The position numbers and the translations under genes were made by a program. 64,000 bases of DNA from Solea solea (lineage: Eukaryota; Chordata; Actinopteri; Pleuronectiformes; Soleidae): positions 18,702,388-18,766,387 of the forward strand of contig NC_081139.1 in the NCBI RefSeq assembly GCF_958295425.1, given 5' to 3'. This document shows positions 1-64,000 of the stretch, one piece after another. How positions within the stretch are numbered: position 1 is the stretch's first letter; each line of letters opens with the position of its first letter. A model generated the notes under the pieces. That model had not been told where the DNA came from. It did no database searches and worked only from the letters and a program-made list of their open reading frames with translations.

Positions 1-109
1 TATGAGCCTGCATCAACATGGTTCGCCCATAAGATGAGTGTGTTACCCTACATGACCACCTGGTGAACCTGGACAGTGCAACCATGGCCTCTTCATACTA
101 TTTTCATTG

Positions 110-466
110 TCAAGTGTGCAACATATAGGAGGGTTTATTGGCAGAAATTGAATATTATGTTTGTGTAAGTGTAAAATCTGGAATTTGATTCTTTCCATAG
201 CATTAGAATAAGCTTTTTACATGTACAAGACAAACCACACTGTATGTTTTGTGTTTCAAAGCGGAACCTTACGACGCAAATGAAGAAGAATACCATTATT
301 TCTTCATTCAATCTCACAGGAAAAGAAGAAGCAGACATTTTCTTTATTATGCGAAGACTACCATAGTTCCCTGAGGCACTTGGGAATTGGAGGGGTGAGC
401 GGACTGGATTTTTAACAATATGCCGTCTCACAATTAGATGTCACTAATTCTAACACTTCGAACTTC
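110..466. mobile_element. Degraded MITE-like copy, same family as 25,085-25,492
   Basis: The left end (GTGTGCAACAT, then GGAGGG.TTATTGGCAGAAATTGA) and the right end (TCACTAATTCTAACACTTCG) align by eye with the ends and interior of the better preserved element at 25,085-25,492, including a shared internal AGAATAAGC block. The terminal inverted repeats have decayed. It has no coding capacity, so it would be non-autonomous. Confidence 0.4.
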
Positions 467-826
467 TGGTACAAATGTATTGTTTCTGCAACAAAACAAA
501 GGCGTAAACCTTCAGTTTCTTCCTAGAATACAGCAAATAAAAACACCCAACTGTGATGTTCAACACAACTGAACAACAACAAGACCTGTTTCATCATCAG
601 TCTCATGTCTTACCCACAGAGAAGGATGCAGGTGTCCCCTACTCTCCGGGTTGTGCTCCCTTGACCTCTCTTCTGCCATAGGTCACCACTACAAAGGTTT
701 TTTCCAGCACAGGTTCTCAGGAGGAACAGTCTCAACAAACTTTACCTCCATTTCCACCACAGGAACCTGTCAGCTCCATTTCCCATCATGCTCGGCTGCT
801 TCTCACAGGTCTGCTACTTAACCTCT

Positions 827-849
827 CCCACACACACACACACACACAC
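827..849. repeat. (CA)n microsatellite
   Basis: Uninterrupted CA dinucleotide run, about ten units. Confidence 0.9.
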
Positions 850-1228
850 TTTCTCACATGTCTGTGTGTGGCTATTAGGCCATATTTACTCAGCTTTGGC
901 CCCAAAAAACCCTAGTGTTGCTTTGTTGATTATTCTTCTTGCAGTTAAGGCTAAATAAAACCAGTGGTTCTCAGAGATGACAGCACTCTAGTCCTCTCTG
1001 TCCTGAGCTAGGATGCAAAATATAACAATCTATGAGAGAGTCCCAGTATATTCAGTCACACGCTAATGCTTCCTCTATTTCACACAATTTGACAAGTGAA
1101 CACTATACACACACACCAGCCTGTCACACCGAATTCATACTTCCCCACTTGCACTGCACATGACAGCCAGACCAGCAGTTTCTGAAAGGCTTGGACAGGC
1201 TATTCAAACACATTTGGCAGCACAAAAT

Positions 1229-1251
1229 ACACACACACACACACACACACA
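1229..1251. repeat. (AC)n microsatellite
   Basis: Uninterrupted AC dinucleotide run, about eleven units. Confidence 0.9.
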
Positions 1252-3260
1252 CTGATCGACCGCTCTCTTTCTGGGCTTGACCACAGCTCTCTGGGCCCTC
1301 AGATATGAAGGGATTCTTCTGCTTCATGCTCTGTCAACACCGGAAAATCCTTCATCAGCCTTGCCAACTTGGGAGGAACTCACTCCTCAATAAATTATGT
1401 ATTTATATTAAATGCTACATAATAAAATTTTAAACTGTCAAGTCTTGAGAAAGCAGAAAGACCAATAGCTTAGGGCAGACAATGGTCGTGAAAATGTAAG
1501 GCAGTGTAAGATAATGACAGACAGGAAATGTGTGGATATAAACTGTAGAGATTAAACATATGACTGTCCTCAATGTCTATTCCAACAATGTGAATGTTTA
1601 TAATTCCAAGATGGACAGCCTAGAAGTTCACTACACTTCACTGACATTGGCAAACACCTGAGGTCTAAAACTCAAATGACCTTGGGGCCACATGACACTC
1701 AGGTCGGGCGATATGACTATGAGCTCAAAATGATATCAAGATATTCTCTCAAAATGAAAGTGTTTGCTTTGTTATGGAACAATATACAGTTCCCCACAAA
1801 AAAACATATTCATGATGCAGAAGAATCTACAAATAAAAAACACACATTTAATTGGCGGGCTGCAAGAAATCTAACAAGGGACTTCATGCGTCCCTCAAGC
1901 CATAGGTTTGAGACCTCTCGTTTAAAGAGTCAGTGTATGGAGAAAGTTGTTTTGGCTTTTACTGAACTTTACATCCAAGGAGACATCTCTTTGACACAGT
2001 CGGAAAAAACAGCCTATGCGTTCATATATTTTACGACTACATAATAAAGCCTGTCCCAGAGACAGACACACAGGCCATCGGGAGGCCGGAGAACTACTTT
2101 AGTGAAGGCAGGCATTAATGTTATCAAGACCACAACAACCGAGACCAAGACGAGACTAGGACTTTTACGGACCAAGACAAAGCAAGACTGACTCAAGGCC
2201 AAGACCAGTTCAGTATAAACAATGCACAGCTATAAGAAATTAAGTCACACACGCTATATTTGGCTTGTCTCCGGCTGTTCAAGACTGCTGACAACCTTAA
2301 TATTCTAATGTTTTCCAGTCATGATCCAAGATTACAATGCCAGGATTCATCTTTGTCTTCTGTACTGTGGGATTTGACAGCAGCTTGCATCCATGATGTT
2401 ACATTATTGTCATATTTTAGTCTCATCCTCTTCCCTGTACATGATATTGATCAGGATTCATTTTTCAGATCAACAGCAAATGACCTACCTGAGGAATAAA
2501 GCTTAAGTAAACGTAGTGGATTCTTTGGAATCCTTTGTCTCTGATGTTTTACAGCAGTTGACTTCTGTAATGCTGCATTAGAGCTTCCTTCTTTTCTTTC
2601 CTTTGCACAACTTCATTCTCTTCACACCAGCTATAGGAGTAACTCTTGTTTGCGCACCTTCCTCATCTTCTTCAACCTGTCGCCTATGATGCTTTCCTTT
2701 AATCCTTTCATCGTCTAATCTTTGGTTTGCATTGTTGCCCTCCCCAGCTCTAACTTCTCACAGCCCTTAGTCCTTAATCAGTTCAAAGTTCTCCTTCATT
2801 CTCCCTCCCCTGGACTTAAGTCTTCATCTCCTTCTTCTAACATTAATTATAATTTTCCGCCGGCTGTGCACAAAGAGGTGTAATGCTTCTCTCCATAATT
2901 GTAAATTCATAGTTCTCCAGCACACAATTTATCTTATCGCATAATTTAATTGTATTCTCCTAATTTAAAGACTTTTATATCATAATTTAGACTTTTGTCA
3001 TTTTTACTATTTACATTTTATTTTATAAATGTCAATGTTAAATTAATTGCTGTCTTTTGACTTTTATCTCATAGATGAAGACTTTTGTTTCATAATTTAG
3101 ACTTTTGTCACGTTTTACAGTATATTTTATAAATGTCAATGGTAATGCATTAATGATTTGTTTGCATTTCACTATGTGAAACGACTCCTTATTGGGCACT
3201 TTTAATGCACATTTGCACAAAAGGTGCATTACAAATAAAGCGTTGTTTGAATTCTACCCA

Positions 3261-3306
3261 TCTGTCCGTCTGTCTGTCTGTCTGACTGTCTGTCTGTCTG
3301 TCTGTC
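3261..3306. repeat. (TCTG)n microsatellite
   Basis: About eleven TCTG units with single-base interruptions (CCGT, GACT). Confidence 0.9.
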
Positions 3307-3770
3307 CAGTGTTAGTTATCCGTGTGTGGACGTGTATTTAGCTCATTCACGTAAGGATTTAAGGCAAACTCGTGAACTAAGTTCCGCCCATGGTTCTCAT
3401 GTTTCACGAATAACACGTAACTTATAAAGTCACGGAAAAGTAGCGACACATAACAACATGTGTTTTATCGCCCAGAAAATCGTTGAAACTACAAATATAT
3501 ACATAAATATATATAAAAAATCTAACCGACATGTTGCTCTTCACTGTTCCCAACGTCATCGGTTCGGACGTAGCTTTGTTTGAGTTGAACACATCTCTGC
3601 GACTTGACTGAACATGTTGTTTTAGTTGAAAAATACACTCACATATTTACTGAAGCGACATAACGTCAAGCCACGTTTCAACACAACAGAACACTTGACA
3701 CACAGGTTATGTTGTTTTTAAGTATTCTAAGTATTTCTGTGATAAAGACAGAATGTGTAAAGCCGCTTAC

Positions 3771-3900
3771 CTTTAGAGCTGCCCTTTCCTCACTGACATC
3801 ACTGGACGCTTCCTAGTTTATTGCGCGTGCGCGGATCACCAGTCAATCCCTTCTAACAGCCAATGAGAAAGCTGTAGAACAAAATGACCCGCCTACATTT
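3771..3900 (-). promoter_or_regulatory. Likely CpG promoter and 5' UTR exon of a leftward gene
   Basis: On the minus strand a possible exon ends with AAAG followed by donor GTAAGC (exon end 3,771). Just upstream lie an NRF-1-like GC palindrome (TTGCGCGTGCGCGG on +, about 3,820-3,834) and a CCAAT box (about 3,860). The only ATG before the donor hits a stop after eight codons, so the exon would be non-coding. This combination is typical of housekeeping promoters. No coding exon of the gene is recognised to the left, so its identity is unknown. Confidence 0.45.
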
Positions 3901-5341
3901 ATGATTTGTAAACAATGCGTTTGAGGAAGCTGTAAAATGACTTATAGACGATGAAATTCTCTGTCATAACGAAACAGAATTACATGTTTCGATTGGTTCT
4001 TGAGAAAAGAACCTCTCGCTTTCAAATAAAACCCCTTAAATTGATTAGAAATGTTTAAACTCAAGTTTCTTTGTTTATTAATCACATACTGGTTAAATAA
4101 ATATCAACTCAATTTTATGTGTACAGCACAACATCCTAACAAACGGTGTCTTTAGGTACTGTACCTAGACAAGACAAACAATAATTAGAATTAACATTAT
4201 GGAAATAAATTGAAAACCCAACAGTTCACACAATGAGCAAGCAATGTGCATCATTGAAAATAAAAACAACAACAACAACATAATTATAACATTTAACAGA
4301 AATATATTTTCTGTCCACGTCTCGATTCATTGATGGGGTTTCAGTTTTTTCCAGAAACAATGACTAGTTTACTCCAGTAGAGGGCATTACAGCATCTGCA
4401 GATAGACTTCATACAGCTGTCACTGCTTAAATTCTTTCATCCATTCTGTCTATCTATTCTTCCACCCAAATAAAAACATGATTTTAAGACAAAAACACAT
4501 ATATTTTTTTTAATTCAGATAACACTTAATCATCATTACAGCAAAAGTGAAATTAATGAACAGCTATTGCACAGTTAAATACACAACACAGAAACAAAAC
4601 AAGTACAAACAAGTTTTCATTTTAACATTTCCAACTCAAAACTAAATACACAACAATAAAACAGATAATAAACAGATTTGTTAAGATGAAAAAAATTCTA
4701 CATACACTCAATATAAATAATACATGTGATGTTAATGTCATAATCTTGCTCATTGCTTCCCAAACCTCAAAATGAGGATATTCTCAAATGTCTTGTTTTA
4801 TCCACAAACTAGAACTAATCCATTTTATTTGATTTCAATGTTACATGCACCACAGAAACCAAAAACTCAAACCGAAGAAGCTCAAACAGATTAATTGATG
4901 ATCAAAATAGTTGGCGATTCATTTAGTAAATGATAAATAATCGATTTATCGTTGCAGCCCCTAACGTAGAGTAAATATAAATTAAGATCTTATGCAGAGG
5001 GAATTTCATTTATTCATCCTTACAACAAAATTCTAAATCTAAAGAGTTATTTTCCAATTGAATATGGACACTGACATATTTAATGTATCATGAATATGTA
5101 CAAAAGAGAACTCAAAATGAATACACACCGTACAGTATGTTATGCACTGCCCAGTTAAGGTGATGAATATGTTATACAGTTGTATATTTTGTCAGAGCAC
5201 AGTCAGCCAAATCCTTTTTAGGCTTTTAATTATATCATTTTTATGATCACACTGTGATACAGTGAGAGCAACCATGAAACAGACGCTGTGTCCATGACAT
5301 AATTTAAGGTGTTTCCTGATTTCAGGCCTCAGTGCAGGCTG
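3901..5341. other. AT-rich intergenic stretch
   Basis: No coding exon is seen. Around 4,895-4,962 the text reads (minus strand) GGGGCTGCAACGATAAATCG, which resembles the common terminal sequence of a fish non-autonomous DNA element with TCGATTAATCG-type ends. The remainder is unique-looking AT-rich sequence between the leftward promoter and the myl9 promoter. Confidence 0.45.
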
Positions 5342-5680
5342 CCTATTTAGGGAAAGCCACCATCCTTCAAAATTGCTCTGCATCTGCTCACAATTCTCTC
5401 CCCCATGTCCCCACACACTGCTCCGCACAGTGTGTCCTCCAAATGTTTAGGCCCTTTTCTCTAAATAAGGCAGCCTTATCGTAGTTCCTGTCATTTCTGC
5501 CGCTTTCCCAAACATCCCGAGCCGAGTCTGTGGCAGCTACAGGCTGCAGCCCGTGCATTCTTAACCATGTATGGAGAAATGGCCTGGCCTCGGGTGTCTT
5601 TGTATGAAATGAGCTGGTGTCTCCATTGGCTGGGGCAGAAAAGGGGGAGGAACCCACTGGGAGTCTGGTTCTTTAAACAA
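5342..5680 (+). promoter_or_regulatory. myl9: Putative myl9 promoter with CArG (SRF) boxes
   Basis: A perfect CArG box, CCTATTTAGG, sits at 5,342-5,351. Two one-mismatch versions follow: CTAAATAAGG at 5,461-5,470 and CCATGTATGG at 5,565-5,574. An inverted CCAAT (ATTGG) is near 5,624 and a TATA-like TTTAAA near 5,672. Smooth-muscle contractile genes, MYL9 among them, are classic SRF/myocardin/MRTF targets, so this is the expected control region. It lies just upstream of the proposed non-coding first exon. The boxes are seen; their function is inferred. Confidence 0.5.
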
Positions 5681-5699
5681 AACTTTTCAGTGGGACTGC

Positions 5700-5783
5700 C
5701 TGCCTGCTTTCCTTCCTCTGCTGTGTAGGACCCAGACAAAAGGGAGTTTGAAGGAGTCTCACATACTTTCACCTGAAGCCAAG
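5700..5783 (+). other. myl9: Putative non-coding first exon of myl9
   Basis: A good donor, AAG|GTGAGAAA, ends the exon at 5,783, about 110 bp after a TATA-like TTTAAA. Splicing to the acceptor at 9,337-9,338 would join this leader to the 20-nt 5' UTR before the ATG, the usual MYL9 layout (non-coding exon 1, start codon in exon 2). The exon start is only an estimate and no transcript evidence is available. Confidence 0.4.
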
Positions 5784-6289
5784 GTGAGAAACACACACTG
5801 TTTTGTTGCCATTTGGTTGTTTTAATACTTTTCAGATGTCTTTTCTATATTGAAGAAGCTTCAAAGTGTCATTTCTGTGAGTCCAGTTAGAACAGAGGAC
5901 TTCTTGAAGAGCAGCTTTGATCAAAATAAGTTACAAGTGATCTTTTTCATCTGTTGATCGAGGCTCGCAGAGAGTGAGAGAGGAACATCTGTGCTCCAGC
6001 ACAGACTCACCGTGTACTTACAGTATGTGCTTACCTCTCATCGCATCTCTACGGTACATTAGACAGAGGAATCTGAATGCAGCTGACCCGTTTCACTCTG
6101 CCTCACTCACAATCCCTTGAACACACATTCATACACACATCTGATGTCTTTTTATAGACGGGGAGAGCTTCTCCTCCACTTCACTCTGTTTGGTTTTGGA
6201 ATTCCTCAACCATAGACTTTCTCTATCTTCACCTCAGACGTGGAGATTTGACGTTACAGTGAGGGTCTGAATGTGTGGCATGTCTGTGA

Positions 6290-6323
6290 GTGTGTGTTTG
6301 TGTGTGTTTGTGTGTGTGTGTGT
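6290..6323. repeat. (GT)n microsatellite
   Basis: GT run interrupted by TTT at two places. Confidence 0.85.
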
Positions 6324-7606
6324 TGCTGGACAGTGGAACAGAGGAGCTTTGTCATCTCATCACAAGAGGATAAGAAGGGGACAGAGCAGCTGTGGTGACC
6401 AGAGAACAAAGCTGAGGCACGTCAGCCTAATGTTTGTGTTGCTGGGATTGGAAACAGTTACAGTATAATCTCCCTCTTTGTGAATCATTGACGATTGACT
6501 CAGATGGCAAATTTCAGGGATGGGACGATATACAATATTTAACTCAATCGTGGTGAGTGTCCATAATGGGGATAATCACTAATGAGGAAACCTGTTAAAA
6601 ATGTTGCTTGGTTTGCCAACATACAGTCCTAGGGATTCATTTTTGGGATCTTTTTTGTTTTTAATTGAAATTGCAACACTTTTATAAGTCATTTTTTGGT
6701 TGGTTTCCGTATTTATGCACATTTTCTGAACGCTTACAAATGAGAACCAAATTAAGATAAAGTACGGACAGAAAGCCCTGTCTGTTTATGTCTGCAACAT
6801 TTAAAAAAAGACAAAAAATGATTTCAATAATATTGTGGATCACAATAATTATGGACAGGATAATCATGTCATATCTAGTTGCTACAACACCACATCCCGT
6901 TTGCTTTATTGCACATTATAACAATAAGCAGTCTTGTGTACAGTTTACAGTTTCATTTAAAAACTGTAAACTGTACTTTATCTTTCTCTCACACTCAAAC
7001 AATTGCATGGTAAATTGCTGCACACGTCTCACATGATGAATAAAACGTGTTGTATCGTGAGAAAGATTTACTGGAGCGATTGGAGCTTCGACGCTGTTTT
7101 GTTTCTTACTTCCTCTGATGGAGAATGGGAAGGGTGTGAGCCAGCAGTACACATGTGAAACGACAGAAGCAGCCAAACAGCCGTGAAATAAATGACTGGA
7201 AACACTGATCCAACATGAGGATCAGGAGGAAAGAAAGGAAGACATGTGTGTGTTCAAGCTTATCTTCTAACTTATATTATTAAAGTTAGACACTGTGGAC
7301 AGAACCCAGGCTCGTTAAACTCCTTTGCATTGGCGATAAAAGTTGAAATGCTGCTTCATTTGAATCAAGGTCACATGAGGAAAGCTGCAAATGTAACGAC
7401 ACGATGAGATAAAAAGTTAAAGATAGGCAAACCTGCTTTCACTGGCTTTTCTTTTAGGCCTCTCTGACTCATACAGACACAGAGATGTCGAATAATCCCA
7501 TCCAAATAAACATGACAACAAACAGTGTCACAAAGCCTAGTGGACAGATTTAGTACTTAGACAGTTGAGAGCTATTTATAACTGTTGGAGTACACTTGTA
7601 TGGCCG

Positions 7607-7800
7607 CTTCATTAGCTACACCTTTATTAGTTCACCCTAAGAAAATGGCAGGAGTGGCACCAGGTGTAGTCTTTTGTTGCCGTAGTCCTTATGCTCCAAG
7701 GTTTTGATGATCTTCTGCATACATGGTGGTTATTTGAGTCACTTTTCCAAGTTATGCTTGCCTGTGTATCACTAGAGCAGTCCCAGCATCTCTGACTCAC
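7607..7800. mobile_element. Fragment of a fish DNA-transposon-like repeat
   Basis: The stretch resembles, from memory, the end of a widespread fish repeat whose terminus is of TTAGGTACACCT type and whose interior reads GGTGTGGTCTTCTGCTGC and GGTTATTTGAGT. Here one sees ATTAGCTACACCTTTATTAG, CCAGGTGTAGTCTTTTGTTG, CTTCTGCATACATGGTGGTT and ATTTGAGTCACTTTTCCAAG. It is truncated and degraded. The fragment at 19,571-19,720 seems to come from the opposite end of the same family. Confidence 0.45.
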
Positions 7801-7855
7801 TGATTTAAGGACTGACTCAGCATCAGGTGCATGGCACATTGACGGCTCGTTAAGT

Positions 7856-7874
7856 GATATATATATATATATAT
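7856..7874. repeat. (TA)n microsatellite
   Basis: Short pure AT dinucleotide run. Confidence 0.85.
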
Positions 7875-8229
7875 CTGCCATCTTTTGCCTTTTGTAAATC
7901 ACCTGTCAGGTTTGAAGGCTGTCAAGTGACCCGCTGGACAGTTTTGTGATTAACACATGGACAGAAAGACAGATATTCCTTCAATAGGTAACATCACTTC
8001 CCTTTCATCATCTTTGATGCCACATTTTACATCAAAGGGAGTTAAAGACTCTACTTTAATGTCGAACAAAAGATGGGAGTTCACTGAGCATTGGGTGACA
8101 TCATGCTCCTTTCATCATCTGTGATGAACAGGTGTATCTATTAAAGTGGCCGTTGAGAGCATACAGCAAATATGTTATTGCAGTTTGTTGACTCACAGAC
8201 TTTTATTTATCCAATCCAATCACAGCTGA

Positions 8230-8420
8230 CATAGGGCTTAAGGCGGGGTCACACCCTGGACAGGTCTCCAGTCCATCACAGGGACACATAGAGAGACAAA
8301 CAACCATCCACTCTCACACTTGCACCTACGGTCAATTTAGAGTGTCCAATTTGCCTAATCCCCAAATCTGCATGTTTTGGACTGTGGGAGAACCCAGAGG
8401 AAACCCATGTGTTGTGTTTG
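8230..8420 (-). mobile_element. 3' tail fragment of the SINE/LINE family seen at 33 kb
   Basis: Read on the minus strand this matches the 3' part of the SINE at 33,010-33,356: CCCACAGTCCAAAACATGCA, GGGGATTAGGCAAATTGG, CCCTGTGATGGACTGGAGAC, CTGTCCAGGGTGTGACCCCG. The tRNA-like head is missing. Such tails are shared between fish SINEs and partner LINEs, so it may come from either. Confidence 0.6.
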
Positions 8421-8987
8421 TTTAAAATACATTATACATTACATTACAATACAAATACATTATGTCTGAATCACCTGCATTCAAACACTGAACATTATCC
8501 AAATGAACTGAACTGTAGCTACAGTTACTGGCAGATCTTCACATGTGTCAATAAATAAGTGGAGTTAACACATTATACAAATGTCATCATTAAAAAAACT
8601 GTAATAAATCTAGTACTTTTTAGTTGGCACCCGTGTTGAATGTTAAAATTTGAGAGGAAGTGATTTGTCTTAACATGATTAACACTTCAGGATCATCTCA
8701 GCTACTCGGTGTGGAACCATTTTCCGTTTTCCCCCCTGAGATCTAATTATGCCAAAAATGGAAAATTGGTGTACATCCATTAAAATGAGCATCTACGTTA
8801 CAAATCTCCTCACAAACAAATGATAAATATGATCAGAGTCTTATTACAGCTTATGTGAGAAACCATCTAATTGTCAAGTGGTGGCACATACAGTATTCCA
8901 CACGTCCACGTGATTACCTGGTCTCCCTTCTGACTGTCCAACCTGTCCCCAATCTAAAACTACCCTCTGGGTTTAACTCAATCAGAA

Positions 8988-8988
<1 letters not shown>

Positions 8989-9037
<49 letters not shown>

Positions 9038-9039
9038 AC
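8989..9039. repeat. (TC)n(AC)n compound microsatellite
   Basis: About twelve TC units followed directly by about twelve AC units, some 300 bp before the first myl9 coding exon. Confidence 0.9.
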
Positions 9040-9328
9040 CTTGCACCTTGCAGACATGGATGACAGGTCTAATTCTGGAAGCAGCAGAAGTTAGCTGCAG
9101 TGTGGAGACAAGTCGTTTTCACACTCATCATCATTTCAGGGGAGTGTGACTCTGTTTCTCTGGAGGAGGCAAAAGGAGAAGATTCCTCTGCTTGGAATAA
9201 ATGAAAGAAAAAGCATGATAGAGCTATACTGTGGATGCAGTGTTTTGGTTATTTAATGTAAAATATACATTTGTTTCAAATGGATGCTGGAATCTGTGTA
9301 TGTCTAGCATTAACGCAGTCTAATCTGA

Positions 9329-10169
<841 letters not shown>

Positions 10170-10660
10170 AGAGGAGGGAGCTACTGCATCAAACCCCCGC
10201 ACACATACAGTATATATCTATCTGCAGACCGCAAGAGAGGGGGCGGGACTACAAGTGGGTGGGACTATAAGCAAGTGGTGGAGCTTCAAATATCCGAGAA
10301 GCTAGCAAAAGATAAGGGCGAGGGTAAAGGTTAGGTCATGGTTACGCCACTTGTGAGAGAACTACAAGTGGGTGGAACTATGAGCAAGGAACTGCAAGTT
10401 GTCCAGATACAGGTGTAGCCCCGCCCACTCAGAAAATCCCACCCCTGTCTTGCACTCTGCAGACAGACCCCTCCCCACACGTCAATCCCAAGCTTCTACC
10501 TTTGTAAACCTTGTAGATTTGAAAGAAATTGAATAGGAATGCATGTAGGAACACTGTAACAAGGATTTTTTAAATTGTGTTGCCGTATATTAGAGCTATA
10601 TGTTTATCAGAGGTTGAAATGTGGGATTCAAATAATCTATAATAAACTATTTTTCAGTTT
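10170..10660 (+). terminator. myl9: myl9 3' UTR with poly(A) signal at 10,641-10,646
   Basis: After the TAG stop the sequence continues as a GC-moderate 3' UTR, and a canonical AATAAA lies at 10,641-10,646 (within AATAATCTATAATAAACTAT). Cleavage would fall near 10,660, giving a 3' UTR of about 490 nt. A segment resembling CTACAAGTGGGTGGGACTA is present twice (about 10,248 and 10,362), a small internal duplication. Confidence 0.7.
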
Positions 10661-11984
10661 TTATTCATTATTGAAGGTTTAAATCCATGAAGAGAGGTGT
10701 ATCACAGTATCTGCATCTCGTGGCGACATATTTACTGCGACTTCATCTACTTGGACTGCAGCTGCTCTGAGCTTTAAGGGGAACTTAGTTTAAAAAAGCA
10801 TTAACACTGGTATGTGCGCGCGGCTGTTGCTTGGACTGCCAGATTCAGAGCTAACATACAGCTCCAGCCATGTTTACCTCTTCCTGCCAATTAGCTACCA
10901 CGCCTGCACAAGCACTGCAACAAGTCTCCTGCTCTGTTAATGTCTGTGTCCCTGTACGTTGGAGGAAAATGATCAGTATGTTGTTTGTGTCTTATGACCT
11001 TTTTGACAATCAAACGTGGTGAGTACTTCAGTGTGATACACACACACGCATCTTTCTCCCATCGACTGGTTGTGTGTATTTGTTGAAGGATCAGCTGTGT
11101 GTGTGTGTGTGTGTGTGCTGTTGAAGGAAACAGTCTTGAAATTGCTCAAGCAAATAAAGGAAGTTTGTTCATACCATTGACAGCAAAAAGTGCAGATACT
11201 GTATGTGTTTGGGTTATTATATTGTATCTGTGCTGACATTGACTACAAATTGACAACCAAACAAGCGTCAATAACTTCATTTACCATAAAACAGCAGACA
11301 CCTAAATTCTAAGAGTTTGAGGATCCTTCCTAACACAAACTGCAAGATTATTTTTAGATTTTAAACATAGGTTTTATTATTAGGTTTTTATTTGATTTTT
11401 TTTTTTTTAAATTAAAAAAAAAAAAATTCATAAAAAAGCTAAAACCTTCAAAAAAGTAAATAAAATACCATCTAATAAAACTTTTACACGTCTTGACAAT
11501 TTAACCAAATGAAGACTTTATTTCCTGCTTTAAGAATTAATATTAATAGAAAAATAGGTAAATAAAATTTCTTGAGCAGAATTTTTATCCCCACATTATT
11601 ACAATTGTTCAAGCTGTAAGCACATTTCTCAACATTCATTAATGAGTTCAGTAAATACAAGGTTGTGTCTCGGCACACTTTGTAAATGTCACTATTTAAA
11701 TACCTTTCACACGAGGATGACTTGATCATTTAAACAAAGTTTAATTATTCAACTTTATTTCAATCTTTAAGCTAAAATTAAAATTCAATAAAACACTTTC
11801 AGTTCTTTTCAGTCAAACACCATTGAAGCGCACAGTAAACCACCATTCACCAATATAAAAAAAACACCAAGTCAACATCATCTTTGGAAAAAATAAGCCT
11901 ATTATAAGACAATAACTAAGAAAATAAGTAAATTTGAATCTCAATAAAGACTGCAGAGAAACCAAATGTATGAAAAAAGGAACT
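10661..11984. other. Convergent myl9/tgif2 intergenic gap
   Basis: About 1.3 kb between the poly(A) signals of two tail-to-tail genes. No coding exon is seen. It contains a TG microsatellite (11,095-11,118) and very AT-rich sequence with adjacent T and A homopolymers around 11,396-11,426 that could form a hairpin. Confidence 0.6.
11095..11118. repeat. (TG)n microsatellite
   Basis: Uninterrupted TG dinucleotide run, about eleven units. Confidence 0.9.
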
Positions 11985-14240
11985 TTTATTCTTTGAAATG
12001 CTTATACAAAACACACATTTAAAGTTTAAGGCATATATTGCACGACTAATTTATATATATATGTATATATATAAAAAAAAGGGACATCATCCCTCAGTCG
12101 TATTAAGGCACAGCAGCCAGTCGGTCCAACATTCAGCCATGACTCACATGATCATTTAAAAAAAAAAAAAAAAGAGAACATTTTGGAATGCACCTGGCTG
12201 AAAACAAACAAGTTTGAGATAAAGTTCATGCCAATACTTACATACAAAAAAAAAGAACGACCTTGACTATATTTACATGCATCAATACATAGTTTTCTCT
12301 GTTTGGAAAATCAATTTGCCTCTAAAACCAAACATAAACCCTAATTATATATATAAAAAAACCTGTCTGCCTAAGCTTAAGCCTTTTGTCTTTCCAGTAT
12401 CACAACCGATTGGGTGTAGTTACAGTGGCACAATGTAGTTTGAATAATAATAAAAAAAGAAAAATACTTAATACTCAGAAATCCTTACTACGCAGTATTA
12501 ATATATTACACATATGAACCAAACCTGACATGACCTATGTAAATTGAGGTATAAATGCACATCAGTCTAGTGAGTACCAGTAACAAATAAAACATCCACT
12601 GACATGAACAGATGAGCAGTGAGAAGGAAAACAATGTTAAAAATGAGGAAAGTACAAAAACCAGAGTTCAGAGTTTCCATATTGGTCATGAAAAAGACAA
12701 TGGAAGGATTTGCTGGGGATGTTGGGAGTCAGTGCTCGTCAGCGTTTTTGACCCCACAACATTTGCACATGTAAAAATGTAACCGTGACGCTTAACAAGA
12801 TGATTCTGCTACAGTATTATTCTCCCAACTTCTCCTACACAATGCTACTATTAGTAGGTCGACAGCATTCAGTCATAAATCCTGGTTTAAGCTTCGACAG
12901 TTTCATAGAAACTACAGCTTCAAGAATGATTAGAAATTCTACAATTCAAGTCCACTGCTACTCACAGGTGAAAACTAAACGGAAGGAAGGAGTGAACCAT
13001 ATGCTGTTGTACCTGTCTTGAAAACAAGTTTATATATCAGCTACTTCAGTAAATCTGCTACATTTGCTGTACCACTATTATGACATCATGGTTTAAATTA
13101 GACGGAGCCGATTCTGCAGCTCCAAAGCGACGAGAGAAATCAACATAATATTCTCATTCATCCTCCAACCAAGAGGATCCAATGTTTAAAGTGTTCTGCA
13201 CCACAAAAGATAAGAGGTTACCTCGTCTCACAGCGAGTGTAATATTTCATTTAAAGAAGTGACATCACCAGATCCAAAAGCTGCTCACCTCTCCACTGAA
13301 CATTGATTTATGCAACAGATTCAATGTGACCTTCTCTCCATCCCAGTCACACAAGCCCCCTGCCCTGATCAATATCCATGCAGACTGTGCACAACTGGGC
13401 AAGGTCACGCGCAAGTAACAAAAAGCACATCCTACACAAATGAAGGAAAATGCTAATCACTTGTTTAAAAGACACTTTTAGTATTGAAATGACATCGGCG
13501 ACATGTTGGTTAAGCATGTGTTCAAGTGGAAATTCAAGGGGGGGGGGTTGACTCGCATAAAGTTTTAAAAAAAACTTCAGGAACGACAACATAGATTTCT
13601 CCTCTACTCAATAACAACAAAAAAATAACCTTAAAAAAGGGAAAATGTACTGAAGTAAACACAAAACTATGAATTGCACAACTATAGAGGACTGAAGTTG
13701 TTGTTTAAGTAATGTCCTTCTATCCTGGATGGGAATGGGTGATCGGCAGCTTAGCCATTCATGTCAGTGCCTTTTGTACATTCAACAAAGTCCAGTATTG
13801 TTACTGAGGAGGCGAACTCTGCTGGTGCTCAAAAATGACACCAATTTGAATTTTGTACAATTACAGGACATTTTCCTAATAATTCATAAACTGTAACTTG
13901 GAAAAGGAGGTTGAAAAACTCTGCACTGAAGAATTTTCCCATTGAGAAATGGCGCCACAGCTTACAATCAACAGTGTCCTTCCACAACAGCGACATAAAA
14001 CAATAAAAAAAGTCACTTGAAATTGCTAAAAAACACCTCATGTCCGTTGCTTCACTTTGTCCCACTTCACACATCTAATCCATTACCGTGTATATTGTGC
14101 AGGCACAGGCTTCAATGTCAACAAAGACTCTTGATAGATACATTCAGCTATATACAGTGTTGTCCAGCCTTAAGAAAATGTCCGACCTCTCTCCTCTGTG
14201 GATATTTATATTTAAAAAGATGGCCGCCCAGTTGCAGCTC
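11965..14240 (-). terminator. tgif2: tgif2 3' UTR and poly(A) signal (11,985-11,990)
   Basis: Downstream of the tgif2 TAG stop the minus strand runs about 2.25 kb before TTTATT at 11,985-11,990, i.e. AATAAA on the transcribed strand. I noticed no earlier canonical signal. The interval has short A/T homopolymers and a TATATA tract near 12,050 but no coding potential. Assignment as one long 3' UTR is an inference. Confidence 0.5.
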
Positions 14241-17137
14241 CTAGTTTACAGTTTCACTCATAGTGTGCAGAGGGCCCCACCCTGTGGTGATGGGGTTTTT
14301 TACCACTTGAAGTGAACTGGGTTGCCTGGTGTCAGCATGTACCATATTCCAAACACTGGGTCCCACTGCTGAATTCCTGCTGCTTGTGGAAGAGGGATGA
14401 AGAGGAGGAGAAGGAGGAGAGAGCTGGGAGGCAAGGCCCACAAGAGGTGTGATCGTTGGAGTAGAAGATGGTGTCGGAGCTGAAGCTGGGCCAGACACTG
14501 AAACTTGGACTGGAGACGATGCCGATGTTGAAATAAACGACGGATATGGAACTGTGACAGGGATTAATGGGGTTTTATGGAATGGCAGGTAAATCGGGAC
14601 TCCTCTGGAGGATGCAACAGAGGCGATGGTTGGAGAAGTAGCTGCTGGAACGAGAGGTACACTTGGGGATGAAATCTGGCTTGAAGCAGCGACAGAGGCA
14701 GAACTTGTATTAGGCAGAAGGACTGCTGACGGTACAGAGACAGGCCTTGAAGCTGGTACTGTGGCACTAGTTGAAGCGGGCAAAAGTGCTGGAACTGAGC
14801 TTGAGGGTGGAGCTGGTGATGAAGCTGTGGTGATGGCTGGCACTGCAAGTGATTTCTGAGAATCTAGCTGCCCAAAGACAGAAGCAGACACTGGCACAAA
14901 TGTTGGCAAATGAGCCGGGATGAGCTGAGGGTGGTTTGGGCTGGAGGCTCGAGTCGTGTCCTTGTCCAAAGGGTTCCAGATGACTTTATTCATCGGTAGA
15001 GGAGACAGCCTTGTGGCTGAGACCAAGACAGGAGCTGGAACTAGAACAGGGGCTGGTGAGGACTGAGCCACTGGGGCCTTCAGTGAAGTTACAGCTGACA
15101 CTGGAACTGCCATAGCCTTCTCCATCAGACTCTGTACTCTGGAGGCATCCATGACTTGTTGGTTGTCCTCTGGAGGTGGTGTGGAGCCACTGGGTGGGTC
15201 ACTGCTATAAGCACTGCACTGTGTCTCCACGGCATCTGATGGTTTGTTCTGGGCCTCTTGAAGTCTTTTCAGGTTTTCTTGCTCTGCTGCCCTTTGCAGG
15301 GCTGCATCAACTAGAAGCCTCAAATCACTGAAGTCCTGGGTGGGGAACAGCTCAGGTGGAGTTGGGGGAGGAGTGTTGAAGAGGCCACTAGTGGGACTAG
15401 CTGCCATTGTTGTGCTGGTGAGACAAGCTGTATTAACCCCTTGTTCCTCTGCTTCCCTCAGCAAACTTTGTGTATCCAGCTTCATGAGTGCCTGCACTGA
15501 CCCTTCTATACCCAGGTAGCCTGCTCCTGTCAGAATAGCCGTGGCTGTGTTCCCAAGAAGACTGAGGTCCAGTGTGGGGGCAGAACGGATGACCGATGGC
15601 CGCAGTTGAGAGGAACTGGGGGAGGAGTTTCTTTCTGGAGAGCTGGCTCCACCTCCATTAGACGAGTTGCCTTCACTTTTACCCCCAATCTTTCGGGAGA
15701 TGGTGAACTTGGCTGGGTCTTTTCCGTCCTTGCGAAGCAGGTCGGGGAGGAGGCGGCGACGTGCATTGATGAACCAGTTACATATCTGTGGTAAAAAAGA
15801 AGCGTAATGAACATAATGAACATAAACTGAACTGATACAGATTACTTACTCAAATGTTTCACTTTTAAAACAACAATTGTTGTCCATGTCAGGTCCTTGT
15901 GAACAGATATAATGCAACAATATCGTATGCTGCTTCTGTGAAGCAAAAAAACTGGGTTTTCAAAGCCATAGAAAATGCTTTCAGTCACACTTTAACCTGC
16001 ATGTAACCTTCTAGCTTATGTCAACACAATGTCTTGACATAAAAATAATTACTTCATGAAAATGTGAGCAGGTGTCGTGAGATTCTAGAAACAGCAATAC
16101 GGTTGGCCAGGGCTATAATTACTGGGATCTATATTGCTTTTCAGACAAATGTCTGACCGAAAAGCAAAACTGTCTGTATTGGCCAGTGTGTGGATTGTTT
16201 GAATGTCACTGACATTTGTTTATTTTCAAGTGATGCACTACAGTTTCAAATATTGAAAGACAACAGGGATGTTCTTATATTTTTTCTGAGAGTCTGCATT
16301 TATATTATTCTGAACACTGTGTAATGATTATTTCATGATATGTCAGCTTCAGGTTACTCTCAATTAGCAGGATCCAAAAAAACTGCGTCCTTGAAACGCA
16401 TTCAAAAGACTTGTATGATCTGGATGTGCGGCCTGTGATTTTAATAACCACATACAACTTTTCCTCAATCTCCATCTGTGAGAGAATACCAGACTTGCCA
16501 GTCCTCTAGTGGCACAGCCTCCCACACAGGGAAGATGAGTGAAGGCAGCAGAGATGACAGCCCTCAAAAAGCTGGCAATAATGACGGTCTGTGCTCAAAT
16601 GTGCTGAACCAGAGAGAAGGCAGCTGAGAGCATTCCAGTAAACCGACTACATAAGAAATGATGCTTCTGATGCCTCATGCAGATCTGTTCTGCTTCAGAG
16701 ATGACTGCCACTGATGCAATGGAGGGAAAGGGAAGACTGGAAAGTATCCTATACTGTGGTGATAGCATCTGAGTTAATGTGTTGCTTTCAATTGCTGATC
16801 ACTTATGATCATTTCTCTGCAATTAAATTTGAAAACCACATTCCATCATGATACAGGGACATTTCTACTTATCAGTAGTGTCATTTTATGTGCACAGTGT
16901 TGCTGAAATAAATCAAATAGACAGAAATTCAGTCCTTACCTGTAGTACTGACAGGTTGGTCTGACCAGAGAGACTGAGCTTCTCCTGCTCTGATGGGTAA
17001 GCGTTGAAGCGGTGTTCATACAGCCAGCTCCGCAGAATCTGCACCGCCTCCTTGGGCAGGTTGCCACGGCGACGGCGCTTTCCAAGAAGCCCCCTTCCTG
17101 ACAGGTCGAGCGGGGAGCCGTCATCGCTGTCCGACAT
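14241..17137 (-). CDS. tgif2: TGIF2-type TALE homeobox transcription factor, long C-terminal form
   Basis: Coding exons are 17,137-16,940 (66 codons) and 15,785-14,241 (514 codons plus TAG), joined in phase 0 inside the homeodomain ([13 protein letters not shown]); total 580 residues. TGIF proteins are nuclear TALE homeodomain repressors that bind TGACA-type sites and recruit CtBP/HDAC to Smad and retinoid targets. The homeodomain spans roughly residues 21-83, with the TALE AYP at 46-48 and recognition-helix WFINARRR at 70-77. The start MSDSD and [16 protein letters not shown] match remembered human TGIF2, not TGIF1 (EKALLSQQTHLSTLQV). A conserved C-terminal block, [31 protein letters not shown], lies near 200-235. 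Human TGIF2 (237 residues) ends soon after it; here about 340 further Ser/Pro/Ala/Val-rich residues follow. The frame upstream of the ATG stays open to the acceptor at 17,182-17,183, so a longer N-terminus is possible. Confidence 0.88.
15786..16939 (-). other. tgif2 intron splitting the homeodomain
   Basis: The intron has donor CAG|GTAAGG (exon end 16,940) and acceptor CCACAG|ATATG (exon start 15,785). It is 1,154 bp of unique-looking AT-rich sequence with no further coding exon recognised. An intron at this place in helix 3 is shared by vertebrate TGIF genes as I remember them. Confidence 0.8.
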
Positions 17138-17181
17138 GGCCGAGGAGTGATCCTGCTCCGGCCGATGCTCTTCTTCAAGAG

Positions 17182-20100
17182 CTGGGGGAGAAGAGGTGCG
17201 AGGACAGGTTCACGCCACGGTGTCATTCACACAACCATGACAACCATCACTCACAACAAATCTGCATATCTTTAGATAAGAGTTGGTCTTTAATTTGCCA
17301 TATGGTGTGACTGGAAGAAGATAACAGTTGGCTACATATTATTCCGGGATCATACGGGTATACGATCCCTAAATAGATGAGCCACATGAGCACAGTGTGT
17401 GGAACGGTTGATCTTTTTGAAATCACATACACATTTAGCAAATCACAAAGGCTGCAATTGTATCTTTGTATTTCTGATTGTTTTAATGTCTGTTGTTTTA
17501 AAATGTGAGCCATACCTGTTGAAAATAATACCTGTTGAAAATAATACTTCGAGTTCGTAACAGAATGTAGAGCCAGACAATAATTCAATTATATACACTG
17601 TAAACGGCAATATAATTTCAATATAAAAAAAACAAAAGGTTCAATTGATGTTTATGCTCTGTACAAACATACTTTGAGATAACACAGAATTGCTATCCAA
17701 TGTTTTGCCTCACACTTGAATGTTTCTGCGTTTAACAAGTGTGTGTTGTTTTCTGCCCATAAAGCCACTCAAACCACAATTGACTGGTTCCTTCAACTCT
17801 CACTCAGGAGCAAAACTTCATCTAAAATGATCTGATATGTCATTGCAATATTTATCAATGTTGACCAATTTGAAATTTCGTTTATCATGACAGTATTTTT
17901 GTATTTATTTTTCCGAACTGCCCAGTTCTAAAAGTAAGTAGTAGTTTGATGTCATCTCAAATATAAATCAATGAAATATCTGTCGGTAGATATTTCCCCC
18001 CCAAAGATCCCTAGAACCTTGGTGGTGAGAATAATAAAAATCCTCTCGCTCTCCTGCATGAATTTAAACTTGGTTGGTGACTTTTAACCTCTAGTTCCAG
18101 CCTGGTTTACAGAGTGAGACACACTCCGACTTCATGAAACATGCTGAACATGTCTAAACAATGCCTCTGAGGTTTAAACTTTGTTGTGCCTTTCTTTTCT
18201 ATCCATGGTTGGCCACTGGAGGGAATCTCCCCTCAAAATGGTGCATGCCTGATCCCTGGGGTGGGCCACAGAATGCAGTAAATGTCTTTCTCTGGAGCTG
18301 GCTGAAACCTGACCCCCAGGGCAGCGCCTGTCTTCACAAAAGGAGATTGTGTGCATATCAACATCACAGTAGCCAGTGGCCCAGGAATCTATTGACCAGG
18401 CAGAGGAGGCCGTTTTCACCTCATGCCATTTCGAATCAAAACTGCTGCTGGAGCAGTTGACAACTCTTTTGAATTCTGCATTCCTCTACGATGGATGAAC
18501 CGGACCAAGCTAGAAAAGTGGTGGTGGTGGGAAATAAAATCTTACAAATGCAAATACCTTCTACATTCTGTGTAACCCCCCCAGCTTTTGTAAATGAGCA
18601 AACCTGCACTAGCAACTTAATGTACATTAGACTAGTTGAGTGCCTTTCCTCAACAGGTTGTTTGGTGCAACCATATCAATTGTATGATATACATCCACAA
18701 TTAATGACTAAGAGGCAAAAATCACATTTAAGTAGCTGAAACACTAGAGAACTTGTTAACTTTCTTTAAAATCAATTTCTGGGACAAGTCTAGTTCAGTT
18801 TAAGTCAGTCTCCCAGTCATGAGACACAGTTGTGGTTGACAGACAGCTCTGGTTGTCTTCACTTAACAGTTTCTGGGGAGGAAATGATGTAGGCCACACA
18901 ACAAAAAGTTGCAACTCCACATGTTCAGTGGACTCAAATATCTATCAATTTGTTTGCCTAAACCAGTCAGGACAGATTTTAGACAAATGTCACATCAGGA
19001 ACACGATGACAAGACATGATGGAAGGAAAGACTACATATACCTTACTACCCAGCACCTCTGTAAGATCATATGTTTTGATCACTATTTTCAGACTGCAGA
19101 CACTAGATTTTTTTTGTCAATCAGATCATTACGGGCAAACTATCCAGATTGTTAACTGCAGGAGTTTAAATAGGATTTGTGTGTCCAGGCATAGTCTACC
19201 TCTCTGCAAGGGTTGCTTTTATGAGGACATGGTTTTCAAAATGAAGGTGTATTCAGAACGTCTTCACTGCATATGAAAAACGTGACCTCAACGGCTTTGT
19301 TCTCTGTACTATGAACATCTAAATACTACAGGTACACCAGGCACCGGTTTTGATACCATTGTGTTATAAGAAGACTTATTTGGAAACCGATTTGAGCACC
19401 CAGAGGATTCAGACCTGTAGAATCTGTAGTAGAAAACTCATAGTTATCACATTTTAAACAACTTCAAAGGTTGTGCTGTCCAGACTTTGAAAAAACAATG
19501 TGGATATGCAAAAACTTGACCCTTTCAAGGCCATAGGTTGATGCAGTTTCCTCTCTGCTCATGAGCCGTTTATGCACTCACACTTTATTAGACACACATG
19601 TAAGTGCTTGTTAAAGCAAATATCTAATCAGCCAATCGGGGAGAAGGGTGATTCTGTACGTGTGACTCTGGAATAAATGTGGCATTAATATTGATACAAG
19701 GTGGGCCAATCTGAGCATTAGGTCAATAGTCCTTAAAAGATAAAAATATCCAGTGGGCATAAATGCCTTGTAGATGCCAGATAATAAGTTTAGCTCCCAA
19801 TTTAAATTTGAGATGAAACCATTTAAGTGTGGAAAATGGACAGAAAAACAAAACTTAAACATGTGAGTGAAAGCTGGTTTTCTGAAAGTGTGTTTACCAC
19901 ATTGCGTAAACATATCAATTTATAAAGGAACTTTTAGATTTTGAGGAAAAATACATATCGTTATTGGCTCCAGATATACTTTTTGATCATCTTGTTTGAA
20001 CTTCTGTCAAAGCAAACATTGATATGAAGCTTGCCATGAAAAAAGATGACATTGCAAATCGAAATAGAATTGATAAAAATGCCAAAAAAAGGGGAGAGAA

Positions 20101-21146
20101 AGATATTTAACCAAAACCGTTGAGTCTTTGACAAAACTGACAAACTAATCAACTTCTTGTTTACAAAATGTCGCCCGTGCCAAGAGTCAAGCTGGTAAAT
20201 CACTGCTCTGCTGCTCGAGAATTTACGTTTATTTTTTATTTTATCTTAAAACATTAAATAAAGAAGTGATAAGACGGGAGATGCTGCACAGATTTAAGTT
20301 TGAAAAGAGTCAGTTCACCAAACTTCAGCACGCTCTCACTACGTTTGAATGCGACCGTTAGTAACATCAAACCGAACTAACTTCTCAGAGCAGCCTCGCT
20401 TTGTCCCGCTGGTCTTCACGTCACTGGTGCTCGCGTGAGTGTTTGAAATGACGCACGTTCTTTACAAAAGCGGCCACTTTATTGAATAAAAAGCCCGAAT
20501 GTTTTGCGGGCACCCCCCCTTAAAAACCCCAGCGAGTAGCTGTCTATGCTAAATTAGCCATCTGGAGCGCACAAAGAAAGGAGAGCGGAGGCAGACAGGG
20601 AGTCACGTCGCTCCGCCAGATGGACACCATGCCTCTGCCTCCGCACACACTAGCTGGCTAGCTTGTCCCTCCAAATTCAAACACAAACACACGCTGCATA
20701 TACCCGCAACACAAAAAGAGCCCCGCATACCAGGCTAAGAGAAATCAACAAGCGGCAGACTCACAGCAACACGACACATCATGGGGCCAACACATTAAAA
20801 GCGTGTCCGGCAGTAATTAAAAGGCACGACCTGTGTGAGTGTCTGCGTGTGCGCCGTGGACGCTCTCACCTCGTTTGAATGCCTTCATTCTTTGTTGATG
20901 GAAAACACGCAGCTGTCCCAAGTTGCTCCGCACAAAGCGTGGAGTCCAGGAGCCAAACGATGGTTGACACTTTCTCTTCAAGACGTCGCTTTTCTTCCAC
21001 ACTTTAAACACCTCGTGTCTGTGTTCCTGCCGCGCGGAAAAGCTTCTCGTTTTCCATAGCTTTTCTGACACGATAAATGTTTTCAGTGTTTTTTTGTGGG
21101 TTTTTCACTCGCGTGTGTGTGTGTGTGTGTCGCCTGTTCCTTTTAC
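17182..21146 (-). other. tgif2 5' intron, no coding exon recognised
   Basis: The acceptor CTTCTCCCCCAG|CTCTTG precedes the first coding exon (exon start 17,181), so at least one further 5' exon lies to the right. The interval is AT-rich up to about 20.3 kb and then becomes CpG-rich. It includes a degraded transposon fragment at 19,571-19,720. A second candidate minus-strand donor, ACGAG|GTGAGAG, ends an exon at about 20,870 and could serve an alternative leader. Confidence 0.5.
19571..19720. mobile_element. Degraded fish DNA-transposon-like fragment
   Basis: CTTGTTAAAGCAAATATCTA followed by ATCAGCCAATC matches, from memory, the end of an abundant fish repeat starting TTAGGTACACCT. The decayed interior still aligns (TGTGGCATTAATATTG, GTGGGCCAATCTGAG). 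It is likely the opposite end of the family represented at 7,607-7,800. Confidence 0.5.
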
Positions 21147-21320
21147 CTGCACGTAGCAGCAGCAACACAGCAGCGCCAGTTCTTTGCCAATCTTGACAGT
21201 CGCAGCTGAAGTGGTCCCGCCTCTTCAACGGCTCCCAGCCAATCACAGCTCTCCATTCTGCCTCGCGGGGCAGCAGCGAGCCAATCAGTGCCCTCCGCCA
21301 CACAGCAGACAGGCCCCCGT
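21147..21320 (-). promoter_or_regulatory. tgif2: Likely CpG promoter and leader exon of tgif2
   Basis: The region from about 20.3 to 21.5 kb is CpG-dense compared with its flanks. On the minus strand a candidate leader exon ends ACGTGCAG|GTAAAAGG (exon end 21,147). Two CCAAT boxes, each in the NF-Y context CCAATCA, lie upstream at 21,239-21,243 and 21,281-21,285, about 40 bp apart. Spliced to the acceptor at 17,182-17,183 this would give the 5' UTR. Exact start sites are unknown. Confidence 0.45.
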
Positions 21321-22050
21321 CTCATTGATGTGACTGACGGCTGAACCATTTCATTCAAAATACGGTGCGGCCATTCAAAACAATGTTGTCGTTTAAGTCG
21401 ACACCGTTTAAAACGACACGAGTGTTTTTGTCGTGCAGTGTGTCGCATTGTCTTGATGTGTTTTAAACCCGCCGTGGACAGGTTTGCTCCTGTGCGCGTG
21501 GGTAAAATACACAGTGTACAAAAAAGGCTTTATGTAACAAAATGTTCTTGTTACGTAAATCAGAATCGTCCTCTTGTTTATGTTTGAGCCTGTATGTGAG
21601 CATGGTGTTTCTACTCACTGTTTACATCTAAAACGAATCAAACTTTGAAACAATTTCTATCAATATTTCACTAAACCTAACAAAGTACACTCTGTTCCCA
21701 TAATAACTGAATTTGTTGAATTTTTTATCTACACCTTAATTAAGTTTATGCTCACTTTCTACATTTCTTTCTGATTTCCCCCTTATTTAGGTTCACATTT
21801 TTAATGATTTACTCTAGGGATTAGCTGATATGATGTCAAGATTACTGAATAAAATGTCAGAAAAAGACAAATCCTAATTTTAGTCATAAAACACAAACTC
21901 TTTGTTTATTATTCAAGTGTCTTACTATTGTATTTGCTAGAGAATAACTTGTAATTTGGAGCATAATTGAATCCCATTACATGAGTCGATGATAATATTA
22001 TGTTTTCTTTATATTTATATTACTTGAATTTCTCTGTGAGATGAATATCG

Positions 22051-22113
<63 letters not shown>

Positions 22114-22395
22114 GACTTAATATTCACTTTCCTTGCTATAGCTACATAAATATGTAGGAAAATATGTTAAATGTCCCCAACAAGACTAATTCTAAGGCTA
22201 TGAAGACTATTCAACTTGTGAGTAAGTGACTGTACACATGTACATAACATACATATGGCTAACGTTAATCATCATTAAAAAATAAGCAAAAACACAACAT
22301 TTAAATCACATGAGTTTCAGCAAACACTTTGTACAAGAAGTAAAGACAGCCACGATTAACTTTTTCTTTTCTTTTTTGAGAAAGTATTGTGTTCA
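21321..22395. other. tgif2/dlgap4 intergenic stretch
   Basis: CpG-richness fades after about 21.5 kb into AT-rich sequence with no coding exon. The prominent feature is the ATCT microsatellite at 22,051-22,113. Confidence 0.5.
22051..22113. repeat. (TATC)n microsatellite
   Basis: About fifteen uninterrupted tetranucleotide units. Confidence 0.95.
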
Positions 22396-25300
22396 TTTTA
22401 TTGAATGTCACATCTCTCTGTTACACATCTGAACAACCTTGAAGTAGTATAAATAGATCTATAGAGCATTGAAAAGATGAGGATTATCAGTCTGGTTTTT
22501 GTTCTTATTTACAGAAGACAACTAAAAGAAGCACAGGGAGGAGAGAGATGCGAGATTATTAGTTTGAGCTTAATACCAAAGGACCCTCCTACTCAGTATT
22601 GCACATACATTTAAAATGTTACCATAGTATAGTGACATGAATCTATAGGAAAATCTCAATTTATGAGCAAAACACTCACACACTCAACTCTGCCTCAAGC
22701 AGAATAACCCTGGTATACTAAACCCCACAACCCCTGAAATACACACAGCCTATATACTGCAGAGATATACTGCACAGGTCCTATTCTTTAAAATATGTGC
22801 TTGCTTCATAAAATATGTGTTCTAGTATTTGTACGGATACTCTTTTTTTGCTACACGGTATCTCTGTGATAAGAGCATTTCCAAGTTCTGCCCCCCACCC
22901 TTTCCCGGTTTTATACCTGGAACAAAGCAAAATGTTAATGATCCTGCTCTTTTGTTGTAAACAGGCCTTAGGACGACTGTAAAGGAGTGAATTCACTAGT
23001 AACTCTCTTCTTAGGATTAACCTGTTTCTTTTTGTCTTTTCTAACCCAAAGTGACACCTTTCTTTAAAAAAAGAAAAGAAAATAGGTCGATACATAAATA
23101 AACATTTACATCAGATGTAAACCTACTTGTAGATGAGAAAAAAATAAAGGTACATTAGTGTGATTATGTTTCTTTTCCTTGTTTAACAAATAGGCTATTG
23201 CTTTTTTCACAGTATAATAACAAATGTACACAATCCAACAAATGATCCACCGTTTGCTATGGCTGAAGGAACCACATTAAAGCTGCAGTGTGTGATTTTA
23301 GGTGATTCTTGTTGTCATCTGTGTTATTTGTGTGTAACATTATTTGTATGATGATTACTCTGAATATGGGATCTGACAAGCAATACTATCAGACCTGACG
23401 GAGGGAGCGTTTTGTGTGTATACTGCAGCAGAGCAGGGACAGGTGGGGATAAGAAGCCTTTTTACGATCAGGTTTTTTGAGCAGTTGCAGAATTGACTTC
23501 CGAAACTTTTGTTTCCAGCCGTACTCCAACCCGTTTACAGTCGTCACGCTTCACTAGTGCAATGTTTTGCTGTCACCTCTGTCTGTCTTGACATAAAAGC
23601 TCATTTAAAAATAGTGTTTAAATAGTGTTTATATATTTAAAAGGAGTGTAGCGGAATACAAATGTCACAGACTGTGGCTCAAGTAGATGCTTCTGCTTTA
23701 ACAGTTGACTGACAATGTGTTCAAAAAGCCAAAGCCATCAAATATGTATGGGGACCATTATCACCCCCAAATCAATGGCTTTAAAGTTACCTCCCTCCCC
23801 CCAATCAAATACTGCAGCTGTTTGGATCGTGGATGACACAGCCCAGAACGTAGACCTAGGTGTGTCCTGGTGAAACACTGGTGTGTGTATTGAAGTGAAA
23901 GCCCTGTAAAAATGTATGAGACATGCTCTCTTTTATCTCTGTGAGTAATGCCACTGACATCTCTTGGCATTTTACTCATCCACGTTTTAAGCCAGGCTGG
24001 AAAAGCATCTCTTTTCAGCCACCGGGCAGTTTTCTCCGTCTCCCTGCCCTCCTTCTCGCCACAGCGTACTTCAGATGCCTCAGTAAAGCGATTGATCTGT
24101 GTTCCAGTGAGGCACAGAGCTACACTTATGTGCAAGGATGTTTCACAGCAGGGTCTGGGTCTGAAAAACAATATGCAGTCAATGGAATTAAAGTAAAAAA
24201 CAAAACAAAAAAACAAACCAATAGAAAATGATATGAGTCGGTGCATGGGTGGATGATAGTGGATTTTTAATGCCGTACATGAAAACACTAAGCTGACCTG
24301 AGCACTCAAAAAAACCAGAGACAACTTCAGTATCTCCACTCTGCTGACGTTAGGAAAACAACTTTTCCAGATACACACAAGCTTTTCCTGGCAGTCAGAA
24401 ATCAAATCAAGCCTTTAGCTGAGTCACACAAAAGGCCTTTAGGTGCTAACGACACTATCCGCCTCAGTCAAATGGAAGAGGGCATTGACAGCAACCGGGG
24501 AACAGGCTATTGACACTCCTGAGTCATTTTCCCCGCTGAGAGTCATCCCCAGCAGGCAAACACAACAGCAAACAAAGGCCCACCATCAAGAGAAAGCTCT
24601 TGCCAAGATAGAGAAAGAATGGCAGCCATCAGGCTTTTCCAATTCAAAGCCCCTGGCTGCATTTTTCACTCACAGTGGGTGAGAGAGGCATTGCCGCAGT
24701 CAAAGCAGTGGAATGACAGTGAAGTCGTTTAACATAAATAATTAGGAAGGGAAGGCTTGGTTTTGTTTACAATAACTTACTACTTTTCTTTTTTAGGAGA
24801 AACCAAATGTGAGTCGGATGATGGAAAACAAGTGTGGTTCATCTATTCTCGGCCTCATTATGCCAGTGTTTATGGGTAGATATGTACTTTTAAGAGAGAT
24901 ATTTCTTCCCGTTAAAGGGTTTTTTCTCTCCACTGACGCCTAGTACTTACTCTTTGTGTGTCTCTGTTGGGTTTCCTTCTTTCTTTTCTCTGCCTTACAA
25001 GGCAAGCACCTTGAATTATTTCATTTGGTTTGATTTGACTGTTAAGCAAGTTTCATTTGTAAGAATTATTATTTAAGTGTTTACAGGTCCAGTGTGTAAC
25101 ATTAAGGAGGATGTATTGGTAGACATTGATCGTACTAACCACAAGTATGTTCAGATGAGTGGATAATCGCATCAAAATAAAATTGATATGGCTTTTGCAA
25201 CCGTAGAATAAGCCTCGAATATGTACTTCAGACAAGGGCCTTGCCTTACTGAGGTCGCCATCTTGCACTGACAGTTTGAACATGACATTATTTGTCAAGT

Positions 25301-27683
25301 TTATTTAAATGAAACACATAAAACAAATCTTTTTAACGAAAAATGCGGATGAACAGCCAATAAAGATTGAGGTGGAAATGGCGGGAGTGGGAGAGTTAGG
25401 AGAGATGTCAAAGAGTTTTCACATCCTCTGTGGTATGAGAGAGCCAGTGAAAGGGATTCATTAGATTTCACTAATTCTTACACACTGGACCTTTAAAAGG
25501 ACATAGTTACAGACTACTTGGTTTTAGGAAGTGCCTTCAATTGGTTCTGTAAATATGCATAATCCAGGGTGAAAACCAGACCAGTAAGGAACTTTTACTT
25601 ATGATGTAAATGCCTTTCAACTGTATGGATATTTAACTGAGAACTGACTGCTGAGGAGAGGACAGAGCTGTGTTGACAGACGCCCACATGAACAGCAGTA
25701 CACACAAACTCCATTCTTTAAATTTAAAACCAGGTTTCAAGCTGACCCTAAACACTCATCCTTGAGAGGCTACATGCATACTATGGCATTTTGGGATAAT
25801 AACAATCTGTGTCCATAATAACACACCTTTAGATGTACATAATTGCATGGTCATTCGAGTACATGGGGCATGCGCGTGCTGGTGAACCTGATTCCCTCTT
25901 CTGCTTAGTTCCAGAAAAATTAGAACACAGTTTGTGACGATGAGGTGAAAGTAGATGTGACTGTTTTTCATTCAGAGTTTCAGTCGTATCTGATAAAAAA
26001 ACAACAACCAGGAAATGAATTTGGATAACTTTTAAGGGTATTCTCAAGTGTCTTTGTTTCCTGGGCTCTGAAACACTGGGGTTAAGTGGACGGCAGGCGC
26101 ACCCAGAGTAGAATTGATACATTCTTCAAACAAAAGATGGGTATGTGTATTAGAACACTGTACTATATTAAATATTGGAGCCGTGGCTACATTCTACTCT
26201 CTCTATTTTCACAGTAAGATGTTGGCACGGAGCTCCCTGCTGCTGACATTTAAACACACAAGATGAATTTAACAATGAATTAATCGTTGGCTTTTATGCA
26301 GTCGTCCATGAAAAAAACAAAACAGCAAGCAGCACTGAATAAATGATGAAAACACCATGACTAATGTATGCAATTCTTTAATTTAATATTGTCCATCCTT
26401 GAAATAAAGTGCAGTTACTTCTGGATGGTTTTAAATGAGAGGAGAATTGCTAATAACAACAAAATAAAAACTAAGACATGTTTTGAGTGATGATGCAAAT
26501 AAAACAATTGCTTTTTGAAAACAGTATAAAAATAAGAGTAAAACTAATGTGAGCAACACTATCCTGCAAACTGAGCCTGCTGTATTCATTCAGAAACAGC
26601 CAACTGATTTGTAAATGTATGAGTTGGATGCTAAGTGAGGCTAATAAAAGCACTTTAACAGACTGACATACTGTATGTACCTACACATCTGCAGGTACAG
26701 CTCAAACAAGAAGTTAGTGGAACAGAGAATCAAAATAGACTAAAGAGGATGGTTTTTCCTCCACAAAAACAATATTCAATAAAACTGTGGCCAGTCTCAC
26801 CGATACTGAGATCCTCATGCTCGAGATGCACTTACATTCAAAACAAATTCAGAAACCAAACAAATTCTCACCAGTGCTTTAAAACATTTTGGAAACACAC
26901 ACTGGCGTTAAGGAAGTGAACGAACAATTCCCCTGACTTTGACTGTCATCACACCCCAGAAATATTCACACGAACCAGACCTAAATAGATTTCATACACA
27001 ACAAAGAAAAGGGTGAATAATGCAAACGAATACATACAAGGAAGACGTACATAGGTGTGACGTTAGTGGAGTGACTTGCCGTGGATGCAGTGTTTGTGAT
27101 GGCCACAGGGTGGCGTTGTGCAAAAGCTACAGGATGGCCGATGATCTGGGACGAGAGGACAATGACTGGACAAGGAGGAGCATTCATGCCCATCGTCTGT
27201 CAACATACTTCACCTCGTAGCCAAGACAGGAGCATTTTAAACAGTCTTTGTGTAGATTAATTAAGATATAATCGCCGCAATAACAAAACCCTCATTAACA
27301 ATTTTATGATATCAAGAGTAGTAACAAGAAACGACAAAGTTCTTCAACTGAGATTTTCAATGGCAGCCTCAAATGACAAGTCTCTTGCTTTAGAGTCCAC
27401 AAGAGTCATCAAGTTAAATGTTTCATTTACTGATTAGTTAGTTAATAGTGTATGATTCCACTAGGACCAGCCTATAACCGCATGGATGTGGCACAAATGC
27501 CCAATTTGACCCCCACCCCCATCTGTGGGGTTCTTATCTCTCCTCCCCCACTTCCATCCATGTTGACTCTTGAGTAGCTCATTTGCATTGCCAAAGTTCT
27601 CCTCTACTCTACTTTTTTCCAGGTGACACATATCTATCCTTTGATCCAACCCACATCCTTCTTCTATTTGGTCACTATCTCTC
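22396..27683 (-). other. dlgap4 3' UTR and/or 3' flank
   Basis: Downstream (leftward) of the dlgap4 stop no other gene is recognised before the tgif2 promoter. Minus-strand AATAAA candidates occur near 25,299 and 22,396, so a long 3' UTR is possible but its end cannot be fixed. The stretch holds a MITE (25,085-25,492) and an evenly composed, non-repetitive block at about 24,380-24,720. A 214-codon minus-strand open frame at 23,761-24,405 shows no recognisable protein features and is treated as chance. Confidence 0.4.
25085..25492. mobile_element. MITE with 15-bp terminal inverted repeats
   Basis: AGGTCCAGTGTGTAA at the left end is the exact reverse complement of TTACACACTGGACCT at the right end, 408 bp overall. 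There is no coding capacity. The ends resemble those of a MITE type common in fish genomes (from memory). It lies in the 3' region of dlgap4, possibly inside its transcribed UTR. Confidence 0.75.
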
Positions 27684-27926
27684 TCAGAGGCGAGTCTGAT
27701 CCTCAGGGACGTAGATTTCGATGCTGTCTGAGCTCTCTGTAGCGGAGTTCTGCCGAAATGAGGCGGCCTTTTTGGCAGCCAGCAGACGCTTGCGAGCCTC
27801 CTGTTTTTGCTTCTCTGCCGAGGAAGAGGAAGAGGTCGACGGCGAGTCAGCGCTCTTCTCACGGCCCAGCAATGGCCGCCCCTTACCAGGCTTCTTTGAT
27901 GCTGCAGGAACCACTTTTTCCCCGTC
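27684..27926 (-). CDS. dlgap4: dlgap4 terminal coding exon
   Basis: 80 codons plus TGA, acceptor CTACAG|GACGGG. It encodes a basic stretch, a Ser-rich linker, the conserved helix EARKRLLAAKKAASFRQNSA, TESSDSIEIYVP and ends EDQTRL. The final QTRL is the class I PDZ ligand for Shank proteins; most family members end EAQTRL, so Asp for Ala at the sixth-from-end region is a mild change outside the core motif. Confidence 0.93.
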   Translation of the reverse strand, partial: DGEKVVPAASKKPGKGRPLLGREKSADSPSTSSSSSAEKQKQEARKRLLAAKKAASFRQNSATESSDSIEIYVPEDQTRL

Positions 27927-30900
27927 CTGTAGTTACAGAGTGACGACAGATAGAGATAGAGATAGAGAGAGAGAGGGAGAGAGAGAGAGAGTAGTGCAAA
28001 GATGAGAAGGACAAAAGACAGATTAAAAGGTAATGAGAGAAGGTAACAAGGAAACTATCCTCAACTATTTCTGAGTTTGGGCAGATTTGGCAGACAGGAC
28101 TCTGACAGACAGTAGGCCAACGCTCATTGTTTTTGTTTGAAGCCTCATTAGACCACAGAAAACCCCCGTTCAGAGCTGGAATCAACATCTGTCCAGAGAC
28201 ATCTGATCAAAAGTGGACAGAGTTAAGGACGACCGTTCACACCTCACATTAAAATGCATCCTGTAAGCATCTCCTGTGACCATATATGATATGATATGAA
28301 CGAAAAGACACTTTTAAGGGGTCTGACTTCACAGATGTATCTGTTGTGAATGCTGTGTGTCAGTGGGACCGGTACTACGACAGAAAAAGAGTCAGGAGGA
28401 GCTGCGTGATTCAATGCACTACTCACTCTGCTGTAACATGAAATATTATAATAAATTAATATATAGCTGCTGAGAAGTGTAAAAACAATGAAACTGCAGA
28501 GGATGTCGCCTGAGGAGATGGTTTCTAAAGCCTTATTAACAACACACTGTCTGGATAAACAGGAAGTCAATGAGACAATGTCTGCTAATGCATATAAAGG
28601 TTACATTAGAATAGATAGTGAATCACTGGATTTTTTTTAATCCTTTTTGAGTTTTGTTTTTCGCACCTCACACATTAGGTTAAAGTAAGTTGTGAAGTCT
28701 GTGTTATGTCACACACAGTCAGTATATTTACATAAACAGTTTAAACGAGCTGTAATCCAAATGAGTCAAGCAATCTGAGTCCGACTATACATGAATGAAA
28801 ATTGTTTTATCGGCCGTGTACGTCTGACTCCGCCTCCGAAAGCGTGGCACTATATCTCTCTATAAGCGTATTGAATCAGTTTCCTGTTGACATTTACGTC
28901 ACAGAAAAACAAACAGCGAACGGTGAGATGGATCGTGCTGTGGTTCTGTATGTTTTGTACCTGCTGTTGTTGTACTGCACTTTATATGTTGTTTCCTTCT
29001 ACTTCAACTTTTGTATCAAATTTTGGTGCATGCACAGAACACCAAGTCCAACTCCAGTCCGACTAAGGGTGTAATTGGACAATGAATCCTATTATCCAGG
29101 TATGTTAGTCTGACTAAGACTAGCTCGATTGCAGTCGGACAAACTTTCACATTACATTAAGAAAATGTTATTATTGTCTTAGTCTGACTGAAAAAAAAGG
29201 ACTTTGTTGAGTGTTTGATGTAGCTCACAGGTAACTTCTTCCATATGTTGCTTTGGTAATTATGCTATGAAAACTCCTCTCCACGAACCATGTAATCGAC
29301 TCTTCAGTCTCTCTGGTATTGAGCTCTTTCCAGAAGTGCACAATACAGCATCACAACAACTTCTGAAGCCCTCGTGCCTCACTCACTCAACGCAGAGCTT
29401 AATGTGTCCTGATGATGGATTTGTGTTAACACATGCCAAAGACTGTGGCCACATGTGTCCACAAACCACCTCTGAAAAAAAAAAAAAAACCCTCTCAAGA
29501 TGCACTGGCTGTGTTCAGAGCCAGACTTGGCACTGTCCACTTGTGATTAGATCAGAGATGTGGACACCAGGTTTGAACGGGGGTCAGAGACAGTAGAGAC
29601 AACTGGTAAAAACAGGCGAACACTGAGAAAAAAGCAAAACAGTTAATTCATTGACGGTTGTTAAAGGAAATGGTAACATGAATTGATGTGCAAACTGTAT
29701 CAAACATAAAAGCAAATGAAATCACAAAGAATCTGAAAACTTCCTCATAATGCACATAATCCAAAGCACTAAAGGCATAATCCACGTTTATAAAGTTGTA
29801 GTGTTTAAGAGACTTATGCACAGTCAATGCATGATTATGTCTATTTAGAGAAGGAGACAGGGGAACTATAACATTAGTGATGCATTGTTTTAATATGAAG
29901 GAATAGTGTAGCCATTTCCAATGCTGTCAGACAGTAGGAGTAGAGAATATTTTTAGAACATATTGTGCTTAAGAAAAGAGCTGCCTGACACCATTGTTAC
30001 AATCTTATTGATTGATTTTTTTTTTTTTTTAGTTCCGCCTTCTTTTTGGCTAGAACATGATTTACACATTGTTTTATTTTGACAGGGAAAACATGTCAAA
30101 ATAAAACTGCAGGTTTTTTAGAGCCCTCAAAACTGAGAAATTTCGAAAGTCTGTATGAGATTTTTTTTACATAAAAATGATAGAAAAACGTAGTATTGAC
30201 TATGTAAAATATGCATATGCTCATATGCACCTACTCCCAAAATAAAACCCCAATTATGCCTTTAAAAGATAGACAGATAGACAGACAGACAGACAGCAAC
30301 AAGGACACGTAAACACAAGCATTCTGTCACATGAGAGCATCACAGCCATGCTCCACACAGCAGAAAGTGACACATGCATGCTCAAATCAGGGCGTTACAC
30401 TTAAAAACACACAGCAGCGAGAGCCCTATTTGAGATAAACATTTCCATGCATGCCTAAAGGGATCTCTCTTGCCCTTTTTTTGATGGACAGGGAGGTCCT
30501 GTTAGAGTTCATCCCACACAGGGACGAGGGGAGGAAGTTTGGAAAGGAGGTAAAAAAGAGTGGGAGCGATGGTGGTGGTGGTGGGAGGAGAGAGGCCGGT
30601 TTCGGCGGCTTTCCTACCCCAGCCAGGGCACTGGGCAGCAGGGGTGGGAAGTACCTTCCGCTCAGGGGGCGACTGGGCAGCTGTCGACTGCATGTGCTGC
30701 CAGTCATTGGACTTGAGGTGGTAGAGCTCATCGAACTTGAAGCTGATGTCCTCGATGGAGAGTTGCAGCAGGTCCCAGAAACCAGCCAGGTCTTGGGCTG
30801 TGGTTCGTGGATTGGCATTCAAATTCTGCCCAAAAGGCGGAGAGAATTATGAGTTTAAATGAACAAACTGATTAGTCACAATTTTGTACACAGACCATTT

Positions 30901-33900
30901 AAAACCTGTGTGATTATCAATGACTTTATGTAAGAACTTAAGTCTCCTGGTTGCAAAACAAATTCCTGTTGTCATATGTACTTCATCGTCTATTTACCTG
31001 TAAATGGGAACATAATTTATAAAATTAACATCATGTTCTACTGATGAAGACCTAAAACTAGTGATTGAGATCTTTAAATCCACAGAAACGTTTACTGATG
31101 ACATAAATCATGTAAGAAAAATCTCATTTTCCAATGGACTTCCATTTGCAACTAACAGAGTTGCCCCCTGGTGGCTAACTGCTTCTTTCTAGGCTTCACT
31201 CTTCAAACTGAAAATGTCCATTTCTTTTTATTCAGTGTGCGAGGATTACATAAGAGGGGGGTGTCAGATACTGATCTGTGCTGGCATTACAAACAGGAAT
31301 TTACTTTTTAATCACACTGTAAGAGCTTGAAGACTGAAGATAAGATTTTCTGCAAAAAGGTTACACGATATTTGGGTCAAATCAATGTTGATGTTTGTTG
31401 TTCCTTGTGATATAGGTTTAAATGTGCCCTTTGAATTATACTGCAAGAAGAGCCTGGTCTAAAAACAACAAACCGATTTAAACATCTTGTATGACAGTAA
31501 AGACAGGGACATCAACAAACAGATCTGAAGGAAAAAAAGGGTTTTAGGAAATGGTGTCAAAGGAGGGAGCTGAAGTTTATATTACTATTACAACAACAAC
31601 AACAACAATAATAATATTATGTATGATTAATGTTTATGTCATGCCTTTCAGGAATGACTCTTTCTGCAACAATTAATTGGTGTTATTAATTGGTTGTTGA
31701 TTGTTGACTGTTAATCATGGCCTGGTATACAATACACACATGTTGCACCTATCATATTTACCACTAGGGGGAGCATGACAGACATAATTTTCTTGAGCTC
31801 AACATCACAGTAAAAATAATGGCTCACACTAGTCCTTTATCCTGTTAATTCTCATATATAATGGGGACATTTTACAGAATGAATTGGCCATTTAATGATT
31901 ATTTGATGAAATACTTCATCAAAATGATGCTTACACCTGTCAATCGGAACAACAACTATTCAAATTATTTATTGTACATATTCTATTCTTATTCTTACAT
32001 GTTTGAAGTTGTTATTTATTATATTGTACTATCTCCTTTTGGTAATTCTTGATTAGTACTTCTATTTTCTTAATTTAATCAAGCTTTAATATTAATATTT
32101 ATTGATGACCATGTCTTCTTTAATCTTCTTTATTTGTATCTACTTGGTAGTGTATTTATTTTGAACCAAAAATGCTGTCATCTATGTCCAGATACTGTAC
32201 ACGTGCTTCAGGTGTTATGACATTCCTAACTCAGTAGAGGAACAGCTAAAGACACGCAAAGCAGATTCTGCAGAGCTACATTATGTCTAAAATATAAATA
32301 GAAGATGTTTAGTCATTGCAAATTAGTGAAAGAACTTTACTCAGAGGATACAGGATACATGTAAATGTTCTCTTCTTATATGGAAAAAATAAAATAATCT
32401 TCTCACACTGCATCATCTTCCAGCACAGTAATAAAGGTGTGGCTTTGACATTTGTGTGTTCAGAATCCTCCTGTGATGTGTCTCAGTCTAATGAATCTAA
32501 AAAAACATATATACCAAACTTCAAAGTCTAGATGAGGCCACTTTGATACAGATGCTAGAATCATATGCCAGTAATTGGCTGCAATTTCCAGTAAAACATA
32601 AGCTCCTAATCATAAGCTACTTATGTATTTTGTGCTTGTGGGCTCCCGTGTCCTCCTCTGTGTGGACTAAATCAGCTGCGTATCATTGCAGACCAGTCAG
32701 TTTTCTTTTGTGTATCAAGGAAATAATATATATCCAGGAGAGGAGAGAATAATCAAACTATTGATATTGGACTGTGGATGTAGGTTTCAGTTTCATGCCT
32801 GTGCAAACTTGTAGAGTGGAAGTATCAAATAAAAGGACGGTACACACCACGTTTTGTTCACACAGTCCCCGGAACTGCTGGAACTTCTGGGACATGAGGA
32901 GCTGGGCACTTCCCACTGCACTGCGAACCTTTCCCAGCACTGTAGACCAAAAACAAAAAACAACAGCACATACAGTTGTTACAATTATTACATGATTTAT
33001 TATTGCAGATGGGCCATGCGGTTGGTGTAGTGGTTAGCACTCATGCCTTTGCAGCAAAGAAGACCCGGGTTCGCGACCCTGTCGGAACAAGGGCCTTGCT
33101 GCATGGAGTTTGCATGTTCTCCCTGTGTGTGTGTGGGTTTTCTCCAGGTTCTCTGGTTTCTTCCCACAGTCCAAAAACATGCATTATGGAGATTAGGTAA
33201 ATTGGTGTGAGAGTGAATGGTAGTTTGTCTATGTATGTGGCCCTGTGATGGACTGGCGAGCTGTCCAGGATGTACTCCGTCTGTCGCCCTATATCAGCTG
33301 AGATTGGCACTGCGACCCTTATGTGGAGAATAAAGCGGTAGAATATGGATGGATGGATTATTCCAGACACTTAAGTTCTCCAAATCACCCAGAAATATTC
33401 ACAAAAGAAAGCTTGTTCTTGCATTATTTTTCAACAGTCTCTTTTGACAATTATGTTCAACCTTTGCTATTGGTTTGGGGAAGCAGGTCACATCTCAGGC
33501 CTTCAGATGTGCAGATATTTCAGTTTGGGAAACAGATAGATGTCAGATCGTTTATTTAACGTGACTGCTTCTTTCACGGGCAACTTTTTGTCAGTACTTT
33601 TGGTTTTCCTCTGACCTACGACGTCAAACACTGGAGTTTTCGTGAACAGCGATATAAGGCTTCATGGTTTTCAATTATATTCCAAAATGAGAGTTATGCC
33701 CCTTGTTGCTGGGTGAGGATGATAACTTTTCGAAGTACATTGTGTTATAGCTACTATAGATAAGATACTAAATTTAATCCAATTCTTATTAAGGATAAAA
33801 AAAGGTGACAGTATACTCCACATTGGAGAGGATTTCAGGGACAATGCACTTCTTTATAAAGGCATATACTTATTTAACCTTATATGTTAGACTTATTTGT

Positions 33901-36308
33901 TGTCTTTATGTGTAAGTAAACAGAGTAATGGAAACTGGAATCAAATCCCTTGAATCACAGCTGTTCCTAATTCTATGAAGGAAAAACATAAAGGTACTGT
34001 AAGCTTGTATAGTGTAGATCAGCGCTACCCAAAGTGTGGGTCATGGCCCACTAGTGGGATTTGGTAGTACTGCAGGTGGGTCTCAGAGAGTCTCCTGTTA
34101 TACCTGATATACGTTTTGTACTTTGTAAACACAACATAGGGGTGTCTCACTGGTGGTCAAATTCATTTTGATCAAGCAAGACCATGATTATTCATCGGTA
34201 ACACAAACTAAATATTTTAACTTCTGTGTCATTTATTTACGACAGTGTTGTGTGTGGGCTTGGGCTCACTCCAGTCTTCTGCCGCCAACATTCATTTCAC
34301 ATAGTCTGTCACCGTGTGTGGGACAGATTTAGAGCTTCGATCTAATCAAATTGCCAAATTATAGCAACGTGATCATAGCTTTGTGAAACCAAGAGTTACA
34401 GAAAATGACTAAAACAATGCCACACACATGCAAATTCAATCCGGAACTTCTGATAAAAAAGTGGGCATCCAAAGCCTCCCCACTGTTGACTTGTTTGTGT
34501 GTACAGTGTGGAATTGAGCGTTGTGCTCGCTGCCGTTTGCCTCGTCAGGCTGATGTTGAAGCACTAATCTAATCTGGAGGTTTAATCAGTTCCAGAGTAG
34601 ATTTTTGTAATTCTGAGGATTACAGGCCTGCTTGTGAGTGCAAAACCCAAGTGTTAGCCTCATCCCGTCCATGCTGTGTACGTCTGATAGAGAGATTTTA
34701 GGGCCTAAAGCACAACCTCATAAGGAAGTTGTGAACCCTGAGCTGAGGTCAGACAGTATCTGACCTCTGGTATGAGGCTCAAAAATGCTGGGTTCATTCA
34801 GAGGGCCTCGACATGTTTGACTGTACATTGCTCTGTTATGCTTTGCCATTCTGATGTTATTCTTATTTTAAGTTCTTGAAAGACCTTGAAAGCAAACCTT
34901 TAAATTCAACAACTTTCAGTTTCCAGTTTGCATTGCATTTTTTTAACCCCATTGCAATGTGCAAGCTCCTCCAGCTGTATGGAAGCAATTTAACTAAAAG
35001 ACCAGGAGCTGTGTTCACAACCATTCTGAGAACACTCCCAGAAAGCTACAAACTTTAATCACAATTACACTCTTGTGGTTATCTGCCTCTGCCAAACTGC
35101 AGCTTGCTCTGCAACTTTTGGATATAAAACAAAATCACACAATTTATCCATATGAGGCTTTCGTAGGAAATTTTCGCAATAGTTAGTTAGTGGGCAAATT
35201 CTTGAGGTGTGACCAAAATGTATTTGTTGTGGCACAGCCGAGGTGACCTTTGAGTGTGACCCCAAAATCGACTCAGTTCATTTATTTCAAAAGAAAGTGT
35301 GTGCCAAACTTGCAGAAAACCACATACTAAAAAAAAAACCCCAAACATAAACCCTTCATCAATTTGTGTGAATTCTGAGCACTGTACAAACTAGAGCTCG
35401 TCGTGTTAGTTATTGTGTCAGGATATACAAAAAACAGCAATGGCAATGGAAGTGACTCATGCCAAACATTGCTAAACCCAGACCTGAATCGATTAAAGAC
35501 ACTTAAAGTATTTGAGCACTTTTTCTTTGACGGGCAGTGCACAAGTCCAAACACTAGGCCTCTAGTTCGTGCGAGTAGCACCTTGCCAGCCTTACCTTCC
35601 TCTGAGAGCTGGTTGTCTTTGGTCTCCTGCTCCATCTGCTGGCACCAGCCTTCCATACGTCCCGTCTCTGCCTGCAGCAGTTTGAGGAACCAGTGGCCGT
35701 CTCCCTGACACAGTGTCCCCGATCCTCCACTGTGCGACACACTGCTGGTACTGCCACTCCCACTCTCCAGCCAGGGGTCAGGAGGTGGAAGAGACGAGGG
35801 GTCCAAAGCTGGGTCCAGACTTTCTGAGAAGGAGGAAGAGCTACTTCTTGTGGTGGAGCGGTTGAGGATCTGCCTGGGCGGTGGGGGTGAAGAAGGGTCA
35901 TTGGAATTGTCTCCGCGGTCTAAAGAGTCTTGTCCGGGAGGGGAAGTCATGGATTGGCTAGCACTATTGACCATGACTTTTTTCTCAGTGGGTTTGGTAT
36001 GACTGACGTGTGAGATGACAGGGGCGTCCTGTGTGCCTGAGTCTGGGTCTTGTTTTGAGGCCATGCTACTGGAGCAACTGATCCTGAAACACATAGGGCA
36101 AGACTTACTGTTACAAACTGACTTTTCAATTTAATGTACACAGCAGTGGACAAAGAAAATAAAAATGTAACTTCTGCTGGTCAACAGATGTATGAATAAA
36201 GAGGATCAACAAGAAATTGAGCTTTGTGTATATACTGTATATATATATATACACAGTATATATGTATATATACACAGTATATATGTATATATATACACAG
36301 TATATATG

Positions 36309-36340
<32 letters not shown>

Positions 36341-39300
36341 TGTATATATATATATGTATAGTGATAGTGTAGTTGGGCTGCCGTCACCTGATCCATTATC
36401 AGTGAATGTCTCACCTCTTGTTTTATAAGGCAAATGGACAAAAATATTACATATTTCATGTGCCGCTTCTGTCAGAAAAACAAAAATTATAAACACCAAT
36501 ATCAGTTTGAAGGTATTGGCTAAAACAGCAAAACAAATTTGCAAAACGTTACTGCTGCTTGTCTACAAAATAAAAAGCCCAGCCAATGTCACCGAACCTG
36601 AACCAAAACATTTAAATTTCACAATCATCTATTCTACTTGTATTTTACAATTGTCCTCCCCATTATTATTACTTACTGCCAAAATTACTTACATAAACCC
36701 AAATTATCTGTTCAAATGGAGCACACCAACACAAGTATTTCACACATTGGCACACGTATTTTACCTTTTGCCTGTGATCAGCTTTTTAGTCAAAAATTGT
36801 CAAAGCTGAGCTGAATTATATCATTTAGACAACAGAGCAGCAGAGACACATCTGCAATCTCTGCCTTAGTAGCTAGTAGTAGTAACAGCAAACCAACGCT
36901 ATAATAAACAAAGAATTAGAATTTACAATTATCACTAAAAAGTAGTAAAACACTTGAAGGAAGAGAAGAATACCATTATCTCTCTTGTGATAATAAATTT
37001 GACTCTCTCGTGTGCATGACAAGACGGCGTAACCGTGGTATTGCAATAACTGTGACAGCCCTAAATTATGGTAATTGTTGACACAGCTGAGGGATTGTCA
37101 CATAGCAACACAGTGTTTAGAAAAACCTAGGAAAGACAATATAAATAAAACAATTCCACAAAGAAAAACTTAAAGAAAGTATCATGCAAAATTAGGAAAA
37201 AACAGAAGGAACGTCCTAGTGTCTGAAACAGAACAAAATGTAAACTAACAAGGAACAACTGAGTGGAAAACACAGTAACAAGAGACAGGTTGGAAGAGTT
37301 TAAACGCTCATGCCAAGAATCTGCTTCTGCAGCACCAACAAAACACACACAGATGGTTTTCAGACACAGGAAGGATGACAGTCACATTGCTTTCACATCT
37401 ACATATACAGTAGCTCCTGTAAAGGGAAGGAGTAGTCAGAGCAGTGTGTGTGGCTGTAATGTAAATTCCTCACGTTGTTACAAGGACAGGAAGAGGACTT
37501 ACTGCCACCCGTCCTCCACCTGCACTCCGATGGATTGGAATTTGGCAAGCGGTGGGGTCTCCTCTCGTGGAACTTCCTGAATACAGTCAACCTTGCAAAA
37601 AATACAAAGAGAAACGGGAAAAGGTGTCATCAAAACCTGGTCAAAACGAATCAGTGACCCTAGATCCATAATTCTATTTAATGTGAGTCCTGTTGAGCCA
37701 GGAACCAAAAATTCAGAACTTTGTACCATCCCATTGCTGTATGCATCTTTTTCTATATTCATGTATATTGTGATGACTGTTAAATTTAAAGGTCCAGTGT
37801 GTAAGAATGGACGACATCTAGTGGAGAGCCTGAAAATGCAACAAATGAAGGCCAGTGCATGAGAAAAACGAGGCCATATCAGGATCATAGTGTCAACAGG
37901 TGGCAAGAGAAGTTCTGCACTCACTCCTCTTTCTCAAGCACTTCGTATAACGGTGGCCTTCACATACCAGACAGGAAGTCTATGTCTTACTTCTTCATTG
38001 GTTTATACTTTGGGTTTTATGATGATGTAGCATTTCTTCTTCCTTGGCAAAGGCAGCGTTTGCTTCATATGTGAAATGCACATCCACGTGAGCTGCTCTA
38101 GAAACGTGATGGCAGTCTCTGTAAGGCCACAAAGGCCACAAATGAGTCTCGTTTCACAGGGATTATGCACTTACACAGACATAATTACATGTGATTTATT
38201 CATTTCATTCAATTTTGCCAATAACCCTCTAAAATGTTTAACACTGGACCTTTGAGGGAAGATATTTAGTGTATTTTATTACAATTCTCATAATTTAGTC
38301 TAGGAATGTCAAAAATGTAGTCAGGGAGGTCACAGACAGCGACTACTGAAATGTAATCAGTTCATCCTTGAATCCAGGAGAATAACTGTGCCAAATTTGA
38401 ATTAATGCCCTGGAAGTGTTCCTAGTATATCTCATTAACCTGGTGTGAATGATGGTGAATGAAATGGTTTGTCAGACAACCTTTAAAACAGAACGACTCT
38501 GGCCACAGCTGTCGCCTGCATCAAGGAAATTCAGAGAAAATCTGTGATTTAAAGTCACAGTTAATGGTTAACCTTACTATGTTTGGAAAATGAAGAAAGG
38601 GACCATTCTCTGCCTTTTTACTATAGTATAATAGTAATATTAGTTGGAGGATAACTCACATGAAACCTTTAGCTACATCCATAGGGCTCTGTTTTTATTT
38701 GAGACAGCATTCGCTTTCAAACCTACTGCACACCCATGCAAACACCTTAAAATGTATATGTCCATTCAGGTACACTGGGCATGTGAATTCTCTCTTCTGC
38801 AATTGTTTGCTTAATTACAAAGAGAACTAGTACCGCGCGCGGTTCTGAACGGGTTCGAGCCGACCCACGCGGGTCGCCGTGTGCCACGGCTCCCCGCGTG
38901 CCTCGCGCTCTCACCCGTTCATTCACCGCGCGCGGTACTAGTTATTTTCAGTACTAGTTATTTTCAGTACTAGTTATTTTCAGCGGCGTCCCCGCGCATG
39001 TCGTTCCAAATTTCGAGGGGGATCAGGCAACGTATGGCAAAGTTATAGGGCACTTCCTGTTTAAAATGGCAGACTTCCTGTTCGGTCAAGTGCGTGTCCG
39101 TAAACGTGTTCAGGGAACTTCCCTTGTCTTACATATCAAGTTTTGTGCAGATCGGACAATCTTAGAGTTGACTTCCTGTTTCGGGCATTCCACTTCCTGT
39201 TGGGAGGTCATCTCTTGCAGACATGCTCAGGACAGGTCCCTGGTGTCACATAAAAGGTTTCGTGCAAATCGGACAACGTACGGCAAAGTTAGAGGGCACT

Positions 39301-42300
39301 TCCTGTTTAAAATGGCCAACTTCCTGTTCGTCTCCGTAAACGTGTTCAGGGAAGTTCCCTTGTCTTACATATCAAGTTTTGTTCAGATCGGACAATGTAA
39401 GACTTTACTTCCTGTTTCGGGCGTTCCACTTCCTGTAGGGAGGTGACCTTTTACGGACATGTTGAGGAAGGGTCTGGGGTCCCACATACTAAGTTTCAAG
39501 TGGATACAACAATCCCTGTTGGAGCAGCATCAAAAACTATAAATGTAATTCTGTCTGCTGTCACCAGGGGGCGCTGTATTTGAAAATGAATATTTTCATA
39601 TAGACGTGTTCAGGGCCGGACTGTCATCAATCCTTGCAAGTTTGGTTCAGATCGGACCAGGATTGGCAAAGTTGTAACAGTTAGTTTTTTTAGAATTTTC
39701 TACCACCACCCGGAGGCGCTGTTTTCAAAATGTACCGTTTCAGCAACATAGTCGTCTTCAGCAACTAACCATCATCAACTATAGCAAGTTTGGTTGGGAT
39801 CAGACCTTCCATCGCGAAGTTATAAGAGTTTCATTGTCTGTTATGAAAAATTATTATTATCTCCAATTTTGGCACCCCCTATCTCGTACGCCATACAATA
39901 TTTTAAAAAGCTTTTGATAACTTTTGATGCTCAACTCGTCCACATTGATCTCACCAAGTTTGAAGGTGATCGCACAAAAGCTCTAGGAGGAGATAATTGA
40001 AATACAAGCTGTCATATTGTCTACTGTCACCAGGGGGCGCTGTTTTCGAAATTTAATATTTTCATATAGACGTCTTTAGGGCCGGACTATCATCAATCCT
40101 AGCAAGTTTGGTTCAGATCGGACCAGGATTCACGAAGTTGTAGCAGTTTGATTTTTTGTCCCAAAAATCCGACTTTGCGTCGTTGCCATGGCAACACCGT
40201 TAAACGATTTGTCGTCATATTGATCACACATCATCTACCATGTGTTTTGACTGTTGTCACCAATTTTGAGTGCGGTACGATTATCTGTGTAAAAGTTATT
40301 CCCGAAATCGTAAAAAAACTTTTTTTTTGTGTATTTTCTTTCACCACAAGGAGGCCCTGTTTTCAAACTTCACCGTTTTTTCATAGATGTCTTCAGCCAT
40401 GGCCCATCATCAATGGTAGCAAGTTTGGTTCGGATCGGACCTTCCATCGCAAAGTTATAAGAGTTTTTTTTTTCTGATGCGAAACATCAGAATCATCACG
40501 AACTTTGCCGCCCCCTATCTCGTGCGCCGTGCGACATTTGAAAAAACTTTTGATACCGTGAGCTCCTCAACAGGTCCACAGGGACCTCACCAAGTTTGAA
40601 GGTGATCGCACGAAAACTCTAGGAGGAGTTAGTTCAAATACCATTGCTGCGAATTCGCCAAAATCGCCAAAAAATCGCCAATCAACCCAAGATGGCGGAT
40701 TTCCTGTTGGGTTTGGATCATGGTCATAATGTAATTTTTTCTTCATCCTGACCCACTACACATGTGTACCGATTTTCGTGCATGTGCGATAATTGTGTTG
40801 GTCATGGTGAATTTTGACAGGTCGCTTCGCACGTTTTGGCCCCTCCCACATTCAATTTTTGACGCACATTCCCCGAACCTTTTTCAGACGTAAATTTACA
40901 CCAGGATTGATGCGGTCACAAAAATCTGTGAGTTTTGGGGTATGGGAAAGGCCTCAAAAACGCGATTTACTTTAAGGAATAATAAGAATAACTAGTACCG
41001 CGCGCGGTTCTGAACGGGTTCGAGCCGACCCACGCGGGTCGCCGTGTGCCACGGCTCCCCGCGTGCCTCGCGCTCTCACCCGTTCATTCACCGCGCGCGG
41101 TACTAGTTATTTTCAGTACTAGTTATTTTCAGCGGCGTCCCCGCGCATGTCGATCCAAATTTCGGGGGGGATCGGGCAACGTATGGCAAAGTTATAGGGC
41201 ACTTCCTGTTTAAAATGGCCGACTTCCTGTTCGGTCAAATGCGCGTCCGTAAACTTGTTCAGGGAAGTTCCCTTGTCTTACATATCAAGTTTTGTTTAGA
41301 TCAGACAATCTTAGAGGTTACTTCCTGTTTCTGGCATTCCACTTCCTGTTGGGAGGTCATCTTTTGCAGACATGCTCAGAACAGGTCCCTGGTGTCACAT
41401 ATAAGGTTTCGTGCAAATCGGACAACGTACGGCAAAGTTAGAGGGCACTTCCTGTTTAAAATGGCCAACTTCCTGTTCGTCTCTGGAAACATGTTCAGGG
41501 AAGGTCCTGTAACTCACATATCTAGTTTTGTGTCAATCGGACAATGTAAGACTTTACTTCCTGTTTCGGGCGTTCCACTTCCTGTAGGGAGGTGACCTTT
41601 TACGGACATGCTCAGGACAGGTCCCTGGTGTCACATATAAGGTTTTGTGCAGATCGGACAATGTACGGCAAAGTTAGAAGGCACTTCCTGTTTAAAATGG
41701 CCGACTTCCTGTTCGGTCAACGGCGTCTCCGTAAACATGTTCAGGGAAGGTCCGGTAACTCACATATCTAGTTTCGTGTCAATCGGACAATGTAAGACTT
41801 TACTTCCTGTTTCGGGCGTTCCACTTCCTGTAGGGAGGTGACCTTTTACGGACATGTTGAGGAAGGGTCTGGGGTCCCACATACTAAGTTTCAAGTGGAT
41901 ACAACAATCCCTGTTGGAGCAGCATCAAAAACTATAAATGTAATTCTGTCTGCTGTCACCAGGGGGCGCTGTATTTGAAAATGAATATTTTCATATAGAC
42001 GTGTTCAGGGCCGGACTGTCATCAATCCTTGCAAGTTTGGTTCAGATCGGACCAGGATTGGCAAAGTTGTAACAGTTTGTTTTTTTAGAATTTTCTACCA
42101 CCACCAGGAGGTGCTGTTTTCAAAATGTACCGTTTCAGCAACATAGTCGTCTTCAGCAACTAACCAGCATCAACTATAGCAAGTTTGGTTGGGATCAGAC
42201 CTTCCATCGCGAAGTTATAAGAGTTTCATTGTCTGTTATGAAAAATTATTATTATCTCTAATTTTGGCGCCCCCTATCTCGTACGCCATACAATATTTTA

Positions 42301-45300
42301 AAAAGGTTTTGATAACTTTTGATGCTCAACTCGTCCACATTGATCTCACCAAGTTTGAAGGTGATCGCACAAAAGCTCTAGGAGGAGATAATTGAAATAC
42401 AAGCTGTCATATTGTCTACTGTCACCAGGGGGCGCTGTTTTCGAAATTTAATATTTTCATATAGACGTCTTTAGGGCCGGACTATCATCAATCCTAGCAA
42501 GTTTGGTTCAGATCGGACCAGGATTCACGAAGTTGTAGCAGTTTGATTTTTTGTCCCAAAAATCCGACTTTGCGTCGTTGCCATGGCAACACCGTTAAAC
42601 GATTTGTCGTCATATTGATCACGCATCATCTACCATGTGTTTTGACTGTTGTCAGCAATTTTGAGTGCGGTACGATTATCTGTGTAAAAGTTATTCCCGA
42701 AATCGTAAAAAAACTTTTTTTTTGTGTATTTTCTTTCACCACAAGGAGGCGCTGTTTTCAAACTTCACCGTTTTTTCATAGACGTCTTCAGCCATGGCCC
42801 ATCATCAATGGTAGCAAGTTTGGTTCGGATCGGACCTTCCATCGCAAAGTTATAAGAGTTTTGTTTTTCTGATGCGAAACATCAGAATCATCACGAACTT
42901 TGCCGCCCCCTATCTCGTGCGCCGTGCGACATTTGAAAAAACTTTTGATACCGTGAGCTCCTCAACTGGTCCACAGGGACCTCACCAAGTTTGAAGGTGA
43001 TCGCACGAAAACTCTAGGAGGAGTTAGTTCAAATACCATTGCTGCGAATTCGCCAAAATCGCCAAAAAATCGCCAATCAACCCAAGATGGCGGATTTCCT
43101 GTTGGGTTTGGATCATGGTCATAATGTAATTTTTTCTTCATCTTGACCCACTACACATGTGTACCGAATTTCGTGCATGTGCGATATTTGTGTTGGTCAT
43201 GGTGAATTTGGACAGGTGGCGCCGCACTTATTGGCCCCTCCCACATTCAATTTTCGACGCACATTCCCCGAACCTTTTTCAGACGTAAATTTACACCAGG
43301 ATTGATGCGGTCACAAAAATTGGTGAGTTTTGGGGTATGGGAAAGGCCTCAAAAAGGCAATTCATTTGGGGGAATAATAAGAATAATAATAACTAGTACT
43401 GAAAATAACTAGTACCGCGCGCGGTTCTGAACGGGTTCGAGCCGACACACGCGGGTCGCCGTGTGCCACGGCTCCCCGCGTGCCTCGTGCTCTCACCCGT
43501 TCATTCACCGCGCGCGGGTACTAGTTATTTTCAGTACTAGTTATTTTCAGCAGCGTCCCCACGCATGTCGATCCAAATTTCGGGGGGGATCGGGCAACGT
43601 ATGGCAAAGTTATAGGGCACTTCCTGTTTAAAATGGCAGACTTCCTGTTCGGTCAAGTGCGTGTCCGTAAACGTGTTCAGGGAACTTCCCTTGGCTTACA
43701 TATCAAGTTTTGTGCAGATCGGATAATCTTAGAGTTTACTTCCTGTTTCGGACATTCCACTTCCTGTTAGGAGGTCATCTCTTGCAGACATGCTCAGGAC
43801 AGGTCCCTGGTGTCACATAAAATGTTTTGTGCAAATCGGACAACGTACGGCAAAGTTAGAGGGCACTTCCTGTTTAAAATGGCCGACTTCCTGTTTGTCT
43901 CCGGCAACATGTTCAGGGAAGGTCCCGTAACTCACATATCTAGTTTCGTGTCAATCGGACAATGTAAGACTTTACTTCCTGTTTCGGGCGTTCCACTTCC
44001 TGTAGGGAGGTGACCTTTTACGGACATGCTCAGGACAGGTCCCTGGTGTCACATATAAGGTTTTGTGCAGATCGGACAACGTACGGCAAAGTTAGAGGGC
44101 ACTTCCTGTTTAAAATGGCCGACTTCCTGTTCGGTCAACGGCGTCTCCGTAAACATGTTCAGGGAAGGTCCAGTAACTCACATATCTAGTTTCGTGTCAA
44201 TCGGACAATGTAAGACTTTACTTCCTGTTTCGGGCGTTCCACTTCCTGTAGGGAGGTGACCTTTTACGGACATGTTCAGGAAGGGTCTGGGGTCCCACAT
44301 ACTAAGTTTCAAGTGGATACAACAATCCCTGTTGGAGCAGCATCAAAAACTATAAATGTAATTCTGTCTGCTGTCACCAGGGGGCGCTGTATTTGAAAAT
44401 GAATATTTTCATATAGACGTGTTCAGGGCCGGACTGTCATCAATCCTTGCAAGTTTGGTTCAGATCGGACCAGGATTGGCAAAGTTGTAACAGTTTGTTT
44501 TTTTAGAATTTTCTACCACCACCAGGAGGTGCTATTTTCAAAATGTACCGTTTCAGCAACACGGTCGTCTTCAGCAACTAACCATCATCAACTATAGCAA
44601 GTTTGGTTGGGATCAGATCTTCCATCGCGAAGTTATAAGAGTTTCATTGTCTGTTGTGAAAAATTATTATTATCTCCAATTTTGGCGCCCCCTATCTCCT
44701 ACGCCATACAATATTTTAAAAAGCTTTTGATAACTTTTGATGCTCAACTCGTCCACATTGATCTCACCAAGTTTGAAGGTGATCGCACAAAAGCTCTAGG
44801 AGGAGATAATTGAAATACCAGCTGTCATATTGTCTACTGTCACCAGGGGGCGCTGTTTTCGAAATTTAATATTTTCATATAGACGTCTTTAGGGCCGAAC
44901 TATCATCAATCCTAGCAAGTTTGGTTCAGATCGGACCAGGATTCGCGCAGTTGTAGCAGTTTGATTTTTTGTCCCAAAAATCCGACTTTGCGTCGTTGCC
45001 ATGGCAACACCGTTAAACGATTTGTTGTCATATTGATCACGCATCATCTACCATGTGTTTTGACTGTTGTCACCAATTTTGAGTGCGGTACGATTATCTG
45101 TGTAAAAGTTATTCCCGAAATCGTAAAAAAACTTTTTTTTTGTGTATTTTCTTTCACCACAAGGAGGCGCTGTATTCAAACTTCACCGTTTTTTCATAGA
45201 CGTCTTCAGCCATGGCCCATCATCAATCATAGCAAGTTTGGTTCGGATCGGACCTTCCATCGCAAAGTTATAAGAGTTTTGTTTTTCTGATGCGAAACAT

Positions 45301-48300
45301 CAGAATCATCACGAACTTTGCCGCCCCCTATCTTGTGCGCCGTGCGACATTTGAAAAAACTTTTGATACCGTGAGCTCCTCAACTGGTCCACAGGGACCT
45401 CACCAAGTTTGAAGGTGATCGCACGAAAACTCTAAGAGGAGTTAGTTCAAATACCATTGCTGCGAATTCGCCAAAATCGCCAAAAAATCGCCAATCAACC
45501 CAAGATGGCGGACTTCCTGTAGGTTTCACGGGAAAGTCGTCATCGACTTTTTTGACCGTCCCCACCTAATGAACGTGTGTACCAAGTTTCGTTCACGTAC
45601 GTTAAACCCGACATGAGTTGACCTAATAGAAGTTTTTTGCGTGACTTTTTAGCCCCTCCCACCTCCAATTTTCCACGCATTTTCCCCGAACGACTTTCAG
45701 ACGTAAATTTACACCAGGATTGATGCGGTCACAAAAATCTGTGAGTTTTGGGGTATGGGAAAGGCCTCAAAAATGCGATTTACTTTTAGGAATAATAATA
45801 ATAATAATAAAAATAACTAGTACCGCGCGCGGTTCTGAACGGGTTCGAGCCGACCCACGCGGGTCGCCGTGTGCCACGGCTCCCCGCGTGCCTCGCGCTC
45901 TCACCCGTTCATTCACCGCGCGCGGTACTAGTTATTTTCAGTACTAGTTATTTTCAGTACTAGTTATTTTCAGCGGCGTCCCCGCGCATGTCGATCCAAA
46001 TTTCGGGGGGGATCGGGCAACGTATGGCAAAGTTATAGGGCACTTCCTGTTTAAAATGGCCGACTTCCTGTTCGGTCAAATGCGCGTCCGTAAACTTGTT
46101 CAGGGAAGTTCCCTTGTCTTACATATCAAGTTTTGTTTAGATCAGACAATCTTAGAGGTTACTTCCTGTTTCTGGCATTCCACTTCCTGTTGGGAGGTCA
46201 TCTTTTGCAGACATGCTCAGGACAGGTCCCTTGTGTCACATATAAGGTTTTGTGCAAATCGGACAACATACGGCAAAGTTAGAGGGCACTTCCTGTTAAA
46301 AATGGCCAACTTCCTGTTCGTCTGTGGAAACATGTTCAGGGAAGGTCCTGTAACTCACATATCTAGTTTTGTGTCAATCGGACAATGTAAGACTTTACTT
46401 CCTGTTACGGGTGTTCCACTTCCTGTAGGGAGGTGACCTTTTACAGACATGCTCAGGACAGGTCCCTGGTGTCACATATAAGGTTTTGTGCAAATCGGAC
46501 AATGTACGGCAAAGTTAGAGGGCACTTCCTGTTTAAAATGGCCGACTTCCTGTTCGTCTCCGGAAACATGTTCAGGGAAGGTCCCGTAACTCACATATCC
46601 AGTTTCGTGTCAATCGGACAATGTAAGACTTTACTTCCTGTTTCGGGCGTTCCACTTCCTGTAGGGAGGTGACCTTTTACGGACATGTTGAGGAAGGGTC
46701 TGGGGTCCCACATACTAAGTTTCAAGTGGATACAACAATCCCTGTTGGAGCAGCTTCAAAAACTATAAATGTAATTCTGTCTGCTGTCACCAGGGGGCGC
46801 TGTATTTGAAAATGAATATTTTCATATAGACGTGTTCAGGGCCGGACTGTCATCAATCCTTGCAAGTTTGGTTCAGATCGGACCAGGATTGGCAAAGTTG
46901 TAACAGTTTGTTTTTTTAGAATTTTCTACCACCACCAGGAGGCGCTGTTTTCAAAATGTACCGTTTCAGCAACATAGTCGTCTTCAGGAACTAACCATCA
47001 TCAACTATAGCAAGTTTGGTTGGGATCAGACCTTCCATCGCGAAGTTATAAGAGTTTCATTGTCTGTTATGAAAAATTATTATTATCTCCAATTTTGGCG
47101 CCCCCTATCTCGTACGCCATACAATATTTTAAAAAGCTTTTGATAACTTTTGATGCTCAACTCGTCCACATTGATCTCAGCAAGTTTGAAGGTGATCGCA
47201 CAAAAGCTCTAGGAGGAGATAATTGAAATACAAGCTGTCATATTGTCTGCTGTCACCAGGGGGCGCTGTTTTCGAAATTTAATATTTTCATATAGACGTC
47301 TTTAGGGCCGGACTATCATCAATCCTAGCAAGTTTGGTTCAGATCGGACCAGGATTCACGAAGTTGTAGCAGTTTGATTTTTTGTCCCAAAAATCCTACT
47401 TTGCGACGTTGCCATGGCAACACCGTTAAACGATTTGTCGTCATATTGATCACGCATCATCTACCATGTGTTTTGACTGTTGTCACCAATTTTGAGTGCG
47501 GTACCATTATCTGTGTAAAAGTTATTCCCGAAATTGTAAAAAAACTTTTTTTTTGTGTATTTTCTTTCACCACAAGGAGGCGCTGTTTTCAAACTTCACC
47601 GTTTTTTCATAGACTTCTTCAGCCATGGCCCATCATCAATGGTAGCAAGTTTGGTTCGGATCGGACCTTCCATCGCAAAGTTATAAGAGTTTTGTTTTTC
47701 TGATGCGAAACATCAGAATCATCACGAACTTTGCCGCCCCCTATCTCGTGCGCCATGCGACATTTGAAAAAACTTTTGATACCGTGAGCTCCTCAACTGG
47801 TCCACAGGGACCTCACCAAGTTTGAAGGTGATCGCACGAAAACTCTAGGAGGAGTTAGTTCAAATACCATTGCTGCGAATTCGCCAAAATCGCCAAAAAA
47901 TCGCCAATCAACCCAAGATGGCGGATTTCCTGTTGGGTTTGGATCATGGTCATAATGTAATTTTTTCTTCATCCTGACCCACTACACATGTGTACCGAAT
48001 TTCGGGCATGTGCAATAATTGTGTTGGTCATGGTGAATTTGGACAGGTGGCGCCGCACTTATTGGCCCCTCCCACATTCAATTTTTGGCGCACATTCCCC
48101 GAACCTTTTTCAGACGTAAATTTACACCACGATTGATGCGGTCACAAAAATCTGTGAGTTTTGGGGTATGGGAAAGGCCTCAAAAAGGCGATTTACTTTA
48201 AGGAATAATAAGAATAATAATAATAATAATAATAATCCTTCCAGTTTCAATAGGTTTCTTGCAACCTTGTTGCTCGAACCCTAATAATAATAATCTTTTG

Positions 48301-51300
48301 CATTTCAATAGGGTTCTTGCAACCTTGTTGCTCGAACCCTAATAATAATAAAAATAACTAGTACTGAAAATAACTAGTACTGAAAATAACTAGTACCGCG
48401 CGCGGTTCTGAACGGGTTCGAGCCGACCCACGCGGGTCGCCGTGTGCCACGGCTCCCCGCGTGCCTCGCGCTCTCACCCGTTCATTCACCGCGCGCGGTA
48501 CTAGTTATTTTCAGTACTAGTTATTTTCAGTACTAGTTATTTTCAGTACTAGTTATTTTCAGTACTAGTTATTTTCAGCGGCGTCCCCGCGCATGTCGTT
48601 CCAAATTTTGAGGGGGATCGGGCAATGTATGGCAAAGTTATAGGGCACTTCCTGTTTAAAATGGCAGACTCCCTGTTCGGTCAAGTGCGTGTCCGTAAAC
48701 GTGTTCAGGGAACTTCCCTTGTCTTACATATCAAGTTTTGTGCAGATCGGACAATCTTAGAGTTTACTTCCTGTTTCGGGCATTCCACTTCCTGTTGGGA
48801 GGTCATCTTTTGCAGACATGCTCAGGACAGGTCCCTGGTGTCACATATAAGGTTTCGTGCAAATCGGACAACGTACGGCAAAGTTAGAGGGCACTTCCTG
48901 TTTAAAATGGCCAACTTCCTGTTAGTCTCTGGAAACATGTTCAGGGAAGGTCCCATAACTCACATATCTAGTTTTGTGTCAATCGGACAATGTAAGACTT
49001 TACTTCCTGTTTCGGGCGTTCCACTTCCTGTAGGGAGGTGACCTTTTACGGACATGCTCAGGACAGGTCCCTGGTGTCACATATAAGGTTTTGTGCAGAT
49101 CGGACAATGTACGGCAAAGTTAGAAGGCACTTCCTGTTTAAAATGGCCGACTTCCTGTTCGGTCAACGGCGTCTCCGTAAACATATTCAGGGAAGGTCCC
49201 GTAACTCACATATCTAGTTTCGTGTCAATCGGACAATGTAAGACTTTACTTCCTGTTTCGGGCGTTCTACTTCCTGTAGGGAGGTGACCTTTTACGGACA
49301 TGTTGAGGAAGGGTCTGGGGTCCCACATACTAAGTTTCAAGTGGATACAACAATCCCTGTTGGAGCAGCATCAAAAACTATAAATGTAATTCTGTCTGCT
49401 GTCACCAGGGGGCGCTGTATTTGAAAATGAATATTTTCATATAGACGTGTTCAGGGCCGGACTGTCATCAATCCTTGCAAGTTTGGTTCAGATCGGACCA
49501 GGATTGGCAAAGTTGTAACAGTTTATTTTTTTAGAATTTTCTACCACCACCAGGAGGCGCTGTTTTCAAAATGTACCGTTTCAGCTATACAGTCGATTTC
49601 AGCAACTAACCATCATCAACTATAGCAAGTTTGGTTGGGATCAGACCTTCCATCGCGAAGTTATAAGAGTTTCATTGTCTGTTATGAAAAATTATTATTA
49701 TCTCCAATTTTGGCGCCCCCTATCTCGTACGCCATACAATATTTTAAAAAGCTTTTGATAACTTTTGATGCTCAACTCGTCCACATTGATCTCACCAAGT
49801 TTGAAGGTGATCGCACAAAAGCTCTAGGAGGAGATAATTGAAATACAAGCTGTCATATTGTCTGCTGTCACCAGGGGGCGCTGTTTTCGAAATTAAATAT
49901 TTTCATATAGACGTCTTTAGGGCCGGACTGTCATCAATCCTAGCAAGTTTGGTTCAGATCGGACCAGGATTCACGAAGTTGTAGCAGTTTGATTTTTTGT
50001 CCCAAAAATCCGACTTTGCGTCGTTGCCATGGCAACACCGTTAAACGATTTGTCATCATATTGATCATGCATCATCTACCATGTGTTTTGACTGTTGTCA
50101 CCAATTTTGAGTGCGGTACGATTATCTGTGTAAAAGTTATTCCCGAAATCGTAAAAAAACTTTTTTTTTGGTGTATTTTCTTTCACCACAAGGAGGCGCT
50201 GTTTTCAAACTTCACCGTTTTTTCATAGACGTCTTCAGCCATGGCCCATCATCAATGGTAGCAAGTTTGGTTCGGATCGGACCTTCCATCGCAAAGTTAT
50301 AAGAGTTTTTTTTTTCTGATGCGAAACATCAGAATCATCACGAACTTTGCCGCCCCCTATCTCGTGCGCCGTGCGACATTTGAAATTTTTTTTGATACCG
50401 TGAGCTCCTCAACTGGTCCACAGGGACCTCACCAAGTTTGAAGGTGATCGCACGAAAACTCTAGGAGGAGTTAGTTCAAATACCATTGCTGCAAATTCGC
50501 CAAAATCGCCAAAAAATCGCCAATCAACCCAAGATGGCGGATTTCCTGTTGGGTTTGGATCATGGTCATAATGTAATTTTTTCTTCATCCTGACCCACTA
50601 CACATGTGTACCAAATTTCGTGCATGTGCGATATTTGTGTTGGTCATGGTGAATTTAGACAGGTGGCGCCGCACTTATTGGCCCCTCCCACATTCAATTT
50701 TCGACGCACATTCCCCGAATCTTTTTCAGACGTAAATTTACACCAGGATTGATGCGGTCACAAAAATTGGTGAGTTTTGGGGTATGGGAAAGGCCTCAAA
50801 AAGGCAATTCATTTGGGGGAATAATAAGAATAATAATAATAAAAATAACTAGTACCGCGCGCGGTTCTGAACGGGTTCGAGCCGACCCACGCGGGTCGCC
50901 GTGTGCCACGGCTCCCCGCGTGCCTCGCGCTCTCACCCGTTCATTCACCGCGCGCGGTACTAGTTATTTTCAGTACTAGTTATTTTCAGTACTAGTTATT
51001 TTCAGCGGCGTCCCCGCACATGTCGATCCAAATTTCGGGGGGGATCGGCAACGTATGGCAAAGTTATAGGGCACTTCCTGTTTAAAATGGCCAACTTCCT
51101 GTTCGTCTCTGGAAACATGTTCAGGGAAGGTCCCGTAACTCACATATCTAGTTTTGTGTCAATCGGACAATGTAAGACTTTACTTCCTGTTTCGGGTGTT
51201 ACACTTCCTGTAGGGAGGTGACCTTTTACGGACATGCTCAGGACAGGTCCCTGGTGTCACATATAAGGTTTTGTGCAAATCGGACAACGTACGGCAAAGT

Positions 51301-54300
51301 TAGAGGGCACTTCCTGTTTAAAATGGCCGACTTCCTGTTCGTCTCCGTAAACATGTTCAGGGAAGGTCCCGTAGCTCACATATCTAGTTTTGTGTCAATC
51401 GGACAATGTAAGACTTTACTTCCTGTTTCGGGCGTTCCACTTCCTGTAGGGAGGTGACCTTTTACGGACATGCTCAGGACAGGTCCCTGGTGTCACATAT
51501 AAGGTTTTGTGCAGATCGGACAACGTACAGCAAAGTTAGAGGGCACTTCCTGTTTAAAATGGCCGACTTCCTGTTCAGTCAACGGCGTCTCCGGAAACAT
51601 GTTCAGGGAAGGTCCCGTAACTCACATATCCAGTTTCGTGTCAATCGGACAATGTAAGACTTTACTTCCTGTTTCGGGCGTTCCACTTCCTGTAGGGAGG
51701 TGACCTTTTACGGACATGCTCAGGACAGGTCCCTGGTGTCACATATAAGGTTTTGTGCAGATCGGACAACGTACGGCAAAGTTAGAGGGCACTTCCTGTT
51801 TAAAATGGCCGACTTCCTGTTCGGTCAACGGCGTCTCCGTAAACATGTTCAGGGAAGGTCCAGTAACTCACATATCTAGTTTCGTGTCAATCGGACAATG
51901 TAAGACTTTACTTCCTGTTTCGTGCGTTCCACTTCCTGTAGGGAGGTGACCTTTTACGGACATGCTCAGGACAGGTCCCTGGTGTCACATATAAGGTTTT
52001 GTGCAGATCGGACAACGTACGGCAAAGTTAGAGGGCACTTCCTGTTTAAAATGGCCGACTTCCTGTTCGGTCAACGGCGTCTCCGTAAACATGTTCAGGG
52101 AAGGTCCAGTAACTCACATATCTAGTTTCGTGTCAATCGGACAATGTAAGACTTTACTTCCTGTTTCGGGCGTTCCACTTCCTGTAGGGAGGTGACCTTT
52201 TACGGACATGTTGAGGAAGGGTCTGGGGTCCCACATACTAAGTTTCAAGTGGATACAACAATCCCTGTTGGAGCAGCATCAAAAACTATAAATGTAATTC
52301 TGTCTGCTGTCACTAGGTGGCGCTGTATTTGAAATTGAATATTTTCATATAGACGTGTTCAGGACCGGACTATCATCAATCCCAGCAAGTTTGGTTCAGA
52401 TCGGACCAGGATTAGCAAAGTTGTAACAGTTTGTTTTTTTAGAATTTTCTACCACCACCAGGAGGCGCTGTTTTCAAAATTTACCGTTTCAGCAACATAG
52501 TCGTCTTCAGCAACTAACCATCATCGACTATAGCAAGTTTGGTTGGGATCAGACCTTCCATCGCGAAGTGATAAGAGTTTCATTGTCTGTTATGAAAAAT
52601 TATTATTATCTCCAATTTTGGCGCCCCCTATCTCCTACGCCATACAATATTTTAAAAAGCTTTTGATAACTTTTGATGCTCAACTCGTCCACATTGATCT
52701 CACCAAGTTTGAAGGTGATCGCACAAAAGCTCTAGGAGGAGATAATTGAAATACAAGCTGTCATATTGTCTACTGTCACCAGGGGGCGCTGTTTTCGAAA
52801 TTGAATATTTTCATATAGATGTCTTTAGGGCCGGACTATCATCAATCCTAGCAATTTTGAGTCAGATCGGACCAGGATTCGCGAAGTTGTAGCAGTTTGA
52901 TTTTTTGTCCCAAAAATCCGACTTTCCGTCGTTGCCATGGCAACACCGTTAAACGATTTGTCGTCATATTGATCATGCATCATCTACCATGTGTTTTGAC
53001 TGTTGTCACCAATTTTGAGTGCGGTACGATTATCTGTGTAAAAGTTATTCCCGAAATTGTAAAAAAACTTTTTTTTGTGTATTTTCTTTCACCACAAGGA
53101 GGCGCTGTTTTCAAACTTCACCGTTTTTTCATAGACGTCTTCAGCCATGGCCCATCATCAATCATAGCAAGTTTGGTTCGGATCGGACCTTCCATCGCAA
53201 AGTTATAAGAGTTTTGTTTTTCTGATGCGAAACATCAGAATCATCACAAACTTTGCCGCCCCCTATCTCGTGCGCCGTGCGACATTTGAAAAAACTTTTG
53301 ATACCGTGAGCTCCTCAACTGGTCCACAGGGACCTCACCAAGTTTGAAGGTGATCGCACGAAAACTCTAGGAGGAGTTAGTTCAAATACCATTGCTGCGA
53401 ATTCGCCAAAATCGCCAAAAAATCGCCAATCAACCCAAGATGGCGGATTTCCTGTTGGGTTTGGATCATGGTCATAATGTAATTTTTTCTTCATCCCGAC
53501 CTTCTACACATGTGTACCGAATTTCGGGCATGTGCGATAATTGTGTTGGTCATGGTGAATTTGGACAGGTGGCGCCGCACTTATTGGCCCCTCCCACATT
53601 CAATTTTTGACGCACATTCCCCGAACCTTTTTCAGACGTAAATTTACACCACGATTGATGCAGTCACAAAAATCTGTGAGTTTTGGGGTATGGGAAAGGC
53701 CTCAAAAAGGCGATTTACTTTAAGGAATAATAAGAATAATAATAATAATGAAAATAACTAGTACTGAAAATAACTAGTACCGCGCGCGGTTCTGAACGGG
53801 TTCGAGCCGACCCACGCGGGTCGCCGTGTGCCACGGCTCCCCGCGTGCCTCGCGCTCTCACCCGTTCATTCACCGCGCGCGGTACTAGTTATTTTCAGTA
53901 CTAGTTATTTTCAGTAATAGTTATTTTAAGCGGCGTCCCCGCGCATGTCGTTCCAAATTTCGAGGGGGATCGGGTAACGTATGGCAAAGTTATAGGGCAC
54001 TTCCTGTTTAAAATGGCCAACTTCCTGTTCGTCTCTGGAAACATGTTCAGGGAAGGTCCCGTAACTCACATATCTAGTCTTGTGTCAATCGGACAATGTA
54101 AGACTTTACTTCCTGTTTCGGGCGTTCCACTTCCTGTAGGGAGGTGACCTTTTACGGACATGCTCAGGACAGGTCCCTTAACTCACATATAAGGTTTTGT
54201 GCAGATCGGACAACGTACGGCAAAGTTAGAGGGCACTTCCTGTTTAAAATGGCCGACTTCCTGTTCGGTCAACGGCGTCTCCGTAAACATGTTCAGGGAA

Positions 54301-57300
54301 GGTCCGGTAACTCACATATCTAGTTTCGTGTCAATCGAACAATGTAAGACTTTACTTCCTGTTTCGGGCGTTCCACTTCCTGTAGGGAGGTGACCTTTTA
54401 CGGACATGTTGAGGAAGGGTCTGGGGTCCCACATACTAAGTTTCAAGTGGATACAACAATCCCTGTAGGAGCAGCATCAAAAACTATAAATGTAATTCTG
54501 TCTGCTGTCACCAGGGGGGCGCTGTATTTGAAAATGAATATTTTCATATAGACGTGTTCAGGGCCGGACTGTCATCAATCCTTGCAAGTTTGGTTCAGAT
54601 CGGACCAGGATTGGCAAAGTTGTAACAGTTTGTTTTTTTAGAATTTTCTACCACCACCAGGAGGCGCTGTTTTCAAAATGTACCGTTTCAGCTATACAGT
54701 CGTCTTCAGCAACTAACCATCATCAACTATAGCAAGTTTGGTTGGGATCAGACCTTCCATCGCGAAGTTATAAGAGTTTCACTGTCTGTTATGAAAAATT
54801 ATTATTATCTCCAATTTTGGCGCCCCCTATCTCGTACGCCATACAATATTTTAAAAAGCTTTTGATAACTTTTGATGCTCAACTCGTCCACATTGATCTC
54901 ACCAAGTTTGAAGGTGATCGCACAAAAGCTCTAGGAGGAGATAATTGAAATACAAGCTGTCATATTGTCTGCTGTCACCAGGGGGCGCTGTTTTCGAAAT
55001 TGAATATTTTCATATAGACGTCTTTAGGGCGGACTATCAACAATCCTAGCAAGTTTGGTTCAGGTCGGACCAGGATTCACGAAGTTGTAGCAGTTTGATT
55101 TTTTGTCCCAAAAATCCGACTTTGCGTCATTGCCATGGCAACACCGTTAAACGATTTGTCGTCATATTGATCACGCATCATCTACCATGTGTTTTGACTG
55201 TTGTCACCAATTTTGAGTTCGGTACGATTATCTGTGTAAAAGTTATTCCCGGAATCGTAAAAAAACTTTTTTTTTGTGTATTTTCTTTCACCACAAGGAG
55301 GCGCTGTTTTCAAACTTCACCGTTTTTTCATAGACGTCTTCAGCCATGGCCCATCATCAATGGTAGCAAGTTTGGTTCGGATCGGACCTTCCATCGCAAA
55401 GTTATAAGAGTTTTGTTTTTCTGATGCGAAACATCAGAATCATCACGAACTTTGCCGCCCCCTATCTCGTGCGCCGTGCGACATTTGAAAAAACATTTGA
55501 TACCGTGAGCTCCTCAACTGGTCCACAGGGACCTCGCCGAGTTTGAAGGTGATCGCACGAAAACTCTAGGAGGAGTTAGTTCAAATACCATTGCTGCGAA
55601 TTCGCCAAAATCGCCAAAAAATCGCCAATCAACCCAAGATGGCGGATTTCCTGTTGGGTTTGGATCATGGTCATAATGTAATTTTTTCTTCATCCCGACC
55701 TTCTACACATGTGTACCGAATTTCGTGCATGTGTGATAATTGTGTTGGTCATGGTGAATTTGGACAGGTGGCGCCGCACTTATTGGCCCCTCCCACATTC
55801 AATTTTCGACGCACATTCCCCGAACCTTTTTCAGACGTAAATTTACACCACGATTGATGCGGTCACAAAAATCTGTGAGTTTTGGGGTATGTGAAAGGCC
55901 TCAAAAACGCGATTTACTTTAAGGAATAATAAGAATAATAATAATAACGAGCCGACCCACGCGGGTCGCCGTGTGCCACGGCTCCCCGCGTGCCTCGCGC
56001 TCTCACCCGTTCATTCACCGCGCGCGGTACTAGTTATTTTCAGTACTAGTTATTTTCAGTACTAGTTATTTTCAGCGGCGTCCCCGCGCATGTCGTTCCA
56101 AATTTCAAGGGGGATCGGGCAACGTATGGCAAAGTTATAGGGCACTTCCTGTTTAAAATGGCAGACTTCCTGTTCGGTCAAGTGCGTGTCCGTAAACGTG
56201 TTCAGGGAACTTCCCTTGTCTTACATATCAAGTTTTGTGCAGATCGGATAATCTTAGAGTTTACTTCCTGTTTCGGGCATTCCACTTCCTGTTGGGAGGT
56301 CATCTCTTGCAGACATGCTCAGGACAGGTCCCTGGTGTCACATAAAAGGTTTCGTGCAAATCGGACAACGTACGGCAAAGTTAGAGGGCACTTCCTGTTT
56401 AAAATGGCCAACTTCCTGTTCGTCTCCGTAAACGTGTTCAGGGAAGGTCCCGTAACTCACATATCCAGTTTCGTGTCAATCGGACAATGTAAGACTTTAC
56501 TTCCTGTTTTGGGCCTTCCACTTCCTGTAGGGAGGTGACCTTTTACGGACATGCTCAGGACAGGTCCCTGGTGTCACATATAAGGTTTTGTGCAAATCGG
56601 ACAATGTACGGCAAAGTTAGAGGGCACTTCCTGTTTAAAATCGCCGACTTCCTGTTCGTCTCCGTAAACATGTTCAGGGAAGGTCCAGAAACTCACATAT
56701 CTAGTTTCGTGTCAATCGGACAATGTAAGACTTTACTTCCTGTTTCGGGCGTTCCACTTCCTGTAGGGAGGTGACCTTTTACGGACATGCTCAGGACAGG
56801 TCCCTGGTGTCACATATAAGGTTTTGTGCAGATCGGACAACGTACGGCAAAGTTAGAGGGCACTTCCTGTTTAAAATGGCCGACTTCCTGTTCGGTCAAC
56901 GGCGTCTCTGTAAACATGTTCAGGGAAGGTCCAGTAACTCACATATCTAGTTTCGTGTCAATCGGACAATGTAAGACTTTACTTCCTGTTTCGGGCGTTC
57001 CACTTCCTGTAGGGAGGTGACCTTTTACGGACATGTTGAGGAAGGGTCTGGGGTCCCACATACTAAGTTTCAAGTGGATACAACAATCCCTGTTGGAGCA
57101 GCATCAAAAACTATAAATGTAATTCTGTCTGCTGTCACCAGGGGGCGCTGTATTTGAAAATGAATATTTTCATATAGACGTGTTCAGGGCCGGACTGTCA
57201 TCAATCCTTGCAAGTTTGGTTCAGATCGGACCAGGATTGGCAAAGTTGTAACAGTTTGTTTTTTTAGAATTTTCTACCACCACCAGGAGGCGCTGTTTTC

Positions 57301-60300
57301 AAAATGTACCGTTTCAGCAACATAGTCGTCTTCAGCAACTAACCATCATCAACTATAGCAAGTTTGGTTGGGATCAGACCTTCCATCGCGAAGTTATAAG
57401 AGTTTCATTGTCTGTTATGAAAAATTATTATTATCTCCGATTTTGGCGCCCCCTATCTCGTACGCCATACAATATTTTAAAAAGCTTTTGATAACTTTTG
57501 ATGCTCAACTCGTCCACATTGATCTCACCAAGTTTGAAGGTGATCGCACAAAAGCTCTAGGAGGAGATAATTGAAATACAAGCTGTCATATTGTCTGCTG
57601 TCACCAGGGGGCGCTGTTTTCGAAATTGAATATTTTCATATAGACGTTTTTAGGGCCGGACTATCATCAATCCTAGCAAGTTTGGTTCAGATTGGACCAG
57701 GATTCACGAAGTTGTAGCAGTTTGATTTTTTGTCCCAAAAATCCGACTTTGCGTCGTTGCCATGGCAACACCGTTAAACGATTTGTCGTCATATTGATCA
57801 CGCATCATCTACCATGTGTTTTGACTGTTGTCACCAATTTTGAGTGCGGTACGATTATCTGTGTAAAAGTTATTCCCGAAATCGTAAAAAAACTTTTTTT
57901 TGGTGTATTTTCTTTCACCACAAGGAGGCGCTGTTTTCAAATTTCACCGTTTTTTCATAGACGTCTTCAGCCATGGCCCATCATCAATGGTAGCAAGTTT
58001 GGTTCGGATCGGACCTTCCATCGCAAAGTTATAAGAGTTTTAATTTTCTGATGCGAAACATCAGAATCATCACGAACTTTGCCGCCCCCTATCTCGTGCG
58101 CCATGCGACATTTGAAAAAACCTTTGATACCGTGAGCTCCTCAACTGGTCCACAGGGACCTCACCAAGTTTGAAGGTGATCGCACGAAAACTCTAGGAGG
58201 AGTTAGTTCAAATACCATTGCTGCGAATTCGCCAAAATCGCCAAAAAATGGCCAATCAACCCAAGATGGCGGATTTCCTGTTGGGTTTGGATCATGGTCA
58301 TAATGTAATTTTTTCTTCATCCTGACCCACTACACATGTCTACCGAATTTCGTGCATGTGCGATATTTGTGTTGGTCATGGTGAATTTGGACAGGTGGCG
58401 CCGCACTTATTGGCCCCTCCCACATTCAATTTTCGCCGCTCATTCCCCGAACCTTTTTCAGACGTAAATTTACACCAGGATTGATGCGGTCACAAAAATT
58501 GGTGAGTTTTGGGGTATGGGAAAGGCCTCAAAAAGGCAATTCATTTGGGGGAATAATAAGAATAATAATAATCCTTTCAGTTTCAATAGGTTTCTTGCAA
58601 CCTTGTTGCTCGAACCCTAAAAATAACTAGTACCGCGCGCGGTTCTGAACGGGTTCGAGCCGACCCACGCGGGTCGCCGTGTGCCACGGCTCCCCGCGTG
58701 CCTCGCGCTCTCACCCGTTCATTCACCGCGCGCGGTACTAGTTATTTTCAGTACTAGTTATTTTCAGTACTAGTTATTTTCAGCGGCGTCCCCACGCATG
58801 TCGTTCCAAATTTCGGGGGGGATCGGGCAACGTATGACAAAGTTATAGGGCACTTCCTGTTTAAAATGGCAGACTTTCTGTTCGGTCAAGTGCATGTCCG
58901 TAAACGTGTTCAGGGAACTTCCCTTGTCTTACATATCAAGTTTTGTGCAGATTGGATAATCTTGGAGTTTACTTCCTGTTTCGGGCATTCCACTTCCTGT
59001 TGGGAGGTCATCTCTTGCAGACATGCTCAGGACAGGTCCCTGGTGTCACATAAAATGTTTCGTGCAAATCGGACAACGTACGGCAAAGTTAGAGGGCACT
59101 TCCTGTTTAAAATGGCCAACTTCCTGTTCGTCTCCGTAAACGTGTTCAGGGAAGTTCCCTTGTCTTACATATCAAGTTTTGTTCAGATCGGACAATGTAA
59201 GACTTTACTTCCTGTTTTGGGCGTTCCACTTCCTGTAGGGAGGTGACATTTTACGGACATGCTCAGGACAGGTCCCTGGTGTCACATATAAGGTTTTGTG
59301 CAGATCGGACAACGTACGGCAAAGTTAGAGGGCACTTCCTGTTTAAAATGGCCGACTTCCTGTTCGGTCAATGGCGTCTCCGTAAACATGTTCAGGGAAG
59401 GTCCAGTAACTCACATATCTAGTTTCGTGTCAATCGGACAATGTAAGACTTTACTTCCTGTTTCGGGCGTTCCACTTCCTGTAGGGAGGTGACCTTTTAC
59501 GGACATGTTGAGGAAGGGTCTGGGGTCCCACATACTAAGTTTCAAGTGGATACAACAATCCCTGTTGGAGCAGCATCAAAAACTATAAATGTAATTCTGT
59601 CTGCTGTCACCAGGGGGCGCTGTATTTGAAAATGAATATTTTCATATAGACGTGTTCAGGGCCGGACTGTCATCAATCCTTGCAAGTTTGGTTCAGATCG
59701 GACCAGGATTGGCAAAGTTGTAACAGTTTGTTTTTTTAGAATTTTCTACCACCACCAGGAGGCGCTGTTTTCAAAATGTACCGTTTCAGCAACATAGTCG
59801 TCTTCAGCAACTAACCATCATCAACTATAGCAAGTTTGGTTGGGATCAGACCTTCCATCGCGAAGTTATAAGAGTTTCATTGTCTGTTATGAAAAATTAT
59901 TATTATCTCCAATTTTGGCGCCCCCTATCTCGTACGCCATACAATATTTTAAAAAGCTTTTGATAACTTTTGATGCTCAACTCGTCCACATTGATCTCAC
60001 CAAGTTTGAAGGTGATCGCACAAAAGCTCTAGGAGGAGATAATTGAAATACAAGCTGTCATATTGTCTACTGTCACCAGGGGGCGCTGTTTTCAAAATTT
60101 AATATTTTCATATAGACGTCTTTAGGGCCGGACTATCATCAATCCTAGCAAGTTTGGTTCAGATCGGACCAGGATTCACGAAGTTGTAGCAGTTTGATTT
60201 TTTGTCCCAAAAATCCGACTTTGCGTCGTTGCCATGGCAACACCGTTAAACGATTTGTCGTCATATTGATCACGCATCATCTACCATGTGTTTTGACTGT

Positions 60301-61965
60301 TGTCACCAATTTTGAGTGCGGTACGATTATCTGTGTAAAAGTTATTCCCGAAATCGTAAAAAAACTTTTTTTTTGTGTATTTTCTTTCACCACAAGAAGG
60401 CGCTGTTTTCAAACTTCACCGTTTTTTCATAGACGTCTTCAGCCATGGCCCATCATCAATCATAGCAAGTTTGGTTCGGATCGGACCTTCCATCGCAAAG
60501 TTATAAGAGTTTTTTTTTTCTGATGCGAAACATCAGAATCATCACGAACTTTGCCGCCCCCTATCTCGTGCGCCATGCGACATTTGAAAAAACTTTTGAT
60601 ACTGTGAGCTCCTCAACTGGTCCACAGGGACCTCACCAAGTTTGAAGGTGATCGCACGAAAACTCTAGGAGGAGTTAGTTCAAATACCATTGCTGCGAAT
60701 TCGCCAAAATCGCCAAAAAATGGCCAATCAACCCAATATGGCGGATTTCCTGTTGGGTTTGGATCATGGTCATAATGTAATTTTTTCTTCATCCTGACCC
60801 ACTACACATGTGTACCGAATTTCGTGCATGTGCGATATTTGTGTTGGTCATGGTGAATTTGGACAGGTGGCGCCGCACTTATTGGCCCCTCCCACATTCA
60901 ATTTTCGACGCACATTCCCCGAACCTTTTTCAGACGTAAATTTACACCACGATTGATGCGGTCACAAAAATCTGTGAGTTTTGGGGTATGGGAAAGGCCT
61001 CAAAAAGGCGATTTACTTTAAGGAATAATAAGAATAATAATAATAATAATAATAATCCTTCCAGTTTCAATAGGTTTCTTGCAACCTTGTTGCTCGAACC
61101 CTAATAATAATAATCCTTCCAGTTTCAAGAGGGTTCTTGCAACCTTGTTGCTCGAACCCTAATAATCCTTCCAGTTTCAATAGGTTTCTTGCAACCTTGT
61201 TGCTCGAACCCTAATAATAATAATCCTTCCAGTTTCAATAGGTTTCTTGCAACCTTGTTGCTCGAACCCTAACTACCGAGAAACAGCAACAGTGAAAATT
61301 CAAAGCAAAGAATCTGAGATTAAATTGTAAGTTTACAGCTGGTCATTGATAACAATCAATGGCGTTTTCAAACATGCCGGGGTAATGTGGACGGCAGGCC
61401 TAGGATGTCACCCTTTAGATTGCACCGTTTTGGGCTTGCATTGATGAGATAAAAATGATCTTTAAAAAAGAATTAACCATAGCACACCTCTGAAAGTGTT
61501 AGTGTGCATGAGTCCCACTGCCTACCTGTATGCCAATGGAGGAGAGTTTCCGTCTGGGTAGTGGCGCCACGAAAGGCTCCTCTGCCACTAGATTCACTTT
61601 ATTAAATCCTGATTTCAGGGAGTCATGCTGGATTACACAGTCACTTGTCTCAGTGGAAGCATTGGCCGTGGCGGGGGCGATGGGATCTCTCGGGATGGCA
61701 ACAGGAGTGGGAATGATGTGCGGAGGGCGGGGAATACCCCGGGCCAGGCTGTTGGCACGGGTGCTGTCAAGGCTGTCAGAGGAGTTGCTGTGGGCGTGGC
61801 TAGACTGGCTGTTGACTTCTGACCTCCGGTCCTGCTGATCCAGGTAGTTGTCTTGGGCTGACTCTGTGCTGCTCTGTACCGTCACGGAGATGTAGGGCTT
61901 GGACGTCGTCCGGGGTGGAACTGGCGGAGGAGCAGTCTTCTTAGAGGTGGATATGAATGTGGAGA
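27684..61965 (-). CDS. dlgap4: DLGAP4 (SAPAP4/GKAP family) C-terminal half, six exons; 5' part beyond window
   Basis: In transcript order the exons are 61,965-61,526, 37,591-37,503, 36,083-35,596, 32,939-32,848, 30,825-30,655 and 27,926-27,684. All junctions have GT..AG and phases agree, giving an open frame of about 507 codons; human DLGAP4 has about 990 residues, so roughly the N-terminal half lies to the right. The protein is a postsynaptic-density scaffold linking PSD-95-type guanylate kinase domains to Shank. Seen features are APPPVPPRTTSKP (PxxPxR SH3 ligand), SSIGIQVDCIQ and KFQSIGVQVED, SSLPPPDPWLES, the GKAP core (GHWFLKLLQAET, SAVGSAQLLMSQKFQQF, DLAGFWDLLQLSIEDISFKF) and the C-terminal PDZ ligand QTRL. 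These track remembered DLGAP4 better than DLGAP1 (TAVGSAQLLMAQKFYQF, DMLQLSIENISMKF). The a/b copy is undetermined. Confidence 0.9.
27950..27991. repeat. (GATA)/(GA)n simple repeat
   Basis: GATAGA units passing into GAGAGA. On the dlgap4 strand this is a pyrimidine run some 25-65 nt upstream of the last acceptor. Confidence 0.85.
30268..30296. repeat. (GATA)(GACA)n simple repeat
   Basis: About seven tetranucleotide units changing from GATA to GACA. Confidence 0.9.
30655..30825 (-). CDS. dlgap4: dlgap4 GKAP-domain exon
   Basis: 57 codons, phase 0 at both ends, acceptor TTGGGCAG|AATTTG, donor CGGAAG|GTACTT. It encodes NLNANPRTTAQDLAGFWDLL, then QLSIEDISFKFDELYHLKSN and a short hydrophilic end, SPPERK. 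This is the most conserved helical part of the family. The region after NDWQHMQ is not recognisably conserved. Confidence 0.93.
32848..32939 (-). CDS. dlgap4: dlgap4 GKAP-domain exon (92 nt)
   Basis: The exon begins with two bases of a split Val codon (acceptor GTCTACAG|TGCTGG) and encodes LGKVRSAVGSAQLLMSQKFQ then QFRGLCEQNV. I placed the donor after GTG (GTG|GTGTGT) because this keeps the length equal to remembered human DLGAP4 around EQNLNPDANP. A donor three bases earlier (AAC|GTGGTG) is also possible and would drop the Val. Confidence 0.85.
33010..33356 (+). mobile_element. tRNA-derived SINE with target-site duplication
   Basis: The head has a perfect pol III A box, TGGTGTAGTGG (33,023-33,033), and a degenerate B box, GGTTCGCGACC (33,068-33,078). 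A LINE-like tail follows (CCCTGTGATGGACTGGCGAG etc.), ending in GGAT repeats. It is flanked by near-perfect 11-bp duplications: ATTATTGCAGA at 32,999-33,009 and ATTATTCCAGA at 33,357-33,367. It is antisense to dlgap4 and lies in the intron about 60 bp upstream of the 32,939 acceptor. Confidence 0.85.
33368..35595 (-). other. Remainder of dlgap4 intron, with hAT-like fragment
   Basis: No exon recognised. At 34,018-34,110 the sequence CAGCGCTACCCAAAGTGTGG, then GTCATGGCCCACTAGTGGGA, resembles the 5' end of hAT non-autonomous elements (CAG.GGTTCCCAAACTGTGGG type). No matching 3' end was found nearby, so it is a solo fragment. Confidence 0.5.
35596..36083 (-). CDS. dlgap4: dlgap4 exon with PPPDPWLES and WFLKLLQAE
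   Basis: 488 nt. The first base completes a split Gln codon (acceptor GTTTCAG|GATCAG) and the last base begins the split Val codon (donor GAAG|GTAAGG). It encodes SCSSSMASKQDPDSGTQDAP, a low-complexity Ser/Pro region (SSPPPPRQ, RSSSSSFSES), DPSSLPPPDPWLES, then GHWFLKLLQAETGRMEGWCQ and a Glu-rich helix ending QLSEE. The Ser-rich centre is poorly conserved in the family. Confidence 0.92.
36084..37502 (-). other. dlgap4 intron, 1.4 kb
   Basis: Contains the compound TA/CA repeat at 36,225-36,359. No further exon is recognised. Confidence 0.8.
36225..36359. repeat. Phased TA-rich minisatellite
   Basis: Three or four copies of a roughly 22-24 bp unit, ACACAGTATATATGTATATA, with TA-run length variation. 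Each unit is self-complementary, so the tract could extrude hairpins. Confidence 0.85.
37503..37591 (-). CDS. dlgap4: dlgap4 exon encoding VDCIQ..KFQSIGVQVED
   Basis: 89 nt, acceptor TTGCAAG|GTTGAC, donor TGGCA|GTAAGT leaving two bases of a split codon. The peptide VDCIQEVPREETPPLAKFQS, then IGVQVEDGW, closely follows remembered human DLGAP4 (VDCIQPVPKEE..KFQSIGVQVEDDW), the strongest single piece of evidence for the DLGAP4 paralogue. Confidence 0.92.
37788..38253. mobile_element. MITE with 13-bp terminal inverted repeats
   Basis: AAAGGTCCAGTGT and ACACTGGACCTTT form perfect terminal inverted repeats around 466 bp with no coding capacity. The interior begins GTAAGAATGG..CATCTAGTGGAGAG, unlike the 25,085-25,492 element, so it is a second subfamily with the same ends. 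Confidence 0.75.
38827..38941. repeat. GC-rich foldback palindrome (first of nine)
   Basis: Outer arms CTAGTACCGCGCGCGG (38,827-38,842) and CCGCGCGCGGTACTAG (38,926-38,941) are exact inverses. Inside, TGAACGGGT (38,846-38,854) pairs with ACCCGTTCA (38,913-38,921). Innermost are short hairpins such as GCCGTG-TGC-CACGGC (38,876-38,890). Further cores begin at 40,992; 43,409; 45,817; 48,390; 50,849; 53,774; 58,627; the one at 55,948 has lost its left arm. A pol III B-box-like GGTTCGAGCC lies at 38,852-38,861. Confidence 0.9.
38827..40991 (+). repeat. Array unit 1 (2,165 bp)
   Basis: Two 246-bp subrepeats. CTCF-like motifs near 39,561 and 40,027. The left flank is unique intron sequence, so this is the array edge. 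It differs from the others near 40,811-40,845 (CGCTTCGCACGTTTTGG where others have GGCGCCGCACTTATTGG). Confidence 0.9.
40992..43408 (+). repeat. Array unit 2 (2,417 bp)
   Basis: Three subrepeats. Carries the 2/5/8 markers AAAAATTGGTGAG and GGCAATTCATTTGGGGG at its right end. Its first subrepeat is the variant AATGCGCGTCCGTAAACTTG shared only with unit 4. Confidence 0.9.
43409..45816 (+). repeat. Array unit 3 (2,408 bp)
   Basis: Three subrepeats. Carries the 3/6/9 marker CATCAATCATAGCAAG and TATCTCCTACGCC (shared with unit 6). Positions about 45,511-45,697 are replaced by a clearly diverged version of the module found in all other units. Confidence 0.9.
45817..48389 (+). repeat. Array unit 4 (2,573 bp)
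   Basis: Three subrepeats, the first of the unit-2 type. Ends with two copies of a roughly 50-bp tail repeat, GTTTCAATAGG..TTGCTCGAACCCTAA (48,237-48,341), which adds to its length. Confidence 0.9.
48390..50848 (+). repeat. Array unit 5 (2,459 bp)
   Basis: Three subrepeats and five TACTAGTTATTTTCAG copies after the core, the most of any unit. Carries the 2/5/8 markers. To the left, inverted copies CTGAAAATAACTAGTA mirror the 16-mers. Confidence 0.9.
50849..53773 (+). repeat. Array unit 6 (2,925 bp)
   Basis: Five 246-bp subrepeats (roughly 51,060-52,205), the longest unit. Its first CTCF-like motif is CACTAGGTGGCGCTG (52,311-52,325) in place of the usual CACCAGGGGGCGCTG. Carries the 3/6/9 marker. 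Confidence 0.9.
53774..55947 (+). repeat. Array unit 7 (2,174 bp)
   Basis: Two subrepeats. The first CTCF-like motif (about 54,510) has an extra G that breaks the core spacing. One 16-mer copy is mutated (TAATAGTTATTTTAAG). Confidence 0.9.
55948..58626 (+). repeat. Array unit 8 (2,679 bp)
   Basis: Four subrepeats. The left arm of the foldback core is missing: AATAATAACGAGCCGACCC enters the core directly. Carries the 2/5/8 markers and one tail-repeat copy (58,572-58,620). Confidence 0.9.
58627..61270 (+). repeat. Array unit 9 (2,644 bp)
   Basis: Three subrepeats. Carries the 3/6/9 marker. The YY1-like motif is mutated (CAATATGGCGG). Ends with four tail-repeat copies (61,057-61,270), after which unique intron sequence resumes. 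Confidence 0.9.
61057..61270. repeat. Four tandem copies of the array tail repeat
   Basis: Roughly 50-57 bp units: AATCCTTCCAGTTTCAATAG, then TTTCTTGCAACCTTG and TTGCTCGAACCCTAATAATA. Single or double copies also close units 4 and 8. On the minus strand each contains GGGTTCGAGCAACAAGG, sharing GGTTCGAGC with the GC core. Confidence 0.9.
61526..61965 (-). CDS. dlgap4: dlgap4 exon with PPPVPPR motif
   Basis: 440 nt, acceptor CTCTCACAG|TCTCC leaving two bases of a split codon, donor ATACAG|GTAGGC in phase 0. It encodes STFISTSKKTAPPPVPPRTT, then SKPYISVTVQSSTESAQDNY and NSSDSLDST, both close to remembered DLGAP4. A fast-evolving Pro-rich middle follows (RGIPRPPHIIPTPVAIPRDP) and the exon ends RRKLSSIGIQ, which continues into the VDCIQ exon. 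Confidence 0.93.
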
Positions 61966-63222
61966 CTGTGAGAGAAAAGATGCAAAAGAGATGAGAAAGA
62001 CACGCACATTGGTACACCTCTTCAACTGCTTGGTAAATATCAATTCAGCCAGTCACATGTGTGGCCTGAGAAGAGAAAACGTTGTCCTCAGTTGCCCACA
62101 GCTCTAAATGCTGTATATATATATATATGTGAGGCCACTGCTGCATGAAAGATGGAGCACCAGAGAGTCACAGAGGCATGAGGCAGAAAATCAAATCAGA
62201 GGAGCAATCACCAAAAGTCCCCAGTCACACAGGCTGCACTTCAAAGCCCCCTGATCACGAGATAGGGAATAAAAATAAGGAAATCAGTTAATAAAAAGAG
62301 TTCACTCTGAAGACCAAATATGGTGGAGAAGATGAAGATGGAAATTTATCTGCACACTCGTGAATTTCAGACCACATATATAGGACATCAACGAGAGAGA
62401 CAGACAGTGCATCGTCCATAGACAGTATTTTAAACGAGTGACTTGATTACTGTCTAACTTTCTAAGTTAGATACATTTTGAAGTGTCACAAGAGGGAGTC
62501 TGCATCTTTACAGTCCTCCCAGGACCTCAATTATTTATAATTACAAGATTCTTGTTTTTTATTTGTTCACTAAAAGTACAAATCTTATCTGTGATGCAAA
62601 AAAGGTACTTGTTTTTGACAAGAAAGTCTAGTTAAGTGATTATAAAGCATATTTCTTTTACAAATATCGCAATAATATAGTGACTAGAAACCATCACAGC
62701 CTCTCATGCTTTAGTACTCTATCACATGTATATGTAAATAACATTTTCTTCCTTCACAGTGTGATTAAATGGCTATAGTTCAAGTGGATCTGAGAGATAT
62801 AAAGGAAAAAGATATTAAGCTTTATGAATGTTGGACTCATTATACACTGCTTAATCCATTGGTCACATGACCGCATATACGCAGGGTTAAAAATCTAAAG
62901 CTGAGTGTGGGTTTAAATGAAATCCACACAGCATGAGTCGAACAGACAACACAGAAGCAGAAGTTTCAAGAAGCTTTATGACCATTTCTGCACTTATGGA
63001 CCAGACACACAGAGAATTGAAAGATAAAAAGACAAATATAAATATAGAATTTAGAGTAAATAAAACATACAAAAGCAATCAAGTACTGCAAAAACAGAAT
63101 AGCAGCGAGCATAGCAGTCAATAACAATACGTTTCATATGGGTATTGAGGCTGATGGATGAATCAGTCCAGAGTTAGAAGCAAAACAAATGGAGAGGAAT
63201 TGAGGCTGAACCTCGGTCAGAG

Positions 63223-63270
<48 letters not shown>

Positions 63271-64000
63271 CTGCACCTCCCCAGGAACCGATATTCATTT
63301 ACGGTAAAAATGAAAGTCTCTTTCAAAATGTATAATTGTACAAACTCAACACATCATTTTGTTTAAATGCATTTAATGTTTCTCAACACAAAAACTTTTT
63401 TTTACATGAAATAGAAATAGAGAAAATTATGTTCACTGTCCTTTTATGAGTTAAGTGCAAGGAATCATTTATATGGATGTTTGGTAACGGACTCTAATTG
63501 GCAGTCAGAGAGTCCACGTTGTTGTCAGCTGTTGTCAGTTGAAGCAGCAGCAGATTGAGGGCAGATGGTCCAGAGGAAGAGACAGCAGTGGAGCCACAGT
63601 AGTGCACTTTGAAATTACTCGATAATAGTGGCTATGCCTTATATCTGCCCCCAAATACTCGGCGAGGCTGATAATTGGTTGAACCCTAATGGAGACCAAA
63701 ACCTGGTCCCAATGAGTCAGAACCTCATCTCTGGGGAACTAGCCAATCTCAGGCTAAGCCAAGGTCAGGGCCAGACATCAACTGACTTGACGACAAGTAC
63801 ATTCACGTATTCACTTATCTCATCAAATTAACCCAGTGACGGTCAGTGGACACTATCCACTCACACACTAAACTGTATCAGTGAGAACAGAAATAAATGG
63901 CCCGTCTGTGAGGAGGAATTCACCCACTGACGTAAGCAGTGCATCAGGAGAGATCAGTTCAACGTTGCACAAACTCGAACACAAGTTTCAAGTGTGTGTA
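61966..64000 (-). other. dlgap4 intron running off the right edge
   Basis: No coding exon recognised. It holds a TA run near 62,113 and a long GT microsatellite at 63,224-63,269. The N-terminal exons of dlgap4 must lie beyond 64,000. Confidence 0.7.
63224..63269. repeat. (GT)n microsatellite
   Basis: About 23 uninterrupted GT units, the longest dinucleotide tract in the window. Confidence 0.95.

Follow-up and report, generated by a model that had tools for sequence, protein, structure and literature searches.

The window, a 64,000-nucleotide stretch of the Solea solea genome, contains part of a GKAP/DLGAP-family gene and a large repeat array. Two coding pieces on the - strand (35327-36094 and 37499-37924) lie to the left of the array and match PF03359, with E-values of 9.7e-36 and 9.2e-6 (the latter at 25.9 bits, under a cut-off of 27). 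To the right, an open reading frame on the - strand (61499..62017) has no Pfam match and probably, by look only, belongs to that gene as an exon further upstream. Sites matching the CTCF matrix are also present left of the array, on the - strand at 31,159, 35,627 and 37,809 and on the + strand at 31,758. The array itself (38826-61272) is composed of nine units of ~2.4 kb, arranged head-to-tail in a single direction. The element that forms them holds an (AAT)n stretch and 236-246-bp subrepeats, and each unit has four CTCF-site places in the order A, C, B and D, with spacings of 145, 321 and 317 bp in unit 1. Full copies carry YY1- and ETS-type motifs besides the four co-oriented CTCF sites, and the array also holds 8 YY1-type motifs (AAGATGGCGG).

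All units and sites are on the + strand. Unit 1 (38826..40990) has site A at 39562-39576, C at 39707-39721, B at 40028-40042 and D at 40345-40359. In unit 2 (40991..43407), near-identical copies of which were found at other loci, the sites are at 41957-41971 (A), 42102-42116 (C), 42423-42437 (B) and 42740-42754 (D). They follow in unit 3 (43408..45815) at 44375-44389, 44520-44534, 44841-44855 and 45158-45172, in unit 4 (45816..48388), which carries two tail copies (48224-48351), at 46788-46802, 46933-46947, 47254-47268 and 47571-47585, and in unit 5 (48389..50847) at 49403-49417, 49548-49562, 49869-49883 and 50187-50201, always in the same order. Site A of unit 6 (50848..53772) is the variant CACTAGGTGGCGCTG at 52311-52325, followed by C at 52456-52470, B at 52777-52791 and D at 53093-53107, and site A of unit 7 (53773..55947) has an extra G and begins at 54509, followed by 54655-54669 (C), 54976-54990 (B) and 55292-55306 (D). 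Unit 8 (55948..58625; sites at 57136-57150, 57281-57295, 57602-57616 and 57919-57933) has a hairpin cassette without its left arm and one tail at about 58572-58620, while unit 9 (58626..61272; sites at 59608-59622, 59753-59767, 60074-60088 and 60391-60405) bears four tail copies (61044-61272).

A motif scan allowing up to 3 mismatches gave 35 matches on the + strand versus 0 on the - strand; the chance level, from 100 dinucleotide shuffles, was 0.61 matches (largest 3). The matches comprise 16 exact copies of CACCAGGGGGCGCTG, all on the + strand, CACTAGGTGGCGCTG and 18 other relatives, and the extra-G copy brings the total to 36. An earlier note on this DNA had reported the 16 identical motifs, the variant at 52,311, the extra-G copy, the common strand and a total of about 36, all of which the rescan bore out; three of the starts it quoted are off by one (actual 39,562, 40,028 and 41,957). 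The 36 sites descend from about one ancestral site. As copies by descent, their number and common strand are therefore not 36 independent observations.

The motifs were scored with a reconstruction of the CTCF matrix JASPAR MA0139.1 (column sums 908-913). At p<1e-5, this reconstructed matrix detected 35 sites on the + strand of the array and 0 on the - strand, and at p<1e-6 33 sites on the + strand; 200 dinucleotide shuffles of the array averaged 0.62 sites (maximum 3) at p<1e-5. The earlier note had set this test beforehand as the check on its CTCF reading, which came through it: 35 of the 36 copies pass, with scores of 14.4 to 22.0 (matrix maximum 28.9), and the only copy below threshold is the extra-G one. 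That note had also described two weaker relatives of the main site per unit. Two relatives are indeed present, but that they are weaker is not clear, CCACCACCAGGAGGCGCTG scoring 22.0, the main site 21.8 and TCACCACAAGGAGGCGCTG 19.7. Despite a T at position 4, the motifs reach CTCF-grade scores and are, by matrix score, strong predicted CTCF sites.

The unit is not confined to this locus. In the 642-Mb Solea solea genome, the exact 15-mer CACCAGGGGGCGCTG occurs 1,658 times, amounting to 15.5% of the genome's CTCF-core matches, whereas its reversed string, used as a control, occurs 0 times; these genome-wide pattern counts are the sole random-genome control. The 29-bp end of the tail has 795 exact copies. 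Among the first 100 places listed, 15 of 15 multi-site clusters have one orientation, and the motif is intact in 94 of the 100 exact-flank copies listed, an uncontrolled raw count. The 20 loci that were fetched include both solos and stacks, and three of the solos (L009, L023 and L028) have both ends. The unit is a young, dispersed and widespread transposon family, not a block peculiar to the putative dlgap4 gene. Pattern scans for relatives in viral-contig and genome-contig collections gave 0 matches, five element strings had no match in the open-licence literature, and the element is undescribed among the open-licence papers listed on CTCF in connection with transposons or tandem repeats of fish and on self-insertion of fish transposons.

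The ends of the element look like those of a non-autonomous Helentron-like element. Unit 1 contains a hairpin cassette (38826..38942, + strand; ACTAGTACCGCGCGCGG ... CCGCGCGCGGTACTAGT) with a fold of -90.6 kcal/mol (z -12.4; 0 of 200 shuffles reach so low an energy). On the - strand the cassette resembles a Helentron 3' end, with a subterminal repeat GCTCGAACCC, a palindrome and CTAG, and the tail on the - strand resembles a 5' end, TTAGGGTTCGAGC. Among the putative ends listed, TTA-GGGTTCGAGC is found at 7 of 7 5' ends and GCTCGAACCC near 11 of 11 3' ends. The tail also has inverted repeats (a GCAACAAGGTTGC stem and GGGTTC/GAACCC), and the part of the 58-bp tail with the stem-loop (61111..61160, + strand) folds at -16.8 kcal/mol (z -3.6). 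According to the cited passages of PMC4067079, Helentrons and HINEs have inverted subterminal repeats 2-4 nt from the 5' end, a 3' subterminal repeat at 38-60 bp and a palindrome at 8-35 bp from the 3' end, and microsatellite and/or central tandem repeats; in DINE-1 an inverted repeat adjoins the 5' subterminal repeat, and Helentrons insert into T-rich targets without target-site duplication. The Solea solea element shares the inverted subterminal repeats, the 3' palindrome, the inverted repeat beside the 5' repeat, the microsatellite and the central tandem repeats; the flanks of the putative insertions look T-rich by eye. It differs in its 10-bp subterminal repeat (12-15 in PMC4067079, as far as cited), in its 117-nt hairpin and in its 3'-end distances. 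By eye, the 3' repeat and palindrome lie 24 nt and 5 nt from CTAG in the 7 of 11 ends that lack an extra 16-bp repeat and about 40 and 21 in those with it, so that only the latter fit. The autonomous partner of such elements encodes a Rep/helicase (with endonuclease) and has the same ends (PMC4067079, cited passages). Reading the (TAA)n tail as LINE-like was considered too but given up in view of the inverted subterminal repeats. The earlier note had cited mammalian SINEs. It had the class of explanation right, in that a mobile element carried the CTCF sites about, but the carrier, a ~2.4-kb unit, shows no sign of a SINE-type tRNA-, 7SL- or 5S-derived head (no tRNA in the 64-kb window; no Rfam match, hence no known RNA or ribozyme, at E<=5 in 3 kb around one solo copy).

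We consider it probable that the array represents nine one-direction copies of a young non-autonomous Helentron-like element with four predicted CTCF sites, that its stacks are one-way CTCF banks, and that CTCF binding helped the source elements. The strongest rival, which we find rather unlikely, holds that the motif is a passenger: the element would be methylated and silent, with scarcely any CTCF binding, and the abundance of sites would reflect nothing but its own multiplication. In young copies the motif indeed decays like its surroundings after insertion, with no extra conservation (percentiles 0.56, 0.79, 0.15 and 0.45 among 15-mer windows). Transitions at CpG are three times as frequent as the remaining C/G transitions, and in 19 of 62 copies a C-to-T change has removed the CpG of site C, which suggests germline methylation; every class of zebrafish transposon is highly methylated, with only 1-4% of the CpGs in them lowly methylated (PMC9341505, cited passages). 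Against this, the observed/expected ratio of CpG in the core is 0.99, two zebrafish transposon families, SINE3-1a and HATN9_DR, supply many CTCF-bound sites (1,016 and 647; same passages of PMC9341505), and across old subfamilies the motif has been kept better than the sequence on either side of it. With a profile made from the flanks only, a CTCF score of at least 16.3 was reached by 15 of 16 clusters of subrepeats, and among those set apart as not motif-chosen, 9 of 10 score at least 16 versus 3.0 expected, the clusters not being mutually independent; a random-window test of retention was weak (p 0.03).

The retained word might also serve another DNA-binding protein, perhaps of the element's own transposition machinery, its CTCF likeness being no more than likeness. 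By conservation, the motif window stands 6th among 115, with another subrepeat block conserved more, and CTCF sites seldom have a T at position 4 (36 of 913 in the reconstructed matrix). We judge this improbable, since the invariant columns are CTCF's informative ones: conservation follows CTCF information so closely that only 2 of 198 other placements are as high for core columns 4-17 and 0 of 200 for columns 5-17, although over all 19 columns the agreement is unremarkable (16 of 184). Moreover, one subfamily site, TTACCACCAGGTGGCACTG (23.8), outscores the ancestor as a CTCF match. We take this as moderate evidence that the conserved positions follow CTCF information and, together with the retention between subfamilies, it suggests that selection acted on source elements.

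The earlier note had proposed that the block could act as a strong loop anchor or boundary within dlgap4, as it named the gene; such a locus-specific boundary in an intron would be selected for its many CTCF sites. Nine stacked same-direction units between coding pieces, probably of one gene, with the - strand sites at left giving a divergent layout, would suit it. However, the + strand site at 31,758 also lies at left, the same unit and motifs are scattered genome-wide as solos and stacks at unrelated places, and in the nine units the motifs are kept no better than other 15-mers, with no sign of post-insertion constraint. We therefore regard a locus-specific boundary as very unlikely.

The stacks were put together from copies of independent derivation. 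An ordinary macrosatellite that expanded through unequal crossing over and copied the motif as it grew is scarcely credible: the nine units are head-to-tail and mutually 97-99% identical (the more diverged core of unit 3 is ~93% identical to the other eight), but 0 of 62 units have their nearest relative within their own array, divergence is 2.2% within arrays versus 1.9% between loci, and tails collect at one end. Similarity to unit 2 was the criterion for picking the 20 loci; this biases the 20 units that were search hits but leaves the other 42 unaffected, and for these the count is 0 of 42 versus 2.3 expected. Matching neighbours number 0 of 8. Both local duplication and the dispersal of entire arrays are disfavoured by these tests. 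Nested same-direction insertion fits better, although locus L013, with 3 heads and then 5 tails, and several clusters with tails/units of 0/2, 2/3 and 3/5 fit strict nesting poorly.

In the Helentron-like reading that we favour, new copies would insert, in the same direction, into the (AAT)n run that separates the core of an older copy from its tail, so that stacks would grow as one-way CTCF banks, and each could be a one-way anchor for DNA loops. An unmethylated stack would stall cohesin that reaches it from higher coordinates and would anchor loops in that direction; boundary CTCF sites of zebrafish favour convergent orientation (PMC8438036, cited passages). Source elements may have profited from CTCF binding, which could, for instance, have held their DNA open, and the sites at any single locus, including 38826-61272, would be mostly passengers and not a selected boundary. 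More tentatively, a selfish rolling-circle-type transposon might have kept CTCF sites under selection in source copies and self-nested one way into DXZ4-like banks at a great many loci of this one fish genome, contributing as much as about 15% of its CTCF-core consensus sites and reshaping loop extrusion there.

Transposons that spread CTCF sites are generally regarded as adding single sites; B2 is one such CTCF-spreading transposon, in rodents. Like SINE3-1a, HATN9_DR and the CTCF-spreading transposons of rodents (PMC7520972, cited passages), the element is a dispersed repeat family that takes CTCF motifs to many places. Its copies differ from the two zebrafish families in holding four co-oriented sites, in stacking one way and in their Helentron-like carrier, and whereas the zebrafish sites are CTCF-bound, those of Solea solea are predicted from sequence. 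DXZ4/Dxz4 likewise has a tandem repeat (~3 kb there, ~2.4 kb here) with CTCF motifs in tandem orientation and CTCF paired with YY1 motifs, and FIRRE and ICCE are located inside genes, as this array probably is; DXZ4 is one X-linked locus at which CTCF binding and contact direction were demonstrated (PMC6985041, PMC5899087, cited passages). The Solea solea units, in contrast, are mobile and lie at many loci instead of a single one, with CTCF sites that are sequence predictions. D4Z4 (PMC2639723) and the 1q23.3 tRNA repeat (PMC4041453) are also tandem units with CTCF-dependent insulation or CTCF binding; in the cited passages they are fixed human loci, not shown as transposons. Transposon-spread CTCF sites and tandem CTCF banks such as DXZ4 are each known, and this element would combine them in a new way.

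Four oriented sites per copy and one-way stacking provide a natural dose series of solos, pairs and stacks of near-identical sequence at many loci of one genome, which would show directly how the strength of a barrier depends on how many aligned CTCF sites it has. They also raise the question of whether a transposon gains from CTCF binding, and the comparison of subfamilies points that way.

The earlier note had reported 18 co-oriented CTCF-core-like motifs in the array (38,826-61,272), and all are present: 16 are exact copies of one 15-mer, one is CACTAGGTGGCGCTG (at 52,311) and one has an extra G (at 54,509). The proposed total of about 36 likewise stood, with 18 further relatives giving 36 sites, four per unit, named A, C, B and D from left to right. 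A scan with the CTCF matrix JASPAR MA0139.1, with consistent column sums, gave 35 sites on the + strand and none on the - strand of the array at p<1e-5; the 41,553 bases of the window outside it contain three + and four - sites. Dinucleotide shuffling of the array (200 shuffles) left a mean of 0.62 and a maximum of three sites, and in 1,000 shuffles of a single unit the best score stayed below 21.8 bits, with at least one site at p<1e-5 in 7.2% of them. Poor flanking positions, raised as a possible reason for sub-threshold scores, have no such effect, as the array sites score 14.4-22.0, and the relatives described as weaker are not, their common forms scoring 22.0 and 19.7. The four sites sit at corresponding positions of an old internal subrepeat and therefore derive from about one motif. 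Off the array, two non-repeat CTCF matches lie at 31159-31177 (-) and 31758-31776 (+), with 20.4 and 17.2 bits.

On the + strand, each unit starts at the left with a 117-bp cassette forming one long predicted hairpin (-90.6 kcal/mol, z -12.4), followed by 16-bp repeats, about two to five subrepeats of 236-246 bp rich in ACTTCCTGT, the 1.5-kb core that carries the four CTCF sites (A, C, B, D), an (AAT)n stretch and, at the right end, up to five copies (in some units none) of a stem-loop-bearing 58-bp tail. Pairing is near-perfect in the cassette at 38826-38942. In its relatives at two other loci (L011:8648 and L029:2657-2802) letters differ in both arms (CCGCAAGCGG with TTGCTTGCGG) and pairing still looks possible, as if the structure had been kept despite the changed letters. 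The array (38826-61272) also contains 111 ETS-type CAGGAAGT motifs on the - strand and none on the + strand (shuffles, 0.87), and eight YY1-type AAGATGGCGG motifs, all on the + strand and seven of them as composite AAGATGGCGGATTTCCTG (shuffles, 0.10). A G+C-rich block (GGCGCCCCCTATCTCGT and GCCGCCCCCTATCTCGT, 39871-60569) is present twice in most units, and is kept in a 77-79% identical relative too; its reverse complement has AGGGGGCG and stays below the CTCF threshold in the matrix scan.

The unit of the array is not a local feature. A 481-bp core piece used as query gave 1,441 first-look candidates in the 642-Mb assembly containing the window, and the 40 that were scored, among them the copies in the window itself, match the entire piece at 99-100% identity and lie on 16 contigs. 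Genome-wide, the exact 15-mer occurs 1,658 times (907 + 751) and its reversed string never, and the CTCF core CASYAGRKGGCRSY has 10,692 matches versus 162 for its reversal. The 15-mer alone makes up 15.5% of these matches, a share that covers sites fitting CASYAGRKGGCRSY, sites C and D falling outside that consensus. Its first 100 places, which come exclusively from contigs C1 and C2, group into 27 clusters, and all 15 multi-site clusters have a single orientation. The partner spacing is 466 bp (the array's family) for 50 of these places, 812 bp (a relative) for 26 and neither for 24, and therefore not all need belong to the element. Where both flanks are exact, the motif is intact in 94 of 100 copies among the matches listed, an uncontrolled count; flanks with at most two mismatches occur at 761 places versus 32 for the reversed control. 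Arrays of the 77-79% identical relative are found at G000 C1:20839112-20895306 (locus L029) and C2:15891435-15926190, with CTCF motifs 812 bp apart in one direction and a 4-5-kb period.

Read on the - strand, the ends of the element resemble those that PMC4067079 describes for Helentrons and for their non-autonomous partners, and the element is here called Helentron-like, with no claim of membership. Like them, it has subterminal repeats in inverted orientation (GGGTTCGAGC/GCTCGAACCC), of which the first lies 3 nt from the 5' end and is adjoined by an inverted repeat, a palindrome preceding the 3' CTAG, and microsatellite and central tandem repeats. Its flanks are T-rich by eye, and the 3'-end distances fit only where additional 16-bp repeats are present, at 4 of the 11 ends listed. 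At L011, the CTAG end of a relative directly meets TTAGGG.

The formation of stacks was analyzed in twenty 10-kb stretches around the best matches, picked by similarity rather than at random, which contain stacks and three solo elements with both ends (L009, L023 and L028). Their core-piece CTCF sites lie on the element's own strand, with one opposite exception (L012). Dispersal of whole arrays and unequal crossing over are both disfavoured: among closely matching unit pairs from different loci the right neighbours match in 0 of 8, and none of the 62 full cores, of which these loci supplied 53 and the window nine, has its nearest relative within its own array (0 versus 2.3 expected for the 42 cores other than the search matches themselves). 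Median core divergence is 2.2% for the 87 pairs within arrays and 1.9% for the 1,804 pairs between loci. Unit 3 (43408-45815) has a minor core type (5 of the 62 cores) that recurs in a single unit in each of L010, L012, L016 and L018, and stacks therefore mix subfamilies. We propose instead that new copies insert into the (AAT)n stretch of an old copy, between core and tail, which would explain why many units within stacks have no tail and why tails are concentrated at one end. At L022, a related element is inserted at exactly this position. The tail end has 795 exact matches genome-wide and its reversal none. Among 57 of the 100 listed motif places on C1 and C2 (leaving aside the C1 array at 20.84-20.90 Mb and C2 beyond 15.8 Mb), six multi-unit clusters have tails/units of 5/5, 2/2, 2/2, 0/2, 2/3 and 3/5, and 17 single-unit clusters divide into 6 with one exact tail and 11 with none. 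The window has nine units and seven tails; the three heads followed by five tails at L013 are a misfit with strict nesting. Another family, beginning with TTAAAGCTGCAAGCAGCG, follows the unit's (AAT)n at L016:8700 onward and L022:6136-7700; its subrepeats distantly resemble those of the array element, and no CTCF core was seen in its copy between core and tail in L022.

Constraint on the motif after insertion was not detectable in the 62 young copies: ranked by substitution rate among 15-mer windows, those of sites A, C, B and D fall at percentiles 0.56, 0.79, 0.15 and 0.45, and in 19 of the 62 a C-to-T change has removed the CpG of site C. Moderate evidence indicates that the motif is retained between subfamilies. 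L029 was fetched for bearing the exact motif, so that its site A is ascertained and was excluded; it keeps the CTCF sites at homologous places, with 42 of 45 letters unchanged (p 0.004 by a binomial test, p 0.03 against three random 15-mers and p 3e-4 for the scores of all three sites under neutral decay). A motif-free query gave six loci with the four-site layout (L030-L035). Of these, L034 coincides with L029, L032 and L033 belong to the C1 array of L029, and only L030, L031 and L035 are found elsewhere; L029-L035 also have, on the opposite strand, one or two weaker CTCF matches of 13.1-13.2 bits. A flank profile excluding the motif had 404 matches in the window and L009-L035, of which the 315 extending as far as the motif edge were kept for the analysis and 89 dropped. 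These form 16 clusters, 15 with a CTCF score of at least 16.3 and one with 10.8; each score is the highest of any 19-mer lying no more than a few bases from the expected position, which biases it slightly upward, and L029 and L034 overlap. Among ten clusters not chosen by motif (those only in L029 omitted, the failing one, only in L029/L034, kept), nine score at least 16 versus 3.0 expected, with a p of 7e-5 that assumes independence, which the clusters do not have. Mean identity between clusters is 0.84 for the motif and 0.74 for its flanks, the motif being better conserved in 104 of 120 cluster pairs and its window ranking 6th of 115, below five overlapping windows of another block. Column conservation appears to follow CTCF information, with rho 0.44 over all 19 columns (other placements as high, 16/184) and, in narrower ranges examined afterwards, 0.70 over columns 4-17 (2/198) and 0.85 over columns 5-17 (0/200).

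GKAP pieces were detected at 35.3-37.9 kb by Pfam, the second just under the cut-off, and the reading frame right of the array (61.5-62.0 kb) had no Pfam match and was assigned to the gene by look only. The array adjoins a - strand gene of the GKAP/DLGAP family and probably sits within one of its introns, dlgap4 being a candidate for the gene. In the nine units, CpG transitions amount to 2.8% versus 0.9% for other C/G, and the CpG decay points to at least some germline methylation.

By convention, a forward motif array would stop cohesin arriving from higher coordinates. CTCF motifs at zebrafish TAD boundaries are preferentially convergent (PMC8438036), another data set cited there having no such enrichment, and the direction of contacts at Dxz4 is set by a bank of co-oriented motifs (PMC5899087, PMC6985041). 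The same two sources describe CTCF sites paired with YY1 sites at DXZ4, FIRRE and ICCE, and the array too has YY1-type AAGATGGCGG beside its predicted CTCF sites. Tandem CTCF macrosatellites are already known, as are fish transposons with CTCF-bound sites (PMC9341505) and transposons contributing to rodent CTCF sites (PMC7520972). Among the papers listed from the open-licence literature on CTCF with fish transposons or tandem repeats, on fish transposon self-insertion and on the element's strings, we found no description of a single element both spreading CTCF sites and forming tandem CTCF banks. The likeliest reading is that the source elements benefited from CTCF binding and that every stack could act as a one-way CTCF bank.
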